Source: Burkholderia metallica (GTDB taxonomy: Bacteria > Pseudomonadota > Gammaproteobacteria > Burkholderiales > Burkholderiaceae). Taken from it: a stretch of 64,000 bases of DNA. The translations under genes were made by a program, and so were the position numbers. The stretch covers positions 434,001-498,000 of the forward strand of contig NZ_CADFDB010000001.1 of assembly GCF_902832845.1 (NCBI RefSeq), read 5' to 3'. This document shows positions 1-64,000 of this stretch, one piece after another. The notes beneath the pieces are model-generated. The model saw only the letters and a list, made by a program, of their open reading frames with translations, ran no database searches and was not told the origin of the DNA. Position 1 is the stretch's first letter; the number at the start of each line of letters is the position of its first letter.

Positions 1-111
1 GCCGTCGGCGAAAACGCGCGCGACACCGCGGAGCGCGAGACGCCGGCGCGCGCCGCGACATCCGACGCCGTCACCCACGGTTTTCTTTCCTTGTCATTCA
101 TCGATTCATGA
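1..111 (+). CDS. C-terminal end of an unidentified upstream CDS (partial)
   Basis: Reading frame 1 is open from the window edge to a TGA at 109-111, giving a 36-residue tail that ends in GFLSLSFIDS. The stop overlaps the ATG of the following gene in an ATGA arrangement (108-111), which is typical of translationally coupled genes and is the main support. The tail carries no recognisable domain. It could be an accidental open frame in GC-rich DNA. Confidence 0.4.
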   Translation, partial: AVGENARDTAERETPARAATSDAVTHGFLSLSFIDS

Positions 112-1028
112 TTCCTTCGAGCCACGATACGTGCATGCCGTCTGCCGACTGGATGTCGGCGCTCGACGACGCGCGGCCGCTGCATACGCTGACCCTACCG
201 GGCAGTCATGACACCTGTGCGTATACGGTCGACGACCTGCTCGTGCGCACGCAGCGCGCGCCGCTCGATGCGCAGCTCGCGCACGGCGTGCGGCTGCTCG
301 ACATCCGTTGCCGGCACGTGCGCGATGCGTTCGACATCCATCACGGCGGCATCGCGCTCGGCATGACGTTCGACGACGTGCTGGCGACCTGTGCGCGCTT
401 TCTCGATGCGCACCCGCGCGAATGCATCGTGATGTCGGTGAAGGACGAATGGCCGGCGCACGCGTGCACGCGCAGTTTCGACGCGACGTTCGACGCGCAT
501 CGCGCGCGGCAGCCGCGGCTGCGCTGGCATGCCGGCGGCACGCTGCCCGCGCTCGGCGACGTGCGCGGCGCGATCGTGCTGCTGCGGCGCTTTCGCAGCA
601 GCCGGCCGCTCGGCATCGACCTGACCGCGTGGCCCGACAACGCGACGTTTTCGATCGACCATCCGGACGGCGCATTCGTGATCCAGGATGAATATCGCGT
701 GCCGGTGGTCGCGTCGATCGCGTGGAAGTGGCGTGCGATCGACGCGCTGCTCACGCACCTGCCGTTGCCGGACAGCGGCCGCTGGGCGATCAGTTTCTGC
801 AGCGGAACGGGGATGGGCGCGAATCCGTCGGTGGTCGCGCACGGCGACGGCCGCGTGCAGGGCATTCATGCGCGGCTGGCCGAACGCTTGCGCACGCAGC
901 GCGGCCCGTGTGGCGCGATGCTGCTCGACTTCTGCGATGACGACGACTGGGCGCTGGTGCGCGCGTTGATCGAATGCAACGACTCTGCGCCGGCGCAGCG
1001 CGTCTGGCGCAAGACGTTGCGCTGTTAG
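108..1028 (+). CDS. Phosphatidylinositol-specific phospholipase C X-domain protein
   Basis: This 306-aa protein has the signature of bacterial PI-PLC-type phosphodiesterases: GSHDTCAY (residues 32-39, with the first catalytic His34 and Asp35), LDIRCR (64-69), and a second His in IHHGG (77-81). A Lys in VKDEW follows near 115. Family members cleave phosphatidylinositol or glycosyl-PI by general acid-base catalysis and are usually secreted. No clear signal peptide is visible here, so it is either cytoplasmic or exported another way. The length fits the family (about 300 aa). No good Shine-Dalgarno precedes the ATG; the ATGA overlap with an upstream frame suggests coupled translation. It is convergent with, and nearly abuts, the next gene (stops at 1028 and 1025). 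The substrate is not determined by the sequence. Confidence 0.85.
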   Translation: MIPSSHDTCMPSADWMSALDDARPLHTLTLPGSHDTCAYTVDDLLVRTQRAPLDAQLAHGVRLLDIRCRHVRDAFDIHHGGIALGMTFDDVLATCARFLDAHPRECIVMSVKDEWPAHACTRSFDATFDAHRARQPRLRWHAGGTLPALGDVRGAIVLLRRFRSSRPLGIDLTAWPDNATFSIDHPDGAFVIQDEYRVPVVASIAWKWRAIDALLTHLPLPDSGRWAISFCSGTGMGANPSVVAHGDGRVQGIHARLAERLRTQRGPCGAMLLDFCDDDDWALVRALIECNDSAPAQRVWRKTLRC

Positions 1029-1981
1029 CGCAGATTGGCGCTGAAGAACGCGAGCGCCTTCACGTCGAGCGTTTCGTGGAATGCCGCGCGATCGAATCCG
1101 TTCGCATCGGTACAGACTTCAGGCGAGACCTGCGCCAGTTGTTCAGGGCACGGCGCGAGAAACGCGAAATGCGCGGAATTCGGCACGACGTGGAATTCCG
1201 GTCGTTGCGGCAGCATGCCGGCCAGCGCGCGGACGGTTTCCGGCTCCACGCCGTCGCCGCCGGCTTCGGACCCCCAGAGCTGGATCGGCGCGTGCACGTC
1301 CTTCAGCGAATCGGCGGTCGGAAATTCGTTCAACGGGTCGGCGATCACATAGGCTTTGATCCGCGGATCGTGCGTCAGCGGTTGGTGCGGCAGGTCATGG
1401 TCGCGTATCTGCCTGCAGATCAGCCAGGTCGGGTCGGGGCAGGCGACCCGCGCATGGACGAAATCCGGATTGGCGCCGGCCAGCACGAGGCCCGTATAGC
1501 CGCCGCGTGAAAAGCCGAAGAAGCCGATCCGCGCGGGGTCGATATGCGTGGCGTCGGGCCCGTTTGCCAGCATGTAGTCGACGAGACGCTTGATGTCCTC
1601 CGGCCGCTCGGCGAGCTCGCGAAGGTCGGCCGCGCGGCTCATGTCGGTATGCGTGTCGCCGGGATGGTTGATTGCCGCGACGACGTAGCCCGCATCGGCC
1701 AGCGTTTCGGCGAGGTCGTGATGCCCGAAGTACGTGCCGGCATGCCCGTGCGAAATCACGACGAGCGGCAGCTTGTCGCCGACGGTCGGACAGTTGCGTT
1801 GCCCTTTCAGCACGAACGGGCCGATCGTCAGCGATTGCGCGGGTGCTGCGCAGGGCGTCCAGATGGCCGCGCGCAGTTCGGGGCCGGCCGCGTCGGCCGG
1901 GATGCTGACGAACTTGATACCGGCCGCGTGCGCGAGCGTCGCGGACAGGCAGAGAAGGACAGCCGGGAGCCAGGTTTTCAT
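1025..1981 (-). CDS. Secreted alpha/beta hydrolase, dienelactone hydrolase / PAF-acetylhydrolase-like
   Basis: The start at 1981 is chosen because the protein then begins with a clean Sec signal peptide (MKTWLPAVLLCLSATLAHAA) and GGAGGGG lies just upstream; the longer open frame to 2206 has neither. The mature protein has the alpha/beta hydrolase pattern: oxyanion-strand motif LPLVVISHGH (71-80), nucleophile elbow GFSRG with Ser158, and a C-terminal His in NSAHFAF (His271). An Asp or Glu around 240-247 may complete the triad. The family includes dienelactone hydrolases and bacterial PAF-acetylhydrolase-like esterases. At 318 aa it is of normal length. A periplasmic esterase role is likely; the substrate is unknown. 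Confidence 0.85.
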   Translation of the reverse strand: MKTWLPAVLLCLSATLAHAAGIKFVSIPADAAGPELRAAIWTPCAAPAQSLTIGPFVLKGQRNCPTVGDKLPLVVISHGHAGTYFGHHDLAETLADAGYVVAAINHPGDTHTDMSRAADLRELAERPEDIKRLVDYMLANGPDATHIDPARIGFFGFSRGGYTGLVLAGANPDFVHARVACPDPTWLICRQIRDHDLPHQPLTHDPRIKAYVIADPLNEFPTADSLKDVHAPIQLWGSEAGGDGVEPETVRALAGMLPQRPEFHVVPNSAHFAFLAPCPEQLAQVSPEVCTDANGFDRAAFHETLDVKALAFFSANLR

Positions 1982-2144
1982 GTCGATTCCCCTCCGCTGC
2001 AGTAAGCGGGCTTCCGTTCCGGTTCGCGGGGCAGCGACTGCCGCGCGAGCCCGGCGATTCGACCGGGCGGCGAGTTCGGGAGGCATCGCGCCGAGCGGTG
2101 ACATGGCGGTCCCGGCGACGCCGTGGCGTGCGGCGGGGTGCCGT

Positions 2145-2756
2145 TCAGCGTGTCGCGATCGCCACCGCCGCACCGGCCATCGCGGTTGCGCTCGTGCGGT
2201 TGGCAATCCGCTTGGCGCGCGCCGACGTCAGGAACGCTCGTGCGCGCGACGCAAGCAGCGACCAGAAGCAGTCTGCCAGGATCAGGACCGCGAGCATCGT
2301 GCCGACCAGTTCGGCCCATGCGGTCACTCCCACGTGCGCGAGGTCGACGAGAGTCGGCAGCAGCGCGAGATAGAACACCGCGATCTTCGGATTGCCGAGC
2401 GTGACGGCCATGCCCGCGACGAACATGCGCCATGGCGACTGGCCGCGCGGCAGCGCGTCGGCGCCCGTTTCCGTCGGCGCGGTCCACATCTTCCACGCGA
2501 GGAACAGCAGGTACGCGACGCCGAGCAGCTTCAGCACGATCAGCCCCGTCTCGAACGTGCGTACGAACGCGGACAGCCCCGCGACCGCGAGCGTGAGCCA
2601 CAGCGCCTCGCCGAGCCACATCGCGGCGAGGAACGGCAGCACGTCCCGCACGCCGTTCGTGAGCACGCGTGCGACCAGCGCGGCGACGCTTGGGCCGGGC
2701 GTGCCGGCGGTGACGAGCAGGGCGATGGCGAAGACGACGAGCGCGGACAACGTCAT
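2145..2756 (-). CDS. LysE/RhtB family amino-acid exporter
   Basis: A 203-aa hydrophobic protein with the LysE/RhtB N-terminal pattern: the first TM helix is followed by TPGPS (residues 19-23), and GNPKIAVFYLALLP (near 120-135) is the second family signature. About six TM helices are visible, as expected of these inner-membrane exporters, which expel amino acids or related metabolites. GAGG lies upstream of the ATG at 2756. It is divergent from a GNAT gene with an 87-bp intergenic region containing a perfect 7-bp inverted repeat. The exported substrate cannot be read from sequence. Confidence 0.9.
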   Translation of the reverse strand: MTLSALVVFAIALLVTAGTPGPSVAALVARVLTNGVRDVLPFLAAMWLGEALWLTLAVAGLSAFVRTFETGLIVLKLLGVAYLLFLAWKMWTAPTETGADALPRGQSPWRMFVAGMAVTLGNPKIAVFYLALLPTLVDLAHVGVTAWAELVGTMLAVLILADCFWSLLASRARAFLTSARAKRIANRTSATAMAGAAVAIATR

Positions 2757-2779
2757 GACGAACCTCGTGGGTGGGGCGT

Positions 2780-2800
2780 TCGAAACGTATGAGGTTTCGA
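2780..2800. promoter_or_regulatory. Inverted repeat in the divergent LysE/GNAT promoter region
   Basis: TCGAAAC at 2780-2786 and GTTTCGA at 2794-2800 form perfect 7-bp arms around a 7-bp spacer. A TATAGT-like -10 element on the plus strand follows at about 2802-2807. The position between two divergent starts is typical of an operator, but no regulator gene lies next to it. Confidence 0.4.
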
Positions 2801-2843
2801 TTATAGTGACGGCCGTTCCAGACTGTCTGCCTGAATTGCCGTC

Positions 2844-3371
2844 ATGACTGCATCGATCCTGATTCGCCCGGCCACGCGGGAAGACGCGGCCGCGATGGCC
2901 GCCGTGGAAGTCGCCGCCGCGCAGCGGTTTCGCGACATCGGCATGGCCGATATCGCCGATGCCGGGCCGACCGACACGGCCGCCCTGCGCGTGCGCATCG
3001 ACGACGGTCGGGCGTACGTGGCGGTCGATGCGCAGGGTGCGTGCGTCGGGTTTGCATTTTGCCGGCTGCTCGATGCGCAGCGGCTCTATCTGGAAGAACT
3101 GGATGTCGCGCCGTCACATGCGGGGCAGCGGATCGGCGCGCGCCTGATCGAACAGGTGACGGCGCGCGCGGCGCAGGAGGGTATCACCGAAGTCGTGCTG
3201 TCGACGTTTCGCGATGCGCCGTGGAATGCGCCGTACTACGCGCGCCTGGGTTTCGAGGTGCTCGACGACGCGATGCTCGACGACATGCTGCGTACCATCC
3301 GCGCGTATCACGTGTCGCTCGGGCTCGACGAGACACGGCGCGTATTCATGCGGTTGCGCGTTCCGGGCTGA
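2844..3371 (+). CDS. GNAT family N-acetyltransferase
   Basis: This 175-aa protein has the GNAT fold signatures: N-terminal strand ILIRPATREDAAAM, central strands with LYLEELDVAPSHAGQRIGARL (the QRIGA acetyl-CoA pyrophosphate loop near residue 95), and a C-terminal PYYARLGFEV segment. Such enzymes move acetyl from acetyl-CoA to an amine. The C-terminus is slightly long and ends in RVFMRLRVPG. It is divergent from the LysE-type exporter; exporter plus acetyltransferase pairs often deal with the same amine or amino acid, but that is inference here. The acceptor is unknown. Confidence 0.9.
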   Translation: MTASILIRPATREDAAAMAAVEVAAAQRFRDIGMADIADAGPTDTAALRVRIDDGRAYVAVDAQGACVGFAFCRLLDAQRLYLEELDVAPSHAGQRIGARLIEQVTARAAQEGITEVVLSTFRDAPWNAPYYARLGFEVLDDAMLDDMLRTIRAYHVSLGLDETRRVFMRLRVPG

Positions 3372-3416
3372 CGCAGGCCCGGCGAATCACGGTGCCGGCC
3401 GCGGTCCGGTCCGGCG

Positions 3417-4334
3417 TCAGCGCAATGCCGTGCTCCCGGTAAACGGCAGCGATGCGAACGCGGCTTCCACGTGTGCAAGAAAGTCGGCCGCGGGCCGCGT
3501 CAGTTGCAGCCCCGGCGGCGTGAGCCGGTACAACTGCAGCGGCGGCGGCGACATCGGTAACGGCAGCGGCGTCAGCTTCTGGCCGAACACGGTTTCCGCG
3601 AGCGAGAGCCGGGTCCACGAGAAAATCGCATCGTTGGTCATCATCAGGCTGTAGAACAGCGCATACGACGTGCAGCGCGTGATGCAGCGCGGCGGGGGCA
3701 GGCCCGCGTGCGCATGCAGGTCACGGATATACGTGGGGAAGTTGTCGCTCGCATCGGCGTGGATCCATTCCGCGTCGCGCAGCGCGTCGAGCGATGTCGC
3801 GCCCGCAAAGCGTCCGTTCTCGCGGGTGACGAACGCGGTGTCGAACGTGCGGATCGCCTTGATGTCGAGCGACTCGGCAATGGGGCCCGTGACGGCGACG
3901 AAGGCGAGATCGAGCGTGCGATTGCGCAACTGTTCCGAGAGCAGGTTGAACGTCAGTTCACGCAGTTCGCACTCGACGTTTGGCCAGCGGCGGCGGAACG
4001 CGGCGTAGGCCTCGGCAAAGCCCGTCACCGCGACGATCGGTGTGAAGCCGATCACGAGCCGCCCGTCTCGCAGCCCCTTCATGTGCGCCATGTCCTCGCT
4101 CGCCCGTTCGAGCTCGCGCACGACAGCCTGCGCGCGCCCCAGCAGCGCGTCGCCTTCCGGTGTCGGCACGACGCCCCACGGCTTGCGCTCGAGCAGGGGT
4201 AGGCCGAACTCGTTCTCCAGTTCCTGGATCGCCTTGCTGATGGCCGGCTGCGTGACGTGCAGGGTCCGGGCCGCGGCCTTGATGCTGCCGGCCGTCGTGA
4301 CCGCGACGAGCGCGCGCAATTGATGGATTTTCAT
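3417..4334 (-). CDS. LysR family transcriptional regulator
   Basis: The start at 4334 gives 305 aa beginning MKIHQLRALVAVTTAGSIKA, the standard LysR winged-helix N-terminus (HTH about residues 17-36, AARTLHVTQPAISKAIQEL). The longer open frame upstream adds 40 residues without homology. A type-2 periplasmic-binding-like effector domain follows (about 90-300). It is divergent from the M20 hydrolase/porin/MFS cluster and presumably controls it, as LysR proteins commonly regulate an adjacent divergent operon and themselves. An imperfect dyad lies immediately upstream of its start codon. The effector is probably the transported compound or its hydrolysis product (inference). Confidence 0.93.
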   Translation of the reverse strand: MKIHQLRALVAVTTAGSIKAAARTLHVTQPAISKAIQELENEFGLPLLERKPWGVVPTPEGDALLGRAQAVVRELERASEDMAHMKGLRDGRLVIGFTPIVAVTGFAEAYAAFRRRWPNVECELRELTFNLLSEQLRNRTLDLAFVAVTGPIAESLDIKAIRTFDTAFVTRENGRFAGATSLDALRDAEWIHADASDNFPTYIRDLHAHAGLPPPRCITRCTSYALFYSLMMTNDAIFSWTRLSLAETVFGQKLTPLPLPMSPPPLQLYRLTPPGLQLTRPAADFLAHVEAAFASLPFTGSTALR

Positions 4335-4368
4335 GATGCGGAAGATATTACCAAAAGTTATCTGCATC
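4335..4368. promoter_or_regulatory. Candidate LysR operator (interrupted dyad)
   Basis: GATGC (4335-4339) and AGATA (4343-4347) are mirrored by TATCT (4359-4363) and GCATC (4364-4368). The dyad touches the LysR start codon and lies 85 bp upstream of the divergent hydrolase start. This is the usual position for a LysR recognition site; function is inferred from placement and symmetry. Confidence 0.4.
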
Positions 4369-4452
4369 AAAATTCGTGAGTTTTTTGACCCGAAACGCGT
4401 CTCTATGCTTGGCCGGGACGGTCGCGAGGCGGCCGATTCCACGGAGCCATTC

Positions 4453-5640
4453 ATGACGCAGAACCTTGCTCACGTACTCGCGGCGATTCGCGAGTCGGAG
4501 TCCCGATTCGTGGCGATCCGCCGCGACATCCACGCCCATCCCGAACTCGGCTTCGCCGAGACCCGCACCGCGCAGCTCGTCGCCGAACAGCTGGCCGCAT
4601 GGGGGTACGACGTCACGACGGGCGTGGGCGGCACGGGGGTCGTCGGCCAATTGCGGCGCGGCGCGGCGGCGCGCACGCTCGGCCTGCGCGCCGACATGGA
4701 CGCGCTGCCGATCGAGGAGGCGACGGGGCTGCCGTACGCGAGCACGGTTGCGCACACGATGCACGCGTGCGGACACGACGGCCATACGGCGATCTTGCTG
4801 GCCGCCGCGCACTATCTCGCCGAACAGGGCCGATTCGACGGCACGCTCAACGTGATTTTCCAGCCGGCCGAGGAAGGGCTCGGCGGCGCAAAGCGGATGA
4901 TCGACGATGGCCTGTTCGAACGTTTCCCGTGTGAACGCGTATATGCGCTGCACAACGCGCCGGGCGTGCCGGTCGGCCATTTCGCGTTGCGCCATGGGCC
5001 GATGATGGCCTCGTCCGATTCGGTGACCATCACCGTGACGGGCAAGGGCGGACACGGTGCGATGCCGCAGCTCGCAAGCGACCCGATCGTCGCGGGCGCG
5101 CAAATCGTGACCGCGCTGCAATCGATCGTCTCCCGCAACGTCGATCCGCTGAAACCGGCCGTCGTGACCGTCGGCACGTTCCATGCGGGCACCGCGCCGA
5201 ACGTGATTCCGGAAACCGCAACGCTGCAGTTGTCCGTGCGTGCGCTCGACGCGGCCACGCGCGACGAAATCGAGGCGCGCATCCGCCGGATCGTCGACGC
5301 GCATGCGCAGGCTTACGGGATGACCGCGCAGATCGAATATCAATCGATCTCGCGTGTCGTGGACAACGACCGCGCGGCATCGGATCTCGCGGTCGAGACG
5401 ATTGCGGCGCTGGCCGGCGAAGGCGCGCTCACGCTGTTACCCGACGGCGTGATGGGCAGCGAGGATTTCTCGTGGATGACCGAATGCGTACCGGGCTGCT
5501 ACGTGCTGATCGGTAACGGCGTCGATTCCCGCGGCGGGTGCTCGGTGCACAACCCGGGTTATGACTTCAACGACACCGCGCTGAGCTGGGGGGCGGCCTA
5601 TTTCGCCGGTATCGCCGAACGCTTCCTGAAGGCGGGATGA
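4453..5640 (+). CDS. M20 family amidohydrolase (HipO/AbgB-like aminoacylase)
   Basis: The ATG at 4453 with GGAG upstream gives a 395-aa protein of normal family length; the frame is open further upstream, but that part overlaps the LysR start. Motifs: IHAHPELGFAET (27-38), ADMDALPIEE (80-89), HACGHDGHT (104-112, metal ligands Cys106 and His108), QPAEEG (137-142, catalytic and metal-binding Glu), GTAPNVIPE, and the C-terminal VHNPGYDFND. These define M20D amidohydrolases such as hippurate hydrolase, N-acyl-amino-acid amidohydrolase and indole-3-acetyl-amino-acid hydrolase. The enzyme cleaves an amide to a free amino acid and an acyl group in the cytoplasm. It is followed at 60 bp by a porin and then an MFS symporter. 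Confidence 0.93.
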   Translation: MTQNLAHVLAAIRESESRFVAIRRDIHAHPELGFAETRTAQLVAEQLAAWGYDVTTGVGGTGVVGQLRRGAAARTLGLRADMDALPIEEATGLPYASTVAHTMHACGHDGHTAILLAAAHYLAEQGRFDGTLNVIFQPAEEGLGGAKRMIDDGLFERFPCERVYALHNAPGVPVGHFALRHGPMMASSDSVTITVTGKGGHGAMPQLASDPIVAGAQIVTALQSIVSRNVDPLKPAVVTVGTFHAGTAPNVIPETATLQLSVRALDAATRDEIEARIRRIVDAHAQAYGMTAQIEYQSISRVVDNDRAASDLAVETIAALAGEGALTLLPDGVMGSEDFSWMTECVPGCYVLIGNGVDSRGGCSVHNPGYDFNDTALSWGAAYFAGIAERFLKAG

Positions 5641-5700
5641 CGACGGCGCAGAGGAGAAGCGCCGGTCGGACATGAATCGAATTGACGATAAGGATATCGA

Positions 5701-6873
5701 ATGAAAAAGCGATTTGCACTGGGTGCGGCCTGTCTCGCGCTCGGCGCCGGCAACGCGCGCGCCGTGCCCTATCAGGACGTGTTGCTGGCGGCGGTGCCCG
5801 AGTACAACGGTCGACTGACGGAGGGCGTCGCGCTGTACGGCTCGGTCGACATGGGGATCAACTACCAGACGGTCGGCGGCCATTCGCTGTGGCAGACGCA
5901 GAGCGGTGGCGAGTGGACCTCCAAATTCGGCTTCTTCGGCCGCGAGAACCTCGGTGGCGGCTGGCGCGCCGAGTTCAACCTCGAAAGCGGTTTTCTCGCG
6001 AACAATGGCGCGCAGCAGGACAAGCAGTCGACCTACAACCGGCAGTCGTGGGTCGGCCTGTCGTCGGACAGCTACGGGCGGCTGCGTCTCGGCAAGCAGA
6101 TCGGCACGGCGCTGCCGCTGTTCATCGACGTATTCGGCACGGTGGGTACGAACTCGGTCTATACGTGGCTGGGCGCGGCAGCCGTGCAGACGAGCCGCGG
6201 CGTCGGCTACAACTCGGACCTCGGGCCAGGGGCGACGCAATTGCCGGCGCGCGTCGACAACGCCATCACGTACCGTACGCCGATCGTTGCGGGCACCACG
6301 TCGCTGATGCTGATGTATGCGCCGAGCAACGTGGCCGGGCGCGCGCCCGCGGCGTCCGCGCAGGGCGCGCTGCTGCAGTGGTACAACGGCACGACCTATC
6401 TGGCCGCGAGCTACAACCAGGCGTGGGGCGTCAACGGGGCGAGCACCGTGCGCAACGACCTGTACGGGCTCGGCGCCGTCTACGACACGGGGCGGCTCGT
6501 GCTGTCCGCATCGTTCAACCAGTACGCGCCGAAGCTGGCCGGCGACGGCATCGCGCGCGTCTACACGGTCGGCGCGATCGTGCCGTTCGGTGTCAATGCG
6601 ATTCGCGCGTCGGTCGTCTATCGCGATACGTCGGGCGTACGCGACGCGGCCGGCCAGCCGGCCAAGGATTCGGCGCTCGGTGCGATGCTCGGCTACGACT
6701 ACCTGCTGTCGAAACGCACAGGCCTCTATGCGCGTGCGGGGTTCATCCGCAACTACGGCATCTCGACCGTGTTGCTGAACGGCAACCCGCTGCCGACCGA
6801 GCCGGGCGGCACCGCACCGCGCACCGGGACGACCCCCGTGACGCTGTCGCTCGGCATGTATCACAACTTCTGA
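5701..6873 (+). CDS. Gram-negative general porin (OpcP/OmpC-like)
   Basis: 390 aa with a signal peptide (MKKRFALGAACLALGAGNARA) and AAGGA ahead of the start. Hallmarks are VALYGSVDMGINYQTVG at the mature N-terminus, the LGGGWRAEFNLESGF and SWVGLSSDSYGRLRLGKQ strands, and a terminal Phe (SLGMYHNF), the BAM recognition signal. This is the 16-strand trimeric porin family common in Burkholderia and Bordetella. Lying between an amidohydrolase and an MFS importer 14 bp downstream, it is probably a dedicated outer-membrane channel for the same substrate. Confidence 0.93.
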   Translation: MKKRFALGAACLALGAGNARAVPYQDVLLAAVPEYNGRLTEGVALYGSVDMGINYQTVGGHSLWQTQSGGEWTSKFGFFGRENLGGGWRAEFNLESGFLANNGAQQDKQSTYNRQSWVGLSSDSYGRLRLGKQIGTALPLFIDVFGTVGTNSVYTWLGAAAVQTSRGVGYNSDLGPGATQLPARVDNAITYRTPIVAGTTSLMLMYAPSNVAGRAPAASAQGALLQWYNGTTYLAASYNQAWGVNGASTVRNDLYGLGAVYDTGRLVLSASFNQYAPKLAGDGIARVYTVGAIVPFGVNAIRASVVYRDTSGVRDAAGQPAKDSALGAMLGYDYLLSKRTGLYARAGFIRNYGISTVLLNGNPLPTEPGGTAPRTGTTPVTLSLGMYHNF

Positions 6874-6887
6874 ACGGGAATTTTCCG

Positions 6888-8180
6888 ATGCATACCCTGA
6901 ATCGCACGGCCGCCGCACCGGTCGATGCCGCGCCGCGCGTGACGCGCCGCACGGTCGTTGCGGCCGCGCTCGGCAACGGACTCGAGTTCTTCGACTTCAC
7001 CGTCTACAGTTTTTTTGCCGCCCTGATCGGCAAGCTGTTCTTTCCCGCGTCGAGCGACGTCGGCGCACTGATGTTGTCGCTGGCGACGTTCGGTGTCGGG
7101 TTTGTCGCGCGGCCGCTCGGCAGCGTCGCGATCGGTGCCTATGCGGACCGTGCCGGGCGCAAGCCTGCACTCGTGCTGACGGTCGCGTTGATGGCGCTCG
7201 GCACCGGGATCATCGGCTTCGCGCCGACCTATGCACAGATCGGCATCGCAGCGCCGCTGCTGATCGTCATCGGGCGCTTGCTGCAGGGCTTTTCGGCGGG
7301 GGGCGAAGTCGGCGCCGCGACGACCCTGCTGATGGAGTCGGGCGATACCGGCCGGCGCGGCGAGCGGGTGAGCTGGCAGATGGCGAGCCAGGGCGGCGCG
7401 ACGCTGGTTGGCGCGTTCGTCGCGCTGACGCTGTCGCGCGCGCTGCCACCCGAAGCGCTGCACGCGTGGGGATGGCGCGTACCGTTCGTGCTCGGTCTGC
7501 TGATCGGCCCGGTCGGCTTCTATCTGCGGCGTCACCTCGACGATACGTTGCCGCACGCGGCGGGCGGCGCACCGCGCGAGCGTGCGCGCGTTCCGTGGCG
7601 GCAGGTCGTGGCCGGCACGCTGCTCGTGATCGGCGGCACGTCGACCACCTATACGATCGTGTTTTTCCTGCCATCGTTCCTGACGCTGACCGTCGGCATG
7701 CCGGCGTCGGTGTCGTTGCTGTCGGGCTGCGCGGCGGGCGCCGTGCTGCTGATCGGTTCGCCGCTCGCGGGACGACTCGCGGATCGCGTGCGGCGTCGCA
7801 AGCGGCTGGTGGGCGTGACGTGTGTCGCGTCGGCCGTGCTCGTACTGCCGGCGTTTTACGCGATGAGCAAGTGGCCGTCGGCGGTCACCGCGGTCGCGGT
7901 CGTGATCGTGCTGATCGGCTTGATGACGCTGTCGAGTCCCGCCGGCTTCGTGATGATTCTCGACGCATTTCGGCCCGAAGTGCGGGCAATGTCGCTCGGG
8001 ATGATCTATGCGCTCGGCGTGACGATTTTTGGCGGGTTCGCACAACTGATTGTCGGTGCGATGTGGCGCGCGACCGGCAGTTTTTACGCGCCGGCGTGGT
8101 ATGTGCTGGGATGCAGCGCGGCGAGCCTGGTCGGCCTGGCGTTGTTCGTGGACGCGCCCGCCGTGGACGGCACGCGGTGA
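6888..8180 (+). CDS. MFS transporter, metabolite:H+ symporter type
   Basis: The start at 6888 lies 14 bp after the porin stop and gives 430 aa with about 12 TM helices. The N-terminus ALGNGLEFFDFTVYSFFA and the loop 2-3 motif ADRAGRKPALV are typical of the MHS subfamily (shikimate, citrate, proline/betaine carriers); RLLQGFSAGGEVGAATTLL (helix 4-5) is also family-specific. It is predicted to import an organic acid or amino-acid derivative with protons. Read with the hydrolase and porin, it completes an uptake-and-cleavage unit under the divergent LysR regulator. The exact substrate cannot be told. Confidence 0.92.
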   Translation: MHTLNRTAAAPVDAAPRVTRRTVVAAALGNGLEFFDFTVYSFFAALIGKLFFPASSDVGALMLSLATFGVGFVARPLGSVAIGAYADRAGRKPALVLTVALMALGTGIIGFAPTYAQIGIAAPLLIVIGRLLQGFSAGGEVGAATTLLMESGDTGRRGERVSWQMASQGGATLVGAFVALTLSRALPPEALHAWGWRVPFVLGLLIGPVGFYLRRHLDDTLPHAAGGAPRERARVPWRQVVAGTLLVIGGTSTTYTIVFFLPSFLTLTVGMPASVSLLSGCAAGAVLLIGSPLAGRLADRVRRRKRLVGVTCVASAVLVLPAFYAMSKWPSAVTAVAVVIVLIGLMTLSSPAGFVMILDAFRPEVRAMSLGMIYALGVTIFGGFAQLIVGAMWRATGSFYAPAWYVLGCSAASLVGLALFVDAPAVDGTR

Positions 8181-8219
8181 GCGGGACGGGCGAACGCGTT
8201 GCATGCCCGCCCGGAGGTG

Positions 8220-8262
8220 TGCACGACGAACGGACGGGCGAGGCCGGACCATTCGTCGTGCA
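8220..8262. terminator. Inverted repeat between convergent MFS and nemA genes
   Basis: TGCACGACGAA (8220-8230) and TTCGTCGTGCA (8252-8262) are perfect 11-bp arms with a 21-base loop, placed between two convergent stop codons. There is no T-tract, so it would be a non-canonical or bidirectional terminator, or an mRNA 3'-end stabilising hairpin. Confidence 0.45.
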
Positions 8263-8277
8263 TGGCTCGTTGCGCGA

Positions 8278-9339
8278 TCAGGCCGCGTCGCTCAGCGCCG
8301 GGTAGTCGGTATAGCCCGTTTCGCCTTCCGCGTAGAACGTCTCCGGCACCGGCTTGTTGAGCGGTGCGCCGAGTTCGAGGCGGCGCGGCAGGTCCGGGTT
8401 CGCGATGAACAGCTTGCCCCATGCGATCGCGTCGGCGCTGCCGCTCGCGAGCGCGGCCTGCGCGGTGTCGAACGTGAACTGTTCGTTCGCGATCAGCGGG
8501 CCGCCGAACGCTTCCTTCAGGCGCGGGCTCAAGTGGTCGCCCGAGTACGATTCACGCGTGAAGATGAACGCGATCTTGCGGCGGCCGAGTTCGCGCGCGA
8601 CATAGCCGAACGTGGCGGCCGGGTCGGAGTCGCCCATCGTGTGCGCGTCGCCGCGCGGGGCAAGGTGCACGCCGACGCGGCCGGCGCCCCACACGTCGAT
8701 CGCTGCGTCGACCACTTCGAGCAGCAGGCGCGCGCGGTTCTCGATCGGGCCGCCGTACGCATCGGTGCGGTGATTCGTGCTGTCCTGCAGGAACTGGTCG
8801 AGCAGGTAGCCGTTCGCGCCGTGAATCTCGACGCCGTCGAAGCCGGCCGCCTTCGCGTTCTCCGCTCCCTTGCGATACGCGGCGACGATGCCCGGGATTT
8901 CGTCGAGTTCGAGCGCGCGCGGCGTCACGTACGGACGCTGCGGACGCACGAGGCTCACGTGTCCGCCGGCGGCGATCGCGCTCGGCGCGACCGGCAGGTC
9001 GCCGTCCAGGAACATCGGATCGGAGATGCGGCCGACGTGCCACAGCTGCAGTACGATGCGCCCGCCGGCCGCGTGCACGGCCTGCGTCACACGCTTCCAG
9101 CCGGCTACCTGCTCGTCGGACCAGATGCCGGGCGTGTCCGCGTAGCCGACGCCCTGCGGCGTGACCGACGTCGCTTCGGTAATGATCAGCCCGGCCGTCG
9201 CGCGCTCGGCGTAGTAGCGGGCCATCAGGGCGTTCGGCACGCGCGTCGCGCCCGCGCGGGAGCGGGTGAGCGGCGCCATCACGATACGGTTCGGCAGGGT
9301 CAGTTCGCCGAGGGTAACGGGGTCGAACAACGTGGGCAT
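8278..9339 (-). CDS. nemA: Old Yellow Enzyme family alkene reductase (NemA-like)
   Basis: The start at 9339 (MPTLFDPVTLGELTLPNRIV) has AAGAGG upstream; an ATG six codons earlier lacks support. The 353-aa TIM-barrel flavoprotein shows OYE landmarks: NRIVMAPLTRSRA, the FMN/substrate-binding stretch GFDGVEIHGANGYLLDQFLQ with the His-x-x-Asn pair, the STNHRTDAYGGPIENRAR signature, and a late GSADAIAWGKLFIANPDLP phosphate-binding segment. These enzymes use NAD(P)H to reduce activated C=C bonds and nitro-esters or N-ethylmaleimide. An ArsR-family gene lies 81 bp upstream on the same strand and probably regulates it in response to electrophiles (inference). Confidence 0.93.
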   Translation of the reverse strand: MPTLFDPVTLGELTLPNRIVMAPLTRSRAGATRVPNALMARYYAERATAGLIITEATSVTPQGVGYADTPGIWSDEQVAGWKRVTQAVHAAGGRIVLQLWHVGRISDPMFLDGDLPVAPSAIAAGGHVSLVRPQRPYVTPRALELDEIPGIVAAYRKGAENAKAAGFDGVEIHGANGYLLDQFLQDSTNHRTDAYGGPIENRARLLLEVVDAAIDVWGAGRVGVHLAPRGDAHTMGDSDPAATFGYVARELGRRKIAFIFTRESYSGDHLSPRLKEAFGGPLIANEQFTFDTAQAALASGSADAIAWGKLFIANPDLPRRLELGAPLNKPVPETFYAEGETGYTDYPALSDAA

Positions 9340-9420
9340 GGCAGATAACCTCTTCACGAAAAGCGGGTGCGCGGTCGCGTCATGTGCGATGCGGGCCCGG
9401 GTGGCCGATTCGGCCGTTGG

Positions 9421-9759
9421 CTAGAGTTCGCGACGCAGCGCGTCGTGAAATGCGTCGATGACGGCCTCGTTGCGGCGAAAGAACGCCCACTGGCCGATCC
9501 GCGTCGACGTCACGAGCCCCGCGCGCTGCAGCGTCGCGAGGTGCGCGGAGACGGTCGACTGCGACAGCCCGCAGCGCGCATCGATCTGGCCCGCGCAGAC
9601 GCCGTGTTCATACGGCAGCGTCTGCGCCGGAAAATGCTCGCCCGGCGTTTTCAGCCAGTTGAGGATTTCCCGGCGCACGGGGTTCGAGAGCGCTTTCAGG
9701 ATCGCGTCGATGTCGAGTTCGGTCGGCATGGAGGGGTGGGTGGCGTTACGGTCGTGCAT
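9421..9759 (-). CDS. ArsR/SmtB family winged-helix regulator
   Basis: 112 aa (102 if translation begins at the internal Met at 9729; neither start has a strong Shine-Dalgarno). The helix-turn-helix CGLSQSTVSAHLATLQRAGLV (about residues 63-83) and the ILKALSNPVRREILNWL N-terminal helix are standard for ArsR repressors. No CxC metal motif is present, but Cys55 (GVCAGQID) and Cys63 sit near the HTH and could sense electrophiles. It lies directly upstream of the Old Yellow Enzyme gene in the same direction, the layout of redox-responsive ArsR-nemA pairs. Confidence 0.88.
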   Translation of the reverse strand: MHDRNATHPSMPTELDIDAILKALSNPVRREILNWLKTPGEHFPAQTLPYEHGVCAGQIDARCGLSQSTVSAHLATLQRAGLVTSTRIGQWAFFRRNEAVIDAFHDALRREL

Positions 9760-10308
9760 ACGGGTATCGTCGATTGGCGAATCTTATATCGGAATTTGAC
9801 GATATGATTGAAAGCATTACTGGCTATAGGGGTGATAGGTGGGGACGGACAAAAAAGATCGCACTTGTAAGAAGGGGACGGAAATGCGCAAAAAAGACTG
9901 CACCCCGGATGTCACAATGTGAAAAATCGAAGTAACTGATTGATATTAATCTACTTTATTTCCCGCTCGGTTAGGTGGGCTTGGGAGTCAGTAGGGTGGG
10001 CGAAAGTCAGCGATCGAGTAAATTGATAAGTATGTCTAAGCTAATGTGTGCGCTAAGGCGATGTGACAGGGGAAAACCATATTCTTTCAAAATTATTTCA
10101 TGTTGAAGGGGGAAGTCAACTCAACGCGAGCAGGTTGCATCCCTCGATCGATGCCTTCGTCGACTGCGAGGTCAGGTTGATCGCCGCATGCGTTGCTGGA
10201 CGTGAAAACGACGCCCGGTCGATACCCAGTGTGTGGGACTTGGCGGGCTTCAAAGTCCATAGATGACAGGCGGATGGACCGCGGCTCCTGGATCGATCGA
10301 TTGTCGTA
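9760..10308. other. Intergenic stretch without convincing genes
   Basis: Moderate-GC sequence upstream of the ArsR gene and downstream of the terpene synthase. An imperfect direct repeat is visible: GGGGACGGACAAAAAAGATCGCA at about 9842-9864 and a variant with GGGGACGGA then AAAAAAGACTGCA at about 9877-9903. A 67-codon open frame at 10063-10266 has no homology I recognise and no good ribosome site, so it is not called. Confidence 0.5.
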
Positions 10309-11307
10309 TTACACGCGTGACAGATACGCTTCCTTCATTGATTCCGTATGGTTTTCCGGCAGGTAGCGTCCCGGCAGCGCGCGGTGCCATTCGTAGTTGC
10401 CGCGCATGATCCTTTCCATCATCGCAATATACCGATCCAGTCGCTCGCGCACTTCGGCGCCCATCCCCAGGCTCGCGCACCACGCGGGCACGCCGGCCTT
10501 CAAGGTGACGAAGTCCTGGCAAAACCGTGCGACCATCCGCTGCGACTCGGCGATGGCTGCGTCGCGTCTCATCCCATGTCCGTGCGTCAACTGAATGACG
10601 ATGTTGTTGCGCTCGCCCTCGCTCTCCTCGCGCTCCAGCGACACGACGTCGTTCACGATGCAGCACACGGCAAAGCACACGAATGCCATGTCTTCCAGAT
10701 GCCCCGGCCCGAGCAATGCGGACGGGAGTTCGATGTCGTTCCCGCGTTCGCCGAGATCGAGAAACATGTGGTACGCGTAGCTTCTGACCCGCTTCTGCAG
10801 GTAGACCTGCACGTCCGGCGCCCAGACGTCGGCCGCATGTTCTTCGGTTTCTTCCAGCAAGCGCTGGAAGTAATCCTCCCAGTCCCGCAGGCAGCGCGCA
10901 CGCCATTCGGCCGACATGCCGCCCTCCTTCGCCCGCGCCCAGATATCGAGCCACGCCGCCTCCGGGCCCGACTTCGGGATCCATGTATCGGGATCGCGCA
11001 TCATGCCGATCACGCGGTTCAGGACCGGCCGAACGCGGGAAAGATCGCCGTTGTTGCGAACGCAGAAATCGTCGAAAACGGCGACCCACATCAGCGTGTC
11101 GCAAATGATCCGGTTGTCCTCGAACGGGATATTTCCCCACATCCACGCGATCGCCACGGTCAGATCCGTTTTCATCAGGCTTTGCACCGCGCTTTCGTTT
11201 CCGGCAAGGCCTTTCTCGGCCAGCCATTGCTCCTGCACGGTCAGCAGTTCCGCAAGCTGCGGATGCAGGTTCGCGGAAAACGGGACATCGAAATCAACGA
11301 TGGGCAT
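10309..11307 (-). CDS. Class I terpene synthase (sesquiterpene synthase-like)
   Basis: 332 aa, the usual length of bacterial single-domain class I terpene cyclases. The metal-binding acidic motif is VAVFDDFCVRN (Asp79-Asp80, a reduced form of DDxxD/E), and the NSE triad is intact as NDVVSLERE (Asn219, Ser223, Glu227). A diphosphate-sensor Arg is plausible at Arg173, 46 residues before the triad, and the C-terminal RY pair is Arg314-Tyr315. The enzyme should ionise a linear prenyl diphosphate with Mg2+ and cyclise or quench the cation. AGGA precedes the ATG. It lies 66 bp downstream of a cis-prenyltransferase on the same strand, so its substrate may be a Z-configured prenyl diphosphate (inference). 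The product cannot be predicted. Confidence 0.88.
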   Translation of the reverse strand: MPIVDFDVPFSANLHPQLAELLTVQEQWLAEKGLAGNESAVQSLMKTDLTVAIAWMWGNIPFEDNRIICDTLMWVAVFDDFCVRNNGDLSRVRPVLNRVIGMMRDPDTWIPKSGPEAAWLDIWARAKEGGMSAEWRARCLRDWEDYFQRLLEETEEHAADVWAPDVQVYLQKRVRSYAYHMFLDLGERGNDIELPSALLGPGHLEDMAFVCFAVCCIVNDVVSLEREESEGERNNIVIQLTHGHGMRRDAAIAESQRMVARFCQDFVTLKAGVPAWCASLGMGAEVRERLDRYIAMMERIMRGNYEWHRALPGRYLPENHTESMKEAYLSRV

Positions 11308-11373
11308 ATGGGTTCCTGATTTATTTCTGAGAGAAATGACTCATCGACCATCGAAACGCCGACAGTCCATTTC

Positions 11374-12144
11374 CTAAAGCCCGAAACGGCGATGGCGAGA
11401 ATAAAAAAAGCGAATGGCGTCGTCGAAGTCCGCGCGCCCGAATTCAGGCCAGCACACCGGCGTGAAATACAGTTCGGAAAACGAGCTTTGCCACAGCATG
11501 AAGTTCGACAGCCGCTGTTCGCCTGACGTCCGGATGACGAGATCGGGGTCGGGTTGCCCAGCCGTGTAGAGGCGGCTCGCAATCAATTCGGGACTCAGGT
11601 CGGCGAGCAACTGGTCGAGCGATCCGGCAGCGGCGTGCTCGCTGATTAGCGCCCGGATCGCGCTTAGCAATTCGAGGCGGCCACTGTACGCAACCGCGAT
11701 GTTGACTTCGAGCCCCTGAACCTGCTCGGTGCTTCGCACGGCGTCTCCGATGCGCTCCGCGACGGTCGAGGGAAGTTTCGTCAGATCACCAATCACGCGC
11801 AGCCGCCACCGGCCGCTACGGGCCAGTTCGTCGAGTACCTTGACGATCACGGTCAACAGGCCGACCAGTTCCTCGGCGTTGCGTTTCAGGTTCTCGGTGG
11901 ACAGCGGCCATAGCGTCACCATAGGAATGGCCGCAGCTTCGCACCAGGACAGCAGCGCGTGAACGTTTCTTCCACCCGCTCGATAGCCGTCGATGGTTGG
12001 CAACCCGAGGCGATCCGCCCAGCGGCGGTTGCCGTCGAGAATGACCGCGAGATGCCGGAGTGGGACGCCTTCGCTGGCGGTCGGCGTTTCGGGCGTGCCG
12101 AACGAGCAGGCGTCGGGGGCCGACAGTGCCGCAGCTTGAGTCAT
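11374..12144 (-). CDS. Cis-prenyltransferase (UppS-like isoprenyl transferase), probably dedicated to terpene synthesis
   Basis: The ATG at 12144 is preferred over a TTG at 12162 because GAGGGAG lies at proper distance before it; this gives 256 aa. Motifs: ILDGNRRWA (35-43, catalytic Asp37; canonical enzymes have MDGNGRWA), GYRAGG (GHRAG in housekeeping UppS), LSTEN, and the C-terminal DPDLVIRTSGEQRLSNF with ELYF, which carries the diphosphate- and Mg-binding residues. The family condenses isopentenyl diphosphate in cis. The divergent motif residues and the location directly upstream of a terpene synthase, away from cdsA and other cell-wall genes, argue for a short-chain secondary enzyme making for example neryl or Z,Z-farnesyl diphosphate. 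That assignment is inferred. Confidence 0.88.
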   Translation of the reverse strand: MTQAAALSAPDACSFGTPETPTASEGVPLRHLAVILDGNRRWADRLGLPTIDGYRAGGRNVHALLSWCEAAAIPMVTLWPLSTENLKRNAEELVGLLTVIVKVLDELARSGRWRLRVIGDLTKLPSTVAERIGDAVRSTEQVQGLEVNIAVAYSGRLELLSAIRALISEHAAAGSLDQLLADLSPELIASRLYTAGQPDPDLVIRTSGEQRLSNFMLWQSSFSELYFTPVCWPEFGRADFDDAIRFFYSRHRRFGL

Positions 12145-12292
12145 CGCCACTCCCTCGGTCAAGAAGTCTGTGTCGACGATGAGAGATCGTTGCGTCGACT
12201 CGATGAAACCGACAATACGTAAACGAAAAGAACCTGCGGGGAGATAGTTTATGACTCGTATTATTCATAGTTGCCCGGATTTTTCAAGTCGA

Positions 12293-12327
12293 CAAAATCA
12301 ATATTTTGTTTTTAGATAAATTGATTT
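12293..12327. promoter_or_regulatory. AT-rich dyads upstream of the terpene operon
   Basis: CAAAAT-CAAT-ATTTTG at 12293-12308 is a perfect 6-bp inverted repeat. AAATCAAT (12295-12302) also pairs with ATTGATTT (12320-12327). They sit about 150 bp upstream of the cis-prenyltransferase start in an AT-rich segment (12190-12345) unlike the rest of the window, where the operon promoter is expected. Regulator unknown. Confidence 0.35.
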
Positions 12328-12441
12328 GAATGGTTTCAATAATGGAAATTGCGGTCGCGCGGGTTGCCGGCGCTCGGCGCCGTCCGTCAATGCGGCACCG
12401 ATGAATGCTGCGGGGTCGACGATCAAACGCAACGATGCAGT

Positions 12442-12592
12442 TCAGCCATCCAGCGTCTGCGCCGGCGTGTCGAGCTTCAGTTGATAGAACGCAACATCGA
12501 GCCAGCGCCCGAACTTGAAGCCCGCTTCCGCAATCGTGCCCGAGTGCACGAACCCCAGCAGCGTCGTATCCGTGCCGCGAAGCTGGGCAAGT
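12442..12592 (-). pseudogene. C-terminal remnant of a GNAT (phosphinothricin-type) acetyltransferase
   Basis: The minus strand encodes TLLGFVHSGTIAEAGFKFGR followed by WLDVAFYQLKLDTPAQTLDG and a stop. This is the characteristic C-terminus of phosphinothricin/methionine-sulfoximine type GNATs (…GF…G…..GFKFGRWLDV..…). The N-terminal two-thirds are missing and the fragment joins IS3 transposase sequence at about 12593. It is a dead fragment. Confidence 0.7.
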
Positions 12593-12763
12593 TCATCGCT
12601 TGTAGACCGGGCGCAGGCCTTGGCGCTGCAAACTACGTCGAACACGCTCAGCACTCACCGGGCAGCCTTGGGCGCGCAATTGCCGCACGATACGGGGGCG
12701 GCCATAGCTGCCGCGACTGGCCCGGTAGATGGCCGCCACTTCGACGTTCAGTTGTTGAAGCCC
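12593..12763 (-). mobile_element. IS3-family transposase OrfB fragment
   Basis: Translated on the minus strand, this segment reads LQQLNVEVAAIYRASRGSYG followed by RPRIVRQLRAQG…VSAERVRRSLQRQGLRPVYKR and a stop at 12593-12595. This is the N-terminal HTH_21 region of IS3-group OrfB transposases (SRGTYGxPRI … VYKRR). A TAA precedes it in frame, and the DDE catalytic core is absent. It is an insertion-sequence remnant beside the terpene operon. Confidence 0.75.
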
Positions 12764-13445
12764 TTAAAAACTGCTAATCGTGTCCATAGATTACGCTAAT
12801 GTAAGGCACGGCCGCGGCCCCGCGAGATAAGGCATTGCTGCCGTTCGCGCGTCTTTTCATGCGGTGCGTTTTGGCAACGCGCGCACGCACGGATGTCCGT
12901 TTATATTGCTAAGGAACCTTATCACGACGGCATGATTGCCTGTTCAAACCCGGGTTTCGCACAACGCGTGAAACGGGCTGTCGGCGCTGCAACGGTGTGG
13001 GCGGGAGTTGGCACGGGTCTTCGCAACACCGTGGTCGGTGACAACGTTAATTCGCAACCTGCAACCTCATGAATTCACGACGGTTTCGCTCTTCATTGCC
13101 GGTGTGAGGCGGCGGAGTGACATTTTTACTTCGCAAACGGTGACAACTTTAATTTGGTCTACGGTAGGGGAGGCGACGTTGGCCAGTCAAAAATAGCACT
13201 TGACGTTCACTTTTTGCGTCATATGCTTTCCACTGGATGCGAGTAAAAGGCGTGGAAATAAGCAATCAGTTTGTCGATGATTTATCGTATTGTTTCCGTT
13301 TTTTATGGGACATACGTCGCGACACTACCTGAGATTAAATCGGCAGCATGATTGTTTCGGAAATTCCACTTGGAAATCTCCGAAACTTCCCGAACGAGCG
13401 CGACCACCTCTCAGTTCGTTATTTTTCAACCTTTGGAGAGCCGAC
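12764..13445. other. Low-coding intergenic debris
   Basis: No convincing gene. The stretch holds three GTGACA-led repeats (listed separately) resembling multi-copy ends of an insertion sequence, and AT-rich DNA from 13180 that probably contains the promoter of the small secreted protein at 13446. Confidence 0.5.
13038..13159. repeat. Three GTGACA-led terminal-type repeats
   Basis: GTGACAACGTTAATTCGCAA (13038-13057), GTGACATTTTTACTTCGCAA (13117-13136) and GTGACAACTTTAATTTGGTC (13140-13159) are related and in the same orientation. Several copies of a 20-bp motif near one another is the organisation of IS21-type element ends; no transposase gene remains. Attribution to IS21 is inference. Confidence 0.4.
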
Positions 13446-13676
13446 ATGTCATCTATTGCCAAGATCCTCTTTTTGACCTTAATGGCCTGCCTTGTTTTTA
13501 ACGGAGAAGCTGGCGCCGCTCAAAAGTCTTTCTGCTATTTCCACCACAATTGCCCCGCTGACGGAAAGCTGCCGAAAGGTCAACCGCCGGAGCAATACAC
13601 CAAACAGCAGTGCAAGAACGGTGGAGGTAAGAGCTGGGGCGACGGCCCAACGAGCTGCGAAAACGTGAACAAATGA
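13446..13676 (+). CDS. Small cysteine-containing secreted protein
   Basis: The ATG at 13446 with GGAGAG eight bases upstream gives 76 aa. Residues 1-25 form a Sec signal peptide (…LTLMACLVFNGEAGA), leaving a mature peptide of about 50 aa with four cysteines (30, 36, 56, 71) that could form two disulfides, plus a Gly/Lys-rich middle and a basic C-terminus. I do not recognise the family. The frame extends upstream to 13290, but that part lacks a ribosome site and signal. It stands alone among gene remnants. It might be a small exported toxin, inhibitor or structural peptide; nothing in the sequence decides. Confidence 0.65.
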   Translation: MSSIAKILFLTLMACLVFNGEAGAAQKSFCYFHHNCPADGKLPKGQPPEQYTKQQCKNGGGKSWGDGPTSCENVNK

Positions 13677-13898
13677 GAAGATCGGAGCCCAGCGTCAATT
13701 GAACAATGCGAGGGGTAGTTCTCGCTGCCGGATCTCCCTCTTGATTTTGTTGCGTTCTACCGGGGAAGACGGATCTCGGGCGGCAAGGTCTGCCGCTCGC
13801 CCAAATCAGAGACCGTGCGATATCGATCCCAACGGGTTCGTCTCGGCAGTCCTCAAAAACGCAATGCCACTAATAAGAATTAGCGGCATTGAATGTGC

Positions 13899-13928
13899 AT
13901 CATAAAAACCCGGCCAAAGCCGGGCTCA
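13899..13928 (-). terminator. Rho-independent terminator
   Basis: On the minus strand the sequence is AGCCCGGCTTTGGCCGGGTTTTTATG: CCCGGC and GCCGGG arms with a short loop followed by a T-run. It lies just downstream of the degenerate toxin-antitoxin gene at 13957-14210, which it would have terminated. Confidence 0.75.
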
Positions 13929-13956
13929 CGTCGCTGTGTGATGCGGCGGCCCACGC

Positions 13957-14210
13957 CTACTTGACCGTCGCCAACGGCAAAAACAACGCCAACGGGTCAT
14001 GCGTGAGGGACTGAAAACCGAAGTGGCCATAGAGAACGCCGCGGCACCCTCGTCCTTCGCGTCGACGGTCAAGGCGACGGCCGGGATTTCCGAGCTGGCC
14101 ACGCGCCGCAGGGCGTTGACCGACATGGTGCGCCCCTGGATCTCGGCGGCCCGGCGGATCACCGCCAGCACATCGGTCTCGACGCGTGCTTCAAAGCGAG
14201 TAGTAGCCAT
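13957..14210 (-). pseudogene. Collapsed TacA-TacT (DUF1778/GNAT) toxin-antitoxin remnant
   Basis: The frame begins with a perfect AGGAGGT ribosome site and MATTRFEARVETDVLAVIRR, then AAEIQGRTMSV, the ribbon-helix-helix N-terminus of DUF1778 antitoxins (TacA). It then jumps to IPAVALTVDAKDEGAAAF, which belongs to the C-terminal part of the partner GNAT toxin (TacT). A frameshift near 14034 follows; the +1 frame gives YGHFGFQSLTHDPLALFLPL then ATVK and a stop at 13957-13959. The antitoxin C-terminus and most of the toxin are therefore deleted. A Rho-independent terminator follows. No working toxin or antitoxin remains, although the DNA-binding N-terminus could still be expressed. Confidence 0.75.
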
Positions 14211-14395
14211 AGGGTGTTACCTCCTGGTGCTACTGTACGGAAAATTGCCGGGTGCACTCGCGAGGATGGAACCGGCCATTGTCAAATGCGTACATCCCGT
14301 GATTCGGCCGCCGGGGAGCGGCGCCTACGGCAGCACCCTCTGATAAGGGCAGGCGGTCGATGAGCATATCGATGCCGCCTGCGGATGCGGTTGCT

Positions 14396-15829
14396 TCATG
14401 ACGCGTCATTCGCGACAATGCGCCCCTGCCCGATGAGCGCCGTCATCGCCATCATCAGTTCGAATGCGCGGTCCGCGTTCACCGGTTGATTCTGCGTACC
14501 GAACCTCAGCACGATGACACCGTCCACCAGCGCCGCGATGAGTGTCGCGCGCGCGAGGCATTCGCGCGCGGTCGCCGACGAATCGATCTCCCGGATGAGA
14601 TCCGTGCAGACCACCCGGTACGCCGCGTAGCCCCTTCCCACGATTTCACGCGTGATATCCGAATGTTGAGCCAGAGCGAACATCTCGATCCAGAGTTGTT
14701 GCACCTCGGGAACACAGACTTCCTCGAAGACGTCTGCGGCGATGTCGCACAGGCGCTCCAGCGCCGACTTTCCGCTCGGCTTGCCGAGCTCCGCGTAGTG
14801 GTCCAGATAAGCTCGTCCCACCGCGTCAAGTGTCGAGCGCAGCAGGTCGTCATGGGTCGGGAAATAGTTCTGGAGCACCGAGGGCAGGATGCCGAGTTCT
14901 CTCGCCACCCGTGCCAGGGTGAAGTTTGCATAGCCTTCTGTCGCCAGAAGGTTGGCGGCGGTGGAGACGATCTCGTTGATCTTGAGTTCCCTGCGCTTGC
15001 CCTGGGCCGTCGGCCGGTAATGGAAGGCGTCCTGGGTCGACTGGTGCGCCCGGAGATCCAGTAGCCCGGGCTGGAGGTCCCCATTCGATCCGAAGACGCT
15101 GATCGGGGTATGGCTGCCGTCGTGAAGGACACGCGGACGACGATGTGGCGCTTCGCTCTCGAGCATCTGTGGCGACGCGCTCATCACCATTTTTACGGCT
15201 CGCTTGGCGACGCGGATCAACTCCACATAGTCTTTTCCGGGGTAATCGCCGTGGGACGCGAATATCGTCATGCCGTCCATCTGCGCGACGATCACGGCGG
15301 CACGCACCTGGCATGCGTCACTGGACAACGTCGGGTGAAGCTCCGACAGCAATTTCTCGAAGATGCCTCGATACCGCGCCTGCATGTCGCGCAGCATTTC
15401 CGCGACATAGGCTTCATGCGATGCGAAGGCCCAGATCTCGACCATGAACTTCGGTAGATCGGTCTCGTTGATGTTCTGGAAAATGCGATTGATCAGCGCG
15501 GAGCAACGTTGCGCAGCACCCATGCCCGGGCGGCTCGCGATCGCTTTGTAGTCCTCCATGACCTGGCTCAGGTAGGCCGGGAGCGCGGTGCGCAGCAACT
15601 CTTCCGTCGTTCGGAAGTAGTACTGGAGATTGCCATGGGTGATTCCCATGCGATCCGCTACACGGCGGATCGCGAACCCGGCATAGCCGTCCTCCTGAAA
15701 GACCTGGCGCGCGGTATCGATGATCTCTCGAATGCGCTGTTCGCGATTGCGCCGTGACGACGGCCGCGCGGCGGACTTGGCGCCCTCCGAATGGTCAGGG
15801 GTTTCTTCCTTGATCGCGCTGTTTTGCAC
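14396..15829 (-). CDS. Double-domain TetR family regulator (two TetR repressors in one chain)
   Basis: 477 aa, more than twice the usual 190-220 aa for TetR proteins. The start is a GTG with GGGAG seven bases upstream. The first TetR unit (about 25-215) has the HTH GFAIRRVADRMGITHGNLQYYF (51-72). The second (about 278-470) has ANFTLARVARELGILPSVLQ followed by NYF (301-323). Each HTH is followed by a helical ligand-binding-like domain; a 60-residue linker (220-280) rich in Pro, His and Arg joins them. A single chain would carry two DNA-binding heads, so it may bind as a pseudo-dimer. The frame is uninterrupted and both HTHs look intact. The target is unknown; it lies divergent from the truncated FAD oxidase at 16624. 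Confidence 0.88.
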   Translation of the reverse strand: MQNSAIKEETPDHSEGAKSAARPSSRRNREQRIREIIDTARQVFQEDGYAGFAIRRVADRMGITHGNLQYYFRTTEELLRTALPAYLSQVMEDYKAIASRPGMGAAQRCSALINRIFQNINETDLPKFMVEIWAFASHEAYVAEMLRDMQARYRGIFEKLLSELHPTLSSDACQVRAAVIVAQMDGMTIFASHGDYPGKDYVELIRVAKRAVKMVMSASPQMLESEAPHRRPRVLHDGSHTPISVFGSNGDLQPGLLDLRAHQSTQDAFHYRPTAQGKRRELKINEIVSTAANLLATEGYANFTLARVARELGILPSVLQNYFPTHDDLLRSTLDAVGRAYLDHYAELGKPSGKSALERLCDIAADVFEEVCVPEVQQLWIEMFALAQHSDITREIVGRGYAAYRVVCTDLIREIDSSATARECLARATLIAALVDGVIVLRFGTQNQPVNADRAFELMMAMTALIGQGRIVANDAS

Positions 15830-15865
15830 GTTGACGCTCCCATGGCTAATACAAGGTTTCTGTAA

Positions 15866-15878
15866 ATTATAGGCCTAT
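15866..15878 (-). promoter_or_regulatory. Promoter -10 with overlapping palindrome for the double TetR gene
   Basis: On the minus strand TATAAT (15871-15866) fits a -10 element 37 bp upstream of the GTG start. It overlaps the perfect 10-bp palindrome ATAGGCCTAT (15869-15878), a plausible autoregulatory operator. No good -35 is evident. Confidence 0.4.
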
Positions 15879-16623
15879 CCGACGGAAGGGGAAAAATGCC
15901 GCTTCTTTCCCTCCATGCTTTTGTGCGCGAGCAATGACTGGCTGAGTGCGCAACGCGCCCCTTACGTTTTTTCACTCCAGTGCATGGCGGCGTGCTGCCC
16001 GCGGCAACCTTGCGCCCCGGAACATCTTTATTGGCCCATCGTGCAATTCCGCGCCTTGCGGCATGCGAATTCGAGTCGGTTCGACATCGTTTTCCTCGTG
16101 CCCGGTCGGTGTTTTCCCTAATTTTTTCGCGCTTGAGTGTAGGCCGACGCAACGTTAATATTAGGCCGTCATAACGTACTTTAAGGGCCGACGATACGTC
16201 TCTTGGTGATCGATTCAGGCTCCGGGGCGAGGTGATGGATTTCATTCGTTGCAGAGCGGATCTGCATGCGAAAGGCGTCCCGGAGAAGTGCGAAACGCGT
16301 TCCCGGGCGGGTAGCGAACGGCAGAAAGGCGCAGGTTCTCCTTCGCTTGGACGTGCGAGCCGGCTTCAACGGATGTGCCGCGCACCATCGTCGGCGGCCG
16401 TACTCCCATCAAACCGTCGGGTGGTCTGGAGTCGAAAGACCACCCACTGGATGCGACCGGCATCGGAACGCGATGACCTCGTCACGCAGCTGCCCGGCAA
16501 CGCCGGTGTGCGTCAGGTGCAGCGTGCGCGCGCTGCGATCCAGGAAAACGGCGACGCGATGCAGCGCATGGAAGAGGCGGCAGTGGCCGTCCACATTTTG
16601 AGCAAGGATTGACGGAGTCTGAA
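15879..16623. other. Intergenic region upstream of the FAD oxidase remnant
   Basis: No credible gene. A 126-codon open frame at 16232-16612 has no recognisable homology. The stretch holds AT-rich DNA at 16130-16190, likely promoter sequence, and a strong hairpin at 16419-16445. Confidence 0.45.
16419..16445. repeat. Strong hairpin upstream of the FAD oxidase
   Basis: GGGTGGTCT (16419-16427) and AGACCACCC (16437-16445) are perfect 9-bp arms with a nine-base loop. No T-tract follows on either strand. It could be an RNA structure in a leader or an operator; it is 178 bp upstream of the ATG at 16624. Confidence 0.35.
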
Positions 16624-17700
16624 ATGAGTACGGCTAACGATACGAAGCAGGAAAAGCCAGATAAGCGTGCGGGAATGACGCGGCGCAATTTCGTGAAAGG
16701 TGCGGCAGCCGCGGCCGTTGTCGTGCCTGCCGTGGTGGCGATGCAGGATGCACGCACGGAACCCGTGGAGGACGGCAAGGAGCGAGCCGACCTCGAAAAA
16801 TATCGGGCGCTGGGCGGATGGGTTGAAAAGCCCGATGACCTGCAGCCCGCGCTCGAGGGCGACGTCAGCGCGGATGTGGTGATTGTCGGCGCCGGTTTCG
16901 CGGGCCTTTCCGCGGCAGTGGAACTCGCCCGGCAAGGCGCGAAAGTGGTCGTGATCGAGCGCGAGTTTCCCGGCTTTGGCGCGAGCGGGCGCAACGCGGG
17001 CTACCTGGCAGGCGCCATGGGGCTCGAATACGACCTGATGCTTCGCGATATCAGCAAGGAGCAGGCGACGCAGATCGTCCGGTATTACGACGCCGCCGTC
17101 GGCTTCGTCGAAGGCAAGCTCAAGGAGCACGATATCGATTGCGAGTACGTGCAGTCCGGATGGATCCGTGCGGGCGTGCATCCGTCGCAGGAGCAGAAGA
17201 TCCGCGACGAGATGCGGATCGGCGCCGAGCTCGGCCACAAGTCGCAATTTCTGGATCAGGCCCAAATGCGCGCGCGCGGAATTCCCCCCGCGTTTCTCTT
17301 TGGCGAATACACACCGACCGGCGGCACGCTCCACCCGGGCAAATACGTGATGGGGCTGCGGCGTGCCGCGCTGCGGGCCGGCGTGAAGCTGTACGAGAAC
17401 ACGCCGCTGCTGTCTTACACCGAAGGCCCGGTCATCCAGGTGAAGACCCCGCGCGGCAGCGCGAGCGCCCCGGTGCTGCTGTTTGCTACCAATGCCTACA
17501 CCCCGCAGCTCGGTTTGCTCGCAAACAAGGTGGTGCCGTTGCGGATCTCCGCCATCGAGACCGAGCCGCTGTCCGACGCGCAACTGGCGTCGCTGGGGTG
17601 GTCACGGCGCGAAGGCATCGTCACCGCTCACTACAGCATGGAGAGCTTCCGCCTGACGGCACGCAACACGATCATCTCGACCGTCAAGCGTATCCACTAC
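16624..17700 (+). pseudogene. 3'-truncated Tat-exported FAD-dependent oxidoreductase (DadA/PuuB-like)
   Basis: The protein starts at ATG 16624 (GGAG upstream) with a Tat signal (TRRNFVKGAAAAAVVVPAVV, 19-38) and a dinucleotide-binding fold VVIVGAGFAGLSAAVELARQ with the E of VVVIERE. The DAO-type FAD oxidase homology (SGRNAGYL, PTGGTLHPGKYVMGL, LFATNAYTP) continues to about residue 355 (TARNTIISTVKRIHY). After about 17700 the family-specific C-terminal third is missing, including the final FAD-binding segment normally around residues 380-450. The frame stays open to 20664 only because it runs antisense through the molybdenum hydroxylase gene. The gene is therefore a broken 5' part, unlikely to give active enzyme. 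Confidence 0.75.
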
Positions 17701-17740
17701 GTGTTCGTGCAGCGCGCGGTTCGTACTGCCGACACAGCGG

Positions 17741-17761
17741 AAAACGCCGGCTGCGCCGGCA
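17741..17761 (-). terminator. Probable Rho-independent terminator of the iorAB-like operon
   Basis: On the minus strand TGCCGGCGCAGCCGGCGTTTTCC: perfect GCCGGC arms, a three-base loop and a short T-run. It lies 140 bp beyond the stop of the large molybdopterin subunit. Confidence 0.55.
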
Positions 17762-17901
17762 TCAGAAAGACAACGGATCCGGCGACGGGGCAAGCAAAAC
17801 GACGCGGATCGAAAGAAGCGCGTATTTCGCTGGCGCAGCTTCGCGCCCGGCCAGACGCCGTGCGACGAGCGGCGCTGCCCGCGTCGCCGCGGGACGCCCG
17901 C

Positions 17902-20391
17902 TTACGTCACCGTGCCGTTCTTCAGCTTGTCGATACACGGAATCCCCGCGCGCCGCTTCGGCCGCAGGAATTTCGGCACCGCGGGCGGCTGCCCGACAGC
18001 CGCCGTGCTGTGCTCGACCTTCGGCTTGAGCGCCGACGCCTTCGCCTTGCGCGGAATCCGGCAACCGCCGGCCGGGAGGTCGGCGTACGGATCGTCTTCC
18101 GCGGCCGCGGCGGCCGGCAGCGCCGGCGCGGTCGACGCGACCGCCATCGGTGCGAACGGCAGCGCACGCATCCGTTCGCCGGTCAGCACGAACGCGCCGT
18201 TGGCGACGGCCGGCGCGATCGGCGGCACGCCGGCTTCGCTCAACCCGGTCGGATGCGCATCAGACGGAACGAAGAACACGTCCACCGGTGCCGCCTCCTG
18301 CATCCGCACCGGCGAGTAGTCGGCGAAACCGGCGTTGCGGACCGCGCCATGCTCGACGTCGATCGCGAAACCCGGCTTCGTCGTCGCGAGGCCGAACAGC
18401 GCACCGCCCTGAATCTGGGCTTCCGCGCCGGTCGGGTTCACGATGCGGCCGGCATACACGCCGGCCGTCACGCGGTGCACGCGCGGTTGCTGCGCTTCGA
18501 TCGACACTTCCGTCACATACGCGACGACCGTGCCGGCGGTTTCGTGCATCGCGACGCCCCACGCGTGCCCGGCAGGCAGCGTGCGCGTGCCGTAGCCCGA
18601 CTTGTCGACGGCCAGGGCGAGCGCGTCGCGATGGTGCGCGTGCTCGGGACCGGACAGGCGCGCCATCCGGTAGGCGACCGGGTCCTGGCGCGCCGAATGC
18701 GCGAGCTCGTCGACGAGCGTTTCCATCACGAACGCCGTATGGGTATTGCCGCCCGAGCGCCACGACTGAACCGGCACGTCGACGTCCGTCTGATGGACGG
18801 ACACCTGCATCGGGAAACCGTACGGGCTGTTCGCCACCCCTTCGGTCAGGTCGGGATCGGTGCCGCTTTTGCGAATGGTGGTGCGCTCGAGCGGCGACCC
18901 CTTCAGCACCGACTGACCGACGACGACGTGCTGCCAGTCCCGCACCGCGCCGCTGCCGTCGACGCCGATGTCGACGCGATGCAGCACCATCGGGCGGTAA
19001 TAGCCGCCGCGCAGATCGTCTTCGCGCGTCCAGATCGTCTTGACCGGGCCCAGATGGCCGGCCGCCAGGTAGGCGGCGGACACGCGGGCGGCTTCGACCA
19101 CGTAGTCCGACGTCGGCGTCGAGCGCCGGCCGTAGTCGCCGCCGGACGTCATCGTGAAGATCTGCACCTTCGACGGCGCGACGCCCAGCGCCTTGGCAAC
19201 CGCTGCGCGATCGGTCGTCTGCATCGCCGAACCGCCCCAGATCTTGATGCCGCACGCGCAGCTCGCCGGGCCGACATCGACCGTGCAACTGAGCGGTTCC
19301 ATCGCGGCGTGCGCGAGATACGGAAATTCGTAGTCCTTCCGGATTCGCGTTGCCGCCGGCGGCGCGCTGCCGGCGTCGGCCGTGCGCACCACGGTCCCCG
19401 GCGTGCCGGCGAGCTGCTTGTACGCCTGCATCTGTTCGGCGGACGTGACGGTCGAGCCGACGTCCTTCCACGTGACCTTCAGCGCATCGCGGCCAAGCCT
19501 GGCCGGCCAGTAGCCGTTCGCGATCACGGCCACGCCGGTGCCGCCGCGAGCGGTCGGAATCTCGACGACCTCGACGACTCCCTTGACCGCCCGCGCCGCG
19601 GCCGCGTTGTAGCTCGCGACCTGTCCGCCGAAGCGCGGCGGCCGCGCAACGACGGCCACCATCATGTCGGGCAGGCTCCAGTCCATTCCATACTTGAGCG
19701 TGCCGTCGAGCATCGCGCGCGAATCGACGCGCGGCGTCGGCTTGCCGATGATGCGGAACTGATCGGGCGACTTCAGCGGCACGTGCTGCGGCACGGGCAT
19801 CGCCATCGCGTCGGGTGCCAGTTCACCGTAGGTCGCACGATGGCTGCCCGACGTCACGACGCCGTTCGCGGTGCGGCACGTGGCGGGATCGACGTTCCAG
19901 CGCCGGGCCGCCGCGGCGACGAGCATCGCGCGTGCCGATGCGCCGAGTTCGCGGTATTGCGTAAACGAATGGTTGACCGACGTCGAGCCGCCCGTCATCT
20001 GGATGCCGGTCACCGGGTCCCTGTACGGCTCGCCGGCCGGCGCGAGCACGGGGCGCACGTTGCGCCAGTCCGCATCCAGTTCGTCGGCCAGCGCCATCGG
20101 CAGCGCGGTGCTGACGCCCTGGCCGGACTCGGTGCGGTTGACGGCAACGGTGACGGTGTTGTCCGGCGAGATGATCAGGAATGCTTGCGGTGGAGACGCC
20201 TGCGGCGCGTTGCCCGTTTGCGCGGCGGTGCGCGTCGGCGCGATACCGAGCGCCAGGCAGCCGCTCGCCGCCATCGTGAGCTTCAGAAAGCCGCGCCGGC
20301 CGGGCATCGGCGCATCGGGCCCGGTGACGGGCGACGCGTCGCGGCGGGGGGCGTCGGCGCCAGCCGGGCGCCCGAAAGTGCGGATACGCAT
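17902..20391 (-). CDS. Xanthine dehydrogenase family molybdopterin-binding subunit (IorB-like, Tat-exported)
   Basis: 829 aa from the ATG at 20391, which has GGGGAG nine bases upstream. A Tat-like signal PGRRGFLKLTMAASGCLALG lies near residues 31-50. The body matches the single-chain molybdopterin subunits of isoquinoline 1-oxidoreductase/aldehyde dehydrogenase type: AFLIISPDNTVTVAVNRTESGQGVST, GGSTSVNHSF, MEPLSCTVDV (substrate/Mo region), and GGALFGLAT late. These enzymes hydroxylate N-heterocycles or oxidise aldehydes using a Mo-cytosine dinucleotide cofactor, passing electrons to the 2Fe-2S partner encoded 22 bp upstream. The last about 65 residues are an unusual Lys/Arg/Pro-rich tail. There is no cytochrome or Mo-insertion chaperone gene next to it, so both must come from elsewhere. 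The substrate is unknown. Confidence 0.9.
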   Translation of the reverse strand: MRIRTFGRPAGADAPRRDASPVTGPDAPMPGRRGFLKLTMAASGCLALGIAPTRTAAQTGNAPQASPPQAFLIISPDNTVTVAVNRTESGQGVSTALPMALADELDADWRNVRPVLAPAGEPYRDPVTGIQMTGGSTSVNHSFTQYRELGASARAMLVAAAARRWNVDPATCRTANGVVTSGSHRATYGELAPDAMAMPVPQHVPLKSPDQFRIIGKPTPRVDSRAMLDGTLKYGMDWSLPDMMVAVVARPPRFGGQVASYNAAAARAVKGVVEVVEIPTARGGTGVAVIANGYWPARLGRDALKVTWKDVGSTVTSAEQMQAYKQLAGTPGTVVRTADAGSAPPAATRIRKDYEFPYLAHAAMEPLSCTVDVGPASCACGIKIWGGSAMQTTDRAAVAKALGVAPSKVQIFTMTSGGDYGRRSTPTSDYVVEAARVSAAYLAAGHLGPVKTIWTREDDLRGGYYRPMVLHRVDIGVDGSGAVRDWQHVVVGQSVLKGSPLERTTIRKSGTDPDLTEGVANSPYGFPMQVSVHQTDVDVPVQSWRSGGNTHTAFVMETLVDELAHSARQDPVAYRMARLSGPEHAHHRDALALAVDKSGYGTRTLPAGHAWGVAMHETAGTVVAYVTEVSIEAQQPRVHRVTAGVYAGRIVNPTGAEAQIQGGALFGLATTKPGFAIDVEHGAVRNAGFADYSPVRMQEAAPVDVFFVPSDAHPTGLSEAGVPPIAPAVANGAFVLTGERMRALPFAPMAVASTAPALPAAAAAEDDPYADLPAGGCRIPRKAKASALKPKVEHSTAAVGQPPAVPKFLRPKRRAGIPCIDKLKNGTVT

Positions 20392-20413
20392 GATCACAGT
20401 CTCCCCGGCAGGC

Positions 20414-20872
20414 TCAGGCAAGCGCGTGAGCCGCATCGTGAATCGCGGCACGGATGCGCTGATAGGTCGCGCAACGGCACAGGTTGCCGGCCATCGCGCT
20501 GTCGATGTCGGCATCGGTCGGTGCCTTGTTGCTGCGCAGCAGGCCGGCCGCGCTCATCATCTGGCCGCTCTGGCAGTAGCCGCACTGCGCGACGTCGTGC
20601 CGGATCCAGGCATCGAGGACGGCCTTGCCGACCGCATCGTCGGCGAGATGTTCGGACGTCGTGACGTGCGCACTCCCGACCGTCGACAGCGCCAGCGTGC
20701 AGCTATGCACGGGCCGGCCGTCGACGTGCACGGTACAGGCGCCGCAGTCGCCGGCGTCGCAGCCGAACTTGGTGCCGGTCAGACCGAGGTTGTCGCGCAG
20801 CACCCAGAGCACCGGCGTCGACGGATCGGCATCGACCTCCGCCGACCGGTTGTTGATGTTCAACGTCACCAT
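20414..20872 (-). CDS. (2Fe-2S)-binding small subunit (IorA-like)
   Basis: 152 aa from the ATG at 20872, with GGGAG ahead of it. Two 2Fe-2S clusters are encoded: plant-ferredoxin type [17 protein letters not shown]…HSC (about 37-60), and the alpha-helical type [10 protein letters not shown] … NLCRC (about 98-136). This is the small subunit of molybdenum hydroxylases, shuttling electrons from the Mo site of the next gene product. The two genes are separated by 22 bp and certainly co-transcribed. Confidence 0.93.
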
Positions 20873-21606
20873 CTTGATGTTCTCCCGTGGACACCTCGTT
20901 GTCGTTCCGCAGGTCCGGACCGCGGCACGGCGAATGTGAACCAATTAAAGCAGATTCGAGAATAAATCAGGATCCGGGGAATCCGCTTTTTTCCATTCTT
21001 AATAATTCACGTGCTTTAGTTAAAACATGAAATTTACAACCCGCATGCGAATCGCCGGATGTTCCAGAAAGATTGTTGAGTTTTGACAAAAACTTGCCGG
21101 TTCGATGGAAAACGTTTGCGAGTCATGCCTATATTTGTCTCGCGATCACGCCGGAGGCTTGACGATCGAATATCGGGAATCAGCCAACCTGTATGCGACT
21201 CATTCGCAACCGGGTTGAATCGGGGACTGGAATTCAGTGTTTGTTTAACAGGGATGGGAGACAGGCGGGAAATGGAGTACAGCGGGAGTACAGCGTTCGG
21301 CTCGTTTGATCTGTATACGCACAGATGCCATCGATGCCGATCGACGCAACAGTTTCTCCATGAAACAGCCATATTTTAAAAAGTGGAAAATTTACCGCTC
21401 AGAGGGGATAAAAGTAAAAAGTGCCGAATAAATGATTCCGGTTGATTGATTCTTGATGGTTGCCAATCGAGTCATCTGCATTGATTTGATGGCGGGGCGG
21501 CATTTATCTAAAAATATCGAATAACGCATTCCGGTAATTCCTTTCTGCGTTTTTTAACTGCGGAAGGGGCTCGGGTCGTCGATTCTCTTTATGGGAAGGT
21601 GTGATT
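20873..21606. other. AT-rich divergent promoter region
   Basis: About 730 bp of much lower GC than its surroundings separates the iorAB-like operon from the giant autotransporter. Two overlapping 98- and 112-codon frames (21083-21379 plus, 21034-21372 minus) lack homology and good ribosome sites and are not called. The length and AT content suggest extensive regulatory sequence or silencer (H-NS-like) binding for the autotransporter. Confidence 0.5.
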
Positions 21607-24600
21607 ATGCGTATGCGCATGGGTTCGAATAAAAAGCGCGCGGAAGCACGTCCGAAACTCCTCGTCCCGACCGGCATGCTGGTCGCACTCGTCAGTGCGG
21701 GGATCGTTCCCGCCGACGCATTGGCCGCCTGCACCGGCTCGCCCACTGTCACCTGTACCGGCACCACCAACAGCTATGCGAACGGCACGAATAATCTCAA
21801 CGTGACGGTCGCATCGGGCGCGACCGTCTCGGTGGTGCCGCTGTTCGGCGGCACGGCGCTGTCGCTCACGGGCAGCGGCGTCACGCTGACCAACAACGGG
21901 ACCATCGACCCGTCGCAGGCCGGGCTGAGCATCGTTTCGAACGGCACGGTCGTCGGCAATATCACGTCCGCGAGCACGGTGAACGTCACGAACAACGGCG
22001 TGATGATGGGCTCGACCAGTTCGCTGTTCGGCAACGGGCCGGCATTGACCGTCTACAACGGCACGGGCGGCACGACGAACATCACGAACACCGGCACGAT
22101 CGGCACGACGGGCATCGGCTTCACCGCCGGTCCGACCACGCAGGTGGTCACCGCATCGGGCGGCGCGCAGGTCAACTTCACGAACGCGAGCGGCGGGGCG
22201 ATCAACGGCTCGGTCGTGCTTGCACCGAGCACCTTGGTGGGCACCGGCAATACCTTCACCAATGCCGGAAGCATTACCGGCAACGTATCGCTGGGCGCGG
22301 GCCTCGGCACGTCGAACACGTTCAACGCGCAGACCGGGTCGTCGGTCGGGCTCGGCGTCGATGCCGGGCTGGGCGGCAACAACACGCTGAATCTGCAGCA
22401 GAACACGTCCGGCGGGGCGGCGAACGGCGCCATCGCGGTCGACACGTTCGGCAATTTCACGCATCTCGCGGTCCAGGGCGGCACGTGGAACATCACGGGC
22501 GCGTCGACCGCGTCGGACGCGTCGCTCACCGGCGGTACCGCGATCATCAACAACAGCGGCTCGCTGGGCACCGGGACGATCGCAGTGAGCGGCGGCCGGC
22601 TGGAGGCCGGGTCCGCCGGCGTGAACCTCCAGAACAACGTGGCGCTCGGTGCGGCGCTGACGGTCGACGGCGCAACCGGGTTCGGGATCTCGGGCGCGAT
22701 TTCGGGCGGCGGCGCACTGAATGCGGCCGGCACCGGCACGCTGGCGCTGAACGGTGCGAATTCCTTCTCGGGCGGAACGAATCTGACGGGCGGCGGCGGG
22801 CTGCTCGTCGGTACCGGCCTGGCGCTCGGGTCCGGCGCGCTGAACGTCACGGGCGCGGGCGGGACGCTCGCGACGAGCGTCGGCGGCACGCTGCTCGGCA
22901 ACGCGGTGAACATCGACAGTGGCGTCACGCTGGGCCTCAACAGTTCGGCGAACCTGGGCCTGGGCGGCGTGATCGGCGGCAACGGCGGTCTGGCGCAAAC
23001 CGGCAGCGGTACGACGACGCTGCTCGGCCTGAACACATTTACGGGCGGCATGAACCTGAGCGGCGGCGGACTCGTCGCCGGCAACGGCCAGGCGCTCGGG
23101 ACCGGCGCACTGCATGTGTCCGGCGCGGGCGGCTCGCTGGCGGTGAACGCCGGCGGCACGCTGCTCGGCAACGCGGTGAACCTCGATGCGGGTGCGACGC
23201 TCGGCCTGAACGGCGCGGCCGGCATGAGCCTGGGTGGCGTGATCGGCGGCAACGGCGGTCTGGCGCAAACCGGCAGCGGCACGACGACGCTGCTCGGCGC
23301 GAACACGTTCTCGGGCGGTACGGCGCTGAGCGGCGGCGGACTCGTCGCCGGCAACGGCAGCGCACTCGGGACTGGCGCGCTGCATGTGTCGGGCACGGGC
23401 GGCGCGCTGGCGGTGAACGCCGACGGCACGCTGCTCGGCAATGCGGTGAATCTCGATGCGGGCGCGACGCTCGGCCTGAACGGTACGGCCGGCATGAGCC
23501 TGGGCGGTGTGATCTCGGGCAACGGCGGCCTCGCGCAAACCGGCACGGGTACGACGACGCTGCTCGGTGTGAACGCGTTCACGGGCGGCACGACGCTCGG
23601 TGCCGGCGGCCTGATTGCGGGCAACGGGCACGCACTGGGCAGCGGCGCACTGAACGTCGTCGGCGCGGGCGGCACGCTCGCCACGAACGTTGCCGGCACC
23701 GTGCTCGGCAATGCGGTGAACCTCGGTGCAGGCGCGACGCTCGGCCTGAACGGCGCGGCCGATCTTGGCCTGGGCGGCACGATCTCGGGCGCGGGCGGCC
23801 TCGCGCTCGGCGGCACCGGCGCGACGACGCTGTCCGGTGCGAACACGTTCAGCGGCGGCGCGAGCCTCACGGGCGGCGGCAGCCTGATCGTCGACGGCAA
23901 CTCGGCGCTCGGCGTGGGCGGTGCGTTGAACGTGAGCGGCCTCGGCGGCTCGCTGCACGCGGGTGCGGCAGGCGCGACACTCGTGAATTCGATCAACCTG
24001 AACGGCACGTCGCTGACGCTGGACGGGGCGAACGATCTCGGCCTGGGCGGGGTGATCGGCGGCACCGGCGGTCTCGTGCTGAACGGCACGGGCACGACCA
24101 CGCTGTCCGGCGCGAACACCTTCGGCGGCGGCACGACGCTGAGCGCCGGCACGCTGCTCGCCGGCAACAATCTGGCGCTGGGTACGGGCGCGCTCAATGT
24201 CGCCGGCGCGGGCGGCGCACTCGGCGCGAGCGCGAGCGGCGTCGCGTTGAACAATGCGGTCAATCTCGGCACGGGTGCGACGCTCGCGCTCACCGGTTCG
24301 AACGATCTTGGCCTGGGCGGCGTGATCGCCGGTGACGGCGGCCTCGCGCAAGTCGGCTCGGGCATCACGACGCTGCTGGGGGCGAACACGTTCACGGGCG
24401 GTACGACGCTGAGCGGCGGCGGCATTCTCGCCGGCAACGGCGCCGCACTGGGCACGGGTGCGCTGAACGTGACCGGTGCGGGCGGCTCGCTCGGCACGAC
24501 CGTCGGCGGCACGGTGCTCGGCAATGCGATCCAGCTCGGCGCGGGCGCGGCACTGACGGTTGGCGGTGCGAACGATCTCGGGCTGGGCGGGATCATTTCC

Positions 24601-27600
24601 GGCGCCGGCGGCCTGTCCGTGAACGGCCCGGGCACGACGACGCTCACCGCGGCCGAGACGTTCACCGGCGGCACCACGATCGGCAGCGGCACGCTCGCGA
24701 TCGGCGCGGGCGGCAGCCTCGCCGCGTCGAGCCCCGTCAACCTGGCGGGCGCCGGTGCGCAGTTCAACATCGCCGGGGCGACCACGCCGCAGTCGATCGG
24801 CACGCTGTCGGGTGTCGCGGGTTCGACGATCGATCTCGGTTCGAACCACCTGACGCTGGCAGGCAGCGGTAGCGGCGTCTTCGCGGGCAACATCGGCGGG
24901 GCGGGCGGGCTCACGCTTTCCGGCACCGGCTCGCAGGCACTCACCGGCAACAACACGTACGCGGGCGGCACGGCGCTGACGGGCGGCGACCTGATCGTCG
25001 GCAGCGGCGCGGCGCTTGGCCTCGGCACACTCGACGTCAACGGCTCGGCGTCGCTCGGCGCCAGCGTGCCGGGCGTGACGATCGGCAACGCGGTCAATCT
25101 CGGCGCCGGCGTCACGCTCGGGTTGAACGGCGCGAACGATCTCGGCCTGAGCGGCACGATCGCCGGCAACGGCGGTCTCGCGCAAACGGGCACGGGCACG
25201 GGCACGACGACGCTCACCGGCACGAACACGTACACGGGCGGCACGACGCTGAGTGGCGGCGGGCTCATCGCGGGCAACGGCAGCGCACTCGGCGCGGGCG
25301 CGCTGAACGTGACCGGCGCGGGCGGCACGCTCGCCACGAACGTCGCCGGCACCGTGCTCGGCAATGCGGTGAACCTCGGCGCCGGCGCGACGCTGGGGCT
25401 GAACGGTTCGGCGGACCTGAGCCTCGGCGGGGTGCTGTCGGGTGGCGGCGGTCTGGCGCAAACCGGCACCGGCACGACGACGCTGCTCGGCGCGAACACG
25501 TACACGGGCGGTACGACGCTCAGCGGCGGCGGACTCATCGCCGGCAACGGCAGCGCACTCGGCACCGGCGCGCTGAACGTAACGGGCGCGGGCGGCTCGC
25601 TCGGCACGAGCGTCGGCGGCACCGTGCTCGGCAATGCGGTGAATCTGGGCGCGGGCGCGACGCTGACGGTCGGTGGTGCGAACAACCTCGGCCTCGGCGG
25701 CGCGATTTCGGGCGGCGGCAATCTGTCGGTGACCGGCCCGTCGATCACGACGCTCACGGGAGCGGGCCGCTACACCGGCAACACGACGATCGGCAACGGC
25801 AGCACGCTGGCGGTCGGCGCGGGCGGCAGCCTGTCGGGCGGCAGCTTGTTCGACCTGACTGGCGTGGGCGCGACGCTCGACCTGAGCGCGGCGACGTCGC
25901 CGCAGACGACGGGCGGGCTGGTCGGCACGGCCGGCTCGGCCGTGAACCTCGGCGGCAATACGCTGACGCTCGGCGGCGCCGGCAACGGCACGTTCGGCGG
26001 CACGATCGGCGGGGCGGGCGGGCTGACGCTGGCCGGCACCGGCACGGAAACGCTGATTGGTGCGAACACGTACACGGGCGGCACGACGATCAACAGCGGC
26101 ACGCTGGCGATCGGCGCGGGCGGCAGCCTCGCGGCGGGCGGCGCAGTGAATCTGGGCGGCGCCGGCGCGGCGTTCGACCTGAGCGGCGCGGCGCTGCCGC
26201 AGACGATCGGCACGCTGTCGGGCGTGGCCGGTTCGACGGTGAATCTCGGCGGCAACGGCCTGACGCTGGGCGGCGCAGGCAGCGGCACGTTCGGCGGCAC
26301 GATCGCCGGGGCCGGCGGCAGCCTGACGCTGTCGGGCACGGGTACCGAAACGCTGAATGGTGCGAACAGCTACACGGGCGGCACGAGCCTGACCGGCGGC
26401 GGCACGCTGCTCGCCGGCAACGGTGCGGCACTCGGCACGGGCGCGCTGAACATCGGCGGTGCAGGCGGCACGCTGGCCGCGAGCGTTGCCGGCACGACGC
26501 TGAACAACGCGGTGAATCTCGGCACCGGTTCGGCACTGACGCTCGGCGGCACGAACGACCTGGGCCTCGGCGGCATCATCGGCGGCGGCGGCAGTCTCGC
26601 GCAAACCGGCAGCGGAACGACCGCGCTCACCGGCGCGAACACGTTCACGGGCGGCACGACGCTGAGCGCGGGCGGCCTGTCGGTCGGCAGCAACACGGCG
26701 CTCGGCACGGGCACGCTCAACGTGACCGGCAGCGGCGGCGCGCTCAGCGCGAGCACGGCGAACCTCCTGCTGGCGAACGCCGTCGATCTGGGCATCGGCT
26801 CGACGCTGAATCTCGGCGGTGCATTCGACTTCGGGCTGAACGGCATGATTTCCGGTGCAGGCGGCGTGGTGCAGTCCGGCTCGGGCACGACCACGCTCGG
26901 CGGCGCGAATACCTACGGCGGCGGCACGACGCTGAGCAGCGGCGGACTGAGCGTGGGCAGCAATTCGGCGCTGGGCACCGGCGCACTGAACGTGACCGGC
27001 AACGGCACGCTGAACGCGAGCGTGAGCGGCACGACGCTCGGCAACGCAGTGAACCTCGGCGCGGGTGCGACGCTCGGGCTGAACGGTTCGAACGATCTTG
27101 GCCTGAGCGGTACGATTTCCGGTAGCGGCGCCCTGGCGCAGACCGGCGCGGGCACCACGACGCTCACCGGCACGAACACCTATGACGGCGGCACCACGTT
27201 GAGCGGTGGCGGGCTCATCGCCGGCAACGGCAGCGCACTCGGTTCCGGCGCGCTGAACGTCACGGGCGCGGGCGGCTCGCTCGGCACGAGCGTCGGCGGC
27301 ACGACGCTCGGCAATACGGTGAATCTCGGCGCGGGTTCGACGCTGACGGTTGGCGGTGCGAACGATCTCGGGCTGGGCGGCGGGATCTCGGGCAGCGGCG
27401 GTCTGTCGGTCAGCGGCCCGTCGACGACCACGCTCACGGGCGTGAACACCTATACCGGCAACACGACGATCGGCGGCGGCAGCACGCTGGCGGTCGGCGC
27501 GGGCGGCAGCCTGTCGTCGGGCAGCGCGCTCGACCTCGCCGGCACGGGCGCGACGCTCGACATCAGCGCGGCGACCACGCCGCAGACGAGCGGCATGCTG

Positions 27601-30600
27601 TCCGGCGTAGCGGGCACGAACGTGAACCTCGGCGGCAATACGCTGACGCTGGCCGGTACCGGCAACGGCAACTATGCGGGCACGATCGGCGGCACCGGCG
27701 GGTTGACGATGTCCGGCACGGGCACGGAAACGCTGACCGGCACCAACACGTACACCGGCGCGACGACGATCAACAGCGGCACGCTGGCAATCGGCGCGGG
27801 CGGCAGCCTGTCCGGCAGCAGCCCGGTGAATCTGGCCGGTGCGGGCGCCACCTTCGACCTCAGCGGCGCAACGACGCCGCAGACGACGGGCACGCTGTCG
27901 GGCGTGGCCGGCTCGACCGTGAACCTCGGCGGCAACAACCTGACGCTCGGCGGCACGGGCAACGGCACGTACGGCGGCACGATCGCGGGTGCGGGCGGCA
28001 GCCTGACGCTGTCGGGCACCGGCACCGAAACGCTGACCGGGAACAACACGTACACCGGCGGCACGACCCTGAGCGGCGGTGGCACGTTGATCGCGGGCGG
28101 CGGTTCGGCGCTCGGCACCGGCGCGTTGAACACGAGTGGCGCTGGCGGTACGCTCGGCACGAGCGTGGCCGGCACGACGCTGACCAACAACGTGAATCTG
28201 GGCAGCGGCTCGACGCTGACGGTCGGCGGTGCGAACAATCTGGGCCTCGGCGGCGCGATTTCGGGCAGCGGCAACCTCGCGGTGACCGGCCCGTCGACGA
28301 CGACGCTCACAGGGGCCAGCTCATACACCGGCAACACGACGATCGGCAACGGCAGCACGCTCGCGGTCGGCGCAGGCGGCAGCCTGTCGGGCGGCAGCGC
28401 GATCGACCTGTCGGGTACCGGCGCCACGCTCGATCTGAGCGCGGCGACGTCGCCGCAGACGAGCGGCGCGCTGTCCGGCGGCGCGGGCACGAACGTGAAC
28501 CTGGGCGGCAATACGCTCACGCTCGGCGGCGCAGCCAGCGGCACGTACGGGGGCGTGATCGGCGGCACGGGCGGGTTGACGCTGTCGGGTACCGGCACCG
28601 AAACGCTGACGGGCAACAACACGTACACGGGTGCGACGACGATCAACAGCGGCACGCTGGCGATCGGCGCGGGCGGCAGCCTGTCCGGCAGCAGCCCGGT
28701 GAACCTGGCCGGTGCGGGCGCCACCTTCGACGTCAGCGGCGCGACGACGCCGCAGACGACGGGCACGCTGTCGGGCGTGGCCGGTTCGACGGTGAACCTC
28801 GGCGGCAACAACCTGACGCTCGGCGGCACGGGCAACGGCACGTACGGCGGCACGATCGCGGGTGCGGGCGGCAGCCTGACGCTGTCGGGCACCGGCACTG
28901 AAACGCTGACCGGCAACAACACGTACACGGGCGGCACGACCCTGAGCGGCGGCGGCACGCTGATCGCGGGCAGCGGCTCGGCGCTCGGCACGGGCGCGTT
29001 GAACACGAGCGGCGCAGGCGGCACGCTGGCCGCGAGCACGCCCGGTACAACGCTCGGCAACGCGGTGAATCTCGGTGCGGGTTCGACGCTGACGGTTGGC
29101 GGTGCGAACAATCTGGGCCTCGGCGGCGGGATCTCGGGTAGCGGCAACCTCGCGGTGACCGGCCCGTCGACGACGACGCTTACCGGCACCAGCTCCTACA
29201 CCGGCAACACGACGATCGGCAACGGCAGCACGCTGGCGGTCGGTGCAGGCGGCAGCCTGTCCGGCGGCAGCGCGATCGACCTGGCCGGCACGGGCTCGAC
29301 GCTCGATCTGAGCGCGGCGACGTCGCCGCAGACGAGCGGCGCGTTGTCCGGCGGCGCGGGCACGAACGTGAACCTGGGCGGCAATACGCTCACGCTCGGC
29401 GGCGCAGCCAGCGGCACGTACGGCGGTGTGATCGGCGGCACGGGCGGGTTGACGCTGTCGGGTACCGGCACCGAAACGCTGACGGGCAACAACACGTACA
29501 CCGGCGCGACGACGATCAACAGCGGCACGCTGGCGATCAGCGGCAACGGCAGCTTGTCGTCGAGCAGCCCGGTCAGCCTGACGGCGTCCGGCGCGACGCT
29601 CGACCTGAGCGGTGCGTCATCGCCGCAGTCGACCGGTGCGATCTCGGGGGTAGCCGGTTCGACGGTGAATCTCGGCAACAACAACCTGACGCTCGGCGGA
29701 TCGGACAGCGGCACCTATGCGGGCAATATTGCCGGCACGGGCGGCGTGACGATGAGCGGCACCGGCACCGAAACGCTGACGGGCGCCAACACGTACACCG
29801 GTGCGACGACGATCAACAGCGGCACGCTGGCGATCGGCGCAGGCGGCAGCCTGTCGGGGTCGACGCCGGTGAACCTGACCGGTGCGGGCGCAACGTTCGA
29901 TCTGAGCGGCGCGACGACGCCGCAGACGACGGGTGCGTTGTCGGGCGTGGCGGGTTCGACGGTGAATCTCGGTGGCAACAACCTGACGCTCGGCGGTTCG
30001 GGTAGCGGAACGTACGACGGCACGATCGCGGGTTCGGGCGGCAGCCTGACGCTGGGCGGTACGGGCACCGAAACGCTGACGGGCAACAACACGTATTCGG
30101 GCGGCACGAACCTGACAGGCGGTGGCACGCTGCTGGCCGGTAACGGTTCGGCACTCGGCACGGGGGCGCTGAACACCAGCGGCGCAGGCGGTACGCTCGG
30201 CACGACCGTAGCAGGCACGACGCTCGGCAACGCGGTGAATCTCGGTGCGGGTTCGACGCTGACGGTTGGCGGTGCGAACAATCTGGGCCTGGGCGGCGCG
30301 ATCACGGGCAGCGGCAACCTCGCGGTGAATGGTCCGTCGACGACGACGCTCACCGGCGCCAGCTCGTACACCGGCAACACGACGATCGGCAACGGCAGCA
30401 CGCTGGCGGTCGGCGCGGGCGGCAGCCTGTCGGGCGGCAGCGCGATCGATCTGGCCGGCACGGGCTCGACGCTGGACGTGAGCGGGGCGACGACGCCGCA
30501 GACGACGGGTGCGTTGTCGGGTGTCTCCGGTTCGACGGTGAACCTCGGCGGCAACAACCTGACGCTCGGCGGTTCGGGCAGCGGCACGTACGGCGGCACG

Positions 30601-33600
30601 ATCGCCGGCACGGGCGGCAGCCTGACGCTCGGCGGCACGGGCACCGAAACGCTGACGGGCAACAACACGTATTCGGGCGGCACGAACCTGACGGGCGGCG
30701 GCACGCTGCTGGCCGGCAACGGTTCGGCACTCGGCACCGGCGCGCTGAACACGAGCGGCGCAGGCGGCACGCTGGGCACGAGCGTGGCCGGCACGACGCT
30801 GACCAACGCAATCGATCTTGGCGCAGGTTCGACGCTGACGGTCGGCGGCGCGAACAACCTCGGCCTCGGCGGTGCGATCTCGGGCAGCGGCAACCTCGCG
30901 GTGAGCGGCCCGTCGACGACGACGCTCACCGGCACCAGCTCGTACACCGGCAACACGACGATCGGCAACGGCAGCACGCTGGCGGTCGGCGCGGGCGGCA
31001 GCCTGTCGTCGGGCAGCGCGCTCGACCTTGCTGGCACCGGGGCGACGCTGGACCTGAGCGCGGCCACGACGCAGCAGACGACGGGCGCGCTGTCGGGTGT
31101 CTCCGGTTCGACGGTGAATCTGGGCAGCAACACGCTGACGCTCGGCGGTTCCGGTAACGGCACGTACGGCGGCACCGTGGCAGGCACGGGCGGATTGACG
31201 CTGTCGGGCACCGGCACCGAAACGCTGACGGGCAACAACACGTACACGGGTGCGACGACGATCAACAGCGGCACGCTGGCGATCGGCGCGGGCGGCAGCC
31301 TGTCCGGCAGCAGCCCGGTGAGCCTGACCGGTGCGGGCGCAACGTTCGACCTGAGCGGCGCGACGACGCCGCAGACGACGGGCACGCTGTCGGGCGTGGC
31401 CGGTTCGACGGTGAACCTCGGCGGCAACAACCTGACGCTGGGCGGCACGGGCAGCGGCACGTACGGCGGTACGATCGCCGGCACGGGCGGCAGCCTGACG
31501 CTCGGCGGCACGGGCACCGAAACGCTGACCGGGTCGAACACGTACACGGGCGGCACGAACCTGAACGGTGGCGGCACGCTGGTCGCGGGCAGCAACACCG
31601 CGCTCGGCACCGGCGCACTGAACGCGAGCGGCGCAGGCGGCACGCTGACGGCCGGCACGCCGGGCACGACGCTGGCCAACGCGGTGAACCTCGGCACGGG
31701 TTCGACGCTGACCGTGGGCGGCGCCAACAGCCTCGGCCTGACCGGCGCGATCTCCGGCAACGGCACGCTGTCGCTCACCGGCCCGGCGACGACGACGCTG
31801 TCGGGCGCGAACAGCTATGCCGGCGGCACCAACGTCACCGGCGGCGGCACGCTGCTGGCCGGCACGTCGACGGCGCTCGGCAGCGGCACGCTGAACGTCG
31901 GCGGCAAGGGCGGCACGCTCGGTACGACCGTGGCAGGCACGACGCTCGGCAACGCAGTGAATCTCGGCACGGGCTCGACGCTGACGGTCGGCGGCGCGAA
32001 CAACCTCGGCCTCGGCGGCCCGATTTCGGGGAGCGGCAACCTGGCTGTGAGCGGCCCGTCGACGACCACGCTCAGTGGTGCCAACACGTACACCGGCGGC
32101 ACGACGATCGGCAGCGGCAGCACGCTGGCGGTCGGCGGCAAGGGCAGCCTGTCGGCAGCGAGCGGGGTGACGCTGGCCGGAAACGGCAGCACGCTGGATC
32201 TCGGCGGCGCGAGCAGCCCGCAGACGGCGAGCGCGCTGTCCGGCGCAGCCGGTTCGACCGTGAACCTCGGCGGCAACACGCTGACCGTGGCCGGCTCGAC
32301 GGGCGGCGCGTACGGCGGCTCGATCGTCGGCACCGGTGGCTTCGCGGTACAGGGCGGCGGCACGCAGACGCTGACGGGCGCCAACACGTACACCGGCGGC
32401 ACGACGATCGGCAGCGGCAGCACGCTCGCACTCTCCGGCGCAGGCAGTCTCGCGCCGACCAGCCCGATGACGCTCGCCGGCAGCGGCGCGACGCTGAACC
32501 TCGCGGGTTCCGCTTCGCCGCAGTCGATCGGTGTGCTGTCGGGCACGACGGGCTCGAACGTGAATCTCGGCAGTACGCCGCTGACGGTCAACACCGCGGG
32601 CACCAGCACGTTCGCGGGCACGCTGTCGGGCACCGGCCCGCTGACGCTGGCCGGGACGGGCGCGCAAGTGCTGAGCGGCACGAACACGCTGTCCGGGCCG
32701 ACGACCGTCACGGGCGGCACGCTCGCCGTTACCGGTTCGCTCGCCGGCTCGCCGGTGACCGTCGGCAACGGCGCGACCATCACGGGCACGGGCACGATCG
32801 GCGGCCTGGTCGTGTCGGGCGGCGGCACCGCATCGGTGCTGCAGCTCGGGCAGCCGCTGAAGGTCGCGGGCAACGCGACGTTCCAGCCGGGCTCGACGCT
32901 GCAGGTCGGCGCGACGCCGCAACAGAGCGGCGGCCTCGACGTGACCGGCTCCGCCACGCTCAACGGCGGGTCGGTACAGGTCGTCGCGGCGACTGGGCAA
33001 TACCAGCCGGGCAAGCTCTACACGATCGTGAATGCCGGCGCGGGTGTGCAAGGCCAGTTCAGCGCGGTGAACTCGACGTATGCGTTCCTCACGCCGACGC
33101 TTACGTACAACCCGGCGCAGGTGCTGATGTCGCTGGCGCCGAACGGCACGCCGTTCTCGTCGGTGGCGACGACGCCGGACGGGCAAGCGGTGGCGGGTGC
33201 GGTCGGCACGCTCGGCGCCGGCAACCCGCTGTTCGATACGGTGCTGACGTCGGATGCGCCGACCGCGAGCCGTGCATTCACGCAACTGGCCGGCGATCTG
33301 TATCCGAGTACGCGCAGCGTGCTGCTGTCGGATAGCCGCTATGTGCGCGACGCGGTGCTCGATCGTGCGCGGCTCGGTTCGCAACCGGGCGGCGCGCTGT
33401 GCGGATGCGAGGCGCCGGTGTCGGCGGACGATCATTCGGCTGCGCTCGACCGGCGCATGGCCGCGGAGAACGGCTGCACACCGGCCAAATCGTTCAAGCC
33501 CGCGGTCTGGGGGCGGCTGTACGGGTCGCATAGCCGCTTCGACGGCGATGGCGTCGCGACGGTCGACCGCAACCTGTACGGCTTCATCGTCGGTACGGAC

Positions 33601-34317
33601 GCGGAGGTCAGCAGCCACTGGCGCGTCGGTATCGCGGGTGGCGCGTCGCGCAGCCTGCTCAATACCGACCAGAACGAATCGGCGAAGGCAAACGGCGAGA
33701 CGATCGCGCTGTATGCGAGCGGCCGGTACGACGCGTGGAACGTGCGCGGCGGTGTGTCGCAGTCGTGGTACCGCGTGCACAGCGAGCGCAATCCGTCGTT
33801 CGGCAGCTTTGCCGATCACGATACGGCCAGCTACGACGCGAACGCGACGCAGGTGTTCACCGAGATCGGCTACTCGACGGCGTTCCGCAATGTCGCGCTC
33901 GAACCGTTCGTTGGGCTCGCGTACGCCAGCCTGCACACCGACGGCTTCAAGGAGAGCGGTGGCGCGGCGGCGCTGCAGGGCGACTCAGATACGACGGGCC
34001 TCGGTTTCTCGACGCTCGGCGTGCGGGCTTCGACGGACGTCGCGGTCACGACGAAGGGCAAGGTCACGACCTACGGCACGATCGGCTGGCGGCATGCGTT
34101 CGGCAATACGCAGCCGGGGGCGAAGCTGTCGTTCGCGAGCGGCGGTTCGCCGTTCAGCGTGGTCGGCGTGCCGGTCGCGCGTGATGCGGCAGTGCTCGAG
34201 GTCGGCGTCGACGCGGCCGTGACGAAGAACCTGTCGCTCGGGTTGTCGTATAGCGGCCAGCTCGGCGGCAGCATCAGCGACCACGCGCTGTACGGCAATC
34301 TGTTGTGGAAGTTTTAA
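21607..34317 (+). CDS. Giant repetitive autotransporter adhesin (type Va), about 4,236 aa
   Basis: The ATG at 21607 has AAGG seven bases upstream (a GTG at 21601 is too close). The N-terminus is a basic extended signal (RMRMGSNKKRAEARPKLLVP) with a hydrophobic core ending near ADALAAC. The passenger (about 60-3900) is built from PATR-type beta-strand repeats of the form GTGTTTLLGANTFTGGTTLS then GGGLIAG; I count about 36 such cores. They alternate with segments like NAVNLGAGATLGLNGANDLG and PQTTGTLSGVAGSTVNLGGN, as in parallel beta-helices. Residues about 3965-4236 form an autotransporter beta-barrel (KPAVWGRLYGSHSRFDGDG start, LLWKF end with terminal Phe). The passenger is almost free of cysteine. 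Secretion is through the outer membrane by the BAM-inserted barrel; adhesion or biofilm is the usual role of this family. Long antisense frames here are shadows of the repeats. Confidence 0.93.
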   Translation: MRMRMGSNKKRAEARPKLLVPTGMLVALVSAGIVPADALAACTGSPTVTCTGTTNSYANGTNNLNVTVASGATVSVVPLFGGTALSLTGSGVTLTNNGTIDPSQAGLSIVSNGTVVGNITSASTVNVTNNGVMMGSTSSLFGNGPALTVYNGTGGTTNITNTGTIGTTGIGFTAGPTTQVVTASGGAQVNFTNASGGAINGSVVLAPSTLVGTGNTFTNAGSITGNVSLGAGLGTSNTFNAQTGSSVGLGVDAGLGGNNTLNLQQNTSGGAANGAIAVDTFGNFTHLAVQGGTWNITGASTASDASLTGGTAIINNSGSLGTGTIAVSGGRLEAGSAGVNLQNNVALGAALTVDGATGFGISGAISGGGALNAAGTGTLALNGANSFSGGTNLTGGGGLLVGTGLALGSGALNVTGAGGTLATSVGGTLLGNAVNIDSGVTLGLNSSANLGLGGVIGGNGGLAQTGSGTTTLLGLNTFTGGMNLSGGGLVAGNGQALGTGALHVSGAGGSLAVNAGGTLLGNAVNLDAGATLGLNGAAGMSLGGVIGGNGGLAQTGSGTTTLLGANTFSGGTALSGGGLVAGNGSALGTGALHVSGTGGALAVNADGTLLGNAVNLDAGATLGLNGTAGMSLGGVISGNGGLAQTGTGTTTLLGVNAFTGGTTLGAGGLIAGNGHALGSGALNVVGAGGTLATNVAGTVLGNAVNLGAGATLGLNGAADLGLGGTISGAGGLALGGTGATTLSGANTFSGGASLTGGGSLIVDGNSALGVGGALNVSGLGGSLHAGAAGATLVNSINLNGTSLTLDGANDLGLGGVIGGTGGLVLNGTGTTTLSGANTFGGGTTLSAGTLLAGNNLALGTGALNVAGAGGALGASASGVALNNAVNLGTGATLALTGSNDLGLGGVIAGDGGLAQVGSGITTLLGANTFTGGTTLSGGGILAGNGAALGTGALNVTGAGGSLGTTVGGTVLGNAIQLGAGAALTVGGANDLGLGGIISGAGGLSVNGPGTTTLTAAETFTGGTTIGSGTLAIGAGGSLAASSPVNLAGAGAQFNIAGATTPQSIGTLSGVAGSTIDLGSNHLTLAGSGSGVFAGNIGGAGGLTLSGTGSQALTGNNTYAGGTALTGGDLIVGSGAALGLGTLDVNGSASLGASVPGVTIGNAVNLGAGVTLGLNGANDLGLSGTIAGNGGLAQTGTGTGTTTLTGTNTYTGGTTLSGGGLIAGNGSALGAGALNVTGAGGTLATNVAGTVLGNAVNLGAGATLGLNGSADLSLGGVLSGGGGLAQTGTGTTTLLGANTYTGGTTLSGGGLIAGNGSALGTGALNVTGAGGSLGTSVGGTVLGNAVNLGAGATLTVGGANNLGLGGAISGGGNLSVTGPSITTLTGAGRYTGNTTIGNGSTLAVGAGGSLSGGSLFDLTGVGATLDLSAATSPQTTGGLVGTAGSAVNLGGNTLTLGGAGNGTFGGTIGGAGGLTLAGTGTETLIGANTYTGGTTINSGTLAIGAGGSLAAGGAVNLGGAGAAFDLSGAALPQTIGTLSGVAGSTVNLGGNGLTLGGAGSGTFGGTIAGAGGSLTLSGTGTETLNGANSYTGGTSLTGGGTLLAGNGAALGTGALNIGGAGGTLAASVAGTTLNNAVNLGTGSALTLGGTNDLGLGGIIGGGGSLAQTGSGTTALTGANTFTGGTTLSAGGLSVGSNTALGTGTLNVTGSGGALSASTANLLLANAVDLGIGSTLNLGGAFDFGLNGMISGAGGVVQSGSGTTTLGGANTYGGGTTLSSGGLSVGSNSALGTGALNVTGNGTLNASVSGTTLGNAVNLGAGATLGLNGSNDLGLSGTISGSGALAQTGAGTTTLTGTNTYDGGTTLSGGGLIAGNGSALGSGALNVTGAGGSLGTSVGGTTLGNTVNLGAGSTLTVGGANDLGLGGGISGSGGLSVSGPSTTTLTGVNTYTGNTTIGGGSTLAVGAGGSLSSGSALDLAGTGATLDISAATTPQTSGMLSGVAGTNVNLGGNTLTLAGTGNGNYAGTIGGTGGLTMSGTGTETLTGTNTYTGATTINSGTLAIGAGGSLSGSSPVNLAGAGATFDLSGATTPQTTGTLSGVAGSTVNLGGNNLTLGGTGNGTYGGTIAGAGGSLTLSGTGTETLTGNNTYTGGTTLSGGGTLIAGGGSALGTGALNTSGAGGTLGTSVAGTTLTNNVNLGSGSTLTVGGANNLGLGGAISGSGNLAVTGPSTTTLTGASSYTGNTTIGNGSTLAVGAGGSLSGGSAIDLSGTGATLDLSAATSPQTSGALSGGAGTNVNLGGNTLTLGGAASGTYGGVIGGTGGLTLSGTGTETLTGNNTYTGATTINSGTLAIGAGGSLSGSSPVNLAGAGATFDVSGATTPQTTGTLSGVAGSTVNLGGNNLTLGGTGNGTYGGTIAGAGGSLTLSGTGTETLTGNNTYTGGTTLSGGGTLIAGSGSALGTGALNTSGAGGTLAASTPGTTLGNAVNLGAGSTLTVGGANNLGLGGGISGSGNLAVTGPSTTTLTGTSSYTGNTTIGNGSTLAVGAGGSLSGGSAIDLAGTGSTLDLSAATSPQTSGALSGGAGTNVNLGGNTLTLGGAASGTYGGVIGGTGGLTLSGTGTETLTGNNTYTGATTINSGTLAISGNGSLSSSSPVSLTASGATLDLSGASSPQSTGAISGVAGSTVNLGNNNLTLGGSDSGTYAGNIAGTGGVTMSGTGTETLTGANTYTGATTINSGTLAIGAGGSLSGSTPVNLTGAGATFDLSGATTPQTTGALSGVAGSTVNLGGNNLTLGGSGSGTYDGTIAGSGGSLTLGGTGTETLTGNNTYSGGTNLTGGGTLLAGNGSALGTGALNTSGAGGTLGTTVAGTTLGNAVNLGAGSTLTVGGANNLGLGGAITGSGNLAVNGPSTTTLTGASSYTGNTTIGNGSTLAVGAGGSLSGGSAIDLAGTGSTLDVSGATTPQTTGALSGVSGSTVNLGGNNLTLGGSGSGTYGGTIAGTGGSLTLGGTGTETLTGNNTYSGGTNLTGGGTLLAGNGSALGTGALNTSGAGGTLGTSVAGTTLTNAIDLGAGSTLTVGGANNLGLGGAISGSGNLAVSGPSTTTLTGTSSYTGNTTIGNGSTLAVGAGGSLSSGSALDLAGTGATLDLSAATTQQTTGALSGVSGSTVNLGSNTLTLGGSGNGTYGGTVAGTGGLTLSGTGTETLTGNNTYTGATTINSGTLAIGAGGSLSGSSPVSLTGAGATFDLSGATTPQTTGTLSGVAGSTVNLGGNNLTLGGTGSGTYGGTIAGTGGSLTLGGTGTETLTGSNTYTGGTNLNGGGTLVAGSNTALGTGALNASGAGGTLTAGTPGTTLANAVNLGTGSTLTVGGANSLGLTGAISGNGTLSLTGPATTTLSGANSYAGGTNVTGGGTLLAGTSTALGSGTLNVGGKGGTLGTTVAGTTLGNAVNLGTGSTLTVGGANNLGLGGPISGSGNLAVSGPSTTTLSGANTYTGGTTIGSGSTLAVGGKGSLSAASGVTLAGNGSTLDLGGASSPQTASALSGAAGSTVNLGGNTLTVAGSTGGAYGGSIVGTGGFAVQGGGTQTLTGANTYTGGTTIGSGSTLALSGAGSLAPTSPMTLAGSGATLNLAGSASPQSIGVLSGTTGSNVNLGSTPLTVNTAGTSTFAGTLSGTGPLTLAGTGAQVLSGTNTLSGPTTVTGGTLAVTGSLAGSPVTVGNGATITGTGTIGGLVVSGGGTASVLQLGQPLKVAGNATFQPGSTLQVGATPQQSGGLDVTGSATLNGGSVQVVAATGQYQPGKLYTIVNAGAGVQGQFSAVNSTYAFLTPTLTYNPAQVLMSLAPNGTPFSSVATTPDGQAVAGAVGTLGAGNPLFDTVLTSDAPTASRAFTQLAGDLYPSTRSVLLSDSRYVRDAVLDRARLGSQPGGALCGCEAPVSADDHSAALDRRMAAENGCTPAKSFKPAVWGRLYGSHSRFDGDGVATVDRNLYGFIVGTDAEVSSHWRVGIAGGASRSLLNTDQNESAKANGETIALYASGRYDAWNVRGGVSQSWYRVHSERNPSFGSFADHDTASYDANATQVFTEIGYSTAFRNVALEPFVGLAYASLHTDGFKESGGAAALQGDSDTTGLGFSTLGVRASTDVAVTTKGKVTTYGTIGWRHAFGNTQPGAKLSFASGGSPFSVVGVPVARDAAVLEVGVDAAVTKNLSLGLSYSGQLGGSISDHALYGNLLWKF
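22700..32750 (+). repeat. In-frame passenger repeats, including near-identical 873-bp blocks
   Basis: Degenerate units of roughly 240-290 bp fill the 5' half. From about 27400 onward they become nearly identical at DNA level. For example, the block around 28294 recurs 873 bp later around 29167 with few changes, and the same TCGACGACGACGCT landmark returns at 30337 and 30913, so copies are spaced by 291, 390 and 192 codons. All spacings are multiples of three. Such blocks favour recombination and length variation of the passenger. Confidence 0.85.
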
Positions 34318-34323
34318 GGGGGC

Positions 34324-34355
34324 GGCCGCTCGCGACGGGGTTGTCGTGAGCGGCC
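34324..34355 (+). terminator. Stem-loop after the autotransporter
   Basis: GGCCGCTCGCGAC and GTCGTGAGCGGCC pair over 13 positions (one G-T type mismatch) around a six-base loop, 7 bp after the stop. There is no long T-run, so termination may be partial. Confidence 0.6.
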
Positions 34356-34597
34356 GATTGTCGATCGATGTTTCTATGGGAAGTGTTCGTTTCGCATGAC
34401 AGAAGTTTCGTGATGCAGATCAATTAGCATGAAGTGCATCGCGTGACGTTTGGTATTCCGTCGCACCGACTGGTCAAGCCTGTTTAACGCTTTGCATATC
34501 GAGCAATCCGCACACGATTTACGTCGCCTTCGGGCGGCAGGTCCAGGCGTGATCGCTCGAGCTGTTCCGCGGTTGTCCAACCGAAATGGGGTAATTC

Positions 34598-37500
34598 ATG
34601 AAAACGAAAATGAACATGAAGTTGACAGGCATCGCCTTGTCGGTCGCGGCTTTGTTCAGCGTGGCCGCCACGGCGTCCCAGGCGGGGGTAGTGACTGCCG
34701 TGCCGGGAAGTCTCAGCAACACCGACGGCTTGATCATCGGAGGCAGATCGCCGGCGCCGGGGGGGCTCGTCGGCGCCGTGGCGGGATGGGGGAACGGGGT
34801 GGTGTCGGTCGGCGGCCCGACGAATGCCGGCGGTATCTCGATCGGGGCGGCGGGTGCGGCAGGCGCGGCCATCAATATCAATAGCGGATTGCTCGAGCCG
34901 GTCGCGGATGTGGCCGGTACGGTGACCGGGGCGTTGGGTGGCATCGGCGGGAACGGTGGAACCGGCGGTGCGGCGGGCGGACTCGGGGGGGTGATCGGTA
35001 CCGTCACCGGTGCGCTGGGCGGTGTCGGCGGTAGTGGCGGTGCGACCGGCGGCCTGGGTGGTGTCGTCGGGACGGTGGGTAACGCGGCAACTGGCGCGGT
35101 GGGTGCCGTGACTGGCGCGTTGGGTGGTGTTGGCGGCAGCGGTGATCCGATCAGTGGTCTCGGCGGCGTGGTTGGGACGGTGACGGGTGCACTGGGTGGC
35201 ATCGGCGGGAGCGGCGGCGCGACGGGCGGCCTGGGTGGCGTCGTCGGCACGGTGGGCAATGCGGCAACTGGCGCGGTCGGTGCAGTGACTGGCGCGTTGG
35301 GTGGCGTCGGTGGCAGCGGTGATCCGATCGGTGGTCTTGGAGGTGTGATTGGCACGGTGACGGGTGCGCTGGGTGGCATCGGCGGGAGCGGCGGCGCGAC
35401 GGGTGGCCTGGGTGGCGTCGTCGGGACAGTGGGCAATGCGGCAACTGGCGCGGTGGGTGCCGTGACTGGCGCGTTGGGTGGTGTTGGCGGCAGCGGTGAT
35501 CCGATCGGTGGTCTTGGAGGTGTGATTGGCACGGTGACGGGTGCGCTGGGTGGCATCGGCGGGAGCGGTGGCGCGACGGGCGGCCTGGGTGGTGTCGTCG
35601 GGACAGTGGGTAACGCGGCAACTGGCGCGGTCGGTGCAGTGACTGGCGCGTTAGGTGGCGTCGGCGGCAGCAGCGGTGCGACCGGTGGTCTCGGCGGAGT
35701 CGTTGGGACGGTGACTGGTGCGCTGGGTGGCATTGATGGGAGCGGTGGCGCGACGGGTGGCCTGGGTGGCGTCGTCGGGACAGTGGGTAACGCGGCAACC
35801 GGCGCGCTCGGCACTGTGACGGGTGCGTTGGGTGGTGTCGGTGGCAGCGGTGATCCGACCGGTGGTCTTGGCGGAGTCGTTGGGACGGTGACGGGTGCGC
35901 TGGGTGGCATTGGCGGGAGCGGTGGCGCGACGGGCGGCCTGGGCGGCGTCGTCGGGACAGTGGGCAATGCGGCAACCGGCGCGGTTGGTGCGGTGACTGG
36001 CGCGCTGGGTGGCGTCGGCGGCAGCGGCGGTGCGGCCGGTGGTCTCGGTGGCGTGGTTGGGACGGTGACCGGTGCGTTGGGTGGCATCGGCGGGAGCGGT
36101 GGCGCGACGGGTGGCCTGGGTGGCGTCGTCGGCACGGTTGGCAACGCGGCAAACGGTGCGGTCGGTACCGTAACCGGTGCATTGGGCGGCCTCGGTGGTA
36201 GTGGGGGGCTGACCAGCGGTCTTGGAGGTGTGATTGGCACGGTGACGGGAGCCCTGGGTGGCGACGGCAATCCGGCTGGTGGCCTGGGTAGTGTTGTCGG
36301 TACGGTGACCAACGCGGCAAACGGCGCGGTCGGTACGGTGACGGGCGCATTGGGTGGTGTCGGCGGCAATGGCAATCCGGCCGGTGGTCTCGGTGGAGTC
36401 ATTGGCACGGTGACTGGCGCGCTGGGCGGCGTCGGCGGCGTCGGTGGCGCAACTGGTGGCCTGGGTGGAGTCGTCGGCACGGTAGGTAGCACGGCAACGG
36501 GAGCACTCGGCACGGTGACGGGTGCGCTGGGCAGCGTTGGCGTCGTCGGTGGCGCGACTGGCGGCCTGGGTGGTGTCGTCGGCACGGTAGCTAACACGGC
36601 TACGGGTGCGCTCGGCACGGTGACCGGGGCACTGGGCGGGGTTGGCGGCGTCGGTGGTGCAACTGGTGGCCTGGGTGGCGTCGTCGGCACGGTAGCTAAC
36701 ACGGCTGCGGGTGCGCTCGGCACGGTGACCGGTGCACTGGGTGGGGTTGGCGGCGTCGGTGGCGCAGCTGGCGGCCTGGGTGGAGTCGTCGGCACGGTGG
36801 GCAACACGGCAACGGGTGCACTCGGCACCGTGACCGGTGCACTGGGCAGCGTTGGCGGCGTCGGTGGTGCCGCTGGTGGCTTGGGTGGCGTTGTCGGCAC
36901 CGTGGCTAACACGGCAACCGGTGCACTTGGGACGGCGGCCAATACGGCAACGGGTGCACTTGGCACGGTGACGGGCGCGCTGGGCAGTGTCGGCGGCGTC
37001 GGTGGTGCCGCTGGTGGCTTGGGTGGTGTCGTCGGGACCGTGGGCAACACGGCAACGGGTGCGCTCGGTACGGTGACGGGTGCACTGGGCAGCGTTGGCG
37101 GCGTCGGTGGCGCGACTGGCGGCCTGGGTAGTGTCGTCGGGACGGTGGCTAACTCGGCTACCGGTGCACTCGGCACGGTGACCGGTGCGCTGGGCAGCGT
37201 TGGCGGCGTCGGTGGTGCCGCTGGCGGCTTGGGTGGTGTCGTCGGCACCGTGGCTAACACGGCAACCGGTGCACTCGGCACGGTGACCGGTGCGCTGGGC
37301 AGCGTTGGCGGCGTCGGTGGTGCCGCTGGCGGCTTGGGTGGTGTCGTCGGCACCGTGGCTAACACGGCAACCGGTGCACTTGGGACGGCAGCCAATACGG
37401 CAACGGGTGCACTTGGCACGGTGACGGGCGCGCTGGGTAGCGTTGGCGGCATCGGTGGCGCAGCTGGCGGCCTGGGTAGTGTCGTCGGGACGGTAGCTAA

Positions 37501-38848
37501 CTCGGCAACCGGTGCGCTCGGCACGGTGGGCAACACGGCAACCGGGGCGCTTGGAGCGGTGACGGGCGCACTGGGCGGGGTTGGCGGCATCGGCGGTGCT
37601 GCTGGTGGCCTGGGTGGAGTCGTCGGCACGGTGGGCAACACGGCGACCGGTGCACTCGGCACGGTGACGGGCGCGCTGGGTAGCGTTGGCGGCGTCGGTG
37701 GTGCCGCTGGTGGTTTGGGTGGTGTCGTCGGCACGGTAGGCAACACGGCAACTGGTGCACTCGGGACGGCGGCCAATACGGCAACGGGAGCACTCGGCAC
37801 GGTGACGGGCGCACTGGGCGGGGTTGGCGGCGTCGGCGGCGCAACTGGTGGCCTGGGTGGAGTCGTCGGCACGATAGGCAACACGGCAACCGGTGCACTC
37901 GGCACGGTGACGGGTGCACTGGGCAGTGTCGGCGGCGTTGGTGGCGCAACTGGTGGCCTGGGTGGCGTTGTCGGCACCGTGGCTAACTCGGCAACGGGAG
38001 CACTCGGCACGGTGACCGGAGCACTGGGCAGCGTTGGCGGCATCGGTGGCGCAACTGGCGGCCTGGGTGGTGTCGTCGGCACGGTAGCCAACACGGCAAC
38101 CGGTGCACTCGGTACGTTGACGGGTACGGTCGGTGGCAGCAGCGGTACGATCGGCGGCCTGGGTGGCATCGTCGGTACGGTGGCCAACAGCGGCACCGGC
38201 GTGGTCAACGCCGTCACCGGTGTCGCAGGAAACGGCGGTGCGCTGATCACGCCGATCACGAGCATCGTCGGGAACCTCGGCGGATCGCTGCCGGTCGGCG
38301 CAGCTACCGGTGCACTCGGTGCAGCGTCCGGCGCGGTCACGGGGATCGTCGGTAGTGGCACGGCGGCGATCTCGCCGATCGCGTCGACCGTCACGTCGCT
38401 GATCGGACCGGCATCGAGCGGCGCCGGCAACATCGTCGGCTCCGGAACCGGCGCCCTCACCGGCGCAGCCGGTGCGGCTGCATCGCTCGCATCGACCACG
38501 ACGGGTGTGGCCAGCTCGCTGGCGAACACCGTGACCAGCACGACGGGCGCGGTCGCAGGCGTCCTTCCGGCACTGAGCGTCGCGCTCAACGGCGGGACGG
38601 CATCCGGTGCCGCCGCAGGCGCGACCAACGCAGTCGGTGCGCTGGTCTCCGGCGGCGCGACGATTGCCAATGCGGCAGTGCATTCGGTCGGTTCGGCTGT
38701 CGGATCCGTGGCCGGCGTGCTCCCGGCACTGGCGGTCTCGCTGAACAGCAATTCCGCGCAAGGGGGAGGCGCTGCGACAGGTGGTGGTCTGCTGGCACCG
38801 GTGACGTCGCTCGTCACTTCGCTTGCAGCGCCGTTGCCGAAGAAGTAA
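34598..38848 (+). CDS. Exported Gly/Ala/Val/Thr-rich tandem-repeat protein, 1,416 aa
   Basis: The protein begins with a Sec signal peptide (MKLTGIALSVAALFSVAATA then SQA; internal ATGs at 34610 and 34616 are alternative starts, and the ribosome site is weak). After a short unique region the chain is tandem repeats to about residue 1180: first 59-aa units such as GAVTGALGGVGGSGDPIGGL then GGVIGTVTGALGGIGG…, then 35-aa units GTVTGALGSVGGVGGAAGGL then GGVVGTVANTATGAL. The last about 230 residues are less regular and end in APLPKK. It is not collagen-like: glycine does not fall every third residue. There is no autotransporter barrel, anchor or lipobox, so it is either periplasmic or secreted by another system. 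A similar low-complexity composition is seen in fibre- or matrix-forming proteins, but function is unknown. It follows the giant autotransporter in the same direction after 280 bp. Confidence 0.85.
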   Translation: MKTKMNMKLTGIALSVAALFSVAATASQAGVVTAVPGSLSNTDGLIIGGRSPAPGGLVGAVAGWGNGVVSVGGPTNAGGISIGAAGAAGAAININSGLLEPVADVAGTVTGALGGIGGNGGTGGAAGGLGGVIGTVTGALGGVGGSGGATGGLGGVVGTVGNAATGAVGAVTGALGGVGGSGDPISGLGGVVGTVTGALGGIGGSGGATGGLGGVVGTVGNAATGAVGAVTGALGGVGGSGDPIGGLGGVIGTVTGALGGIGGSGGATGGLGGVVGTVGNAATGAVGAVTGALGGVGGSGDPIGGLGGVIGTVTGALGGIGGSGGATGGLGGVVGTVGNAATGAVGAVTGALGGVGGSSGATGGLGGVVGTVTGALGGIDGSGGATGGLGGVVGTVGNAATGALGTVTGALGGVGGSGDPTGGLGGVVGTVTGALGGIGGSGGATGGLGGVVGTVGNAATGAVGAVTGALGGVGGSGGAAGGLGGVVGTVTGALGGIGGSGGATGGLGGVVGTVGNAANGAVGTVTGALGGLGGSGGLTSGLGGVIGTVTGALGGDGNPAGGLGSVVGTVTNAANGAVGTVTGALGGVGGNGNPAGGLGGVIGTVTGALGGVGGVGGATGGLGGVVGTVGSTATGALGTVTGALGSVGVVGGATGGLGGVVGTVANTATGALGTVTGALGGVGGVGGATGGLGGVVGTVANTAAGALGTVTGALGGVGGVGGAAGGLGGVVGTVGNTATGALGTVTGALGSVGGVGGAAGGLGGVVGTVANTATGALGTAANTATGALGTVTGALGSVGGVGGAAGGLGGVVGTVGNTATGALGTVTGALGSVGGVGGATGGLGSVVGTVANSATGALGTVTGALGSVGGVGGAAGGLGGVVGTVANTATGALGTVTGALGSVGGVGGAAGGLGGVVGTVANTATGALGTAANTATGALGTVTGALGSVGGIGGAAGGLGSVVGTVANSATGALGTVGNTATGALGAVTGALGGVGGIGGAAGGLGGVVGTVGNTATGALGTVTGALGSVGGVGGAAGGLGGVVGTVGNTATGALGTAANTATGALGTVTGALGGVGGVGGATGGLGGVVGTIGNTATGALGTVTGALGSVGGVGGATGGLGGVVGTVANSATGALGTVTGALGSVGGIGGATGGLGGVVGTVANTATGALGTLTGTVGGSSGTIGGLGGIVGTVANSGTGVVNAVTGVAGNGGALITPITSIVGNLGGSLPVGAATGALGAASGAVTGIVGSGTAAISPIASTVTSLIGPASSGAGNIVGSGTGALTGAAGAAASLASTTTGVASSLANTVTSTTGAVAGVLPALSVALNGGTASGAAAGATNAVGALVSGGATIANAAVHSVGSAVGSVAGVLPALAVSLNSNSAQGGGAATGGGLLAPVTSLVTSLAAPLPKK
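34910..38140 (+). repeat. Tandem coding repeats of 177 bp and 105 bp
   Basis: Landmark GTGACTGGCGCG occurs at 35108, 35285 and 35462, a 177-bp (59-codon) period. Further on, GTGACCGGTGCGCTGGGCAG occurs at 37178 and 37283, a 105-bp (35-codon) period. Synonymous variation between copies keeps the protein repeat cleaner than the DNA repeat. Confidence 0.88.
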
Positions 38849-38860
38849 ACGACGTGGGTA

Positions 38861-38890
38861 CCCGGCCGCCGCAGCCAATGGGCGGCCGGG
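38861..38890 (+). terminator. Perfect 10-bp stem-loop after the repeat protein
   Basis: CCCGGCCGCC (38861-38870) and GGCGGCCGGG (38881-38890) flank a ten-base loop, 12 bp beyond the stop codon. No T-tract follows. Confidence 0.55.
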
Positions 38891-38916
38891 AACATTCAGG
38901 CACGTCAGAACGACAC

Positions 38917-39189
38917 GATTTCAGCGCTTCCATATCGAGCATCGCTTCGGCCGGCAGTATCTTCAGCCACGCGTTCTCCGTCTCAAGATCCTTCAGTCGG
39001 CGAGCCTCCGACACCTCCGTACCGCCAAACTTCGCGCGCCAGGTATGGAACGATGCTTCACTGAAGCCGTGTTTCCTGCATGGCTCCTTTACCGGCATAC
39101 CGCCCCCGGCTTCCTTCAGAAACCCGATGATTTGCTCTCCCGTGAGGCGCTTCTCGACGTTCGTCTTCTTCTCCGAAAACGAATTCCAC
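38917..39189 (-). mobile_element. IS3-family OrfA (IS407-group type) remnant
   Basis: The minus strand reads EKRLTGEQIIGFLKEAGGGM, then PVKEPCRKHGFSEASFHTWR, AKFGGTEVSEARRLKDLETE and NAWLKILPAEAMLDMEALKS. This is a nearly complete IS3-group OrfA (helix-turn-helix plus leucine-zipper region). An in-frame TAG lies upstream at about 39190, and OrfB is wholly absent, the sequence switching to unrelated DNA at about 38917. It is an inactive insertion-sequence relic placed just beyond the repeat-protein gene. Confidence 0.8.
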
Positions 39190-39272
39190 TAGATCCTGAC
39201 TGACTCAGGTTGGCTTGGGGGCATGTCAACGCCCGCATTCGCCGATGGGTCAAGCCGGTAGCGCAGGTCTCG

Positions 39273-39291
39273 TGCTTTAAAAAATAAAGCA
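39273..39291. promoter_or_regulatory. Palindromic operator copy 1 (TGCTTTA-N5-TAAAGCA)
   Basis: Perfect 7-bp arms TGCTTTA and TAAAGCA with an AAAAA spacer. A second near-identical copy lies exactly 95 bp downstream, at the HxlR-like gene start. Equal spacing of about nine helical turns puts both on the same DNA face. Confidence 0.6.
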
Positions 39292-39367
39292 AGAAAAGAA
39301 AAAACATCCGCATTGCCGCGCAGCATCCGTTCGATACCGCATCGATTCGTTGACGTCACACGATGCT

Positions 39368-39386
39368 TGCTTTAAAAAGTACAGCA
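39368..39386. promoter_or_regulatory. Palindromic operator copy 2 (TGCTTTA-N5-TACAGCA)
   Basis: Second copy of the 19-bp palindrome, one mismatch in the right arm (TACAGCA). Its last base is the A of the ATG start codon of the regulator gene, so binding would block translation initiation sequences or transcription, consistent with autorepression. Confidence 0.6.
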
Positions 39387-39754
39387 TGACTGCACCCCGA
39401 ATCGGACAACGCGTGCGCGGATCGAAAACGGGACGACCGATCATGGTCGTGCTGGATCTGCTCGGGCGACGCACGACGCTGCGCATCCTGTGGGAACTAC
39501 GCGGCGAGCCGCTCACATTCCGTGCGTTGCAGGAAGCCTGCGAAACGAATGCGCGCCTGCTCAACACGCGGCTCGCCGAGCTCAAGGCGTCGGGTCTCGT
39601 CGAGCATGGCGAGGGCGGGTACTGCATGACCGCCGAAGGCCGGCGGCTGGAGGCGGCACTGCAGCCGTTGCTGGGGTGGGCCAAACAATGGGCGAGGCGC
39701 GACCCGGACGGGTTCGACGCGGCCGATCGCGAGCAATCCGGCCGGGATCGCTGA
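39386..39754 (+). CDS. HxlR-like winged-helix transcriptional regulator
   Basis: 122 aa from the ATG at 39386; an upstream start at 39350 would place the operator inside the gene and adds no homology. GRRTTLRILWELRGEPLTFR followed by ALQEACETNARLLNTRLAEL resembles the HxlR/MarR-type winged helix (recognition helix about residues 45-65), with a wing ending in GYCMTAEGRRLEAALQPL. The usual N-terminal Cys of redox-sensing HxlR proteins is absent; Cys53 and Cys88 are the only ones. It is flanked upstream by two copies of a 19-bp palindrome, which strongly suggests autoregulation. It may also control the HAD hydrolase 86 bp downstream. Confidence 0.82.
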   Translation: MTAPRIGQRVRGSKTGRPIMVVLDLLGRRTTLRILWELRGEPLTFRALQEACETNARLLNTRLAELKASGLVEHGEGGYCMTAEGRRLEAALQPLLGWAKQWARRDPDGFDAADREQSGRDR

Positions 39755-39840
39755 TCGATCGGCGCGCGGAGGCGCATCGCACCGTCAATGCCGGGTTCGC
39801 GCATCGTGCGCGAGCCGACTTATGTTCGCGGAGTGCTTTC

Positions 39841-40521
39841 ATGACTGTACGGGCCGTCATCTTCGATTTCGATCTGACGCTGGCGGATTCGTCCGCCGCG
39901 ATCGTCGCATGCACGCAATACGCGTTGCACCGGCTGGATGCCGCCGGCGCGACGCCGGCGCAGATCGGTGCGGTGATCGGGCTGCCGCTGCACGAGATGT
40001 GCGTTTCGCTGACGGGCGAGACCGAACCGGCACGGGTCGATGCGTTCGCGCGTCACTTCGTGGCGCGCGCCGACGAGATCATGGTGGCCGGCACGCGTAT
40101 CTATCCCGAGGTTCCGTCGCTGCTCGCGCGTCTGCGCGAGCAGGGGCTCGCGGTCGCGATCGTGTCGTCGAAGTTTCGCTACCGGATCGACGCGATCCTG
40201 GCGCTTAACGAATTGCAATCGCTCGTCGACGTGGTGATCGGCGGCGAAGACGTGCAGCATCACAAGCCCGATTCGGAAGGGCTCGTGCTGGCGCTGGCGC
40301 GGCTTGGCGTGCCGGCCCGGGCGGCTGTCTACGTGGGCGACCACGCGGTGGATGCGCAGGCGGTCGAGCGTGCCGGCGTGGCGTTCGTCGGCGCGGTGAG
40401 CGGGATGACGTCGTCCGACGGATGGGCACGCGCGGGCAAGCGGGCGGTGACCGCGCATCTCGGTGAACTGGATGCGATCGTGCGAGCGATGCAGCGCGAT
40501 CCGCGCGAAGCGTGGGGCTGA
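39841..40521 (+). CDS. HAD-superfamily hydrolase (phosphoglycolate phosphatase / PpaX-like)
   Basis: 226 aa with all four HAD motifs: IFDFDLTLADSS (nucleophile Asp9, acid/base Asp11), the Ser in VAIVSSKFRYR, the Lys in GGEDVQHHKPDSEG, and YVGDHAVDAQAVERAG (Mg-binding acidic residue). A helical C1-type cap lies between motifs I and II. Such enzymes hydrolyse small phosphate monoesters, for example phosphoglycolate, or pyrophosphate, in the cytosol. It is 86 bp downstream of the HxlR-like regulator on the same strand. The substrate is not predictable from motifs. Confidence 0.9.
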   Translation: MTVRAVIFDFDLTLADSSAAIVACTQYALHRLDAAGATPAQIGAVIGLPLHEMCVSLTGETEPARVDAFARHFVARADEIMVAGTRIYPEVPSLLARLREQGLAVAIVSSKFRYRIDAILALNELQSLVDVVIGGEDVQHHKPDSEGLVLALARLGVPARAAVYVGDHAVDAQAVERAGVAFVGAVSGMTSSDGWARAGKRAVTAHLGELDAIVRAMQRDPREAWG

Positions 40522-40794
40522 CGTTCGACCGCATGGCGATCCCGGGCGCGCCGGGCCTGTCGACGATCCCGACGGCTTGCTTCCCGACCTGCGCGATCGG
40601 CCCACCGGCGGCCAGATTGTCAGATGAGGGATGCCGGGAATCGGTGTCCGCGAATGGGTGATTGCGCGTACCTCATCCCGACATCCCGGGTTCGTCTGGA
40701 GGACAAACCCATGGGTCTGCATTTCGCTCAGGATTCAATAAACAGTATCTTCATTCATTTCCGTTTTTCGCGTAAATGCAGAATCGGTCGAATA

Positions 40795-41094
40795 TCAGCT
40801 GATCGATCCGATAACGACGAAGCTGAAATTCCGGTCGCTGTATTTACCATATGAGTCACCGGTTTGAATCGTGGCGCCGCTGCCGGAAAGGGCCGGGAAG
40901 ATCACGTTGTCGAGCGTATTTTGCCCGCCGCCGTAACCCCATTGCGACCCGACAATGGCCGGTGTCTTGGTGAAGGCGGTGCTGAACGAGAGCTGATACG
41001 TGCCCGTGCTTTCACGCTTCACGGTGAATCCGCCCGAGCCGTCGACCACCGTACCGTTACCCTGGACGCTACCCCATAGCGTAACTTGAGCCAT
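40795..41094 (-). CDS. Small C1q-like / phage tail-fibre-tip-like protein of 99 aa
   Basis: A strong AAGGAG lies six bases before the ATG. There is no signal peptide and no cysteine. The sequence GGFTVKRESTGTYQLSFSTA then FTKTPAIVGSQWGYGG…DRNFSFVVIGS has the pattern of the compact beta-sandwich found at the tips of phage tail fibres and in C1q-like bacterial proteins (T-G-x-Y-x-L-x-F…P-x-V…F-x-F-x-x-x-G). As a stand-alone protein of one domain it might be a lectin-like or trimeric binding module. It sits alone between a HAD gene and an exported hydrolase, in sequence of lower GC than its neighbours. Domain attribution is by pattern only. Confidence 0.7.
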   Translation of the reverse strand: MAQVTLWGSVQGNGTVVDGSGGFTVKRESTGTYQLSFSTAFTKTPAIVGSQWGYGGGQNTLDNVIFPALSGSGATIQTGDSYGKYSDRNFSFVVIGSIS

Positions 41095-41560
41095 GATTGT
41101 TTCTCCTTATCTATTGTTGAAACAATGTCGATAATTGAAACGGGATGCCGACCTGGTGATGCTTTAATGATCCGGATCGACGGTTGTATTGTATGTGATG
41201 ATTTTTTGAAGTTTGATGTGGGATAAATAATTTATTCTGATTTTTTCTTTAAATATTTCGAATTTGTAATTGAAAGAGGGCGCCGTTGCGTCATGTCGGC
41301 ATGCGAGCGTCGGACGCGCAATCGGGCGCCGGTCGACGTCGCGACCGGTGCGGCGCATGCCGTCATCGGCCGGATCGGGGCCGGCGGGCTTGCCGGGCAT
41401 CCCGACGTTCGACTCGCAGTGACGCCGGCATGCGCGGCCAGCCGAAGCGATGCAGAATCAGCTCGCCTGAACCGCTGACCGCAGCCACCCGGCAGCGCGC
41501 GACGGATTCTGCGACCATTGCCGTTCAAGTCGTACCCGCCTCTTCACTCGACCCGTCACC
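41095..41560. other. Intergenic, no gene seen
   Basis: AT-rich from 41100 to 41280 (probable promoter of the 99-aa gene, reading leftward), then GC-rich sequence without a credible frame up to the alpha/beta hydrolase. Confidence 0.45.
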
Positions 41561-42730
41561 ATGCCAACCATTTCCGTCGCCTTCGCCAGCTTCCGGTTCT
41601 CGCGCATGCGGCCGGCTACCCGAACCCTGTCATACGTCCTCGCGCTCGCGGCCGTCGCTGCCGTGCTCGGCGTGCCGCTCCGCACGCGTGCGGCCGAAGC
41701 CGCCGCGCTCACGCAGCGCGAACGTCTCGAGGCGCCCGTCAAGGCCGTCGCCGGCCAGCGCGTGGCCGTCGATACGCCGCAGGGCAGCGCGGTGCTGCCC
41801 GTCTACGCCGATCGTCCGCTCGACCGGGCCGCGCCTGATGTCGAACGGGTCTTCGTCGTGATTCACGGTACGCTTCGCAATGCCGACGCGTACTACGCAT
41901 CGGGGCTCGAGGTCGTCGAGAAGGCCGGCTCGGCCGGCAAGGGCACGATGGTCGTCGCGCCGCAGTTCCTGACGCGCGCCGATACGCGTGCGTTCTCGCT
42001 GCCCGCGCAAACGCTGGCATGGACGCAGGAGGGGTGGAAGGGCGGCGACGCGGCCCGGCAGCCGGCGCCGATCAGTTCGTTCACCGCGCTCGACGCGTTG
42101 CTCGCGCATTTCGCCGACCGCAGCCTGTATCCCGCGCTGTCGAGCGTGGTCGTGATCGGCCATTCCGCCGGCGCGCAGTTGCTGCAGCGCTATGCGGTGG
42201 CCGGACACGAAGGCGATGCACTGGTGCGGGCCGGCATCGCCGTGCGCTATGTGGTCGCGAATCCGTCGAGCTACCTGTATTTCGACGACGAACGGCCGAA
42301 CGCCGATGCAATCGCGGGCGGCACCTGCCCGCGCGCGACGCAGTGGAAATACGGGCTGAAGTCGGCGCCGCCCTACGTCGCGTCGCAGGACGTGCGCGAT
42401 CTCGAAGCGCGCTACGTGGCGCGTCATGTCGTGTACCTGCTCGGCCAGACCGACACGAACCCTTACACGCACTTCATCGACCGTTCGTGCGCTGCGATGG
42501 CGCAAGGCCCGTACCGGCTCGCACGCGGGCTCGCGTATTTCGACTACCTGAAGAAGCGGCACCCGGCCGATCTCGCCCAGCGGGTCGTCGAAGTGCCGGG
42601 CGTCGGGCACGACGAGCTCGGCATGTTCACGTCCGCCTGCGGGTTGGCCGTGCTGTTCGGTCAGGCATTGCCGTCATCGTGTCCGGTCATCGCCGGCACC
42701 GCGCCGGGCATGCGCGCGGAATCGCCGTAA
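41561..42730 (+). CDS. Exported alpha/beta hydrolase
   Basis: 389 aa (374 if the second Met, at 41606, is used; neither has a strong ribosome site). A hydrophobic N-terminal segment LSYVLALAAVAAVLGVPL precedes an Ala-rich stretch and looks like a signal peptide. The hydrolase core has RVFVVIHGTLRNADAYY (oxyanion strand), nucleophile elbow VVVIGHSAGAQ with Ser202, and a C-terminal His in VPGVGHDELGMFTS. Late cysteines (TCPRA, RSCAA, ACGL, SSCPV) suit a periplasmic protein with disulfides. Convergent with the patatin gene. The ester or amide substrate is unknown. Confidence 0.82.
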   Translation: MPTISVAFASFRFSRMRPATRTLSYVLALAAVAAVLGVPLRTRAAEAAALTQRERLEAPVKAVAGQRVAVDTPQGSAVLPVYADRPLDRAAPDVERVFVVIHGTLRNADAYYASGLEVVEKAGSAGKGTMVVAPQFLTRADTRAFSLPAQTLAWTQEGWKGGDAARQPAPISSFTALDALLAHFADRSLYPALSSVVVIGHSAGAQLLQRYAVAGHEGDALVRAGIAVRYVVANPSSYLYFDDERPNADAIAGGTCPRATQWKYGLKSAPPYVASQDVRDLEARYVARHVVYLLGQTDTNPYTHFIDRSCAAMAQGPYRLARGLAYFDYLKKRHPADLAQRVVEVPGVGHDELGMFTSACGLAVLFGQALPSSCPVIAGTAPGMRAESP

Positions 42731-42817
42731 GCCGAGCGGCGCAGGCCGACGCCCGTCGTCAGGTCGGCCGCGCGTGATCGTACCGATGCGATCGACAAGC
42801 GGTTGCGGCGCCGAGTA

Positions 42818-43957
42818 TCACGCCGGGCCTTCCGCGATGGGCGGCCCGCTGGCGTCGAATACCGTCAGCCCTTCCGTCGGGTCCGTCGGCGTGTCCCACG
42901 GACGTGCGGCGATGGCCCGTTGCGCGGCCTCGTAGCCGGCCTGCCGGCGGGCCGCGATGCCGGTGGGCGTGAAATCGATGTCCTTGAACTGATTGTCGTC
43001 GGCGAGTCGCGGCGCCGCGAGCTTGATCAGATGCATCGTGGTTTCGCATCCCCACGCGGCGAGCCGGCGCACGGCCGGCGATGCGCGCTCCGATTCCGGC
43101 ACGTGCCGGGCCAGTTCGCGGATCACGTGGCGCAGCCGGTGAATCTGCTGCTGGCGCGCGATGTGGCTGTCGGTGCGGCTTGCATACTGGATGTCCTTCT
43201 GCCGCTCCGACACCTCCCAGATGCTCTGGGGTTCGGGGCCCGCCGGATTCCACATCTGGACGGAGAAGATGATCGAGCTGCGGCGCGGATTGTCGTCGAG
43301 CACGACCTCGACCGGCGTGTTCGAATACACGCCGCCATCCCAGTACGGTGCGCCGTCGATCCGTATCGCCGGGAACGCGGGCGGCAACGCGCCCGAGCTC
43401 ATGATGTGCTCGAGTTCCAGCCGCGTATCGCGCGAATCGAAATAGCGCATCGTGCCCGTGCACGCATTGACCGCGCTGACGGTCAGGCGCGGGCGGCCCG
43501 CGTTCAGCAGGTCGGGATCGATCAGCGACGCAAGCGTGTCGCGCAGCGGCGCGATCCGGTAATACGACGCGCGATCGACGCCGAGGCGGACCATCGGCCC
43601 GAGCCACGATGCCGGATTGGGCTGGAAGAATCCCGAGATGCCGCCTCCGACGATCATCAGCTCGGCCAGCGTCCGGTTCCAGCCGGGCAGCAGCGATCCG
43701 GTGTCGAAACGGGTTCGTTCGGTCACGCGGCGCCAGAATGCCGACAGTTTCTCGTAGCGCTGCTCGGGCGGGTTTCCCGCGATCAGCGCCGCGTTGATCG
43801 CGCCGATCGACGTGCCGACCACCCAGTCGGGGCGGATGCCGGCTTCGTCCATCGCCTGAAAGACGCCGAGCTGGAATGCGCCCAGTGCGCCGCCGCCCTG
43901 GAGCACGAGCACGACTTGCCCGGGAAGGTCCATGCGTGCCGGCTGGCTCGCGGTCAT
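42818..43957 (-). CDS. Patatin-like phospholipase
   Basis: The start at 43957 has GAGG at good distance; the frame is open upstream without homology. 379 aa. The patatin motifs are complete: oxyanion VLVLQGGGALGAFQLG (about 14-29), nucleophile GTSIG with Ser in VVGTSIGAI (about 47-55), and the catalytic Asp in YWDGGVYSNTPVE. This is the cPLA2/ExoU-like Ser-Asp dyad used for acyl hydrolysis of phospholipids. A C-terminal DUF3734-like part (KDIDFTPTGIAARRQAGYEA) is typical of this bacterial subfamily. No signal peptide, so membrane lipid turnover in the cytoplasm is the simplest role. Confidence 0.92.
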   Translation of the reverse strand: MTASQPARMDLPGQVVLVLQGGGALGAFQLGVFQAMDEAGIRPDWVVGTSIGAINAALIAGNPPEQRYEKLSAFWRRVTERTRFDTGSLLPGWNRTLAELMIVGGGISGFFQPNPASWLGPMVRLGVDRASYYRIAPLRDTLASLIDPDLLNAGRPRLTVSAVNACTGTMRYFDSRDTRLELEHIMSSGALPPAFPAIRIDGAPYWDGGVYSNTPVEVVLDDNPRRSSIIFSVQMWNPAGPEPQSIWEVSERQKDIQYASRTDSHIARQQQIHRLRHVIRELARHVPESERASPAVRRLAAWGCETTMHLIKLAAPRLADDNQFKDIDFTPTGIAARRQAGYEAAQRAIAARPWDTPTDPTEGLTVFDASGPPIAEGPA

Positions 43958-44154
43958 GGCTTGCCTCGCTGCGTATGTGACGATGGGTCTGATCCGAACG
44001 GTTCGATTCAGTTTAGGCGATCGGCGGCGAGGGGCCGCATCCAGTGAAGCGGGCGGCTGCGGTGGGCTTCCCTGCCAGTCGATTCCGACCCTCAAGTGCG
44101 TTCGCGGCAGGGTGCGTGCGGCAACGCGCATCGTTTTAGCCGCCACGCGCCGCG

Positions 44155-44487
44155 TCATTCGACCGTGATGGTCTCCTTCATGTACGGGTGAATGCCGCAG
44201 AACACCTTGTAGACGCCCGGCTTGTCGAAGCGGAACGAGTACGTCTCGTCCTGGTCGAGCGCTTTCGAATGAAAGATGCCGGCGTCGTTGACGACCGTAT
44301 GCGGCTCGGCGTCGAGGTTCTTCCACGTGATCGTCGTGCCGGCCTTGATCGTGGTCGACATCGGCGAAAACATGAAATTGCGGATCGTCACGAGCGAGCC
44401 GTCCGGGCCCTGCGCGAACGCGGCGAGCGGGGCGGCGGCGCACAGGATCAGTGCCGCGACGAGGCGGGATGGCATGAAGCGGTTCAT
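44155..44487 (-). CDS. Periplasmic cupredoxin (plastocyanin/amicyanin-like)
   Basis: 110 aa with a signal peptide ending at about AAFAQ (residues 1-26). The type 1 copper ligands are all present: His63 (EPHTVV), then Cys97, His100 and Met103 in FCGIHPYMK. It is the short amicyanin-like class of blue copper electron carriers. It is encoded 25 bp downstream of the metallophosphoesterase and is co-transcribed with it; a partner oxidase is not evident. The pairing of a cupredoxin with an exported phosphoesterase recurs in Burkholderia as far as I recall, but its meaning is unclear. Confidence 0.92.
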   Translation of the reverse strand: MNRFMPSRLVAALILCAAAPLAAFAQGPDGSLVTIRNFMFSPMSTTIKAGTTITWKNLDAEPHTVVNDAGIFHSKALDQDETYSFRFDKPGVYKVFCGIHPYMKETITVE

Positions 44488-44512
44488 GTCGGTCTCCTTG
44501 CGGTTCGGTGCG

Positions 44513-45457
44513 TCAGGCGAGCGTCGTGTCGTGCAGCGACGACGCGACCGGATGGCCCGCGAATTCGACGGTCGTCACGCCGAGCATCGACGGCAGCCGG
44601 TCGCGCGGCACGGTGAGCGGCACGGGGCCCGGGCCGTTGCCGGCCGTCGGCTGCGGGAACGCGGTGGAGCGCGCGGTGTGGAACGTCACGTTGCCCTCGA
44701 CCTTCGACACGATCTGGTGGATGTGCCCGTTCAGCACGGTGACCGAGCCGAAGCGGCGCAGCAGCGCCATCGTCTGCGGCGCGTCGCCGGTGCCCCAGCC
44801 CCACGGTTCGTAGATGGTCCACATCGGCATGTGCGAGAACACGACGATCGGCGTGCTCGACGAGCGGCCCTTCAGATCCTGCGCGAGCCACGCGAGCTGG
44901 TCGTCGCCGAAGCTGCCGAGCCCGTTCGGCTTGAAGTGCATCACGTTGACGAGGCCGATGAAGTGCACGCCCGCGTGATCGAAGCTGTAATACCCGCGGT
45001 TGTCGGACGCCTTGCCGAACCGGCCGAAATATTCGGCACCCGAACCATCGGTGACGTCGTGCTCGCCGGGCACCGTATGCAGTTCCGGCACGCGCAGCGC
45101 GGACAGCAGCTGCGACGCGTGGTCGAATTCCTCGGGCTTGGACAGGTGCGTGATGTCGCCCGTATGGATGGCCAGTGCGGGCATCGACGGCATGCCGTTG
45201 ACGAGATCGATCGTCTGCTTCAGCGTGGCCGACACGTCGGGATTGGCATCCTTGTTGAAGCCGATGTGCGTATCGCTGATCTGCACGAACAGCGGGCGGC
45301 CTGCGTTGGCCGGGAGCGCGTCGCCGGCCTGCGCGAGCGCGAGGTCGAACGGCGTGAGGATGCCGCCCGACAGCGTGAACAGCGTGCCGAGGCCGCCGAA
45401 GGCCATGCACTGCAGCGCCTTGCGACGCGACGGGTTGGGGGGAAGCGATGAAGACAT
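44513..45457 (-). CDS. Exported calcineurin-type metallophosphoesterase
   Basis: The start at 45457 (GAGG upstream) gives 314 aa. The N-terminus SRRKALQCMAFGGLGTLF resembles a Tat signal. The metallophosphoesterase signature runs FVQISDTHIG (Asp62, His64), HTGDITH (Asp101), PGEHD (131-134; canonical GNHD/E, with Glu in place of the metal-binding Asn), VVFSHMP and LNGHIHQ. The enzyme hydrolyses phosphomono- or diesters with a bimetal centre in the periplasm. It is divergent from the PiT transporter whose promoter region has a Pho-box-like element, suggesting a joint phosphate-starvation response (inference). Asn-to-Glu at the third motif is unusual and may change metal use. Confidence 0.88.
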   Translation of the reverse strand: MSSSLPPNPSRRKALQCMAFGGLGTLFTLSGGILTPFDLALAQAGDALPANAGRPLFVQISDTHIGFNKDANPDVSATLKQTIDLVNGMPSMPALAIHTGDITHLSKPEEFDHASQLLSALRVPELHTVPGEHDVTDGSGAEYFGRFGKASDNRGYYSFDHAGVHFIGLVNVMHFKPNGLGSFGDDQLAWLAQDLKGRSSSTPIVVFSHMPMWTIYEPWGWGTGDAPQTMALLRRFGSVTVLNGHIHQIVSKVEGNVTFHTARSTAFPQPTAGNGPGPVPLTVPRDRLPSMLGVTTVEFAGHPVASSLHDTTLA

Positions 45458-45624
45458 GTGAGCCTCGCATTCGTATGACGAAACCGGACGGCCGGATCGT
45501 CCTGGAATAAACCGGCGCCTTCGCGTGCCATACCGGCGAGGCGGCGAATTTATTCCCGCGCGTGACAACGTCGAACGCCCGTGTTCGCGGCTGGCGCGGC
45601 GGTCCGGGATGCCAGGAAGATGAC

Positions 45625-45642
45625 CTGTCAATGTCCTGTAAG
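45625..45642 (+). promoter_or_regulatory. Pho box-like PhoB site
   Basis: CTGTCAA-TGTC-CTGTAAG: two 7-mers resembling CTGTCAT, separated by 4 bp, the 11-bp repeat geometry of PhoB sites. It lies 71 bp upstream of the PiT start and 168 bp upstream of the divergent metallophosphoesterase start. An additional GTGACACGTCAC palindrome follows at 45642-45653. No unambiguous -10 could be placed. Confidence 0.5.
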
Positions 45643-45712
45643 TGACACGTCACATTTGCGTCACGACCGATCGATAGCCTGCGACTCCGAGTCACCTCTC
45701 CGGAGCCCCTTC

Positions 45713-47308
45713 ATGCCGAATCTCGCGGCAACGGAAACCCGCGGCGCGGTCGGTCGTCGCACGCGCACCCTCAGCTTCGCGCTGTTTTTTCTGATCATTG
45801 CCTGCGGCATCGTCTACGTCGGCATCCATCTCAGTGCGGACCTCAGCCCCGTCAAGGAAAGTTCGGCCCTCCCGTTCCTGTTGCTGATCGTCGCGCTGCT
45901 GATCGCGCTCGGCTTCGAGTTCGTCAACGGCTTCCACGACACCGCGAACGCGGTCGCGACCGTCATCTACACGCATTCGCTCGACCCGCACCTCGCGGTC
46001 GTCTGGTCGGGCCTCTGGAACCTGTTCGGCGTACTCGTGTCGAGCGGCGCCGTCGCGTTCGGCATCCTGCAGTTGCTGCCTGTCGAACTGATCCTGCAGG
46101 TCGGCAGCGGGTCGGGCTTCGCGATGGTGTTCTCGCTGCTGATCGCGGCCGTCACGTGGAACCTCGCGACCTGGTATTTCGGACTGCCGTCGTCGAGTTC
46201 GCACACGCTCGTCGGCTCGATCATCGGCGTCGGGCTGATGAACCAGATCGTCAGCGGCCCGTCGGGCACGAGCGGCGTCGACTGGAACCAGGCGCTCGGC
46301 GTCGGCAAGGCGCTGCTGTTCTCGCCGCTGATCGGCTTCGTGCTGTCCGCGCTCGTGCTGCTGCTCCTGAAGGCCGTCGTGCGCGTACCGGCGCTGTACC
46401 AGGAGCCGAAGGGCAACCAGCCGCCGCCGTTCTGGATCCGCCTGCTGCTGATCCTGACCTGCACGGGCGTGTCGTTCGCGCACGGCTCGAACGACGGGCA
46501 GAAGGGCATGGGGCTGATCATGCTGATCCTGATCGGCGTGATGCCGACCGCGTACGCGCTGAACAAGGCCGTGACGCCCGACCAGACCAGCACGTTCGTC
46601 GCGGTCGCGCGCCATGCGTCGACGACGCTCGTCAAGTACGCGGACCCGGACCCGGCCGCGCGCTCGGCCGACGCGCGCGCCGACGTCGAGGCGTACGTGC
46701 GCACGCACAGGCTGACGCCCGCGACGATTCCCGCGCTCGGCAAGCTCACCGACACGATCGCCGACCAGGTCGCGCAGGCCGGCGGCATTTCGAGCGTGCC
46801 GCAGAACCTCGTCGACAACGTGCGCAACAACATGTACGTCGCATCCGAGGCGATCCGGCTGATGAAGAAGGCGAAGGCGCCGGCGTTCTCGGTCGAGGAC
46901 GCGAGCGCGCTCGAAGCGTTCAAGAAGCAGATGGACCACGCGACGAAATTCATTCCGACGTGGGTGAAGGTGGCCGTCGCGATCGCGCTCGGCCTCGGCA
47001 CGATGGTCGGGTGGAAGCGGATCGTCGTGACGGTCGGCGAGAAGATCGGCAAGTCGCACCTGACGTACGGGCAGGGCGCATCGGCCGAAGCCGTCGCGAT
47101 GCTGACGATCGGGATGGCCGACGCATACGGGCTGCCGGTGTCGACGACGCACGTGCTCGCGTCGGGCGTGGCCGGCACGATGACGGCGAGCGGCGCGGGC
47201 CTGCGCTGGGATACGGTGCGCAACCTCGTGCTCGCATGGGTGCTCACGCTGCCTGCGTCGATCGCGCTGTCGGCCGCCCTGTACTGGGCGCTGCACGGAC
47301 TGTTCTGA
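45713..47308 (+). CDS. PiT family inorganic phosphate transporter
   Basis: The ATG at 45713 has CGGAG upstream; 531 aa. Both copies of the PiT signature are present: GFEFVNGFHDTANAVATV (about 63-80) and the C-terminal ADAYGLPVSTTHVLASG; SSSSHTLVGSIIGVGL and FAHGSNDGQKGMG are also characteristic. About ten TM helices surround a central hydrophilic loop of roughly 150 residues (about 300-415, charged, PDPAARSADARADVEAY…). The protein imports metal-phosphate with protons or Na+. Position behind a Pho-box-like element is notable because PiT is often constitutive. The ABC transporter follows 80 bp later and may be co-transcribed. Confidence 0.93.
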   Translation: MPNLAATETRGAVGRRTRTLSFALFFLIIACGIVYVGIHLSADLSPVKESSALPFLLLIVALLIALGFEFVNGFHDTANAVATVIYTHSLDPHLAVVWSGLWNLFGVLVSSGAVAFGILQLLPVELILQVGSGSGFAMVFSLLIAAVTWNLATWYFGLPSSSSHTLVGSIIGVGLMNQIVSGPSGTSGVDWNQALGVGKALLFSPLIGFVLSALVLLLLKAVVRVPALYQEPKGNQPPPFWIRLLLILTCTGVSFAHGSNDGQKGMGLIMLILIGVMPTAYALNKAVTPDQTSTFVAVARHASTTLVKYADPDPAARSADARADVEAYVRTHRLTPATIPALGKLTDTIADQVAQAGGISSVPQNLVDNVRNNMYVASEAIRLMKKAKAPAFSVEDASALEAFKKQMDHATKFIPTWVKVAVAIALGLGTMVGWKRIVVTVGEKIGKSHLTYGQGASAEAVAMLTIGMADAYGLPVSTTHVLASGVAGTMTASGAGLRWDTVRNLVLAWVLTLPASIALSAALYWALHGLF

Positions 47309-47388
47309 CCTGCGCCGGGGGCGCGACGTCCGGCCGTGCGACGCGCGGCCGGTCCCATCGATTTTCCATTCAACACAAGACGCTACCG

Positions 47389-49140
47389 ATGGATATCAGT
47401 TTCGATCCGAACCGCACCGCGAACGCTTCGGCGTGGCGCGTGCTGCCCAACCGCTGGGATGCCGTCGCGTTTCCGCTGATCATCTGCCTGCTCGCGATGG
47501 CGATCGTCGGTTTCCATCAGACGATGGCGCCGATCGGCGTGCTGCAGACGCAGAAGATCTCGCTCGACCCGTCGAACCTGCCCGAATACGCGTTGCGCAC
47601 CACGCTGCGGATGCTCGCCGCGATGGTTGCCTCGCTTGCGTTCACGCTGGTCTACGGCACGCTCGCCGCGAAAAGCCGCCGCGCGGGCATGGTGCTGATC
47701 CCGATCCTCGACATCCTGCAGTCGGTGCCCGTGCTCGGCTACATCTCGTTTACCGTCACGTTCTTCCTCGCGCTGTTTCCGGGCCGCGTGCTCGGTGCGG
47801 AGCTGGCCGCGATCTTCGCGATCTTCACCAGCCAGGCGTGGAACATGACGTTCAGCTTCTACCAGTCGCTGCGCACCGTGCCGCGCGACCTGAGCGAAGT
47901 GTCGCGCGGCTTCCACCTGACGTCGTGGCAGCGCTTCTGGAAGCTCGAAGTGCCGTTCTCGATGCCTGGCCTGATCTGGAACATGATGATGTCGATGTCG
48001 GGCGGCTGGTTCTTCGTCGTCGCATCGGAAGCGATCACCGTCGGCAACCAGACCATCACGCTGCCGGGCATCGGCGCGTATCTCGCGCAGGCGATCTCGG
48101 AGAAGAACCTCGGCGCGGTTGGCTGGGTGATCGTCGCGATGTCGGTCGTGATCCTCGCGTACGACCAGTTCCTGTTCCGTCCGCTCGTCGCGTGGGCCGA
48201 CAAGTTCCGGATGGAAAACACCGCGTCGGGCGACGCGCCGCAATCGTGGCTGCTCGACATGATGCGCCGCACGCACCTGATTCATCAGCTGCTCGTGCCG
48301 GCCGGCTGGCTGCTGTCGCAGGCCGCGCGGATTCCGCTGCGCGTGCCGTCGACGAAGGGCAAGCGTGCGCGCGGCGCGTCGTCGCGCGGCTCGTCGCGCA
48401 TCGGCGACATCGTGTGGGGTACGTTCGTGATCCTGATGACCGTGTACGTCGTGTGGCGCGTCGTCAGCTTCGTCGCGACCGGCGTGACGATGGCCGAGGT
48501 CGGCCACGTGCTCGTGCTCGGGCTCGTCACGCTGCTGCGCGTGGTCGTGCTGATCGCGATCGCGTCGGTGGTGTGGGTACCGCTCGGCGTGCTGATCGGG
48601 CTGCGCCCGGCGCTGGCCGAGAAGATCCAGCCGCTCGCGCAATTCCTTGCCGCGTTCCCGGCGAACCTGCTGTTCCCGGTGTTCGTGATCGTGATCGTCC
48701 ACTTCCACCTGAACGCGGACATCTGGCTGTCGCCGCTGATCGTGCTCGGCACGCAGTGGTACATCCTGTTCAACGTGATTGCCGGCGCGATGTCCTATCC
48801 GAACGACTACAAGGAAGCGACGAAGAATTTCCGCATCCGCGGCTGGCAGTGGTGGCGCCAGGCGATCCTGCCGGGCATCTTCCCGTACTACGTGACGGGT
48901 GCGATCACCGCGTCGGGCGGCGCGTGGAACGCGAGCATCGTGTCGGAAGCGGTGCAGTGGGGCACTACCCGGATCGAGGCGCATGGCCTCGGCGCGTATA
49001 TCGCGCAGACCACCGCCGCCGGCGATTTTCCGAAGATCATCCTCGGCATCGCCGTGATGTCCCTGTTCGTTACCCTGTTCAACCGTCTGCTGTGGCGTCC
49101 GATGTACGCCTATGCGGAATCCCGGCTCCGTCTCGATTGA
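47389..49140 (+). CDS. ABC transporter permease, two fused BPD permease domains
   Basis: 583 aa with two binding-protein-dependent permease domains in one chain. Each has its EAA coupling loop: EVSRGFHLTSWQRFWKLEVP then FSMPG in the first half (about residues 168-195) and EATKNFRIRGWQWWRQAILP then GIFPY in the second (about 478-505). Both halves resemble NitT/TauT (nitrate, sulfonate, taurine) type permeases; a Ser/Arg/Lys-rich linker (about 320-345) joins them. At least ten TM helices. It is coupled to the ATPase gene 11 bp downstream. No periplasmic binding protein is encoded nearby, so the substrate (phosphate, an anion, or something else) is open. Confidence 0.9.
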   Translation: MDISFDPNRTANASAWRVLPNRWDAVAFPLIICLLAMAIVGFHQTMAPIGVLQTQKISLDPSNLPEYALRTTLRMLAAMVASLAFTLVYGTLAAKSRRAGMVLIPILDILQSVPVLGYISFTVTFFLALFPGRVLGAELAAIFAIFTSQAWNMTFSFYQSLRTVPRDLSEVSRGFHLTSWQRFWKLEVPFSMPGLIWNMMMSMSGGWFFVVASEAITVGNQTITLPGIGAYLAQAISEKNLGAVGWVIVAMSVVILAYDQFLFRPLVAWADKFRMENTASGDAPQSWLLDMMRRTHLIHQLLVPAGWLLSQAARIPLRVPSTKGKRARGASSRGSSRIGDIVWGTFVILMTVYVVWRVVSFVATGVTMAEVGHVLVLGLVTLLRVVVLIAIASVVWVPLGVLIGLRPALAEKIQPLAQFLAAFPANLLFPVFVIVIVHFHLNADIWLSPLIVLGTQWYILFNVIAGAMSYPNDYKEATKNFRIRGWQWWRQAILPGIFPYYVTGAITASGGAWNASIVSEAVQWGTTRIEAHGLGAYIAQTTAAGDFPKIILGIAVMSLFVTLFNRLLWRPMYAYAESRLRLD

Positions 49141-49151
49141 GAGTAAGCGCG

Positions 49152-50498
49152 ATGCAAAATTCGACCGTTATCAACGCCCCCGCCAAGACGTCCCAGCCGC
49201 TGCAGCCGCCGCGTCTCGGTGAAGAAATCCTGCGCGTCGAGCACGTGAACCGCGGCTTCAACAAGTCGCAGGGCGAACTGCTCGTGCTCGACGATGCGAA
49301 CCTGTCGCTGCGCGAAGGCGAAATCGTCGGGCTGCTCGGCCGGTCCGGCTCGGGCAAGTCGACGCTGCTGCGCATCATCGCCGGCCTGATCGAGCCGACC
49401 GGCGGCGAAGTGACTTACCTCGGCAAGCCGCTGCGCGGCCCGGCCGAAGGCGTCGCGATGGTGTTCCAGACCTTCGCGCTGTTCCCGTGGCTCACCGTGC
49501 TGCAGAACGTGGAAGCCGGCCTCGAGGCGCTCGGCGTCGGCGCGCGCGAGCGGCGCGAGCGCGCGCTGGCCGCGATCGACCTGATCGGTCTCGACGGCTT
49601 CGAGAACGCGTACCCGCGCGAGCTGTCGGGCGGGATGCGCCAGCGCGTGGGCTTTGCGCGCGCGCTCGTCGTCGACCCGACGATCCTGCTGATGGACGAG
49701 CCGTTCTCCGCGCTCGACGTGCTGACGGCCGAGACGCTGCGTACCGACCTGCTCGACCTGTGGACGCAGGGCCGGATGCCGATCAAGTCGGTGCTGATCG
49801 TCACGCACAACATCGAGGAAGCGGTGTTCATGTGCGACCGGATTCTCGTGCTGTCGTCGAATCCGGGCCGCGTGATCGCCGAGATCAAAGTGCCGTTCAA
49901 GCATCCGCGCAATCGCCTCGACACCGATTTCCGCAAGCTCGTCGACGACATCTACGCGAAGATGACCGCGCGCCAGACCGGCGAGGCGACGAAGAAGGGG
50001 CTCGAACTCGGCAGCTGGATGCCGCGCGTGTCGACCAACCTGATGGCCGGCCTGATCGAGACGCTCGCGATGGCGCCTTACCACGGCCGCGCCGACATGC
50101 CGGAAATCGCGCGCACGCTGCATCTGGAAGTGGACGAGCTGTTTCCGATCGCGGAAGTATTGCAGCATCTCGGTTTCGCGGACGTGCGGGAAGGCGACGT
50201 GTTCCTGACGCCGCCCGCGCGCGTATTCGCGGAATTCGGCACGCAGGAACGCAAGCTGATGTTCGCGGATCACCTGCTGAAGCACGTGCCGCTCGCCGCG
50301 CGGATCAAGAAGGTGCTGAACGAGCGTCCGGGCCATCGTGCACCGCGCGTGCGCTTCGAGCAGGAGCTGGAGGATTTTCTGTCGGATGAAGCGGCCGAGG
50401 AAACGCTCGATGCGGTGATCGACTGGGGGCGGTACGGGGAAGTGTTCTCGTATAACGACAAGACCGAGGTGTTCAGTCTCGAGGATGTCGAGAGCTGA
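49152..50498 (+). CDS. ABC transporter ATPase with C-terminal AAA-associated domain
   Basis: 448 aa. The NTPase has Walker A GRSGSGKST (63-71), signature LSGGMRQR (158-165) and Walker B ILLMDEPFSALD (178-189), closest to NitT/TauT-type ATPases. Residues about 300-440 form an extra domain (LMAGLIETLAMAPYHGRADM … LFADV-type winged-helix, ending VFSLEDVES) matching the C-terminal AAA-associated domain of Pfam family PF09821 type, of uncertain role, perhaps regulatory sensing. The gene starts 11 bp after the fused permease. The system seems a self-contained importer lacking an adjacent binding protein. Confidence 0.92.
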   Translation: MQNSTVINAPAKTSQPLQPPRLGEEILRVEHVNRGFNKSQGELLVLDDANLSLREGEIVGLLGRSGSGKSTLLRIIAGLIEPTGGEVTYLGKPLRGPAEGVAMVFQTFALFPWLTVLQNVEAGLEALGVGARERRERALAAIDLIGLDGFENAYPRELSGGMRQRVGFARALVVDPTILLMDEPFSALDVLTAETLRTDLLDLWTQGRMPIKSVLIVTHNIEEAVFMCDRILVLSSNPGRVIAEIKVPFKHPRNRLDTDFRKLVDDIYAKMTARQTGEATKKGLELGSWMPRVSTNLMAGLIETLAMAPYHGRADMPEIARTLHLEVDELFPIAEVLQHLGFADVREGDVFLTPPARVFAEFGTQERKLMFADHLLKHVPLAARIKKVLNERPGHRAPRVRFEQELEDFLSDEAAEETLDAVIDWGRYGEVFSYNDKTEVFSLEDVES

Positions 50499-50519
50499 AA
50501 GTCACGAAGTAGATTCATC

Positions 50520-50554
50520 GGGTGCGACATCCATCCGTCAGCGATGTCGCGCCC
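50520..50554 (+). terminator. Stem-loop after the ABC operon
   Basis: GGGTGCGACATC (50520-50531) pairs with GATGTCGCGCCC (50543-50554) over 12 positions with one G-T-type mismatch, 21 bp after the stop. No T-tract. Confidence 0.55.
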
Positions 50555-51233
50555 GCGCCAGAGCCCGCCGCCCAACCGGCAGGATTGCAGAAGGTCTATG
50601 ACGCAACGATTCCAGCTTCCCAACCGACGAGCGAGCCGACCAGATCGGCGGCGAATCCGGGCGTCATTCCGGCATCGGGGCAACACCATGTTGCGCCACT
50701 CGCTGACCGTCCCGCTTGACCATATCAAAAATGGCAAGCTCACATCACAGATGTCGCGTGACAATTTTCTACATTGTTCGGCTCGATTATATTTTGGGCT
50801 AGTCGATTGATCCTGCGTGGAAGTACGCTGACTCAGTGGGTATTTTATTGAATTATTTGCCAGTACAAATTAAATCAAATTGTATAGGGGCTGATTTTTT
50901 TGTGATGGGGAAATTGCGCTTGAAGGTAGCTGCCGCATACCTATAGCGCATGAGGCTTGCAGGCCCGTTGCTCCCCCGGGATTCGCTCTGTCGTTGTCTC
51001 AAAAGGAGGGATTTCGAGATAGTGGGGCGTGGGGAAAAATAAAAAATACACATAATCAAGTGCGGCGTGGTGCTTCGGGTATATCAAAAAAGATAGCGAA
51101 CGATTGGGGCTGGGGGCGCGTGTGTTCATTCTCGTGAGCCTATGCTTCACTGGCGAGAGCGTAGTGGCACTGCGTCCCCGAATGCATGAGTGGACGAACG
51201 TGCCGGTGTACAACCTCTCGTTCGACGGCAGCC
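50555..51233. other. Intergenic, transition to low-GC DNA ahead of the type VI region
   Basis: No convincing gene. GC falls sharply from about 50770 onward (runs such as 50840-50900), the kind of change seen at the boundary of acquired segments. The vgrG promoter should lie here. Confidence 0.5.
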
Positions 51234-53585
51234 ATGCTAACCATCCACGATGTGCTGAACCACCCGGGTTCGGTCGTTACCCAACCGCTGCATCTGGAAA
51301 TCGCGACGCTGGATGCGCCGATCTCCGTTTTGTCGTTTGTCTTGACCGAGGAGATGAACACACGATTCCTCGCGGACATCACTGTGACGTCGAACGACAA
51401 ACGGATCGACGGTGCGGCGATCGTCGGTCGGCCGGCGGTCTTTACGATCGAGGAACGCGCGTCCGTGCCGTCGATGGCGGGGACGATCGCTCCGGTTCAG
51501 CATGCGGCACGTACCGTGCACGGCGTTGTCACGCAATGGACCCGAGTCAAGGCGTCTCGCGACGAGGCGACCTATCAATTGCACCTGAAGCCACGCCTCT
51601 CGCTGCTTGAAGAGGTGCACGATTCGGCCGTATTTCTGGACCGGTCGTTTCGCGAGTTGCTGGCCGACGTGATCGTCGATCGCAGTTTGTTCGAGTCTTT
51701 CGATGTCGAGTTCGAACTGGAGGGGCTCGACGGGAAGTTCGAACAAACCGTGATGTACGAGGAGACGGTCGCGAACTTTATCGATCGGCATTGCCGGCGC
51801 GCCGGGGTCTATTACTACTTCAAGCAGGCCAGGAAGGAGGACGGCCCGCAGCGCGACACGTTGGTGTTCGGCAATACGCTGCGCGGCTATATGCGAGCGC
51901 TTGAGGTGCCGTTGTTGCCGCATTCCGGTCTGGTGAACTGGCACGAGGCGATTCTGGCGCTGGAAGCCACGCGCGCGCTGGTGCCGCAGAAGGTACGCGA
52001 ATGGGATCGCAACTACCGCATACCTGACGATCCGTTACAGGTGGAATCGGTCGTGGCCCACGACGACCGTTCGGTGTATGGGAGCGTGAACCGTAGCATC
52101 GAGCATTTCCATTCGGTCGAAGAAGGGCAGGCGCTGGCCGACGCGCGGCGTGACGAATTGCTCACGCGGCAGATACGGTTATCGGGCACGAGTAACGTCA
52201 TTGGAATGACGCCGGGGATGGTAGTGAGAATTACCAATGAGGTGGTGCCGGAGGCGCCGCACGGGATGGTGATCACGAAGCTCGTCACGACCGGTAGCCG
52301 CAGCCAGTCGGTGGTCAACACCTTCGAAGCGATTCCTGCGCATCAGACCTATCGGCCGGAATATGTTCCCGAAGCGCACTGGCGGTGGATCACCGGCATG
52401 CTGATCGGCGTGGTCGAGTCCGGCGACGACGAGCCGTACGCGTGGATGGACGAGTATGGTCGCTATCGCGTCAGGCTCCTGTTCACCCGGCACAGCGGAA
52501 AACGAGGCACGAACAGCATGCCGTTGCGCCTGTTGCGTACGTCCGCGTCGTATCGCGGTGGCTTGCACGTCCCTTTGCTGCCGCGGTCCGAAGTACGCGT
52601 CGTCGCGACTCAAGGAAATTGCGATCGCCTGCTTATCGCCGGGGCGCTGCATGACTATGCGCATCGGGACCTCGTGCATGGCAAGGAGGGCTGGTACAGC
52701 CGAGCCGTGTTCCGCTCCCCGCTGCTTGGCAACAAGCTTCGCTTCGAGGATCTGAAAGACCGCGAAGGCATCCGTCTGGCGACGGTGTTCGGGCAGTCGT
52801 CGCTCAACATGGGTTGTCTTGTCGACAGTGAGAAGAACAAGCGCGGCGAGGGCTTCGAACTGACCACGCAGGACTGGGGCACCGTGCGTGCGCCGAAGGG
52901 GCTGTTCGTCTCGGCAGATGCAGCGGGCGGGGCCGGGAAGCCGCACCTCGATATGCCCGCCGCTGTCGCGCAACTCAAGGCCGCATTGCAGCGTGTAACG
53001 GAACTTGCGGCTGCGGCGACGCAGGTCAAGGCCGATCCTGCGGACCGCGCGATGCAGGCGGCGCTGATGGACAGTCTGAATCAGCTTCGCGACGCGGGGC
53101 TGCTTGCTAGTGCCCCCGGTGGCATGGCATTCGTGACGCCGAAATCGGTGCAGCACTCGGCGGGCGAGAACGTGATCGTCACCGCGGGGCAGGATCTGGA
53201 CGTGAGTGTCGTCAGGCGGTTGCGCATGGTGGCGGGGGACCTGATCTCGCTGTGCGCGCTCAAGCTCGGTATCAAGATTTTTTCGAAAGGGAAGATCGAG
53301 TTGCAGGCACAACGCGCTTCGATGGATCTCTTCTCCGACGAGCAATTGCACGTGTCGAGCGCCAGCGCGAATGTGCTCGTGAGCGCCAAGACCAGGGCGA
53401 TGGTGGCCAGTGGCGGTGCGTCGATGACCATCGAGAACGGCAATGTCGTATTCAACTGTCCGGGTGAGTTTCGTATCAGGGCCGCCTCGTTCACGTTCGA
53501 AGGGCCGCGCAATACGTCCATCAGCTTGCCGCAACTGCCGGTGAGCGACTACTCGCCCAGCGCGAGATACAGCCACACACGGTAA
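51234..53585 (+). CDS. vgrG: Type VI secretion spike protein VgrG (TssI) with DUF2345 extension
   Basis: 783 aa from the ATG at 51234; a start at 51186 would add 16 non-homologous residues, and neither site has a strong Shine-Dalgarno, so the start is uncertain. The N-terminal gp27-like part contains the VgrG-characteristic EETVANFIDRHCRRAGVYYY segment (about 179-198). The OB-fold/gp5 part spans about 387-485 (TGMLIGVVESGDDEPYAWMD…), and a DUF2345 beta-helix extension lies at about 565-735 (SAGENVIVTAGQDLDVS). The trimer forms the tip of the T6SS tube and carries effectors. The adjacent effector 6 bp downstream is almost certainly its cargo. No catalytic effector domain is fused to it. Confidence 0.93.
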   Translation: MLTIHDVLNHPGSVVTQPLHLEIATLDAPISVLSFVLTEEMNTRFLADITVTSNDKRIDGAAIVGRPAVFTIEERASVPSMAGTIAPVQHAARTVHGVVTQWTRVKASRDEATYQLHLKPRLSLLEEVHDSAVFLDRSFRELLADVIVDRSLFESFDVEFELEGLDGKFEQTVMYEETVANFIDRHCRRAGVYYYFKQARKEDGPQRDTLVFGNTLRGYMRALEVPLLPHSGLVNWHEAILALEATRALVPQKVREWDRNYRIPDDPLQVESVVAHDDRSVYGSVNRSIEHFHSVEEGQALADARRDELLTRQIRLSGTSNVIGMTPGMVVRITNEVVPEAPHGMVITKLVTTGSRSQSVVNTFEAIPAHQTYRPEYVPEAHWRWITGMLIGVVESGDDEPYAWMDEYGRYRVRLLFTRHSGKRGTNSMPLRLLRTSASYRGGLHVPLLPRSEVRVVATQGNCDRLLIAGALHDYAHRDLVHGKEGWYSRAVFRSPLLGNKLRFEDLKDREGIRLATVFGQSSLNMGCLVDSEKNKRGEGFELTTQDWGTVRAPKGLFVSADAAGGAGKPHLDMPAAVAQLKAALQRVTELAAAATQVKADPADRAMQAALMDSLNQLRDAGLLASAPGGMAFVTPKSVQHSAGENVIVTAGQDLDVSVVRRLRMVAGDLISLCALKLGIKIFSKGKIELQAQRASMDLFSDEQLHVSSASANVLVSAKTRAMVASGGASMTIENGNVVFNCPGEFRIRAASFTFEGPRNTSISLPQLPVSDYSPSARYSHTR

Positions 53586-53590
53586 CGATC

Positions 53591-55828
53591 ATGATTATCA
53601 GCCCGCCATTTCTGCCCAAGGCCGGTCTCGCGGCCCCGACCGGGACGAACCCCGATCCGATGATGGACGCTGTAGACAAGCTCGAATGTGATCACGGCGT
53701 CTATCCGATCGCCCACGATCGGCGCTGGCATTGTGGCGTGCATCTTCAACCCGATACGAAGGGCAAGGTGCACGCGATTGCCGACGGGGAAGTCGTTGCT
53801 TATCGCGTCTGCCAGCATGCCGTTGACAGCGGCAAGAGCCATACGGGATTTGTGTTGCTCAAGCATACGACCGAGACGGGGGAAGGCCGTACGCTGACCT
53901 TCTATTCGCTTTATATGCATCTGTTGCCGCTGGTGGAATATGTGAAGCACAGTGCGGACAAAGAGGCGCTGCCGGAATTCCTGCGCATGCCGACTGGCCC
54001 GGTAAGCAAGGGGCAGGTGACGCCGGCGCTCCCGGGGGAGGGCAAGAAGGTCCGTCGCAAGGAGGTACTGGGGTGGCGCGGCCAATATGAGGATATGCCG
54101 CATTTGCACTTCGAAATCTTCATGTTGCCGGAAGATTTCGACGCGTATTTCGGGAGCACGCAACTGGGTAACAGCGCACCCACTCCGCTCAATGGTACGG
54201 ACTGGTGGGGGCACGCATATTTTGTCATTCCGGCAGGCAGCAACTTTCGCCGTTTGCCTGAGAAGGCCGATGCTCGAAACAAGTTGCACGGGATTGAATT
54301 CAGGCCGGGTCAAGAGGGGGCGAGCTCGTTGCCGTTGCTTGTCGAAACTTACTTCAGTCTCGGCTCGAAATACACCACGGTATGGAGCGTTGCGCAAGAC
54401 GGTACGTGCACGTTGCTCACGCCGCAACCCGTCGAGGAAAAGGACTACGAATACGACCTGTACAAGCGTGCGACGGCGCTTTATTCATCATGTCCGAGCG
54501 ACGGCTACGAACTGCTGCGTTTCGGCCGCATCCTGTCTCCGTCTCAAACATTGGCGGCCGACGCGCGCGCTACGTGGATGCGGGTCAATTGGGCAGCAGA
54601 CAAGGCTGGCTACATCGATATTAATGATCCACGTATCCAAAAGTTTTCCGATGCGGACTTTCTGCCATTTATGGGCTGGAAAAAAATCATTGAGGGCAAT
54701 ACGCCGTTCGACAGTGACGGAATGTGCGATGTGGATGCGCTGAAGGAAATACTGAACGATGCCGCCCCACATGAGGTAGCAGCGGTGACAGGCGAAACGC
54801 CGGAAATTCACAGGGCGAGAGTGCTGTCGGCCTACGTAAAGAGCAACACCCAGGTGCGGCAGCGGTTGCGCGGGCTTGTCTGCTACGCACCAAGCGAATG
54901 GGACAGTGCAAACAACGAGGAGCGCTATGCGCGGTTGCTTGACGAGGGCGGTTTCTATTACGGAAATGATAAGGGATACAACGATTTCATGAAGTATCTG
55001 AAGGAAGTTCAGTTTTGGGACAAAACGGGGCTTCCGGCGGGGCAGAAGCTTTGGTTTTTTCATCCGCTTGAATTTATTCGGCACTTCAGACGGTGCAGCT
55101 GGCTATCGTCATCTGAACTCTCGTGTATCTACCCGGACAAGCTCTACAATCGTCGGGAAACACCTGATCCATCCGCCACGAGAGAAAGGTATCGGGTATC
55201 TCTCAATCAGGGAATGCGGAAGTATCTGGTAGATACGTCAACAAGGATGACGCATTTCCTTGGTCAAGGGGCAGTAGAGTCATTTATGCTGGCTCGCATG
55301 ATGGAGGCGTCCGTCACGCACTTTATCGCCAGCCTTCAGCCTGAGATGAACGGTTACTACAACAACAAAGAAGATCGCTACTTCGATTATCTTGAAGGGA
55401 GGCTTGGGAATGTTGATGCAGGAGACGGTATAAAATTTCGTGGTCGTGGTATGAAGCAGCTTACGGCGCGCGCGAACTACGCGAGCTATTGGGTATATCG
55501 TGGCTGGCTAGATTTGTCGACCTTTGACGATCCTTGGTGGGATAAAAAAACTCGCCGTCGACCAATCATTAACGATCCGCAGCGAATTGGAATTGTTCCG
55601 TTCAATGCAATTGATGCGGGTGGGTGGTATTGGGTCGCGGGCGCAGCAAGTAATGAAAATATCACGATAAACTCAATTATTCGAGAGATGGACGTCTCGT
55701 ATGAAAGTGTTTTTGCTGTATCTCGTGCTATTAATGGAATAAATAAAAAGACAAAAAAGCCAAATGGGTTGAGTGAGAGGGTTGGGCACACTCAGAGAAT
55801 TGCTGAAGTATTGGTGGATATACGATGA
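53591..55828 (+). CDS. Probable T6SS peptidoglycan effector: M23-like N-terminus and GH19-like C-terminus
   Basis: 745 aa, starting 5 bp after vgrG. Residues 30-180 resemble an M23 peptidase: WHCGVH (His47…His51, where canonical enzymes have HxGxD), VHAIADGEVVAYR (60-72), FYSLYMHL (104-111, His110) and HLHFE (171-175, His171/His173). The Asp ligand is replaced by His51, so metal binding is possible but activity is unproven. The middle (about 180-530) has no domain I recognise. The C-terminus (about 545-725) carries FLGQGAVES (556-564, candidate catalytic Glu563) and GDGIKFRGRGMKQLT (611-625), the pattern of GH19 chitinase/lysozyme-type muramidases. Together they suggest attack on target-cell peptidoglycan by two activities. 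GC content falls within the gene, suggesting acquisition or domain shuffling of the 3' half. The next gene overlaps it by 4 bp. Confidence 0.8.
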   Translation: MIISPPFLPKAGLAAPTGTNPDPMMDAVDKLECDHGVYPIAHDRRWHCGVHLQPDTKGKVHAIADGEVVAYRVCQHAVDSGKSHTGFVLLKHTTETGEGRTLTFYSLYMHLLPLVEYVKHSADKEALPEFLRMPTGPVSKGQVTPALPGEGKKVRRKEVLGWRGQYEDMPHLHFEIFMLPEDFDAYFGSTQLGNSAPTPLNGTDWWGHAYFVIPAGSNFRRLPEKADARNKLHGIEFRPGQEGASSLPLLVETYFSLGSKYTTVWSVAQDGTCTLLTPQPVEEKDYEYDLYKRATALYSSCPSDGYELLRFGRILSPSQTLAADARATWMRVNWAADKAGYIDINDPRIQKFSDADFLPFMGWKKIIEGNTPFDSDGMCDVDALKEILNDAAPHEVAAVTGETPEIHRARVLSAYVKSNTQVRQRLRGLVCYAPSEWDSANNEERYARLLDEGGFYYGNDKGYNDFMKYLKEVQFWDKTGLPAGQKLWFFHPLEFIRHFRRCSWLSSSELSCIYPDKLYNRRETPDPSATRERYRVSLNQGMRKYLVDTSTRMTHFLGQGAVESFMLARMMEASVTHFIASLQPEMNGYYNNKEDRYFDYLEGRLGNVDAGDGIKFRGRGMKQLTARANYASYWVYRGWLDLSTFDDPWWDKKTRRRPIINDPQRIGIVPFNAIDAGGWYWVAGAASNENITINSIIREMDVSYESVFAVSRAINGINKKTKKPNGLSERVGHTQRIAEVLVDIR

Positions 55829-56430
55829 AAAAAGTAAATTTTATTGTTTTTGTACTTCTGACTGGATTGCCTTGGGGTGGGTTGAATTTGTATGCGAGAA
55901 CTGTCACGCTTGAAAACGGTGTCAAGATCGATCTGCCTGTTTATCGCAATAAGCAAATAAATTCGGATGGATCCGTGTGCGTGGATGTTAATCGATTTAA
56001 TGTAACTGCAACTATATGTTCATATAAAAAAGCCACTGACGCTGCCGTCGGGAGTAATGGTTTTTTTAAGTATAAAGATCTCTCTCTGATGGGGGTGAGG
56101 CAAATCCCTTCCTTGCCTGATGATGCCCTTGTGTATGCCGAGGGGGGGTATAGCTTTCTGTATCCGACGAATAAGAAAAGAATTGGTGGATTTGTTGTGT
56201 ACGAGGCCGACAACATACTCTGTAAAACGGATTCGGATGATGGAGAGCGTCCAGCCGTTTGTTACGCTGCTGCATTGGTTTCGGTAAAAAAACCCGACAT
56301 GAGTCCGACGATCTTCGTCTTCTCTGTTATTGAACAGCCGCCGACTCCAGGTGGAAATCTTAGTGAAAAGGCGAAGGAGAAGGTGGTGATAATCAATGAA
56401 ATTATTAGATCTATAAAAACTTATAGGTAA
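55825..56430 (+). CDS. Exported protein, probable cognate immunity protein of the effector
   Basis: 201 aa. Its ATG overlaps the effector stop (ATGA at 55825-55828), so translation is coupled. Residues 1-24 are a Sec signal peptide (MKKVNFIVFVLLTGLPWGGL then NLYA), placing the protein in the periplasm, where peptidoglycan hydrolases must be neutralised. Four cysteines in the mature chain (SVCVDV, TICSYKK, NILCKTD, PAVCYAA) could form disulfides. The fold is not recognisable. Location and coupling, not homology, support the immunity assignment. Confidence 0.7.
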   Translation: MKKVNFIVFVLLTGLPWGGLNLYARTVTLENGVKIDLPVYRNKQINSDGSVCVDVNRFNVTATICSYKKATDAAVGSNGFFKYKDLSLMGVRQIPSLPDDALVYAEGGYSFLYPTNKKRIGGFVVYEADNILCKTDSDDGERPAVCYAAALVSVKKPDMSPTIFVFSVIEQPPTPGGNLSEKAKEKVVIINEIIRSIKTYR

Positions 56431-56546
56431 CCTGGGTGTGAGTTTGAGGTGGCGGATTAACAGGCTTCACATGCATTTTATTGATTCGCGTTGACAATTC
56501 GTGTGGCTCCGTATGTGGGGGTGCGAGTCAATTTCTAAGAGGGAGT

Positions 56547-57020
56547 GTGAGGCGATATATTTTTTCCATTTTTGCAATAATGTTGACGGCGAAGGCGAAA
56601 TCAGAGACTCAGATTAAATCGTGCGATGCTGTTTTTTCTGCAAAAAGCAGTCATGGATCGATCGTTATTGAGCGTGCAGGTAAAGTGGTGGGTGCGGCAA
56701 AGATCGATCATGAAGTCGAGGGTGGAGTGTTTAGCATGGACGATTCGCTATTAATTGTCTATGGCTTTCATGAAGATTTAAATGGAGAAAGTCTTCAGAG
56801 AACTATTCTTTCCATTTTGAGGGTTCCTCGTGCGAATCTTGTTGGAAAGAAGGAGTATGGGAGTAGAGTCTACGACGTTTCATTTAGCGATAACCAGCGT
56901 GTTGCCGTTGTCGATAGTAGATATGGAATTGATGTTACAGATTTGATCAAGGGGGATTCGAAATTTTATGATCCAACCTATACTCCCGATTTTACGACTC
57001 AGAGATGTGGGGCGAAATGA
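56547..57020 (+). CDS. Exported protein of unknown family, second of the low-GC array
   Basis: The GTG at 56547 gives 157 aa starting with a signal peptide (RRYIFSIFAIMLTAKAKS); AAGAGG precedes it at short distance. The frame opens further upstream to a TTG at 56481, without a signal, so the start is uncertain. The mature chain has two cysteines (KSCDAV near the N-terminus and QRCGAK at the very end), which could bridge, and beta-rich segments such as VFSMDDSLLIVYGF and RVYDVSFSDNQRVAVVD. No homology recognised. Probably an additional or orphan immunity protein. Confidence 0.6.
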   Translation: MRRYIFSIFAIMLTAKAKSETQIKSCDAVFSAKSSHGSIVIERAGKVVGAAKIDHEVEGGVFSMDDSLLIVYGFHEDLNGESLQRTILSILRVPRANLVGKKEYGSRVYDVSFSDNQRVAVVDSRYGIDVTDLIKGDSKFYDPTYTPDFTTQRCGAK

Positions 57021-57277
57021 TTTTCCAAGAAAGAGACTGCTGGTGAGGGCTTGCGGTTAGGCGGGGCACTCGTTTCTGTTGTCAAGGATTGATTCATTTA
57101 ACTTGGAGAAAAGGCTGTCGCGAATATGGCGAATGCCGCTCCAAGAATTTTACGAATGATCCTAATTAACTTGCTCTGAAAAATGATGTGGAGGAGGGTA
57201 TTGCGTAAGCTACGTCTGCAAGTCGACAGGTGGTCTTCGAGCGTGTTGCTCAGGGGCAATTTTATAATGGCGTGACG

Positions 57278-57898
57278 ATGTATAAATTCGGACACGGTTT
57301 ATCAGTCTTGATATTGTCCTTTGCCGCATGGAATGTATATGCGGATAATTTCTATGATGTGATCGGAGCGTCGTTAAAAATAGGTGATTCAAAAATATGC
57401 TCACTTGACAGAGTGCCACGCTACGCAGTTGAGAGTTTTGATAAATCGGCAGTCATGCTTTCTGAGGCGATGTACGTTGATAAGCGTCAGTTGGATCATT
57501 GTCGAGCCGGGGAGGTGGTTCGCGTTCTTTCGGTTCCGGCAGGCGTTGGTGTCCTATCGGATATAAATGTATCGAAGGGAGTCTACGTTGCGCTTGATTT
57601 CGTTAGTGTGCGACCATTTTTTTATTTGGCTACCGTTGCTCGTGTTGGTACTTCGAAAAATCTCGTTTCCATTAAGGGTGCATATGTTGTTGGTAGAAAA
57701 ATCAGTGAACTGAAGGAGGAGGCTTTTAGCAGTAGCGGAGATGCAGGAGCATCGATCATCTCTCCTGATGGGCGCTATGTGGCACCAACTGGCGAAATGG
57801 ATTGCTCTCAAACATCCTACCCAGGAGTATGGGATATCAAAAATAATCGACGTGTTGTTGCAATGAGTGCTTCATGTACAGAGCTATTTAAAAAGTAG
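57278..57898 (+). CDS. Exported protein of unknown family, third of the low-GC array
   Basis: 206 aa from the ATG at 57278 (the longer frame from 57230 hides the signal peptide; no strong ribosome site). Signal MYKFGHGLSVLILSFAAWNV then YA ends near residue 22. Four cysteines (KICSLD, DHCRAG, MDCSQT, ASCTEL) are suited to periplasmic disulfides. The segment IISPDGRYVAPTGE resembles one blade of a beta-propeller, but a full propeller does not fit in 206 aa. Function unknown; immunity-like by context. Confidence 0.6.
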   Translation: MYKFGHGLSVLILSFAAWNVYADNFYDVIGASLKIGDSKICSLDRVPRYAVESFDKSAVMLSEAMYVDKRQLDHCRAGEVVRVLSVPAGVGVLSDINVSKGVYVALDFVSVRPFFYLATVARVGTSKNLVSIKGAYVVGRKISELKEEAFSSSGDAGASIISPDGRYVAPTGEMDCSQTSYPGVWDIKNNRRVVAMSASCTELFKK

Positions 57899-58140
57899 GG
57901 AAAATTTGTTGCTTATGGATTCTATGTTTTGGGTGTGGCGCAAAATTTAGTCGCTGACGCTTCGTCCAGTGATAGCCAGTAGATTGCGGCAGCCTGCGAT
58001 AGACTTAAAGCCGATGTTGTTGATTTAATCAAAGAAAATCGACATTTTATGACTCGATTCATGTTCCGGATTTTTTGGCTTAAATTGGGATGAGAAATAA
58101 TTTTGGATGGGAATCATGCGTTTTTATTGCAAATTTAAAT

Positions 58141-58626
58141 ATGTGTAGATCGAAGTGGGTTATGTGGGTTGTCAGGGGCTTCGTGGCGACGATTATGCTT
58201 GCGGCATCATTTATCGTGTGTGCTGAAGATATATATAAAACTTTCTCTCCATATCCAGGCGCAGTGGCTGAGATTAGCATTGATGGCGGAAATTTGTTCT
58301 GGAGTTTCTCCGAAAGAAGCGAGACTAGGCGAGGGAAAGTAAATTTCGATACGAATAAACCATTGAATCTAGAAATCGGTAGCTATGATTTCAGCGGACG
58401 GCTCGGCTTTTTGGTGTCATATATGGACGACGGAATGGGGGTGTATGAAATTTACAGAATTTTCACATTTTCTCCGTCGTCGAATGAGTTTGTGGAGAGG
58501 TTTCCGTCATGTGGAGATGAATTTATCAACCTCACGGTGGATCGAAAAAGCCATTCCCTACTCAGCACTTACTGGGATAGAAATATCCCCAAAAGATGTA
58601 TCACAAGATTGTCGGTTGAAAGGTGA
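58141..58626 (+). CDS. Exported protein of unknown family, fourth of the low-GC array
   Basis: 161 aa if started at ATG 58141; the frame is open to 58090 and a further ATG lies inside the signal, so the start is not settled. A hydrophobic signal WVVRGFVATIMLAASFIVCA ends just before EDIY. Two cysteines remain in the mature part (FPSCGDEF, KRCITRL). The body is rich in Asp, Ser and aromatic residues (LFWSFSERSE, YEIYRIFTFS). No family recognised. It is 25 bp upstream of the PAAR gene, and completes the run of four exported low-GC genes behind the effector. Confidence 0.6.
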   Translation: MCRSKWVMWVVRGFVATIMLAASFIVCAEDIYKTFSPYPGAVAEISIDGGNLFWSFSERSETRRGKVNFDTNKPLNLEIGSYDFSGRLGFLVSYMDDGMGVYEIYRIFTFSPSSNEFVERFPSCGDEFINLTVDRKSHSLLSTYWDRNIPKRCITRLSVER

Positions 58627-58651
58627 GGGGCGACCTAATTTAAGGGGAAAC

Positions 58652-58918
58652 ATGAATAGAAAATCACCGATTCGCCAAGGCGACAAACTGGAACACGGCG
58701 GCGAAGTCACCAGTGGCTCACCATGGACGACATTCATGGGCATGCCGCTTGCCCGCAAGGGTGACGAGGCCACGTGCACTCTGCATGGCCCAACCATTAT
58801 CGACGAAGGCGCTGACAAGTTTCCCGATCGCGACAACAAACCATTCGCGCTGGACGGCCATCGCTGCGCATGCGGTTGTCGGCTGATCGCATCGCTACCG
58901 AACGTCCACTTCGAATAA
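58652..58918 (+). CDS. PAAR-domain T6SS spike-tip protein
   Basis: 88 aa with AAGGGGAAAC before the ATG. The PAAR pattern is visible: an N-terminal RQGDKLEHGGEVTSGSPWTT, a MGMPLARKGDEATCTLHGPT segment, and a DGHRCACGCRLIA C-terminus with the Cys/His residues that chelate the zinc at the tip. It would sit on the VgrG trimer as a sharp point or a cargo adaptor. Its stop overlaps the ATG of the next gene (TAATG). Confidence 0.9.
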   Translation: MNRKSPIRQGDKLEHGGEVTSGSPWTTFMGMPLARKGDEATCTLHGPTIIDEGADKFPDRDNKPFALDGHRCACGCRLIASLPNVHFE

Positions 58919-60258
58919 TGCCCGTCGACCTCTCTCAGGCGGGGCCCCCGAGCGCATATCCGAGCCGCCCGCGCTTCTGGCCGTGGTGGTTCTGCATCTG
59001 GCTGATCTGCGCGGTGTTCGGAGCGTCGATCGCCCTGCTGACCTGGCCAAAGGGTGAGCGGGCGGCCGGCCCGTGGTTCTGGTTCTGCGTCATCGGTATC
59101 CCGAACGGTTTTTTCGGCTTTCTGTTCGCGATCGATCGCGCTCGCTACGAGGCTATGTGGTATCGCGCATACCACCGCAACCTTCATCGCGACCGATGGC
59201 TGGCGGGGCGCATCCGTGTCGCGCAGCAGCCGCTTCGGGTGCTGGGTGTCGGCTATTGCTTGCCCTTGAACGACCAGAAGCTTGCACAGGCGATCGATGT
59301 GGGGGTGCGTTTGCCGCGACAGCAGCAGCCCCGTGTGGGCGCGGGTGTCGTTGAGCATTGCCGCTTTGACGACCCGTTGGAAATGTCCGACGAAGCCGAC
59401 GAAGCCGACGAGATCGACGTGGCCGACCCGACAGAGGAAAGCGATGCCGTAGCGGATACGCCTCCAAAGCGCCCCGTTACCCAGCTAGCACTCAGGATCG
59501 CCGAAGCGCTCGAACCGCTTTCCACGAGCCTCCACGCGCTTACGCATTACGAAACCACCCACTGGCCGAAAGTGCGCGTTCTGGCCGAGCCCGGCGAAGA
59601 AGCGTTGCGCGAGCAGGAGGTGCGCGACGCGCTGCAATGGGTTGGTCTGCCGCCTCTCACCGTGCGGTCCACACCCGCTTCGCACGGATTGCTGTTGGCG
59701 GATGCGTGGCTGGATACCCGCGACGCATGCCCGCTGCTCGTGATCGCAACGGCGTGGCACGAAGAACGGCCTCCAGCCGGCAGCACGGAGGGATGTGTCG
59801 CGACGCTGCTCGATACCGGCTTTTACGCACTACCCGAAGGCGTGCCCGTAATGGCGACGCTGCACCGACCTGTCGAAGGCAACGCCGACGAAGTCGAATA
59901 CGGTTTCGCGAATTCGGTGATCTGGGGCAGGTCGGACGTCGCTGCCGTGACGCGTGCCTGGGTCACGCGTGCCGTCAAGCGTTGCAATCGGGGGCTGCGT
60001 ATCGCGAACCTGGAGGCGCTTGCGAACAGCGACGCCCAGTGTGACCTCGCCTACATCGTGGGCGATTTTGGTAGTGCGAGCGGCTGGCTGTCAGTCGCAG
60101 CCGCTATCGAATGTGGTGCTTCGGATGCGCCACAACTGATCATCGATGGCGTGCAGTCCGCCGTCATTCATGTGCTTCCCGGTCCGAGCGGGAAGGATGC
60201 CTCGTTGCCTGGACACGCTCAGCATGACCGACCCGAAACTGACCTTGCGATCGCTTGA
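58918..60258 (+). CDS. T6SS-associated two-TM membrane protein of unknown function
   Basis: The ATG at 58918 overlaps the PAAR stop (TAATG), giving 446 aa; the longer open frame from 58870 lies inside PAAR. Two TM helices are clear at about 20-42 and 51-72, so the about 370-residue remainder lies on one side of the inner membrane. A strongly acidic stretch (DEADEADEIDVADPTEES, about 153-170) separates the helices from a C-terminal domain with no motif I recognise. It overlaps the start of tssM by 35 bp. Genes of this kind occur between PAAR and tssM in some Burkholderia T6SS clusters. A scaffold, adaptor or inner-membrane immunity role are all possible. Confidence 0.75.
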   Translation: MPVDLSQAGPPSAYPSRPRFWPWWFCIWLICAVFGASIALLTWPKGERAAGPWFWFCVIGIPNGFFGFLFAIDRARYEAMWYRAYHRNLHRDRWLAGRIRVAQQPLRVLGVGYCLPLNDQKLAQAIDVGVRLPRQQQPRVGAGVVEHCRFDDPLEMSDEADEADEIDVADPTEESDAVADTPPKRPVTQLALRIAEALEPLSTSLHALTHYETTHWPKVRVLAEPGEEALREQEVRDALQWVGLPPLTVRSTPASHGLLLADAWLDTRDACPLLVIATAWHEERPPAGSTEGCVATLLDTGFYALPEGVPVMATLHRPVEGNADEVEYGFANSVIWGRSDVAAVTRAWVTRAVKRCNRGLRIANLEALANSDAQCDLAYIVGDFGSASGWLSVAAAIECGASDAPQLIIDGVQSAVIHVLPGPSGKDASLPGHAQHDRPETDLAIA

Positions 60259-63200
60259 CACGGCCACCGCGGTGGCGTCTGCGCCGTCCGGACGCCTTGC
60301 ACTTTGGGGTGTGGTTGTCGCGGCGCTGATCGCCGCGGCGTTCGCGATTGGCCTCGTCTGGGGGCGTGGCGACCTGTTCGGTCTCGCGCCCGGTGCGGCG
60401 CGTATGCAAGTGGTGATCGTCATCCTCATCGCGCTGATTGTTTTCGTCGCCATACATCTCAGCTTGTTTTTCATCGGTGCATACACGATTGCCGGGCAGA
60501 CGTTTCGCAAGGATATCGGTGATGCGACGAAGGCGCAGAAGGCATCGAAATACGACACCCGTCTGAAACGCGTGGCCGAGGAACTACGCGCGTCGCAGGG
60601 CCGGTTCTGGCGATACCGTTCACCGTGGCTGATGGTGAGCGGCGCGGATACGTTGATCGAACAGGTCGCGCCGGGCCTGAAGCGCGCGGGCGCGATGCCC
60701 GTCGGCAACGCGATTCTCGTGCACGCGGCACCGGACGGCGTCGAGGCCGGGGCGTGGCGCCGACAAATCCGTAAGCTGCGACGCAGGCGGCCGGTCGACG
60801 GCATCGTGCAGGTTACGCATGGGGACGAGCGCGATACCGAACTGCCGCGCGCACTCGCCGCGCTTGTGACCGACATCGGCTACGCCGCGCCCGTCACGTT
60901 CCTGCACGCGGTGCCCACGCAGGGCGATCGACCCGAAACGTTCGAGGCGATCGGTGCGTTTCCGGGGCTGGCGTACAAGAATGAGCAGCCGGCGTCGGCA
61001 TTACGCGATCAGCTTGCCGAGATCGAGTGCGGGACGGCGGATGCGGGCGTTCGCCTGTGTACAGCGCCCACGCGTATCGCCTGTCTGGCCGAAATTTCGC
61101 AATACATCGGGAAGCGGCACGACGATATCGTCGCCGGCTGGCAAGCGCTCCTTGCTTCACCCTGGCTGCGCACACCGCTGGCGGGCGTGATGTTCGCACC
61201 CGTATTTGCGACAACGGCAGCAATGCCGACGCCGGTGCCGGTCGCCGCCGACGGAAGTGCTGCAGTTCCGAACCTCCCGATCGAGTTCCCGCCGCAACCG
61301 GCCGCTCTGCTGCCAGCATGGCACGCTATCGCCGATCGGAAGCACATTGGCCGGCGGGTGGGGCTCTACTGGCCGAACGCGCTGGCGATGTGCTTGATCG
61401 TTGCGGCCATGGTGTGGTGCGCATGGATGTCCGCGTCGTTCATCGGCAACCAGCGGCTCATGCGCGACGCGCGGGCAGCAGCGAGCGCGGCGGTCGATGC
61501 GCGGCCGCAGACGGCCGCCGCGTGGCGCGCGCAACTCGCGCTACAACGGTTGATGGAGACGCTCGAATACCGCCAGCAGCATGGCGTACCGTGGTACCTG
61601 CGGGCGGGGTTGTCGCGCAACGACGCTATCCTCGACGGTCTCTGGCAACCGTACCGGGTCGCGGCGATCCGCAACCTGCAGACGCCTGTCGTGCAAACGA
61701 TCGGCACGTTGCTGCAGGCCGCGGATCAGACGCGCGCCGACAGCCTTCAATCGCAGGACACGCGGGGCAGTACCTACAACGCGCTCAAAACCTACCTGAT
61801 GCTAGGCGATCCGTCGCGGGCCGATCCGGCGTTTCTGAAGCGCTTGCTCGTAGCCCTCTGGCCGCGCCCGGTGGAGATGCCGCTGGGTGAGCGTGACGAT
61901 ACCGGCCGACGGCTCGCAGGGTTTTACGCCGATCACCTGAAAGCGCATCCCGAATGGCGAACAGCGACGGACGAAAGTGTCGTGACAGCGACGCGCAACA
62001 TGCTGGTCACGCAGATTGGACTCGCGTCGGCAGACGACACGGTGTACCAACGCATCCTCGACGACGTCAGGAACAAATACGCCGATGCGTCGCTCGAAAC
62101 GCTCCTGAATGGCGCCGATGCGCGTGGGATGTTCATCGCGTCGCATACGGTGCCGGGGATTTATACGCGCGCTGCGTGGGATGGCATGATTGCCGCGGCG
62201 ATCGACAAGGCTTCCGGCGAGCGCCAGCTCGGCGGCGATTGGGTGCTGACGGGCAAGCAGCCGCAGCAGACGATCGGCAACGCGGTCGCGTACGGTGCGA
62301 TCCGGACCAGGACGATCGCGGACGAGAAACGCGCGGGCGACGAGTTGAAGCAGCGATTGACGGCACGCTATTTTGGCGAGTACACGGCCGCATGGCAGCG
62401 CATGCTCAACAGTCTGCAGTGGCAACCGATGTCCAATCTCAGTGGCGCGGTAGAACAGCTTTCCCGTCTGGCGGATGCGCAGACTTCGCCATTGATCGCG
62501 TTGATGCAATCCGTTCAGTATCAGGCGCAGGCGGGGCGCCCGTCGCAGGCACTGGCCGATACGCTGGTGAGAAAGGCACAAAATCTGATCGGGACGGACG
62601 AGGACGCGTCTATCGTCGTTCACCCGCTCGACAAGCCGTTTGGTCCACTGCTGGTGCTGATGGGCGACATGAACGCGTCGCCTGCCGCTGCAAATGAGAA
62701 GGGCGCGTCACCGGCCAGCATCGCGCTGAACGGCGTGAGCCTGTCGCGTTACCTGACGGCGGTCACGACGATGCGGCTGAAGCTGCAACAGATCTCGAAC
62801 AGTCCTGACGCATCGGCAATGGCGCGCACGCTCGCACAGGCTGTGTTCCAGGGAAAATTGTCGGAATTGTCGCAGGCGCGCGATGACGCGGCACTCACGG
62901 CTGCGAGCCTGGGTACGGCGTGGGCGGGGTTTGGCAATGCGATGTTTGCGCAGCCGCTCGACGCGGCATGGCAGACGATCCTGCAACCGGCCGCAGCGAG
63001 CCTGAATGACGCATGGCGAGTCAGTGTTGCAGCGCCGTTCAACGCGGCGATGAATGGCCGCTATCCGTTCTTCGACACGCAGGCCGATGCGTCCTTCGCG
63101 GAACTTGGACGCTATGTGCGACCCGATACAGGCTTGATCTCGCGTTTTGTCACGACACAGCTTGCCGGTGTAATGAAACCCGAGGGCGACCATTGGGTGC

Positions 63201-63763
63201 CTGACGAGCTGGCACCGCAGGCGCTGCAGTTCGACCCGGCATTCCTGAGTGCCGTCAGGCAGTTGTCGGCGGTTGGCGCGCAACTTTACCTGCAAGGCGA
63301 TGCGAGGGCGAAATTCGAAGTGATGGCGCTGCCGACGCCGCAAGTGACGCGCTCGGAACTGTCGGTCGACGGCAAGCAGATCGTCTATTTCAATCAGCAG
63401 GCGCGCTGGACGCCGTTGGCGTGGCCCGGCAATGGCTTGAACGGTCATGCGGGGCTCACGTGGCAGACGCTCGACGCGGGCTTGCGCCAGGCATTCGATG
63501 AGACGGGAGACTGGGCGTTCCTGCGGCTGATGAGCAAGGCCGACATCAAGCAGCTCGACAGTACGCGCTATCGGCTCACGTGGAATGCCGGGAACGATAT
63601 GCCGCTGTCGTACGTGTTGCGTACGCAGATCGGTGCCGGGCCGGTCGACCTGCTGAAACTACGCGGGTTCCGCATGCCTGATCGAATTTTCATTGTCCGC
63701 AAGGCGGCCGTCGCTTCGAAGATGTCGCCCTTGCCTCCGCTGCCACCGGAGCTCCAGCCATGA
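60224..63763 (+). CDS. tssM: Type VI secretion membrane-complex protein TssM (IcmF/VasK-like)
   Basis: 1,179 aa from the ATG at 60224, which overlaps the previous gene by 35 bp. Topology is as for TssM: TM helices at about 26-48, 61-90 and 382-408, with a cytoplasmic part between the second and third and a large periplasmic part from about 410. The C-terminal half carries the family regions (LIGTDEDASIVVHPLDKPFGPLLVL, LNDAWRVSVAAPFNAAMNGRYPFF, GDWAFLRLMSKADIKQL). The cytoplasmic region lacks a visible Walker A (GxxxxGK[ST]), so this is a TssM without an NTP-binding loop. TssM bridges TssL and TssJ to span the envelope; neither partner gene is in the window. Confidence 0.92.
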   Translation: MTDPKLTLRSLDTATAVASAPSGRLALWGVVVAALIAAAFAIGLVWGRGDLFGLAPGAARMQVVIVILIALIVFVAIHLSLFFIGAYTIAGQTFRKDIGDATKAQKASKYDTRLKRVAEELRASQGRFWRYRSPWLMVSGADTLIEQVAPGLKRAGAMPVGNAILVHAAPDGVEAGAWRRQIRKLRRRRPVDGIVQVTHGDERDTELPRALAALVTDIGYAAPVTFLHAVPTQGDRPETFEAIGAFPGLAYKNEQPASALRDQLAEIECGTADAGVRLCTAPTRIACLAEISQYIGKRHDDIVAGWQALLASPWLRTPLAGVMFAPVFATTAAMPTPVPVAADGSAAVPNLPIEFPPQPAALLPAWHAIADRKHIGRRVGLYWPNALAMCLIVAAMVWCAWMSASFIGNQRLMRDARAAASAAVDARPQTAAAWRAQLALQRLMETLEYRQQHGVPWYLRAGLSRNDAILDGLWQPYRVAAIRNLQTPVVQTIGTLLQAADQTRADSLQSQDTRGSTYNALKTYLMLGDPSRADPAFLKRLLVALWPRPVEMPLGERDDTGRRLAGFYADHLKAHPEWRTATDESVVTATRNMLVTQIGLASADDTVYQRILDDVRNKYADASLETLLNGADARGMFIASHTVPGIYTRAAWDGMIAAAIDKASGERQLGGDWVLTGKQPQQTIGNAVAYGAIRTRTIADEKRAGDELKQRLTARYFGEYTAAWQRMLNSLQWQPMSNLSGAVEQLSRLADAQTSPLIALMQSVQYQAQAGRPSQALADTLVRKAQNLIGTDEDASIVVHPLDKPFGPLLVLMGDMNASPAAANEKGASPASIALNGVSLSRYLTAVTTMRLKLQQISNSPDASAMARTLAQAVFQGKLSELSQARDDAALTAASLGTAWAGFGNAMFAQPLDAAWQTILQPAAASLNDAWRVSVAAPFNAAMNGRYPFFDTQADASFAELGRYVRPDTGLISRFVTTQLAGVMKPEGDHWVPDELAPQALQFDPAFLSAVRQLSAVGAQLYLQGDARAKFEVMALPTPQVTRSELSVDGKQIVYFNQQARWTPLAWPGNGLNGHAGLTWQTLDAGLRQAFDETGDWAFLRLMSKADIKQLDSTRYRLTWNAGNDMPLSYVLRTQIGAGPVDLLKLRGFRMPDRIFIVRKAAVASKMSPLPPLPPELQP

Positions 63764-64000
63764 GTGAAGACAAACACGAACCGACGATGCCTGAAAAGGG
63801 CGGTTTCGATGCGGACGACGATCCATACCTGCGTTACTTCGACGCGGAGATGCGTTACCTGCGCGAAGCGGGGAAGGAATTTGCGAAATCCCGGCCACAA
63901 GTCGCCCGCCGTTTGGGAATGTCGATGCCCGGCGCGCGCCACGACAGTGTCGAGCAGACCTATGAGGGTTTCGCGCTCCTCGCGAGCCGGCTGCGCATGA
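63760..64000 (+). CDS. tssF: Type VI secretion baseplate protein TssF (partial at window edge)
   Basis: The ATG at 63760 overlaps the tssM stop by four bases (ATGA), and the frame runs off the window. The visible 80 residues include YLRYFDAEMRYLREAGKEFA then KSRPQVARRLGM, the N-terminal signature of TssF (ImpG/VasA family), which forms part of the baseplate wedge with TssG. Identity is good; the rest of the gene is outside the window. Confidence 0.88.
   Translation, partial: MSEDKHEPTMPEKGGFDADDDPYLRYFDAEMRYLREAGKEFAKSRPQVARRLGMSMPGARHDSVEQTYEGFALLASRLRM

What the first reader, a model, noticed from the sequence alone, without database searches (positions are those of the whole stretch)
10309..12144. 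Two-gene terpene operon: cis-prenyltransferase plus class I terpene synthase with a reduced Asp motif
Seen: a UppS-like enzyme and a class I terpene synthase 66 bp apart on one strand. The synthase keeps the NSE triad (219-227) but its Asp-rich motif is DDFCVRN, only two acidic residues. The prenyltransferase has GNRRW and GYRAG where housekeeping UppS has GNGRW and GHRAG. Known: most terpene synthases use all-trans precursors. Inference: this pair makes and cyclises a Z-prenyl diphosphate, possibly a novel scaffold.
Basis: partly seen in the sequence, partly recalled or inferred. Interest (0 to 1): 0.75.

Follow-up and report, generated by a model that had tools for sequence, protein, structure and literature searches.

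The report
Bacterial Z-terpene operon: prenyltransferase plus cyclase
A Burkholderia genome carries a two-gene unit that probably builds an unusual (cis) terpene precursor and folds it into a ring compound; similar pairs, one of them fused into a single protein, turn up in other bacteria, which points to a little-studied route to new natural products.

Summary
A cis-prenyltransferase gene (cPT, 11374-12144) lies 66 bp upstream of a class I terpene synthase gene (TS, 10309-11307). Both ORFs are intact, and the genome has a separate UppS. The cPT's best-scoring solved relative is the C15 Z-FPP synthase Rv1086; GNRRW and GYR are also found there, so they are not peculiarities.

The case for coupling is comparative. 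The same genome has a second pair, a 71%-identical cPT with a different cyclase, present in 7 of 64 other species of the genus. Further pairs occur in Rhizobium etli, Streptomyces clavuligerus and Streptomyces JCM17656; Streptomyces YIM 121038 has a P450-cPT-TS unit and a TS-cPT fusion protein. Partner cyclases come from at least two clades. None of 80 mostly actinobacterial GNRRW-type cPT loci had a TS in the DNA held.

Best reading: the cPT makes a short Z-prenyl diphosphate, most likely (2Z,6E)-FPP, and the TS cyclises it. The reduced Asp motif is real, but published active synthases have similar ones, so it does not indicate a Z substrate. Chain length, geometry and product are untested. 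I found no paper on bacterial cPT-TS pairs, but the S. clavuligerus cPT already has PDB entries.

The parts
11374..12144 (-). cis-prenyltransferase (cPT1), 256 aa, resembling short-chain Z-isoprenyl diphosphate synthases; first gene of the operon
   Evidence: ORF and translation; PF01255 E 9.4e-68; best PDB match Rv1086 (2vg1) E 3.5e-62, ahead of E. coli UppS 4.3e-44; 4-column gap (net 3 residues) against the genome's own UppS
10309..11307 (-). class I terpene synthase (TS1), 332 aa, with reduced Asp motif DDFCVRN and intact NSE triad; second gene of the operon
   Evidence: ORF and translation; PF19086 E 2e-29; motif residues; nearest solved chains avermitilol and pentalenene synthase
11308..11373 (-). 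66-bp intergenic spacer carrying a Shine-Dalgarno-like AGGA before the TS start
   Evidence: the eight second-type Burkholderia pairs have spacers of 52-54 bp

Best explanation
A two-step pathway for a Z-configured terpene. The cPT adds one isopentenyl unit in cis to a short all-trans primer (GPP, or less likely FPP or DMAPP) and releases a short Z-prenyl diphosphate, most likely (2Z,6E)-FPP. The adjacent class I synthase binds this product through D79/D80, the NSE triad and R173, ionises it, and cyclises it directly, without first isomerising an all-E substrate. Shown: both genes, their motifs, their order, the separate UppS, the recurrence of the pairing, and a fusion. Inferred: co-transcription, short chain length, Z geometry, substrate transfer and the product.
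For: 1. The cPT's best-scoring solved relatives are Rv1086 (E 3.5e-62) and the TS-linked S. clavuligerus cPT 8wu7 (2.2e-51), both ahead of UppS. It has a 4-column gap, net 3 residues, against the genome's UppS; that such a gap goes with short products is recalled. 2. A separate UppS lies between frr-like and other genes typical of its locus, beside a pyrH-like gene (neighbours recognised by sequence look). 3. A second pair in the same genome has a 71%-identical cPT and a TS sharing only 22% with TS1. It is present in 7 of the 64 other genomes of the genus examined, with spacers of 52-54 bp in all eight and median dN/dS 0.213 for the cPT and 0.188 for the TS over 28 pairs each (three of eight TS frames untrimmed at the start). 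4. Further pairs: R. etli, S. clavuligerus with a P450 gene next to it, Streptomyces JCM17656 and Streptomyces YIM 121038 as P450-cPT-TS. 5. In YIM 121038 TS and cPT are also fused in one 543-aa ORF that overlaps an upstream trans-prenyl synthase gene. 6. The linked TSs are not one clade: 4 label changes on the tree, at least 3 forced by starred branches (12 linked rows of 5 kinds, without the later-found JCM17656 and second YIM synthases). 7. Of 80 GNRRW-type cPT loci of genome contigs, 0 had a TS hit in the DNA held (59 of the 80 loci are 10 kb or longer).
Against: There is no enzyme data. The position that I align with E. coli UppS A69 (numbering recalled) is proline, not the Leu or Met of 80 of 80 genome contigs cPTs, so chain length could differ. 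TS1's nearest tree neighbour, in another species of the genus, has no cPT in the 12.7 kb held around it, although that genome has a cPT2-TS2 pair elsewhere. The nearest characterised relatives of the linked TSs are named as ordinary sesquiterpene synthases. TS1 was found in 1 of 398 family genomes as more than a 28% match, so its own conservation cannot be tested. Most plasmid cPT regions looked at, 10 of 12, had no TS hit. Of 35 Streptomyces genomes, the one with a second strong cPT match had no TS by it.
Confidence: 0.72

Rival explanations
1. The TS uses an ordinary all-E substrate. The cPT serves another purpose, such as a Z-prenyl lipid carrier or a back-up for UppS, and the pair shares only regulation.
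For: The nearest solved synthases (avermitilol, pentalenene) are, as recalled, all-E FPP enzymes. A TS1-like gene in another species has no cPT beside it. GNRRW-type cPTs also occur without any TS nearby (80 of 80 loci; 10 of 12 plasmid regions), so they have other uses.
Against: Repeated pairing with cyclases of at least two clades, the TS-cPT fusion, a separate UppS, and the short-chain likeness of the cPT.
Confidence: 0.15
2. Same serial scheme but with another chain length or geometry: the cPT makes neryl diphosphate (C10), (2Z,6Z)-FPP or a Z-GGPP (C20), and the TS makes a mono- or diterpene or an all-Z sesquiterpene.
For: Pro at the chain-length position instead of Leu/Met. Rv1086 is reported to accept NPP as well as GPP (PMC10303002, passages). 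Tomato pairs of this kind use NPP and NNPP (PMC4364678, passages).
Against: The best-scoring solved relative is a C15 synthase, and the nearest named relatives of the TS are sesquiterpene synthases.
Confidence: 0.25
3. The TS is degenerate or inactive, and the reduced Asp motif marks decay.
For: No acid at +3 to +5 of the Asp motif, against 36 of 38 comparison synthases. PMC10509563 suspects pseudogenisation in a branch of synthases with deviating motifs (passage).
Against: Intact ORF, NSE triad, R173 and RY pair. Active enzymes with DDHRN and DDFIV are reported. The second cyclase type lacks the acid too, yet is under purifying selection.
Confidence: 0.08

Closest known systems
Rv1086, short-chain Z-isoprenyl ((2Z,6E)-farnesyl) diphosphate synthase of Mycobacterium tuberculosis (PDB 2vg1, 2vfw)
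   Same: Best-scoring solved relative of the cPT; shares DGNRRW, a Tyr in GYR, and STENL
   Different: Pro instead of Leu at the aligned chain-length position; here in an operon with a cyclase; product not measured
S. clavuligerus cPT (PDB 8wu7, 8ylz) and its neighbouring terpene synthase
   Same: Same two-gene order, cPT then TS; identical to the PDB chain over 272 of 272 residues
   Different: Long, unsure branch in the cPT tree; a P450 gene adjoins; function in print unknown to me, its paper was not found
Tomato chromosome 8 cluster (NDPS1/CPT2 with TPS19, TPS20, TPS21)
   Same: cis-prenyltransferase genes clustered with terpene synthases that use their Z products (PMC4364678, passages)
   Different: Plant genes, not an operon; relatedness to the bacterial pairs was not tested beyond PDB scores (NDPS1 7vpc E 4.9e-43)
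Pentalenene, isoafricanol and avermitilol synthases
   Same: Nearest named families and solved chains of TS1
   Different: TS1 scores 134 bits against cut-offs of 675 and 500; Asp motif reduced; no cPT within 4 kb of the one pentalenene synthase gene looked at, L228

Membership tests
cis-prenyltransferase (PF01255) | Full-length match over the curated cut-off | tested here: met
   228.5 bits against 27, profile positions 1-219 of 219
Short-chain Z-FPP synthase (Rv1086 type) | Best-scoring solved relative is a short-chain Z synthase | tested here: met
   2vg1 E 3.5e-62; next 8wu7 2.2e-51; UppS 4.3e-44
Short-chain Z-FPP synthase (Rv1086 type) | Bulky residue at the chain-length position (recalled: UppS A69, Rv1086 L84) | tested here: inconclusive
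   Pro in the window cPT; Leu or Met in 80 of 80 genome contigs cPTs, Ala in 22 of 22 genus UppS loci
Short-chain Z-FPP synthase (Rv1086 type) | C15 product with Z geometry from GPP and IPP | not testable with these tools
   Needs an enzyme assay
Housekeeping UppS | GNGRW-type motif and place beside frr/pyrH | tested here: not met
   GNRRW; the genome's UppS is at C5:234687-235388 beside frr- and pyrH-like ORFs; 22 of 22 UppS-type genus loci have Gly at that position
Class I terpene synthase (PF19086) | Profile match over the curated cut-off | tested here: met
   103.2 bits against 23.7
Class I terpene synthase (PF19086) | NSE triad, with pyrophosphate-sensor Arg and RY pair | tested here: met
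   N219, S223, R226, E227, R173, R314-Y315
Class I terpene synthase (PF19086) | Canonical DDxxD/DDxxxE with a third acid (usual, not strictly required) | tested here: not met
   DDFCVRNNG; 36 of 38 comparison synthases have the acid, 0 of 9 C-terminal domains of geosmin-type two-domain ORFs have it; active enzymes without it are reported (PMC10509563, passages). I therefore call it a class I TS with a variant motif
Pentalenene synthase or isoafricanol synthase (NCBIfam equivalogs) | Score over the equivalog cut-off | tested here: not met
   134.3 against 675 and 134.3 against 500
Cyclolavandulyl diphosphate synthase | Irregular coupling activity | not testable with these tools
   Only sequence distance was seen, best E 1.6e-17

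The most novel reading that the evidence does not exclude
Bacteria have a mobile Z-terpene module. A short-chain cis-prenyltransferase has been paired repeatedly with unrelated class I cyclases (in operons, with P450s, or fused in one protein), and those cyclases have become Z-specific by convergence. A set of bacterial terpenes would then be missed whenever synthases are tested with all-E substrates only. The window pair would be a fresh case of partner exchange within one genome: one cPT lineage, two cyclase lineages.
Probability: 0.55. Interest if true: 0.78.

Novelty: new variant of a known kind. Interest (0 to 1): 0.62.

Why it matters
Bacterial terpene synthases are commonly screened with all-E GPP, FPP and GGPP, and some give nothing: PMC7192455 lists several without product, including one it calls BpTPS, from Burkholderia in its table (passages; I did not test whether BpTPS is related to the cyclases here). 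If some cyclases need a Z substrate made by a neighbouring gene annotated uppS, they would look dead in such screens and their scaffolds would be missed. The pairs found here, with a natural TS-cPT fusion, give a simple and testable rule: look for a second, GNRRW-type 'uppS' beside a terpene synthase. The function is not yet shown, and the S. clavuligerus cPT has already been crystallised, so part of this may be known to specialists.

Tried and rejected
Rejected as diagnostic: the H-to-Y change in GYRAG. In the first set it looked clean: Tyr in 11 of 12 TS-linked cPTs (Leu in the other) against His in 80 of 80 genome contigs cPTs and 22 of 22 UppS-type rows. In 13 further plasmid cPTs, both TS-linked ones (L229, L232) keep His, and four unlinked ones (second copy in L230, L237, L238, L240) have Tyr.

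Rejected as evidence of Z specificity: the reduced Asp motif. It is reduced in the window TS1, in the 8 TS2 rows and in S. clavuligerus, but not in R. etli (DEHFCE) or the YIM fusion (DDQAD). JCM17656 has DEAYD by my reading, and in the second YIM TS I see no clear motif (not scored). One of the 38 comparison rows, L120_t2, is a second TS in the S. clavuligerus locus, about 1.5 kb from the cPT on the other strand, so 'unlinked' is arguable for it.

Rejected: that the OYE and ArsR genes next to the TS (8278-9759) belong to the operon. They lie in backbone shared with one B. cenocepacia record, and 549 bp separate ArsR from the TS.

Led nowhere: the fusion elsewhere (1 of 396 genomes of the actinobacterial phylum matched P0009 at E<=1e-50, over the cPT part); specialised cPTs elsewhere in the window's phylum (398 sampled; the 21 loci other than the window's own have no TS hit); a TS beside the extra cPT of G847 (none). 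The species could not be named: no Burkholderia record was among the 80 loci kept from the genome scan, which may leave out near relatives. A pattern scan for promoters was no better than shuffles. No tRNA gene was found in the window.

Not done: a structure model (tool switched off). Paper searches; none listed a paper that I recognised as describing a bacterial cPT-TS pair. Lists were capped at 15 to 40 titles and only open-licence papers are held. Papers seen only as passages: PMC13109686, PMC7192455, PMC7839719, PMC10303002, PMC10509563, PMC6604706, PMC4364678, PMC11574762, PMC10563020; the rest as listings.

Full report
WHAT IS THERE. On the minus strand the window holds a cis-prenyltransferase gene (12144 to 11374, 256 aa from ATG) and, 66 bp downstream, a terpene synthase gene (11307 to 10309, 332 aa). 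Both have Shine-Dalgarno-like sequence (my reading). Pfam gives PF01255 (E 9.4e-68) and PF19086 (E 2e-29), both over their cut-offs. The TS has D79-D80 followed by FCVRN, N219/S223/R226/E227, R173 and R314-Y315.

THE cPT. Its best-scoring solved relatives are Rv1086 (2vg1, E 3.5e-62) and 8wu7 (2.2e-51); E. coli UppS scores 4.3e-44. Against the genome's own UppS, the nine specialised Burkholderia cPTs have a 4-column gap, net 3 residues. The genome has its own UppS at C5:234687-235388, beside pyrH- and frr-like ORFs. At the position that I align with A69 of E. coli UppS (recalled numbering), 10 of 12 TS-linked cPTs have Pro, one Ala and one Leu; 80 of 80 genome contigs cPTs have Leu or Met; 22 of 22 UppS-type genus loci have Ala. 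The two TS-linked cPTs found later have Pro (L229) and Leu (L232) there. The exact chain length stays open. Rv1086 is reported to make Z,E-FPP from GPP and also to use NPP (PMC10303002, passages).

THE TS. Nearest solved chains are avermitilol and pentalenene synthases (E 1.8e-32 and, for 1ps1, 2.2e-31). Scores of 134 bits against equivalog cut-offs of 675 and 500 forbid a product name. The third acid of the Asp motif is missing; 36 of 38 comparison synthases have it, and 0 of 9 C-terminal domains of two-domain, geosmin-type ORFs do ('geosmin-type' is recalled). Active bacterial enzymes with DDHRN and DDFIV are published (PMC10509563, passages), so the motif is a variant and not a sign of a Z substrate.

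A SECOND PAIR IN THE SAME GENOME. At C1:310485-312182 another cPT (71% identical) is followed by another TS. That TS shares 22% with the window TS, and its top named family is selinadiene synthase (128.5 bits against a cut-off of 450). Of 65 genomes of the genus examined, 8, own included, carry a cPT at 69% identity or more to the window cPT; all nine such cPTs (two here, seven elsewhere) have a TS directly downstream. The eight second-type pairs have spacers of 52-54 bp. Median dN/dS is 0.213 for the cPT and 0.188 for the TS over 28 pairwise comparisons each (three of the eight TS frames were not trimmed to their start). The window TS itself had no close relative: 3 of 398 family genomes matched at E<=1e-8, own included, the other two at 28% and 26% identity.

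PAIRS ELSEWHERE. R. etli Mim1 plasmid: cPT 67% identical to the window cPT, then a TS 31% identical to TS2. S. clavuligerus plasmids: cPT, TS, and a P450 gene on the other strand; that cPT is identical over 272 residues to PDB 8wu7 and 8ylz. Streptomyces YIM 121038: a 543-aa ORF with PF19086 in its N-terminal and PF01255 in its C-terminal part, overlapping a trans-prenyl synthase gene upstream; and, elsewhere on the same plasmid, P450-cPT-TS. Streptomyces JCM17656 plasmid: cPT, TS, FAD oxidoreductase. The last two were found among 12 plasmid cPT regions fetched of 60 matching records; the other 10 regions had no TS hit, and 48 records were not looked at in that round, apart from the R. etli and S. 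clavuligerus ones seen before. The plasmid list holds many S. clavuligerus strains; I count them as one pair.

CONTROLS. Among 80 cPT loci of genome contigs, the best matches to the Burkholderia cPTs (78 with actinobacterial titles, 2 titled uncultured bacterium), none has a TS hit in the DNA held; 59 of them are 10 kb or longer, the shortest 3.5 kb. Among 30 TS loci taken from the matches in 50 actinobacterial genomes, none has a cPT within the up to 1.5 kb held on each side. In a sample of 398 genomes of the window's phylum, the 21 matching loci other than the window's own have no TS hit. So the pairing is not a general feature of either family. The TS profile was built from six sequences, five of them cPT-linked, so very different cyclases could be missed.

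TREES. The window cPT groups with the R. etli cPT (92/83, not starred) inside the Burkholderia-Rhizobium cPTs; the S. clavuligerus and YIM cPTs sit on long branches of unsure place (46 rows). Linked cyclases fall in at least two places: TS2 with R. etli (100/99), and the window TS, YIM fusion and S. clavuligerus within a pentalenene/isoafricanol-like group (the group name is my reading). The label 'linked' needs four changes, at least three forced (50 rows; JCM17656 and the second YIM TS were not in it). The nearest neighbour of the window TS is a TS of another species of the genus (99/84) with no cPT hit in the 12.7 kb around it. cPT lineage and cyclase lineage have therefore been recombined, which I read as partner exchange.

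ORIGIN. The operon lies in a low-GC segment (9839-16300, 58.1%, against 67.8% to its left and 69.6% from there to 39820). Against 18 kb of one B. cenocepacia record the match runs to 9838 and resumes at 39820; window 17903-25000 matches another replicon record of B. cenocepacia. This fits horizontal gain but does not prove it.

HOW IT MOST LIKELY WORKS. Trans-prenyl synthesis supplies GPP (inferred; a trans-prenyl synthase gene overlaps the YIM fusion gene). The cPT adds one IPP in cis to give (2Z,6E)-FPP. The TS ionises it with Mg2+ held by D79/D80 and the NSE triad, and closes a ring that all-E FPP reaches only after isomerisation (general terpene chemistry, recalled). I put serial action on some Z-prenyl diphosphate at 0.72. 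The rivals do not sum with this to one, since the chain-length rival shares the serial scheme.

NOVELTY. Clustered cPT and TPS genes are known in tomato (PMC4364678, passages). Ten paper searches listed no bacterial cPT-TS pair that I recognised, but the library holds open-licence papers only and the paper behind 8wu7 was not found in it. I rate it a new variant of a known kind.

Noticed in passing
window 14396-15829 (-): A 477-aa protein that holds two TetR-type repressors in tandem (two TetR_N and two TetR_C_6 stretches), inside the same low-GC segment as the operon.
   Followed up: partly
window 21601-34317 (+): A single ORF of 4238 aa with passenger-associated-transport repeats (PATR), autotransporter-like.
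   Followed up: no
window 8278-9759 (-): Old-yellow-enzyme-type oxidoreductase (8278-9357) with an ArsR-family regulator (9421-9759) downstream of the terpene operon; part of backbone shared with one B. cenocepacia record and not of the operon.
   Followed up: partly
L005 / L227 (own genome C5:463107-463688): A third terpene synthase of this genome, with a complete DDLFVD motif and no cPT hit in the 8 kb held around it.
   Followed up: partly
L230 (Streptomyces sp. NBC_01456 plasmid): A trans-prenyl synthase gene overlapping a cPT gene, then a protein that looks kinase-like to me, and a second cPT on the other strand; no TS hit. Possibly another use of short Z-prenyl diphosphates.
   Followed up: partly
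L234 and L239 (Streptomyces anulatus plasmids): A GNRRW-type cPT followed within 30 bp by a small hydrophobic-looking protein of unknown family (224-227 aa); candidate for a non-classical partner.
   Followed up: no
L215, L218-L224: The second Burkholderia pair is flanked in all eight species by an MFS-transporter-like gene (474 aa) upstream of the cPT and a 403-404-aa gene downstream of the TS; both recognised by sequence look only.
   Followed up: no
L120 4382-5635 (S. clavuligerus plasmid): A second terpene synthase on the opposite strand about 1.5 kb upstream of the cPT of the S. clavuligerus pair.
   Followed up: no

What the first reader, a model, noticed from the sequence alone, without database searches (positions are those of the whole stretch)
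10309..12144. Two-gene terpene operon: cis-prenyltransferase plus class I terpene synthase with a reduced Asp motif
Seen: a UppS-like enzyme and a class I terpene synthase 66 bp apart on one strand. The synthase keeps the NSE triad (219-227) but its Asp-rich motif is DDFCVRN, only two acidic residues. The prenyltransferase has GNRRW and GYRAG where housekeeping UppS has GNGRW and GHRAG. Known: most terpene synthases use all-trans precursors. Inference: this pair makes and cyclises a Z-prenyl diphosphate, possibly a novel scaffold.
Basis: partly seen in the sequence, partly recalled or inferred. Interest (0 to 1): 0.75.

Follow-up and report, generated by a model that had tools for sequence, protein, structure and literature searches.

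The report
Bacterial cis-prenyl terpene two-enzyme operon
Two neighbouring genes in a Burkholderia probably make an unusual cis-shaped terpene building block and turn it into a cyclic terpene, and related gene pairs, some fused into one protein, occur in distant bacteria.

Summary
On the minus strand, 66 bp apart, lie a cis-prenyltransferase (CPT, 11374-12144) and a class I terpene synthase (TS, 10309-11307) with a full NSE triad and a DDFCVRN motif. The genome, probably of the Burkholderia cepacia complex, encodes its housekeeping UppS elsewhere. The CPT groups outside UppS; its best PDB match is the Z,E-FPP synthase Rv1086. The next, 8WU7, is titled a cis-geranylfarnesyl (C25) diphosphate synthase, and in Streptomyces clavuligerus that gene also sits beside a TS. 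The same genome holds a second pair: a sister CPT (71% identical) beside an unrelated TS (19%). In 65 Burkholderia genomes, 9 of 9 such CPTs (8 genomes) sit beside a TS; controls gave 0 of 80 CPT loci and 0 of 60 TS loci. Pairs also occur in Rhizobium and Streptomyces, including two TS-CPT fusions. Best reading: the CPT makes a short Z-prenyl diphosphate that the TS cyclises. Chain length (C15 favoured, C20-C25 possible), product and role are untested. The reduced Asp motif is a weak clue: some unpaired TSs share it and some paired ones keep the third acid. New variant of a known kind.

The parts
10309..11307 (-). Class I terpene synthase (type 1), 332 aa
   Evidence: PF19086 2e-29; best PDB sequence match avermitilol synthase, 116 bits; predicted fold (mean pLDDT 73.9) matches pentalenene and epi-isozizaene synthases
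11374..12144 (-). Short-chain-type cis-prenyltransferase (CPT1), 256 aa
   Evidence: PF01255 9.4e-68; Rv1086 213 bits versus E. coli UppS 154 bits; tree placement outside UppS
11308..11373 (-). 66-bp gap between CPT and TS genes
   Evidence: gaps of 52-54 bp in the four type 2 pairs that could be measured, of eight
11053..11073 (-). Reduced Asp motif DDFCVRN, TS residues 79-85
10627..10653 (-). NSE triad NDVVSLERE, TS residues 219-227
12019..12036 (-). DGNRRW, CPT residues 37-42
11974..11988 (-). GYRAG, CPT residues 53-57 (Tyr at the E. coli His43 position, as in Rv1086)
   Evidence: site number recalled
11890..11910 (-). WPLSTEN, CPT residues 79-85; Pro at the position of E. coli UppS Ala69 (Leu in Rv1086, Ala in 8WU7)
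   Evidence: site number recalled
9839..39819 (.). Variable region of about 30 kb that holds the operon; absent from one B. cenocepacia record, where the flanks lie 123 bp apart (insertion here or deletion there not settled)
   Evidence: L133; in B. arboris (L134) the flanks are about 5.7 kb apart

Best explanation
[not shown]
For: CPT: 213 bits to Rv1086 against 154 to E. coli UppS; the model matches Rv1086 best (46% identity), then 8WU7 (40%); UppS entries shown have 33-39%. The tree separates it from UppS at 100/100. A separate uppS lies on contig C5. Pairing: 9 of 9 such CPTs (E <= 1e-50), in 8 of 65 Burkholderia genomes, have a TS next door; controls 0 of 80 CPT loci and 0 of 60 loci holding 63 TS ORFs. 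A TS stands next to a CPT in Rhizobium etli and three Streptomyces plasmids; TS-CPT fusions in two Streptomyces. Purifying selection on type 2 pairs: median dN/dS 0.23 (CPT, 6 of 8 copies) and 0.15 (TS, 4 of 8). Passages of PMC10303002 say that Rv1086 turns GPP into Z,E-FPP and, in that study, NPP into Z,Z-FPP.
Against: No biochemical data. The wider CPT group also includes an enzyme whose PDB title says C25 (8WU7), so C15 is not secure. The residue at the Ala69 position is Pro, neither the Leu of Rv1086 nor the Ala of 8WU7. Its grouping with 8WU7 and JCM17656 has only 89/95 support. The TS is closest to pentalenene- and avermitilol-type cyclases, whose substrate is (2E,6E)-FPP as recalled. 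The nearest TS clade neighbour outside the four type 1 proteins, L008, has no CPT within its 1.4-1.5 kb flanks. CPTs of this wider kind without a TS are common: 4 of 8 plasmid regions and 27 of 29 Streptomyces CPT loci. The homologues P0002-P0004 were seen as proteins only, not with their neighbours.
Confidence: 0.72

Rival explanations
1. Same logic, longer chain: the CPT adds one or more Z units to FPP or GGPP, giving a C20-C25 Z-prenyl diphosphate, and the TS makes a di- or sesterterpene.
For: 8WU7, titled cis-geranylfarnesyl diphosphate synthase of S. clavuligerus, matches over all 272 aa (594 bits) the CPT beside a TS in L114; some Streptomyces loci carry a trans-polyprenyl synthetase next to the CPT or TS (annotated; judged by eye in L232).
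Against: Our CPT is closer to Rv1086 (46%) than to 8WU7 (40%); no trans-prenyl synthase was recognised, by eye, among the ORFs listed at 4-20 kb.
Confidence: 0.3
2. The CPT makes neryl diphosphate from DMAPP and IPP, and the TS is a monoterpene synthase (as in tomato trichomes).
For: Plant CPT+TPS clusters work this way (PMC4364678, abstract and passages); tomato NDPS1 is among the PDB matches.
Against: Lower sequence similarity to NDPS1 (150 bits) than to Rv1086 (213 bits); Rv1086 is cited as accepting only GPP for its Z,E-FPP activity (PMC10303002 passage, a paper that itself then shows use of NPP).
Confidence: 0.12
3. The TS uses ordinary (2E,6E)-FPP; the CPT is an independent prenol or lipid-carrier enzyme that happens to be next door.
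For: The TS scores best against pentalenene/avermitilol synthases.
Against: Adjacency in 9 of 9 Burkholderia copies with two unrelated TS types, and fusions elsewhere, against 0 of 80 and 0 of 60 in controls.
Confidence: 0.1
4. The reduced Asp motif marks a TS that has lost cyclisation and only hydrolyses or isomerises its substrate.
For: No third acidic residue.
Against: DD, the NSE triad, Arg173 and the Arg314-Tyr315 pair are kept; reduced motifs also occur in 8 of 63 unpaired TS ORFs; a DDXXX motif is named in plant microbial-type TSs (PMC7192455 passage).
Confidence: 0.1

Closest known systems
Rv1086, Z,E-FPP synthase of Mycobacterium tuberculosis (PDB 2VFW, 2VG1)
   Same: Best sequence and structure match of the CPT; GNRRW, Tyr at the His43 site, Leu instead of Trp after EN
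   Different: Leu at the Ala69 site where CPT1 has Pro; falls in a neighbouring group of the tree; none of the 80 CPT loci recovered from genome contigs had a TS
Streptomyces clavuligerus cis-geranylfarnesyl diphosphate synthase (PDB 8WU7, 8YLZ) and the TS beside it
   Same: CPT of the same wider group, followed by a TS that lacks the third acidic residue (DDLIGS)
   Different: Only 40% identity to CPT1; the TS is 30% identical; a P450 stands beside that pair. Paper on the enzyme not seen.
Tomato chromosome 8 cluster (NDPS1/CPT2 with TPS19, TPS20, TPS21)
   Same: cis-prenyltransferases clustered with TPSs that use their Z products (PMC4364678, abstract and passages)
   Different: Plant enzymes; separate genes in a larger cluster; TPSs of another lineage (recalled)
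Pentalenene and avermitilol synthases
   Same: Closest characterised TSs by sequence; pentalenene synthase also leads the Foldseek list
   Different: NCBIfam score far under the equivalog cut-off (134 against 675 for pentalenene synthase); known substrate is (2E,6E)-FPP (recalled)
Fungal chimeric PTTS enzymes
   Same: Prenyltransferase and terpene synthase in one protein (PMC8307374, start of abstract in the listing)
   Different: The partner there is a trans-prenyltransferase (recalled); in L115 and L230 it is a cis-prenyltransferase after the TS

Membership tests
cis-prenyltransferase (PF01255) | Pfam gathering score | tested here: met
   228.5 bits against 27
cis-prenyltransferase (PF01255) | Catalytic Asp26, Asn74, Arg77, Arg194, Glu213 (E. 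coli numbers and roles recalled) | tested here: met
   All conserved in CPT1; His43 is Tyr, as in Rv1086
Housekeeping undecaprenyl diphosphate synthase | Falls in the UppS clade | tested here: not met
   UppS rows split off at 100/100; a separate UppS is in the genome
Short-chain Z,E-FPP synthase (Rv1086 type) | Groups with Rv1086 rather than UppS | tested here: met
   CPT1 is in a neighbouring group, not inside the Rv1086 one
Short-chain Z,E-FPP synthase (Rv1086 type) | Product is C15 (2Z,6E)-FPP | not testable with these tools
   needs enzyme assay
Class I terpene synthase (PF19086) | Family score and fold | tested here: met
Class I terpene synthase (PF19086) | NSE/DTE triad | tested here: met
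   N219, S223, E227
Class I terpene synthase (PF19086) | Full DDxxD/E or DDxxxD/E motif | tested here: not met
   DDFCVRN; 8 of 63 unpaired family members sampled lack it too
CPT-TS gene pair using a Z substrate | Recurrent adjacency or fusion | tested here: met
CPT-TS gene pair using a Z substrate | TS accepts the CPT product | not testable with these tools
   needs co-expression or in vitro assay

The most novel reading that the evidence does not exclude
Bacteria hold a mix-and-match Z-terpene module: related short-chain cis-prenyltransferases have repeatedly been captured by unrelated class I cyclases, side by side or fused in one protein, so a set of cis-derived terpene scaffolds is encoded outside plants and this operon makes one of them.
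Probability: 0.45. Interest if true: 0.75.

Novelty: new variant of a known kind. Interest (0 to 1): 0.57.

Why it matters
Bacterial terpene synthases are usually tested with all-E substrates (general knowledge). In one mined set, of which I saw passages, a Burkholderia pseudomallei TS is listed as ND in all substrate columns (PMC7192455); whether that TS has a CPT neighbour I did not check. If CPT-linked TSs need a Z substrate, such assays would miss their products. CPT adjacency would then be a simple rule for choosing the right substrate, and the fusions give a natural, possibly channelled, enzyme to study.

Tried and rejected
Asp motif as a signature of Z-substrate TSs: 4 of 7 CPT-paired lineages lack the standard third acidic residue against 8 of 63 unpaired TS ORFs (Fisher one-sided p = 0.014). 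Three paired lineages keep it, unpaired Burkholderia TSs also lack it (L008, L018, L020), the L116 row aligns doubtfully, and neither the lineages nor the 60 sampled TS loci were drawn at random: I picked the 60 from the listed rows, passing over the geosmin-synthase-like long frames. So this is suggestive only. The fusion L230 (NDQVH) was found later and is not in that count.

Third Pseudomonadota group: besides the own genome, 3 of 398 genomes seemed to hold the CPT at about 45% identity, but they fall in the UppS clade and no TS was found within 1.5 kb.

Wider spread in the family: 398 Burkholderiaceae genomes gave hits only in Burkholderia at E <= 1e-58. The protein search does show CPT relatives in Paraburkholderia, Labrys, Rhizobium, Dyella, Inquilinus and Pseudomonas, whose neighbourhoods, Rhizobium apart, were not seen.

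Eight CPT-bearing plasmid regions were opened of 59 records, many of them near-copies: TS beside the CPT in 4, none in 4. A ninth region, from the TS search, is a fusion.

A first CPT tree held one row read in the wrong frame (L109_type2); it was dropped and the tree rebuilt. In the dN/dS test the pattern caught only 6 of 8 CPTs and 4 of 8 TSs. P0002-P0004 were labelled 'paired' in the TS tree although their neighbourhood was not seen; they form a clade with the window's TS and do not change the count of label changes.

Literature: ten searches (two searches returned no paper, and the lists show 20 of 29, 10 of 11 and 10 of 40). I saw the listings, and passages of seven papers. None that I saw treats a bacterial CPT-TS pair. 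The library lacks most subscription journals, so this is not proof of absence.

Full report
WHAT IS THERE. The window lies on contig C1 (434001-498000) of a 7.55 Mb genome. Among plasmid-collection records (which include second chromosomes), the nearest over 14 kb of the window are Burkholderia arboris (91.8% over 66%) and B. cenocepacia (90.4% over 48%), so this is probably a B. cepacia complex bacterium. On the minus strand a cis-prenyltransferase gene (11374-12144) is followed after 66 bp by a class I terpene synthase gene (10309-11307). The NSE triad is complete and the Asp motif is DDFCVRN. Four proteins at E <= 1e-3 were found for the TS among 2056 scored candidates of a 5.8-billion-protein collection: the window's own, two from Burkholderia sp. 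AU38729 and AU15512 (83% and 79%), and one at 55%. All keep DD[FY]CVRN. It is a rare TS family with a conserved motif.

THE PRENYLTRANSFERASE. The genome has three PF01255 genes: uppS on C5 and two others on C1. CPT1 scores 213 bits against Rv1086, the M. tuberculosis Z,E-FPP synthase, and 154 against E. coli UppS. Its predicted structure (mean pLDDT 82.6) matches Rv1086 first (46% identity, rmsd 1.9-2.0), then 8WU7, titled 'Structure of a cis-Geranylfarnesyl Diphosphate Synthase from Streptomyces clavuligerus' (40%); the UppS entries shown have 33-39%. In a tree of 53 CPTs the UppS clade splits off at 100/100. CPT1 lies in a clade of 14 Pseudomonadota CPTs (98/92; the Inquilinus row P0034 falls just outside), which joins 8WU7, JCM17656, P0034 and P0042 at 89/95, beside the actinobacterial group with Rv1086. 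At the position of E. coli Ala69 (a chain-length site, recalled) the UppS-clade rows have Ala or Thr, the 20 actinobacterial rows taken (of 80 loci) Leu or Met, the 14 rows of CPT1's clade Pro, 8WU7 Ala. Chain length cannot be read from this.

THE PAIR RECURS. The own genome holds a second pair (C1, about 310.3-312.2 kb): CPT2 is 71% identical to CPT1, while its TS is only 19% identical to the window's TS and has the motif DDGLCSLH. In 65 Burkholderia genomes 8 hold such a CPT, 9 copies in all at E <= 1e-50, and 9 of 9 have a TS next door on the same strand; eight are the DDGLCSLH type. Controls: 0 of 80 CPT loci from genome contigs (flanks up to 10 kb, shorter at contig ends) have a TS, and 0 of 60 loci around 63 actinomycete TS ORFs (about 2 kb flanks, picked from the rows) have a CPT. 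Outside Burkholderia, the Rhizobium etli plasmid CPT (66.8% identical) is followed by a TS annotated as hypothetical. Streptomyces JCM17656, S. clavuligerus and Streptomyces YIM 121038 plasmids carry CPT-TS pairs. YIM 121038 and one of 199 Streptomyces genomes searched (G923) encode TS-CPT fusions, TS first. A further genome (G972) has a TS-like gene beside a CPT. The pairing is not general in Streptomyces: of 29 CPT-bearing loci returned as best matches, 2 have a TS (fused or adjacent) within 1.5 kb, and 4 of 8 plasmid CPT regions opened have none.

UNRELATED CYCLASES, RELATED CPTs. In a 96-row TS tree CPT-paired TSs need 6 changes of label, at least 4 forced by well-supported branches. The window's TS sits with L008, a Burkholderia TS without a CPT (100/95), and, with less support (95/77, then 94/84), near the fusion and the S. 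clavuligerus TS; the second pair's TS sits with the Rhizobium one (100/100) in a distant clade. So CPTs of one clade have been combined with quite different cyclases. This favours a shared Z substrate whose use was acquired more than once.

SETTING. G+C falls to 0.59 and 0.55 at 10-14 kb against 0.66-0.69 before it. The flanks at 9838 and 39820 lie 123 bp apart in a B. cenocepacia record (L133), and about 5.7 kb apart in B. arboris (L134), so the operon is in a variable region of about 30 kb. By eye, among the ORFs listed at 4-20 kb, I recognised no P450 and no trans-prenyl synthase; only three proteins there were given to the family libraries. A tandem TetR-domain regulator lies at 14396-15829. 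Type 2 pairs are under purifying selection (median dN/dS 0.23 for 6 of 8 CPTs, 0.15 for 4 of 8 TSs); this was not computed for the window's pair.

MECHANISM. Passages of PMC10303002 say that Rv1086 makes Z,E-FPP from GPP and, in that study, Z,Z-FPP from NPP. The likely route is IPP + GPP to (2Z,6E)-FPP by the CPT, then ionisation and cyclisation by the TS. A longer Z chain (C20-C25) is the main alternative, because of 8WU7. In tomato, CPTs and TPSs clustered on chromosome 8 work together with Z substrates (PMC4364678, abstract and passages); here the same logic appears in bacteria with other cyclases.

NOVELTY. Bacterial CPTs with short products are known, and one TS-linked CPT has a solved structure (8WU7, 8YLZ). 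I recall, without having seen it, a 2024 paper on that enzyme (not held); whether it treats the TS beside it I do not know. The searches listed under Tried and rejected showed no paper on the Burkholderia pairs or on TS-CPT fusions. I rate it a new variant of a known kind.

Noticed in passing
G000 contig C1, 310.3-312.2 kb (L002, L004), outside the window: Second CPT-TS operon in the same genome, with an unrelated TS (DDGLCSLH) and, judged by eye, a major-facilitator-like transporter ORF beyond the CPT.
   Followed up: yes
L115:8001-9632 and L230:1171-3165: Natural TS-CPT fusion proteins in Streptomyces, the first next to an annotated polyprenyl synthetase gene.
   Followed up: partly
L232 (G1007): Relative of the fusion's TS domain with a polyprenyl-synthetase-like ORF upstream (by eye) and no CPT found within 1.5 kb.
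   Followed up: partly
window 14396-15829: One protein with two TetR-type domains in tandem (477 aa).
   Followed up: partly
window 16609-17800: FAD-dependent oxidoreductase-like reading frame that appears to lose its normal sequence after about 370 residues; judged by eye only.
   Followed up: no
window 21601-34317: Very long (4238 aa) repeat-rich ORF that looks like an autotransporter; family not tested.
   Followed up: no
window 34598-38848: 1416-aa ORF of Gly/Val-rich repeats on the plus strand, with strong GC skew (0.28-0.29 at 34-38 kb).
   Followed up: no
L118 (Streptomyces NBC_01456 plasmid): CPT beside an annotated polyprenyl synthetase and a second isoprenyl transferase; no TS found in the region.
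   Followed up: no
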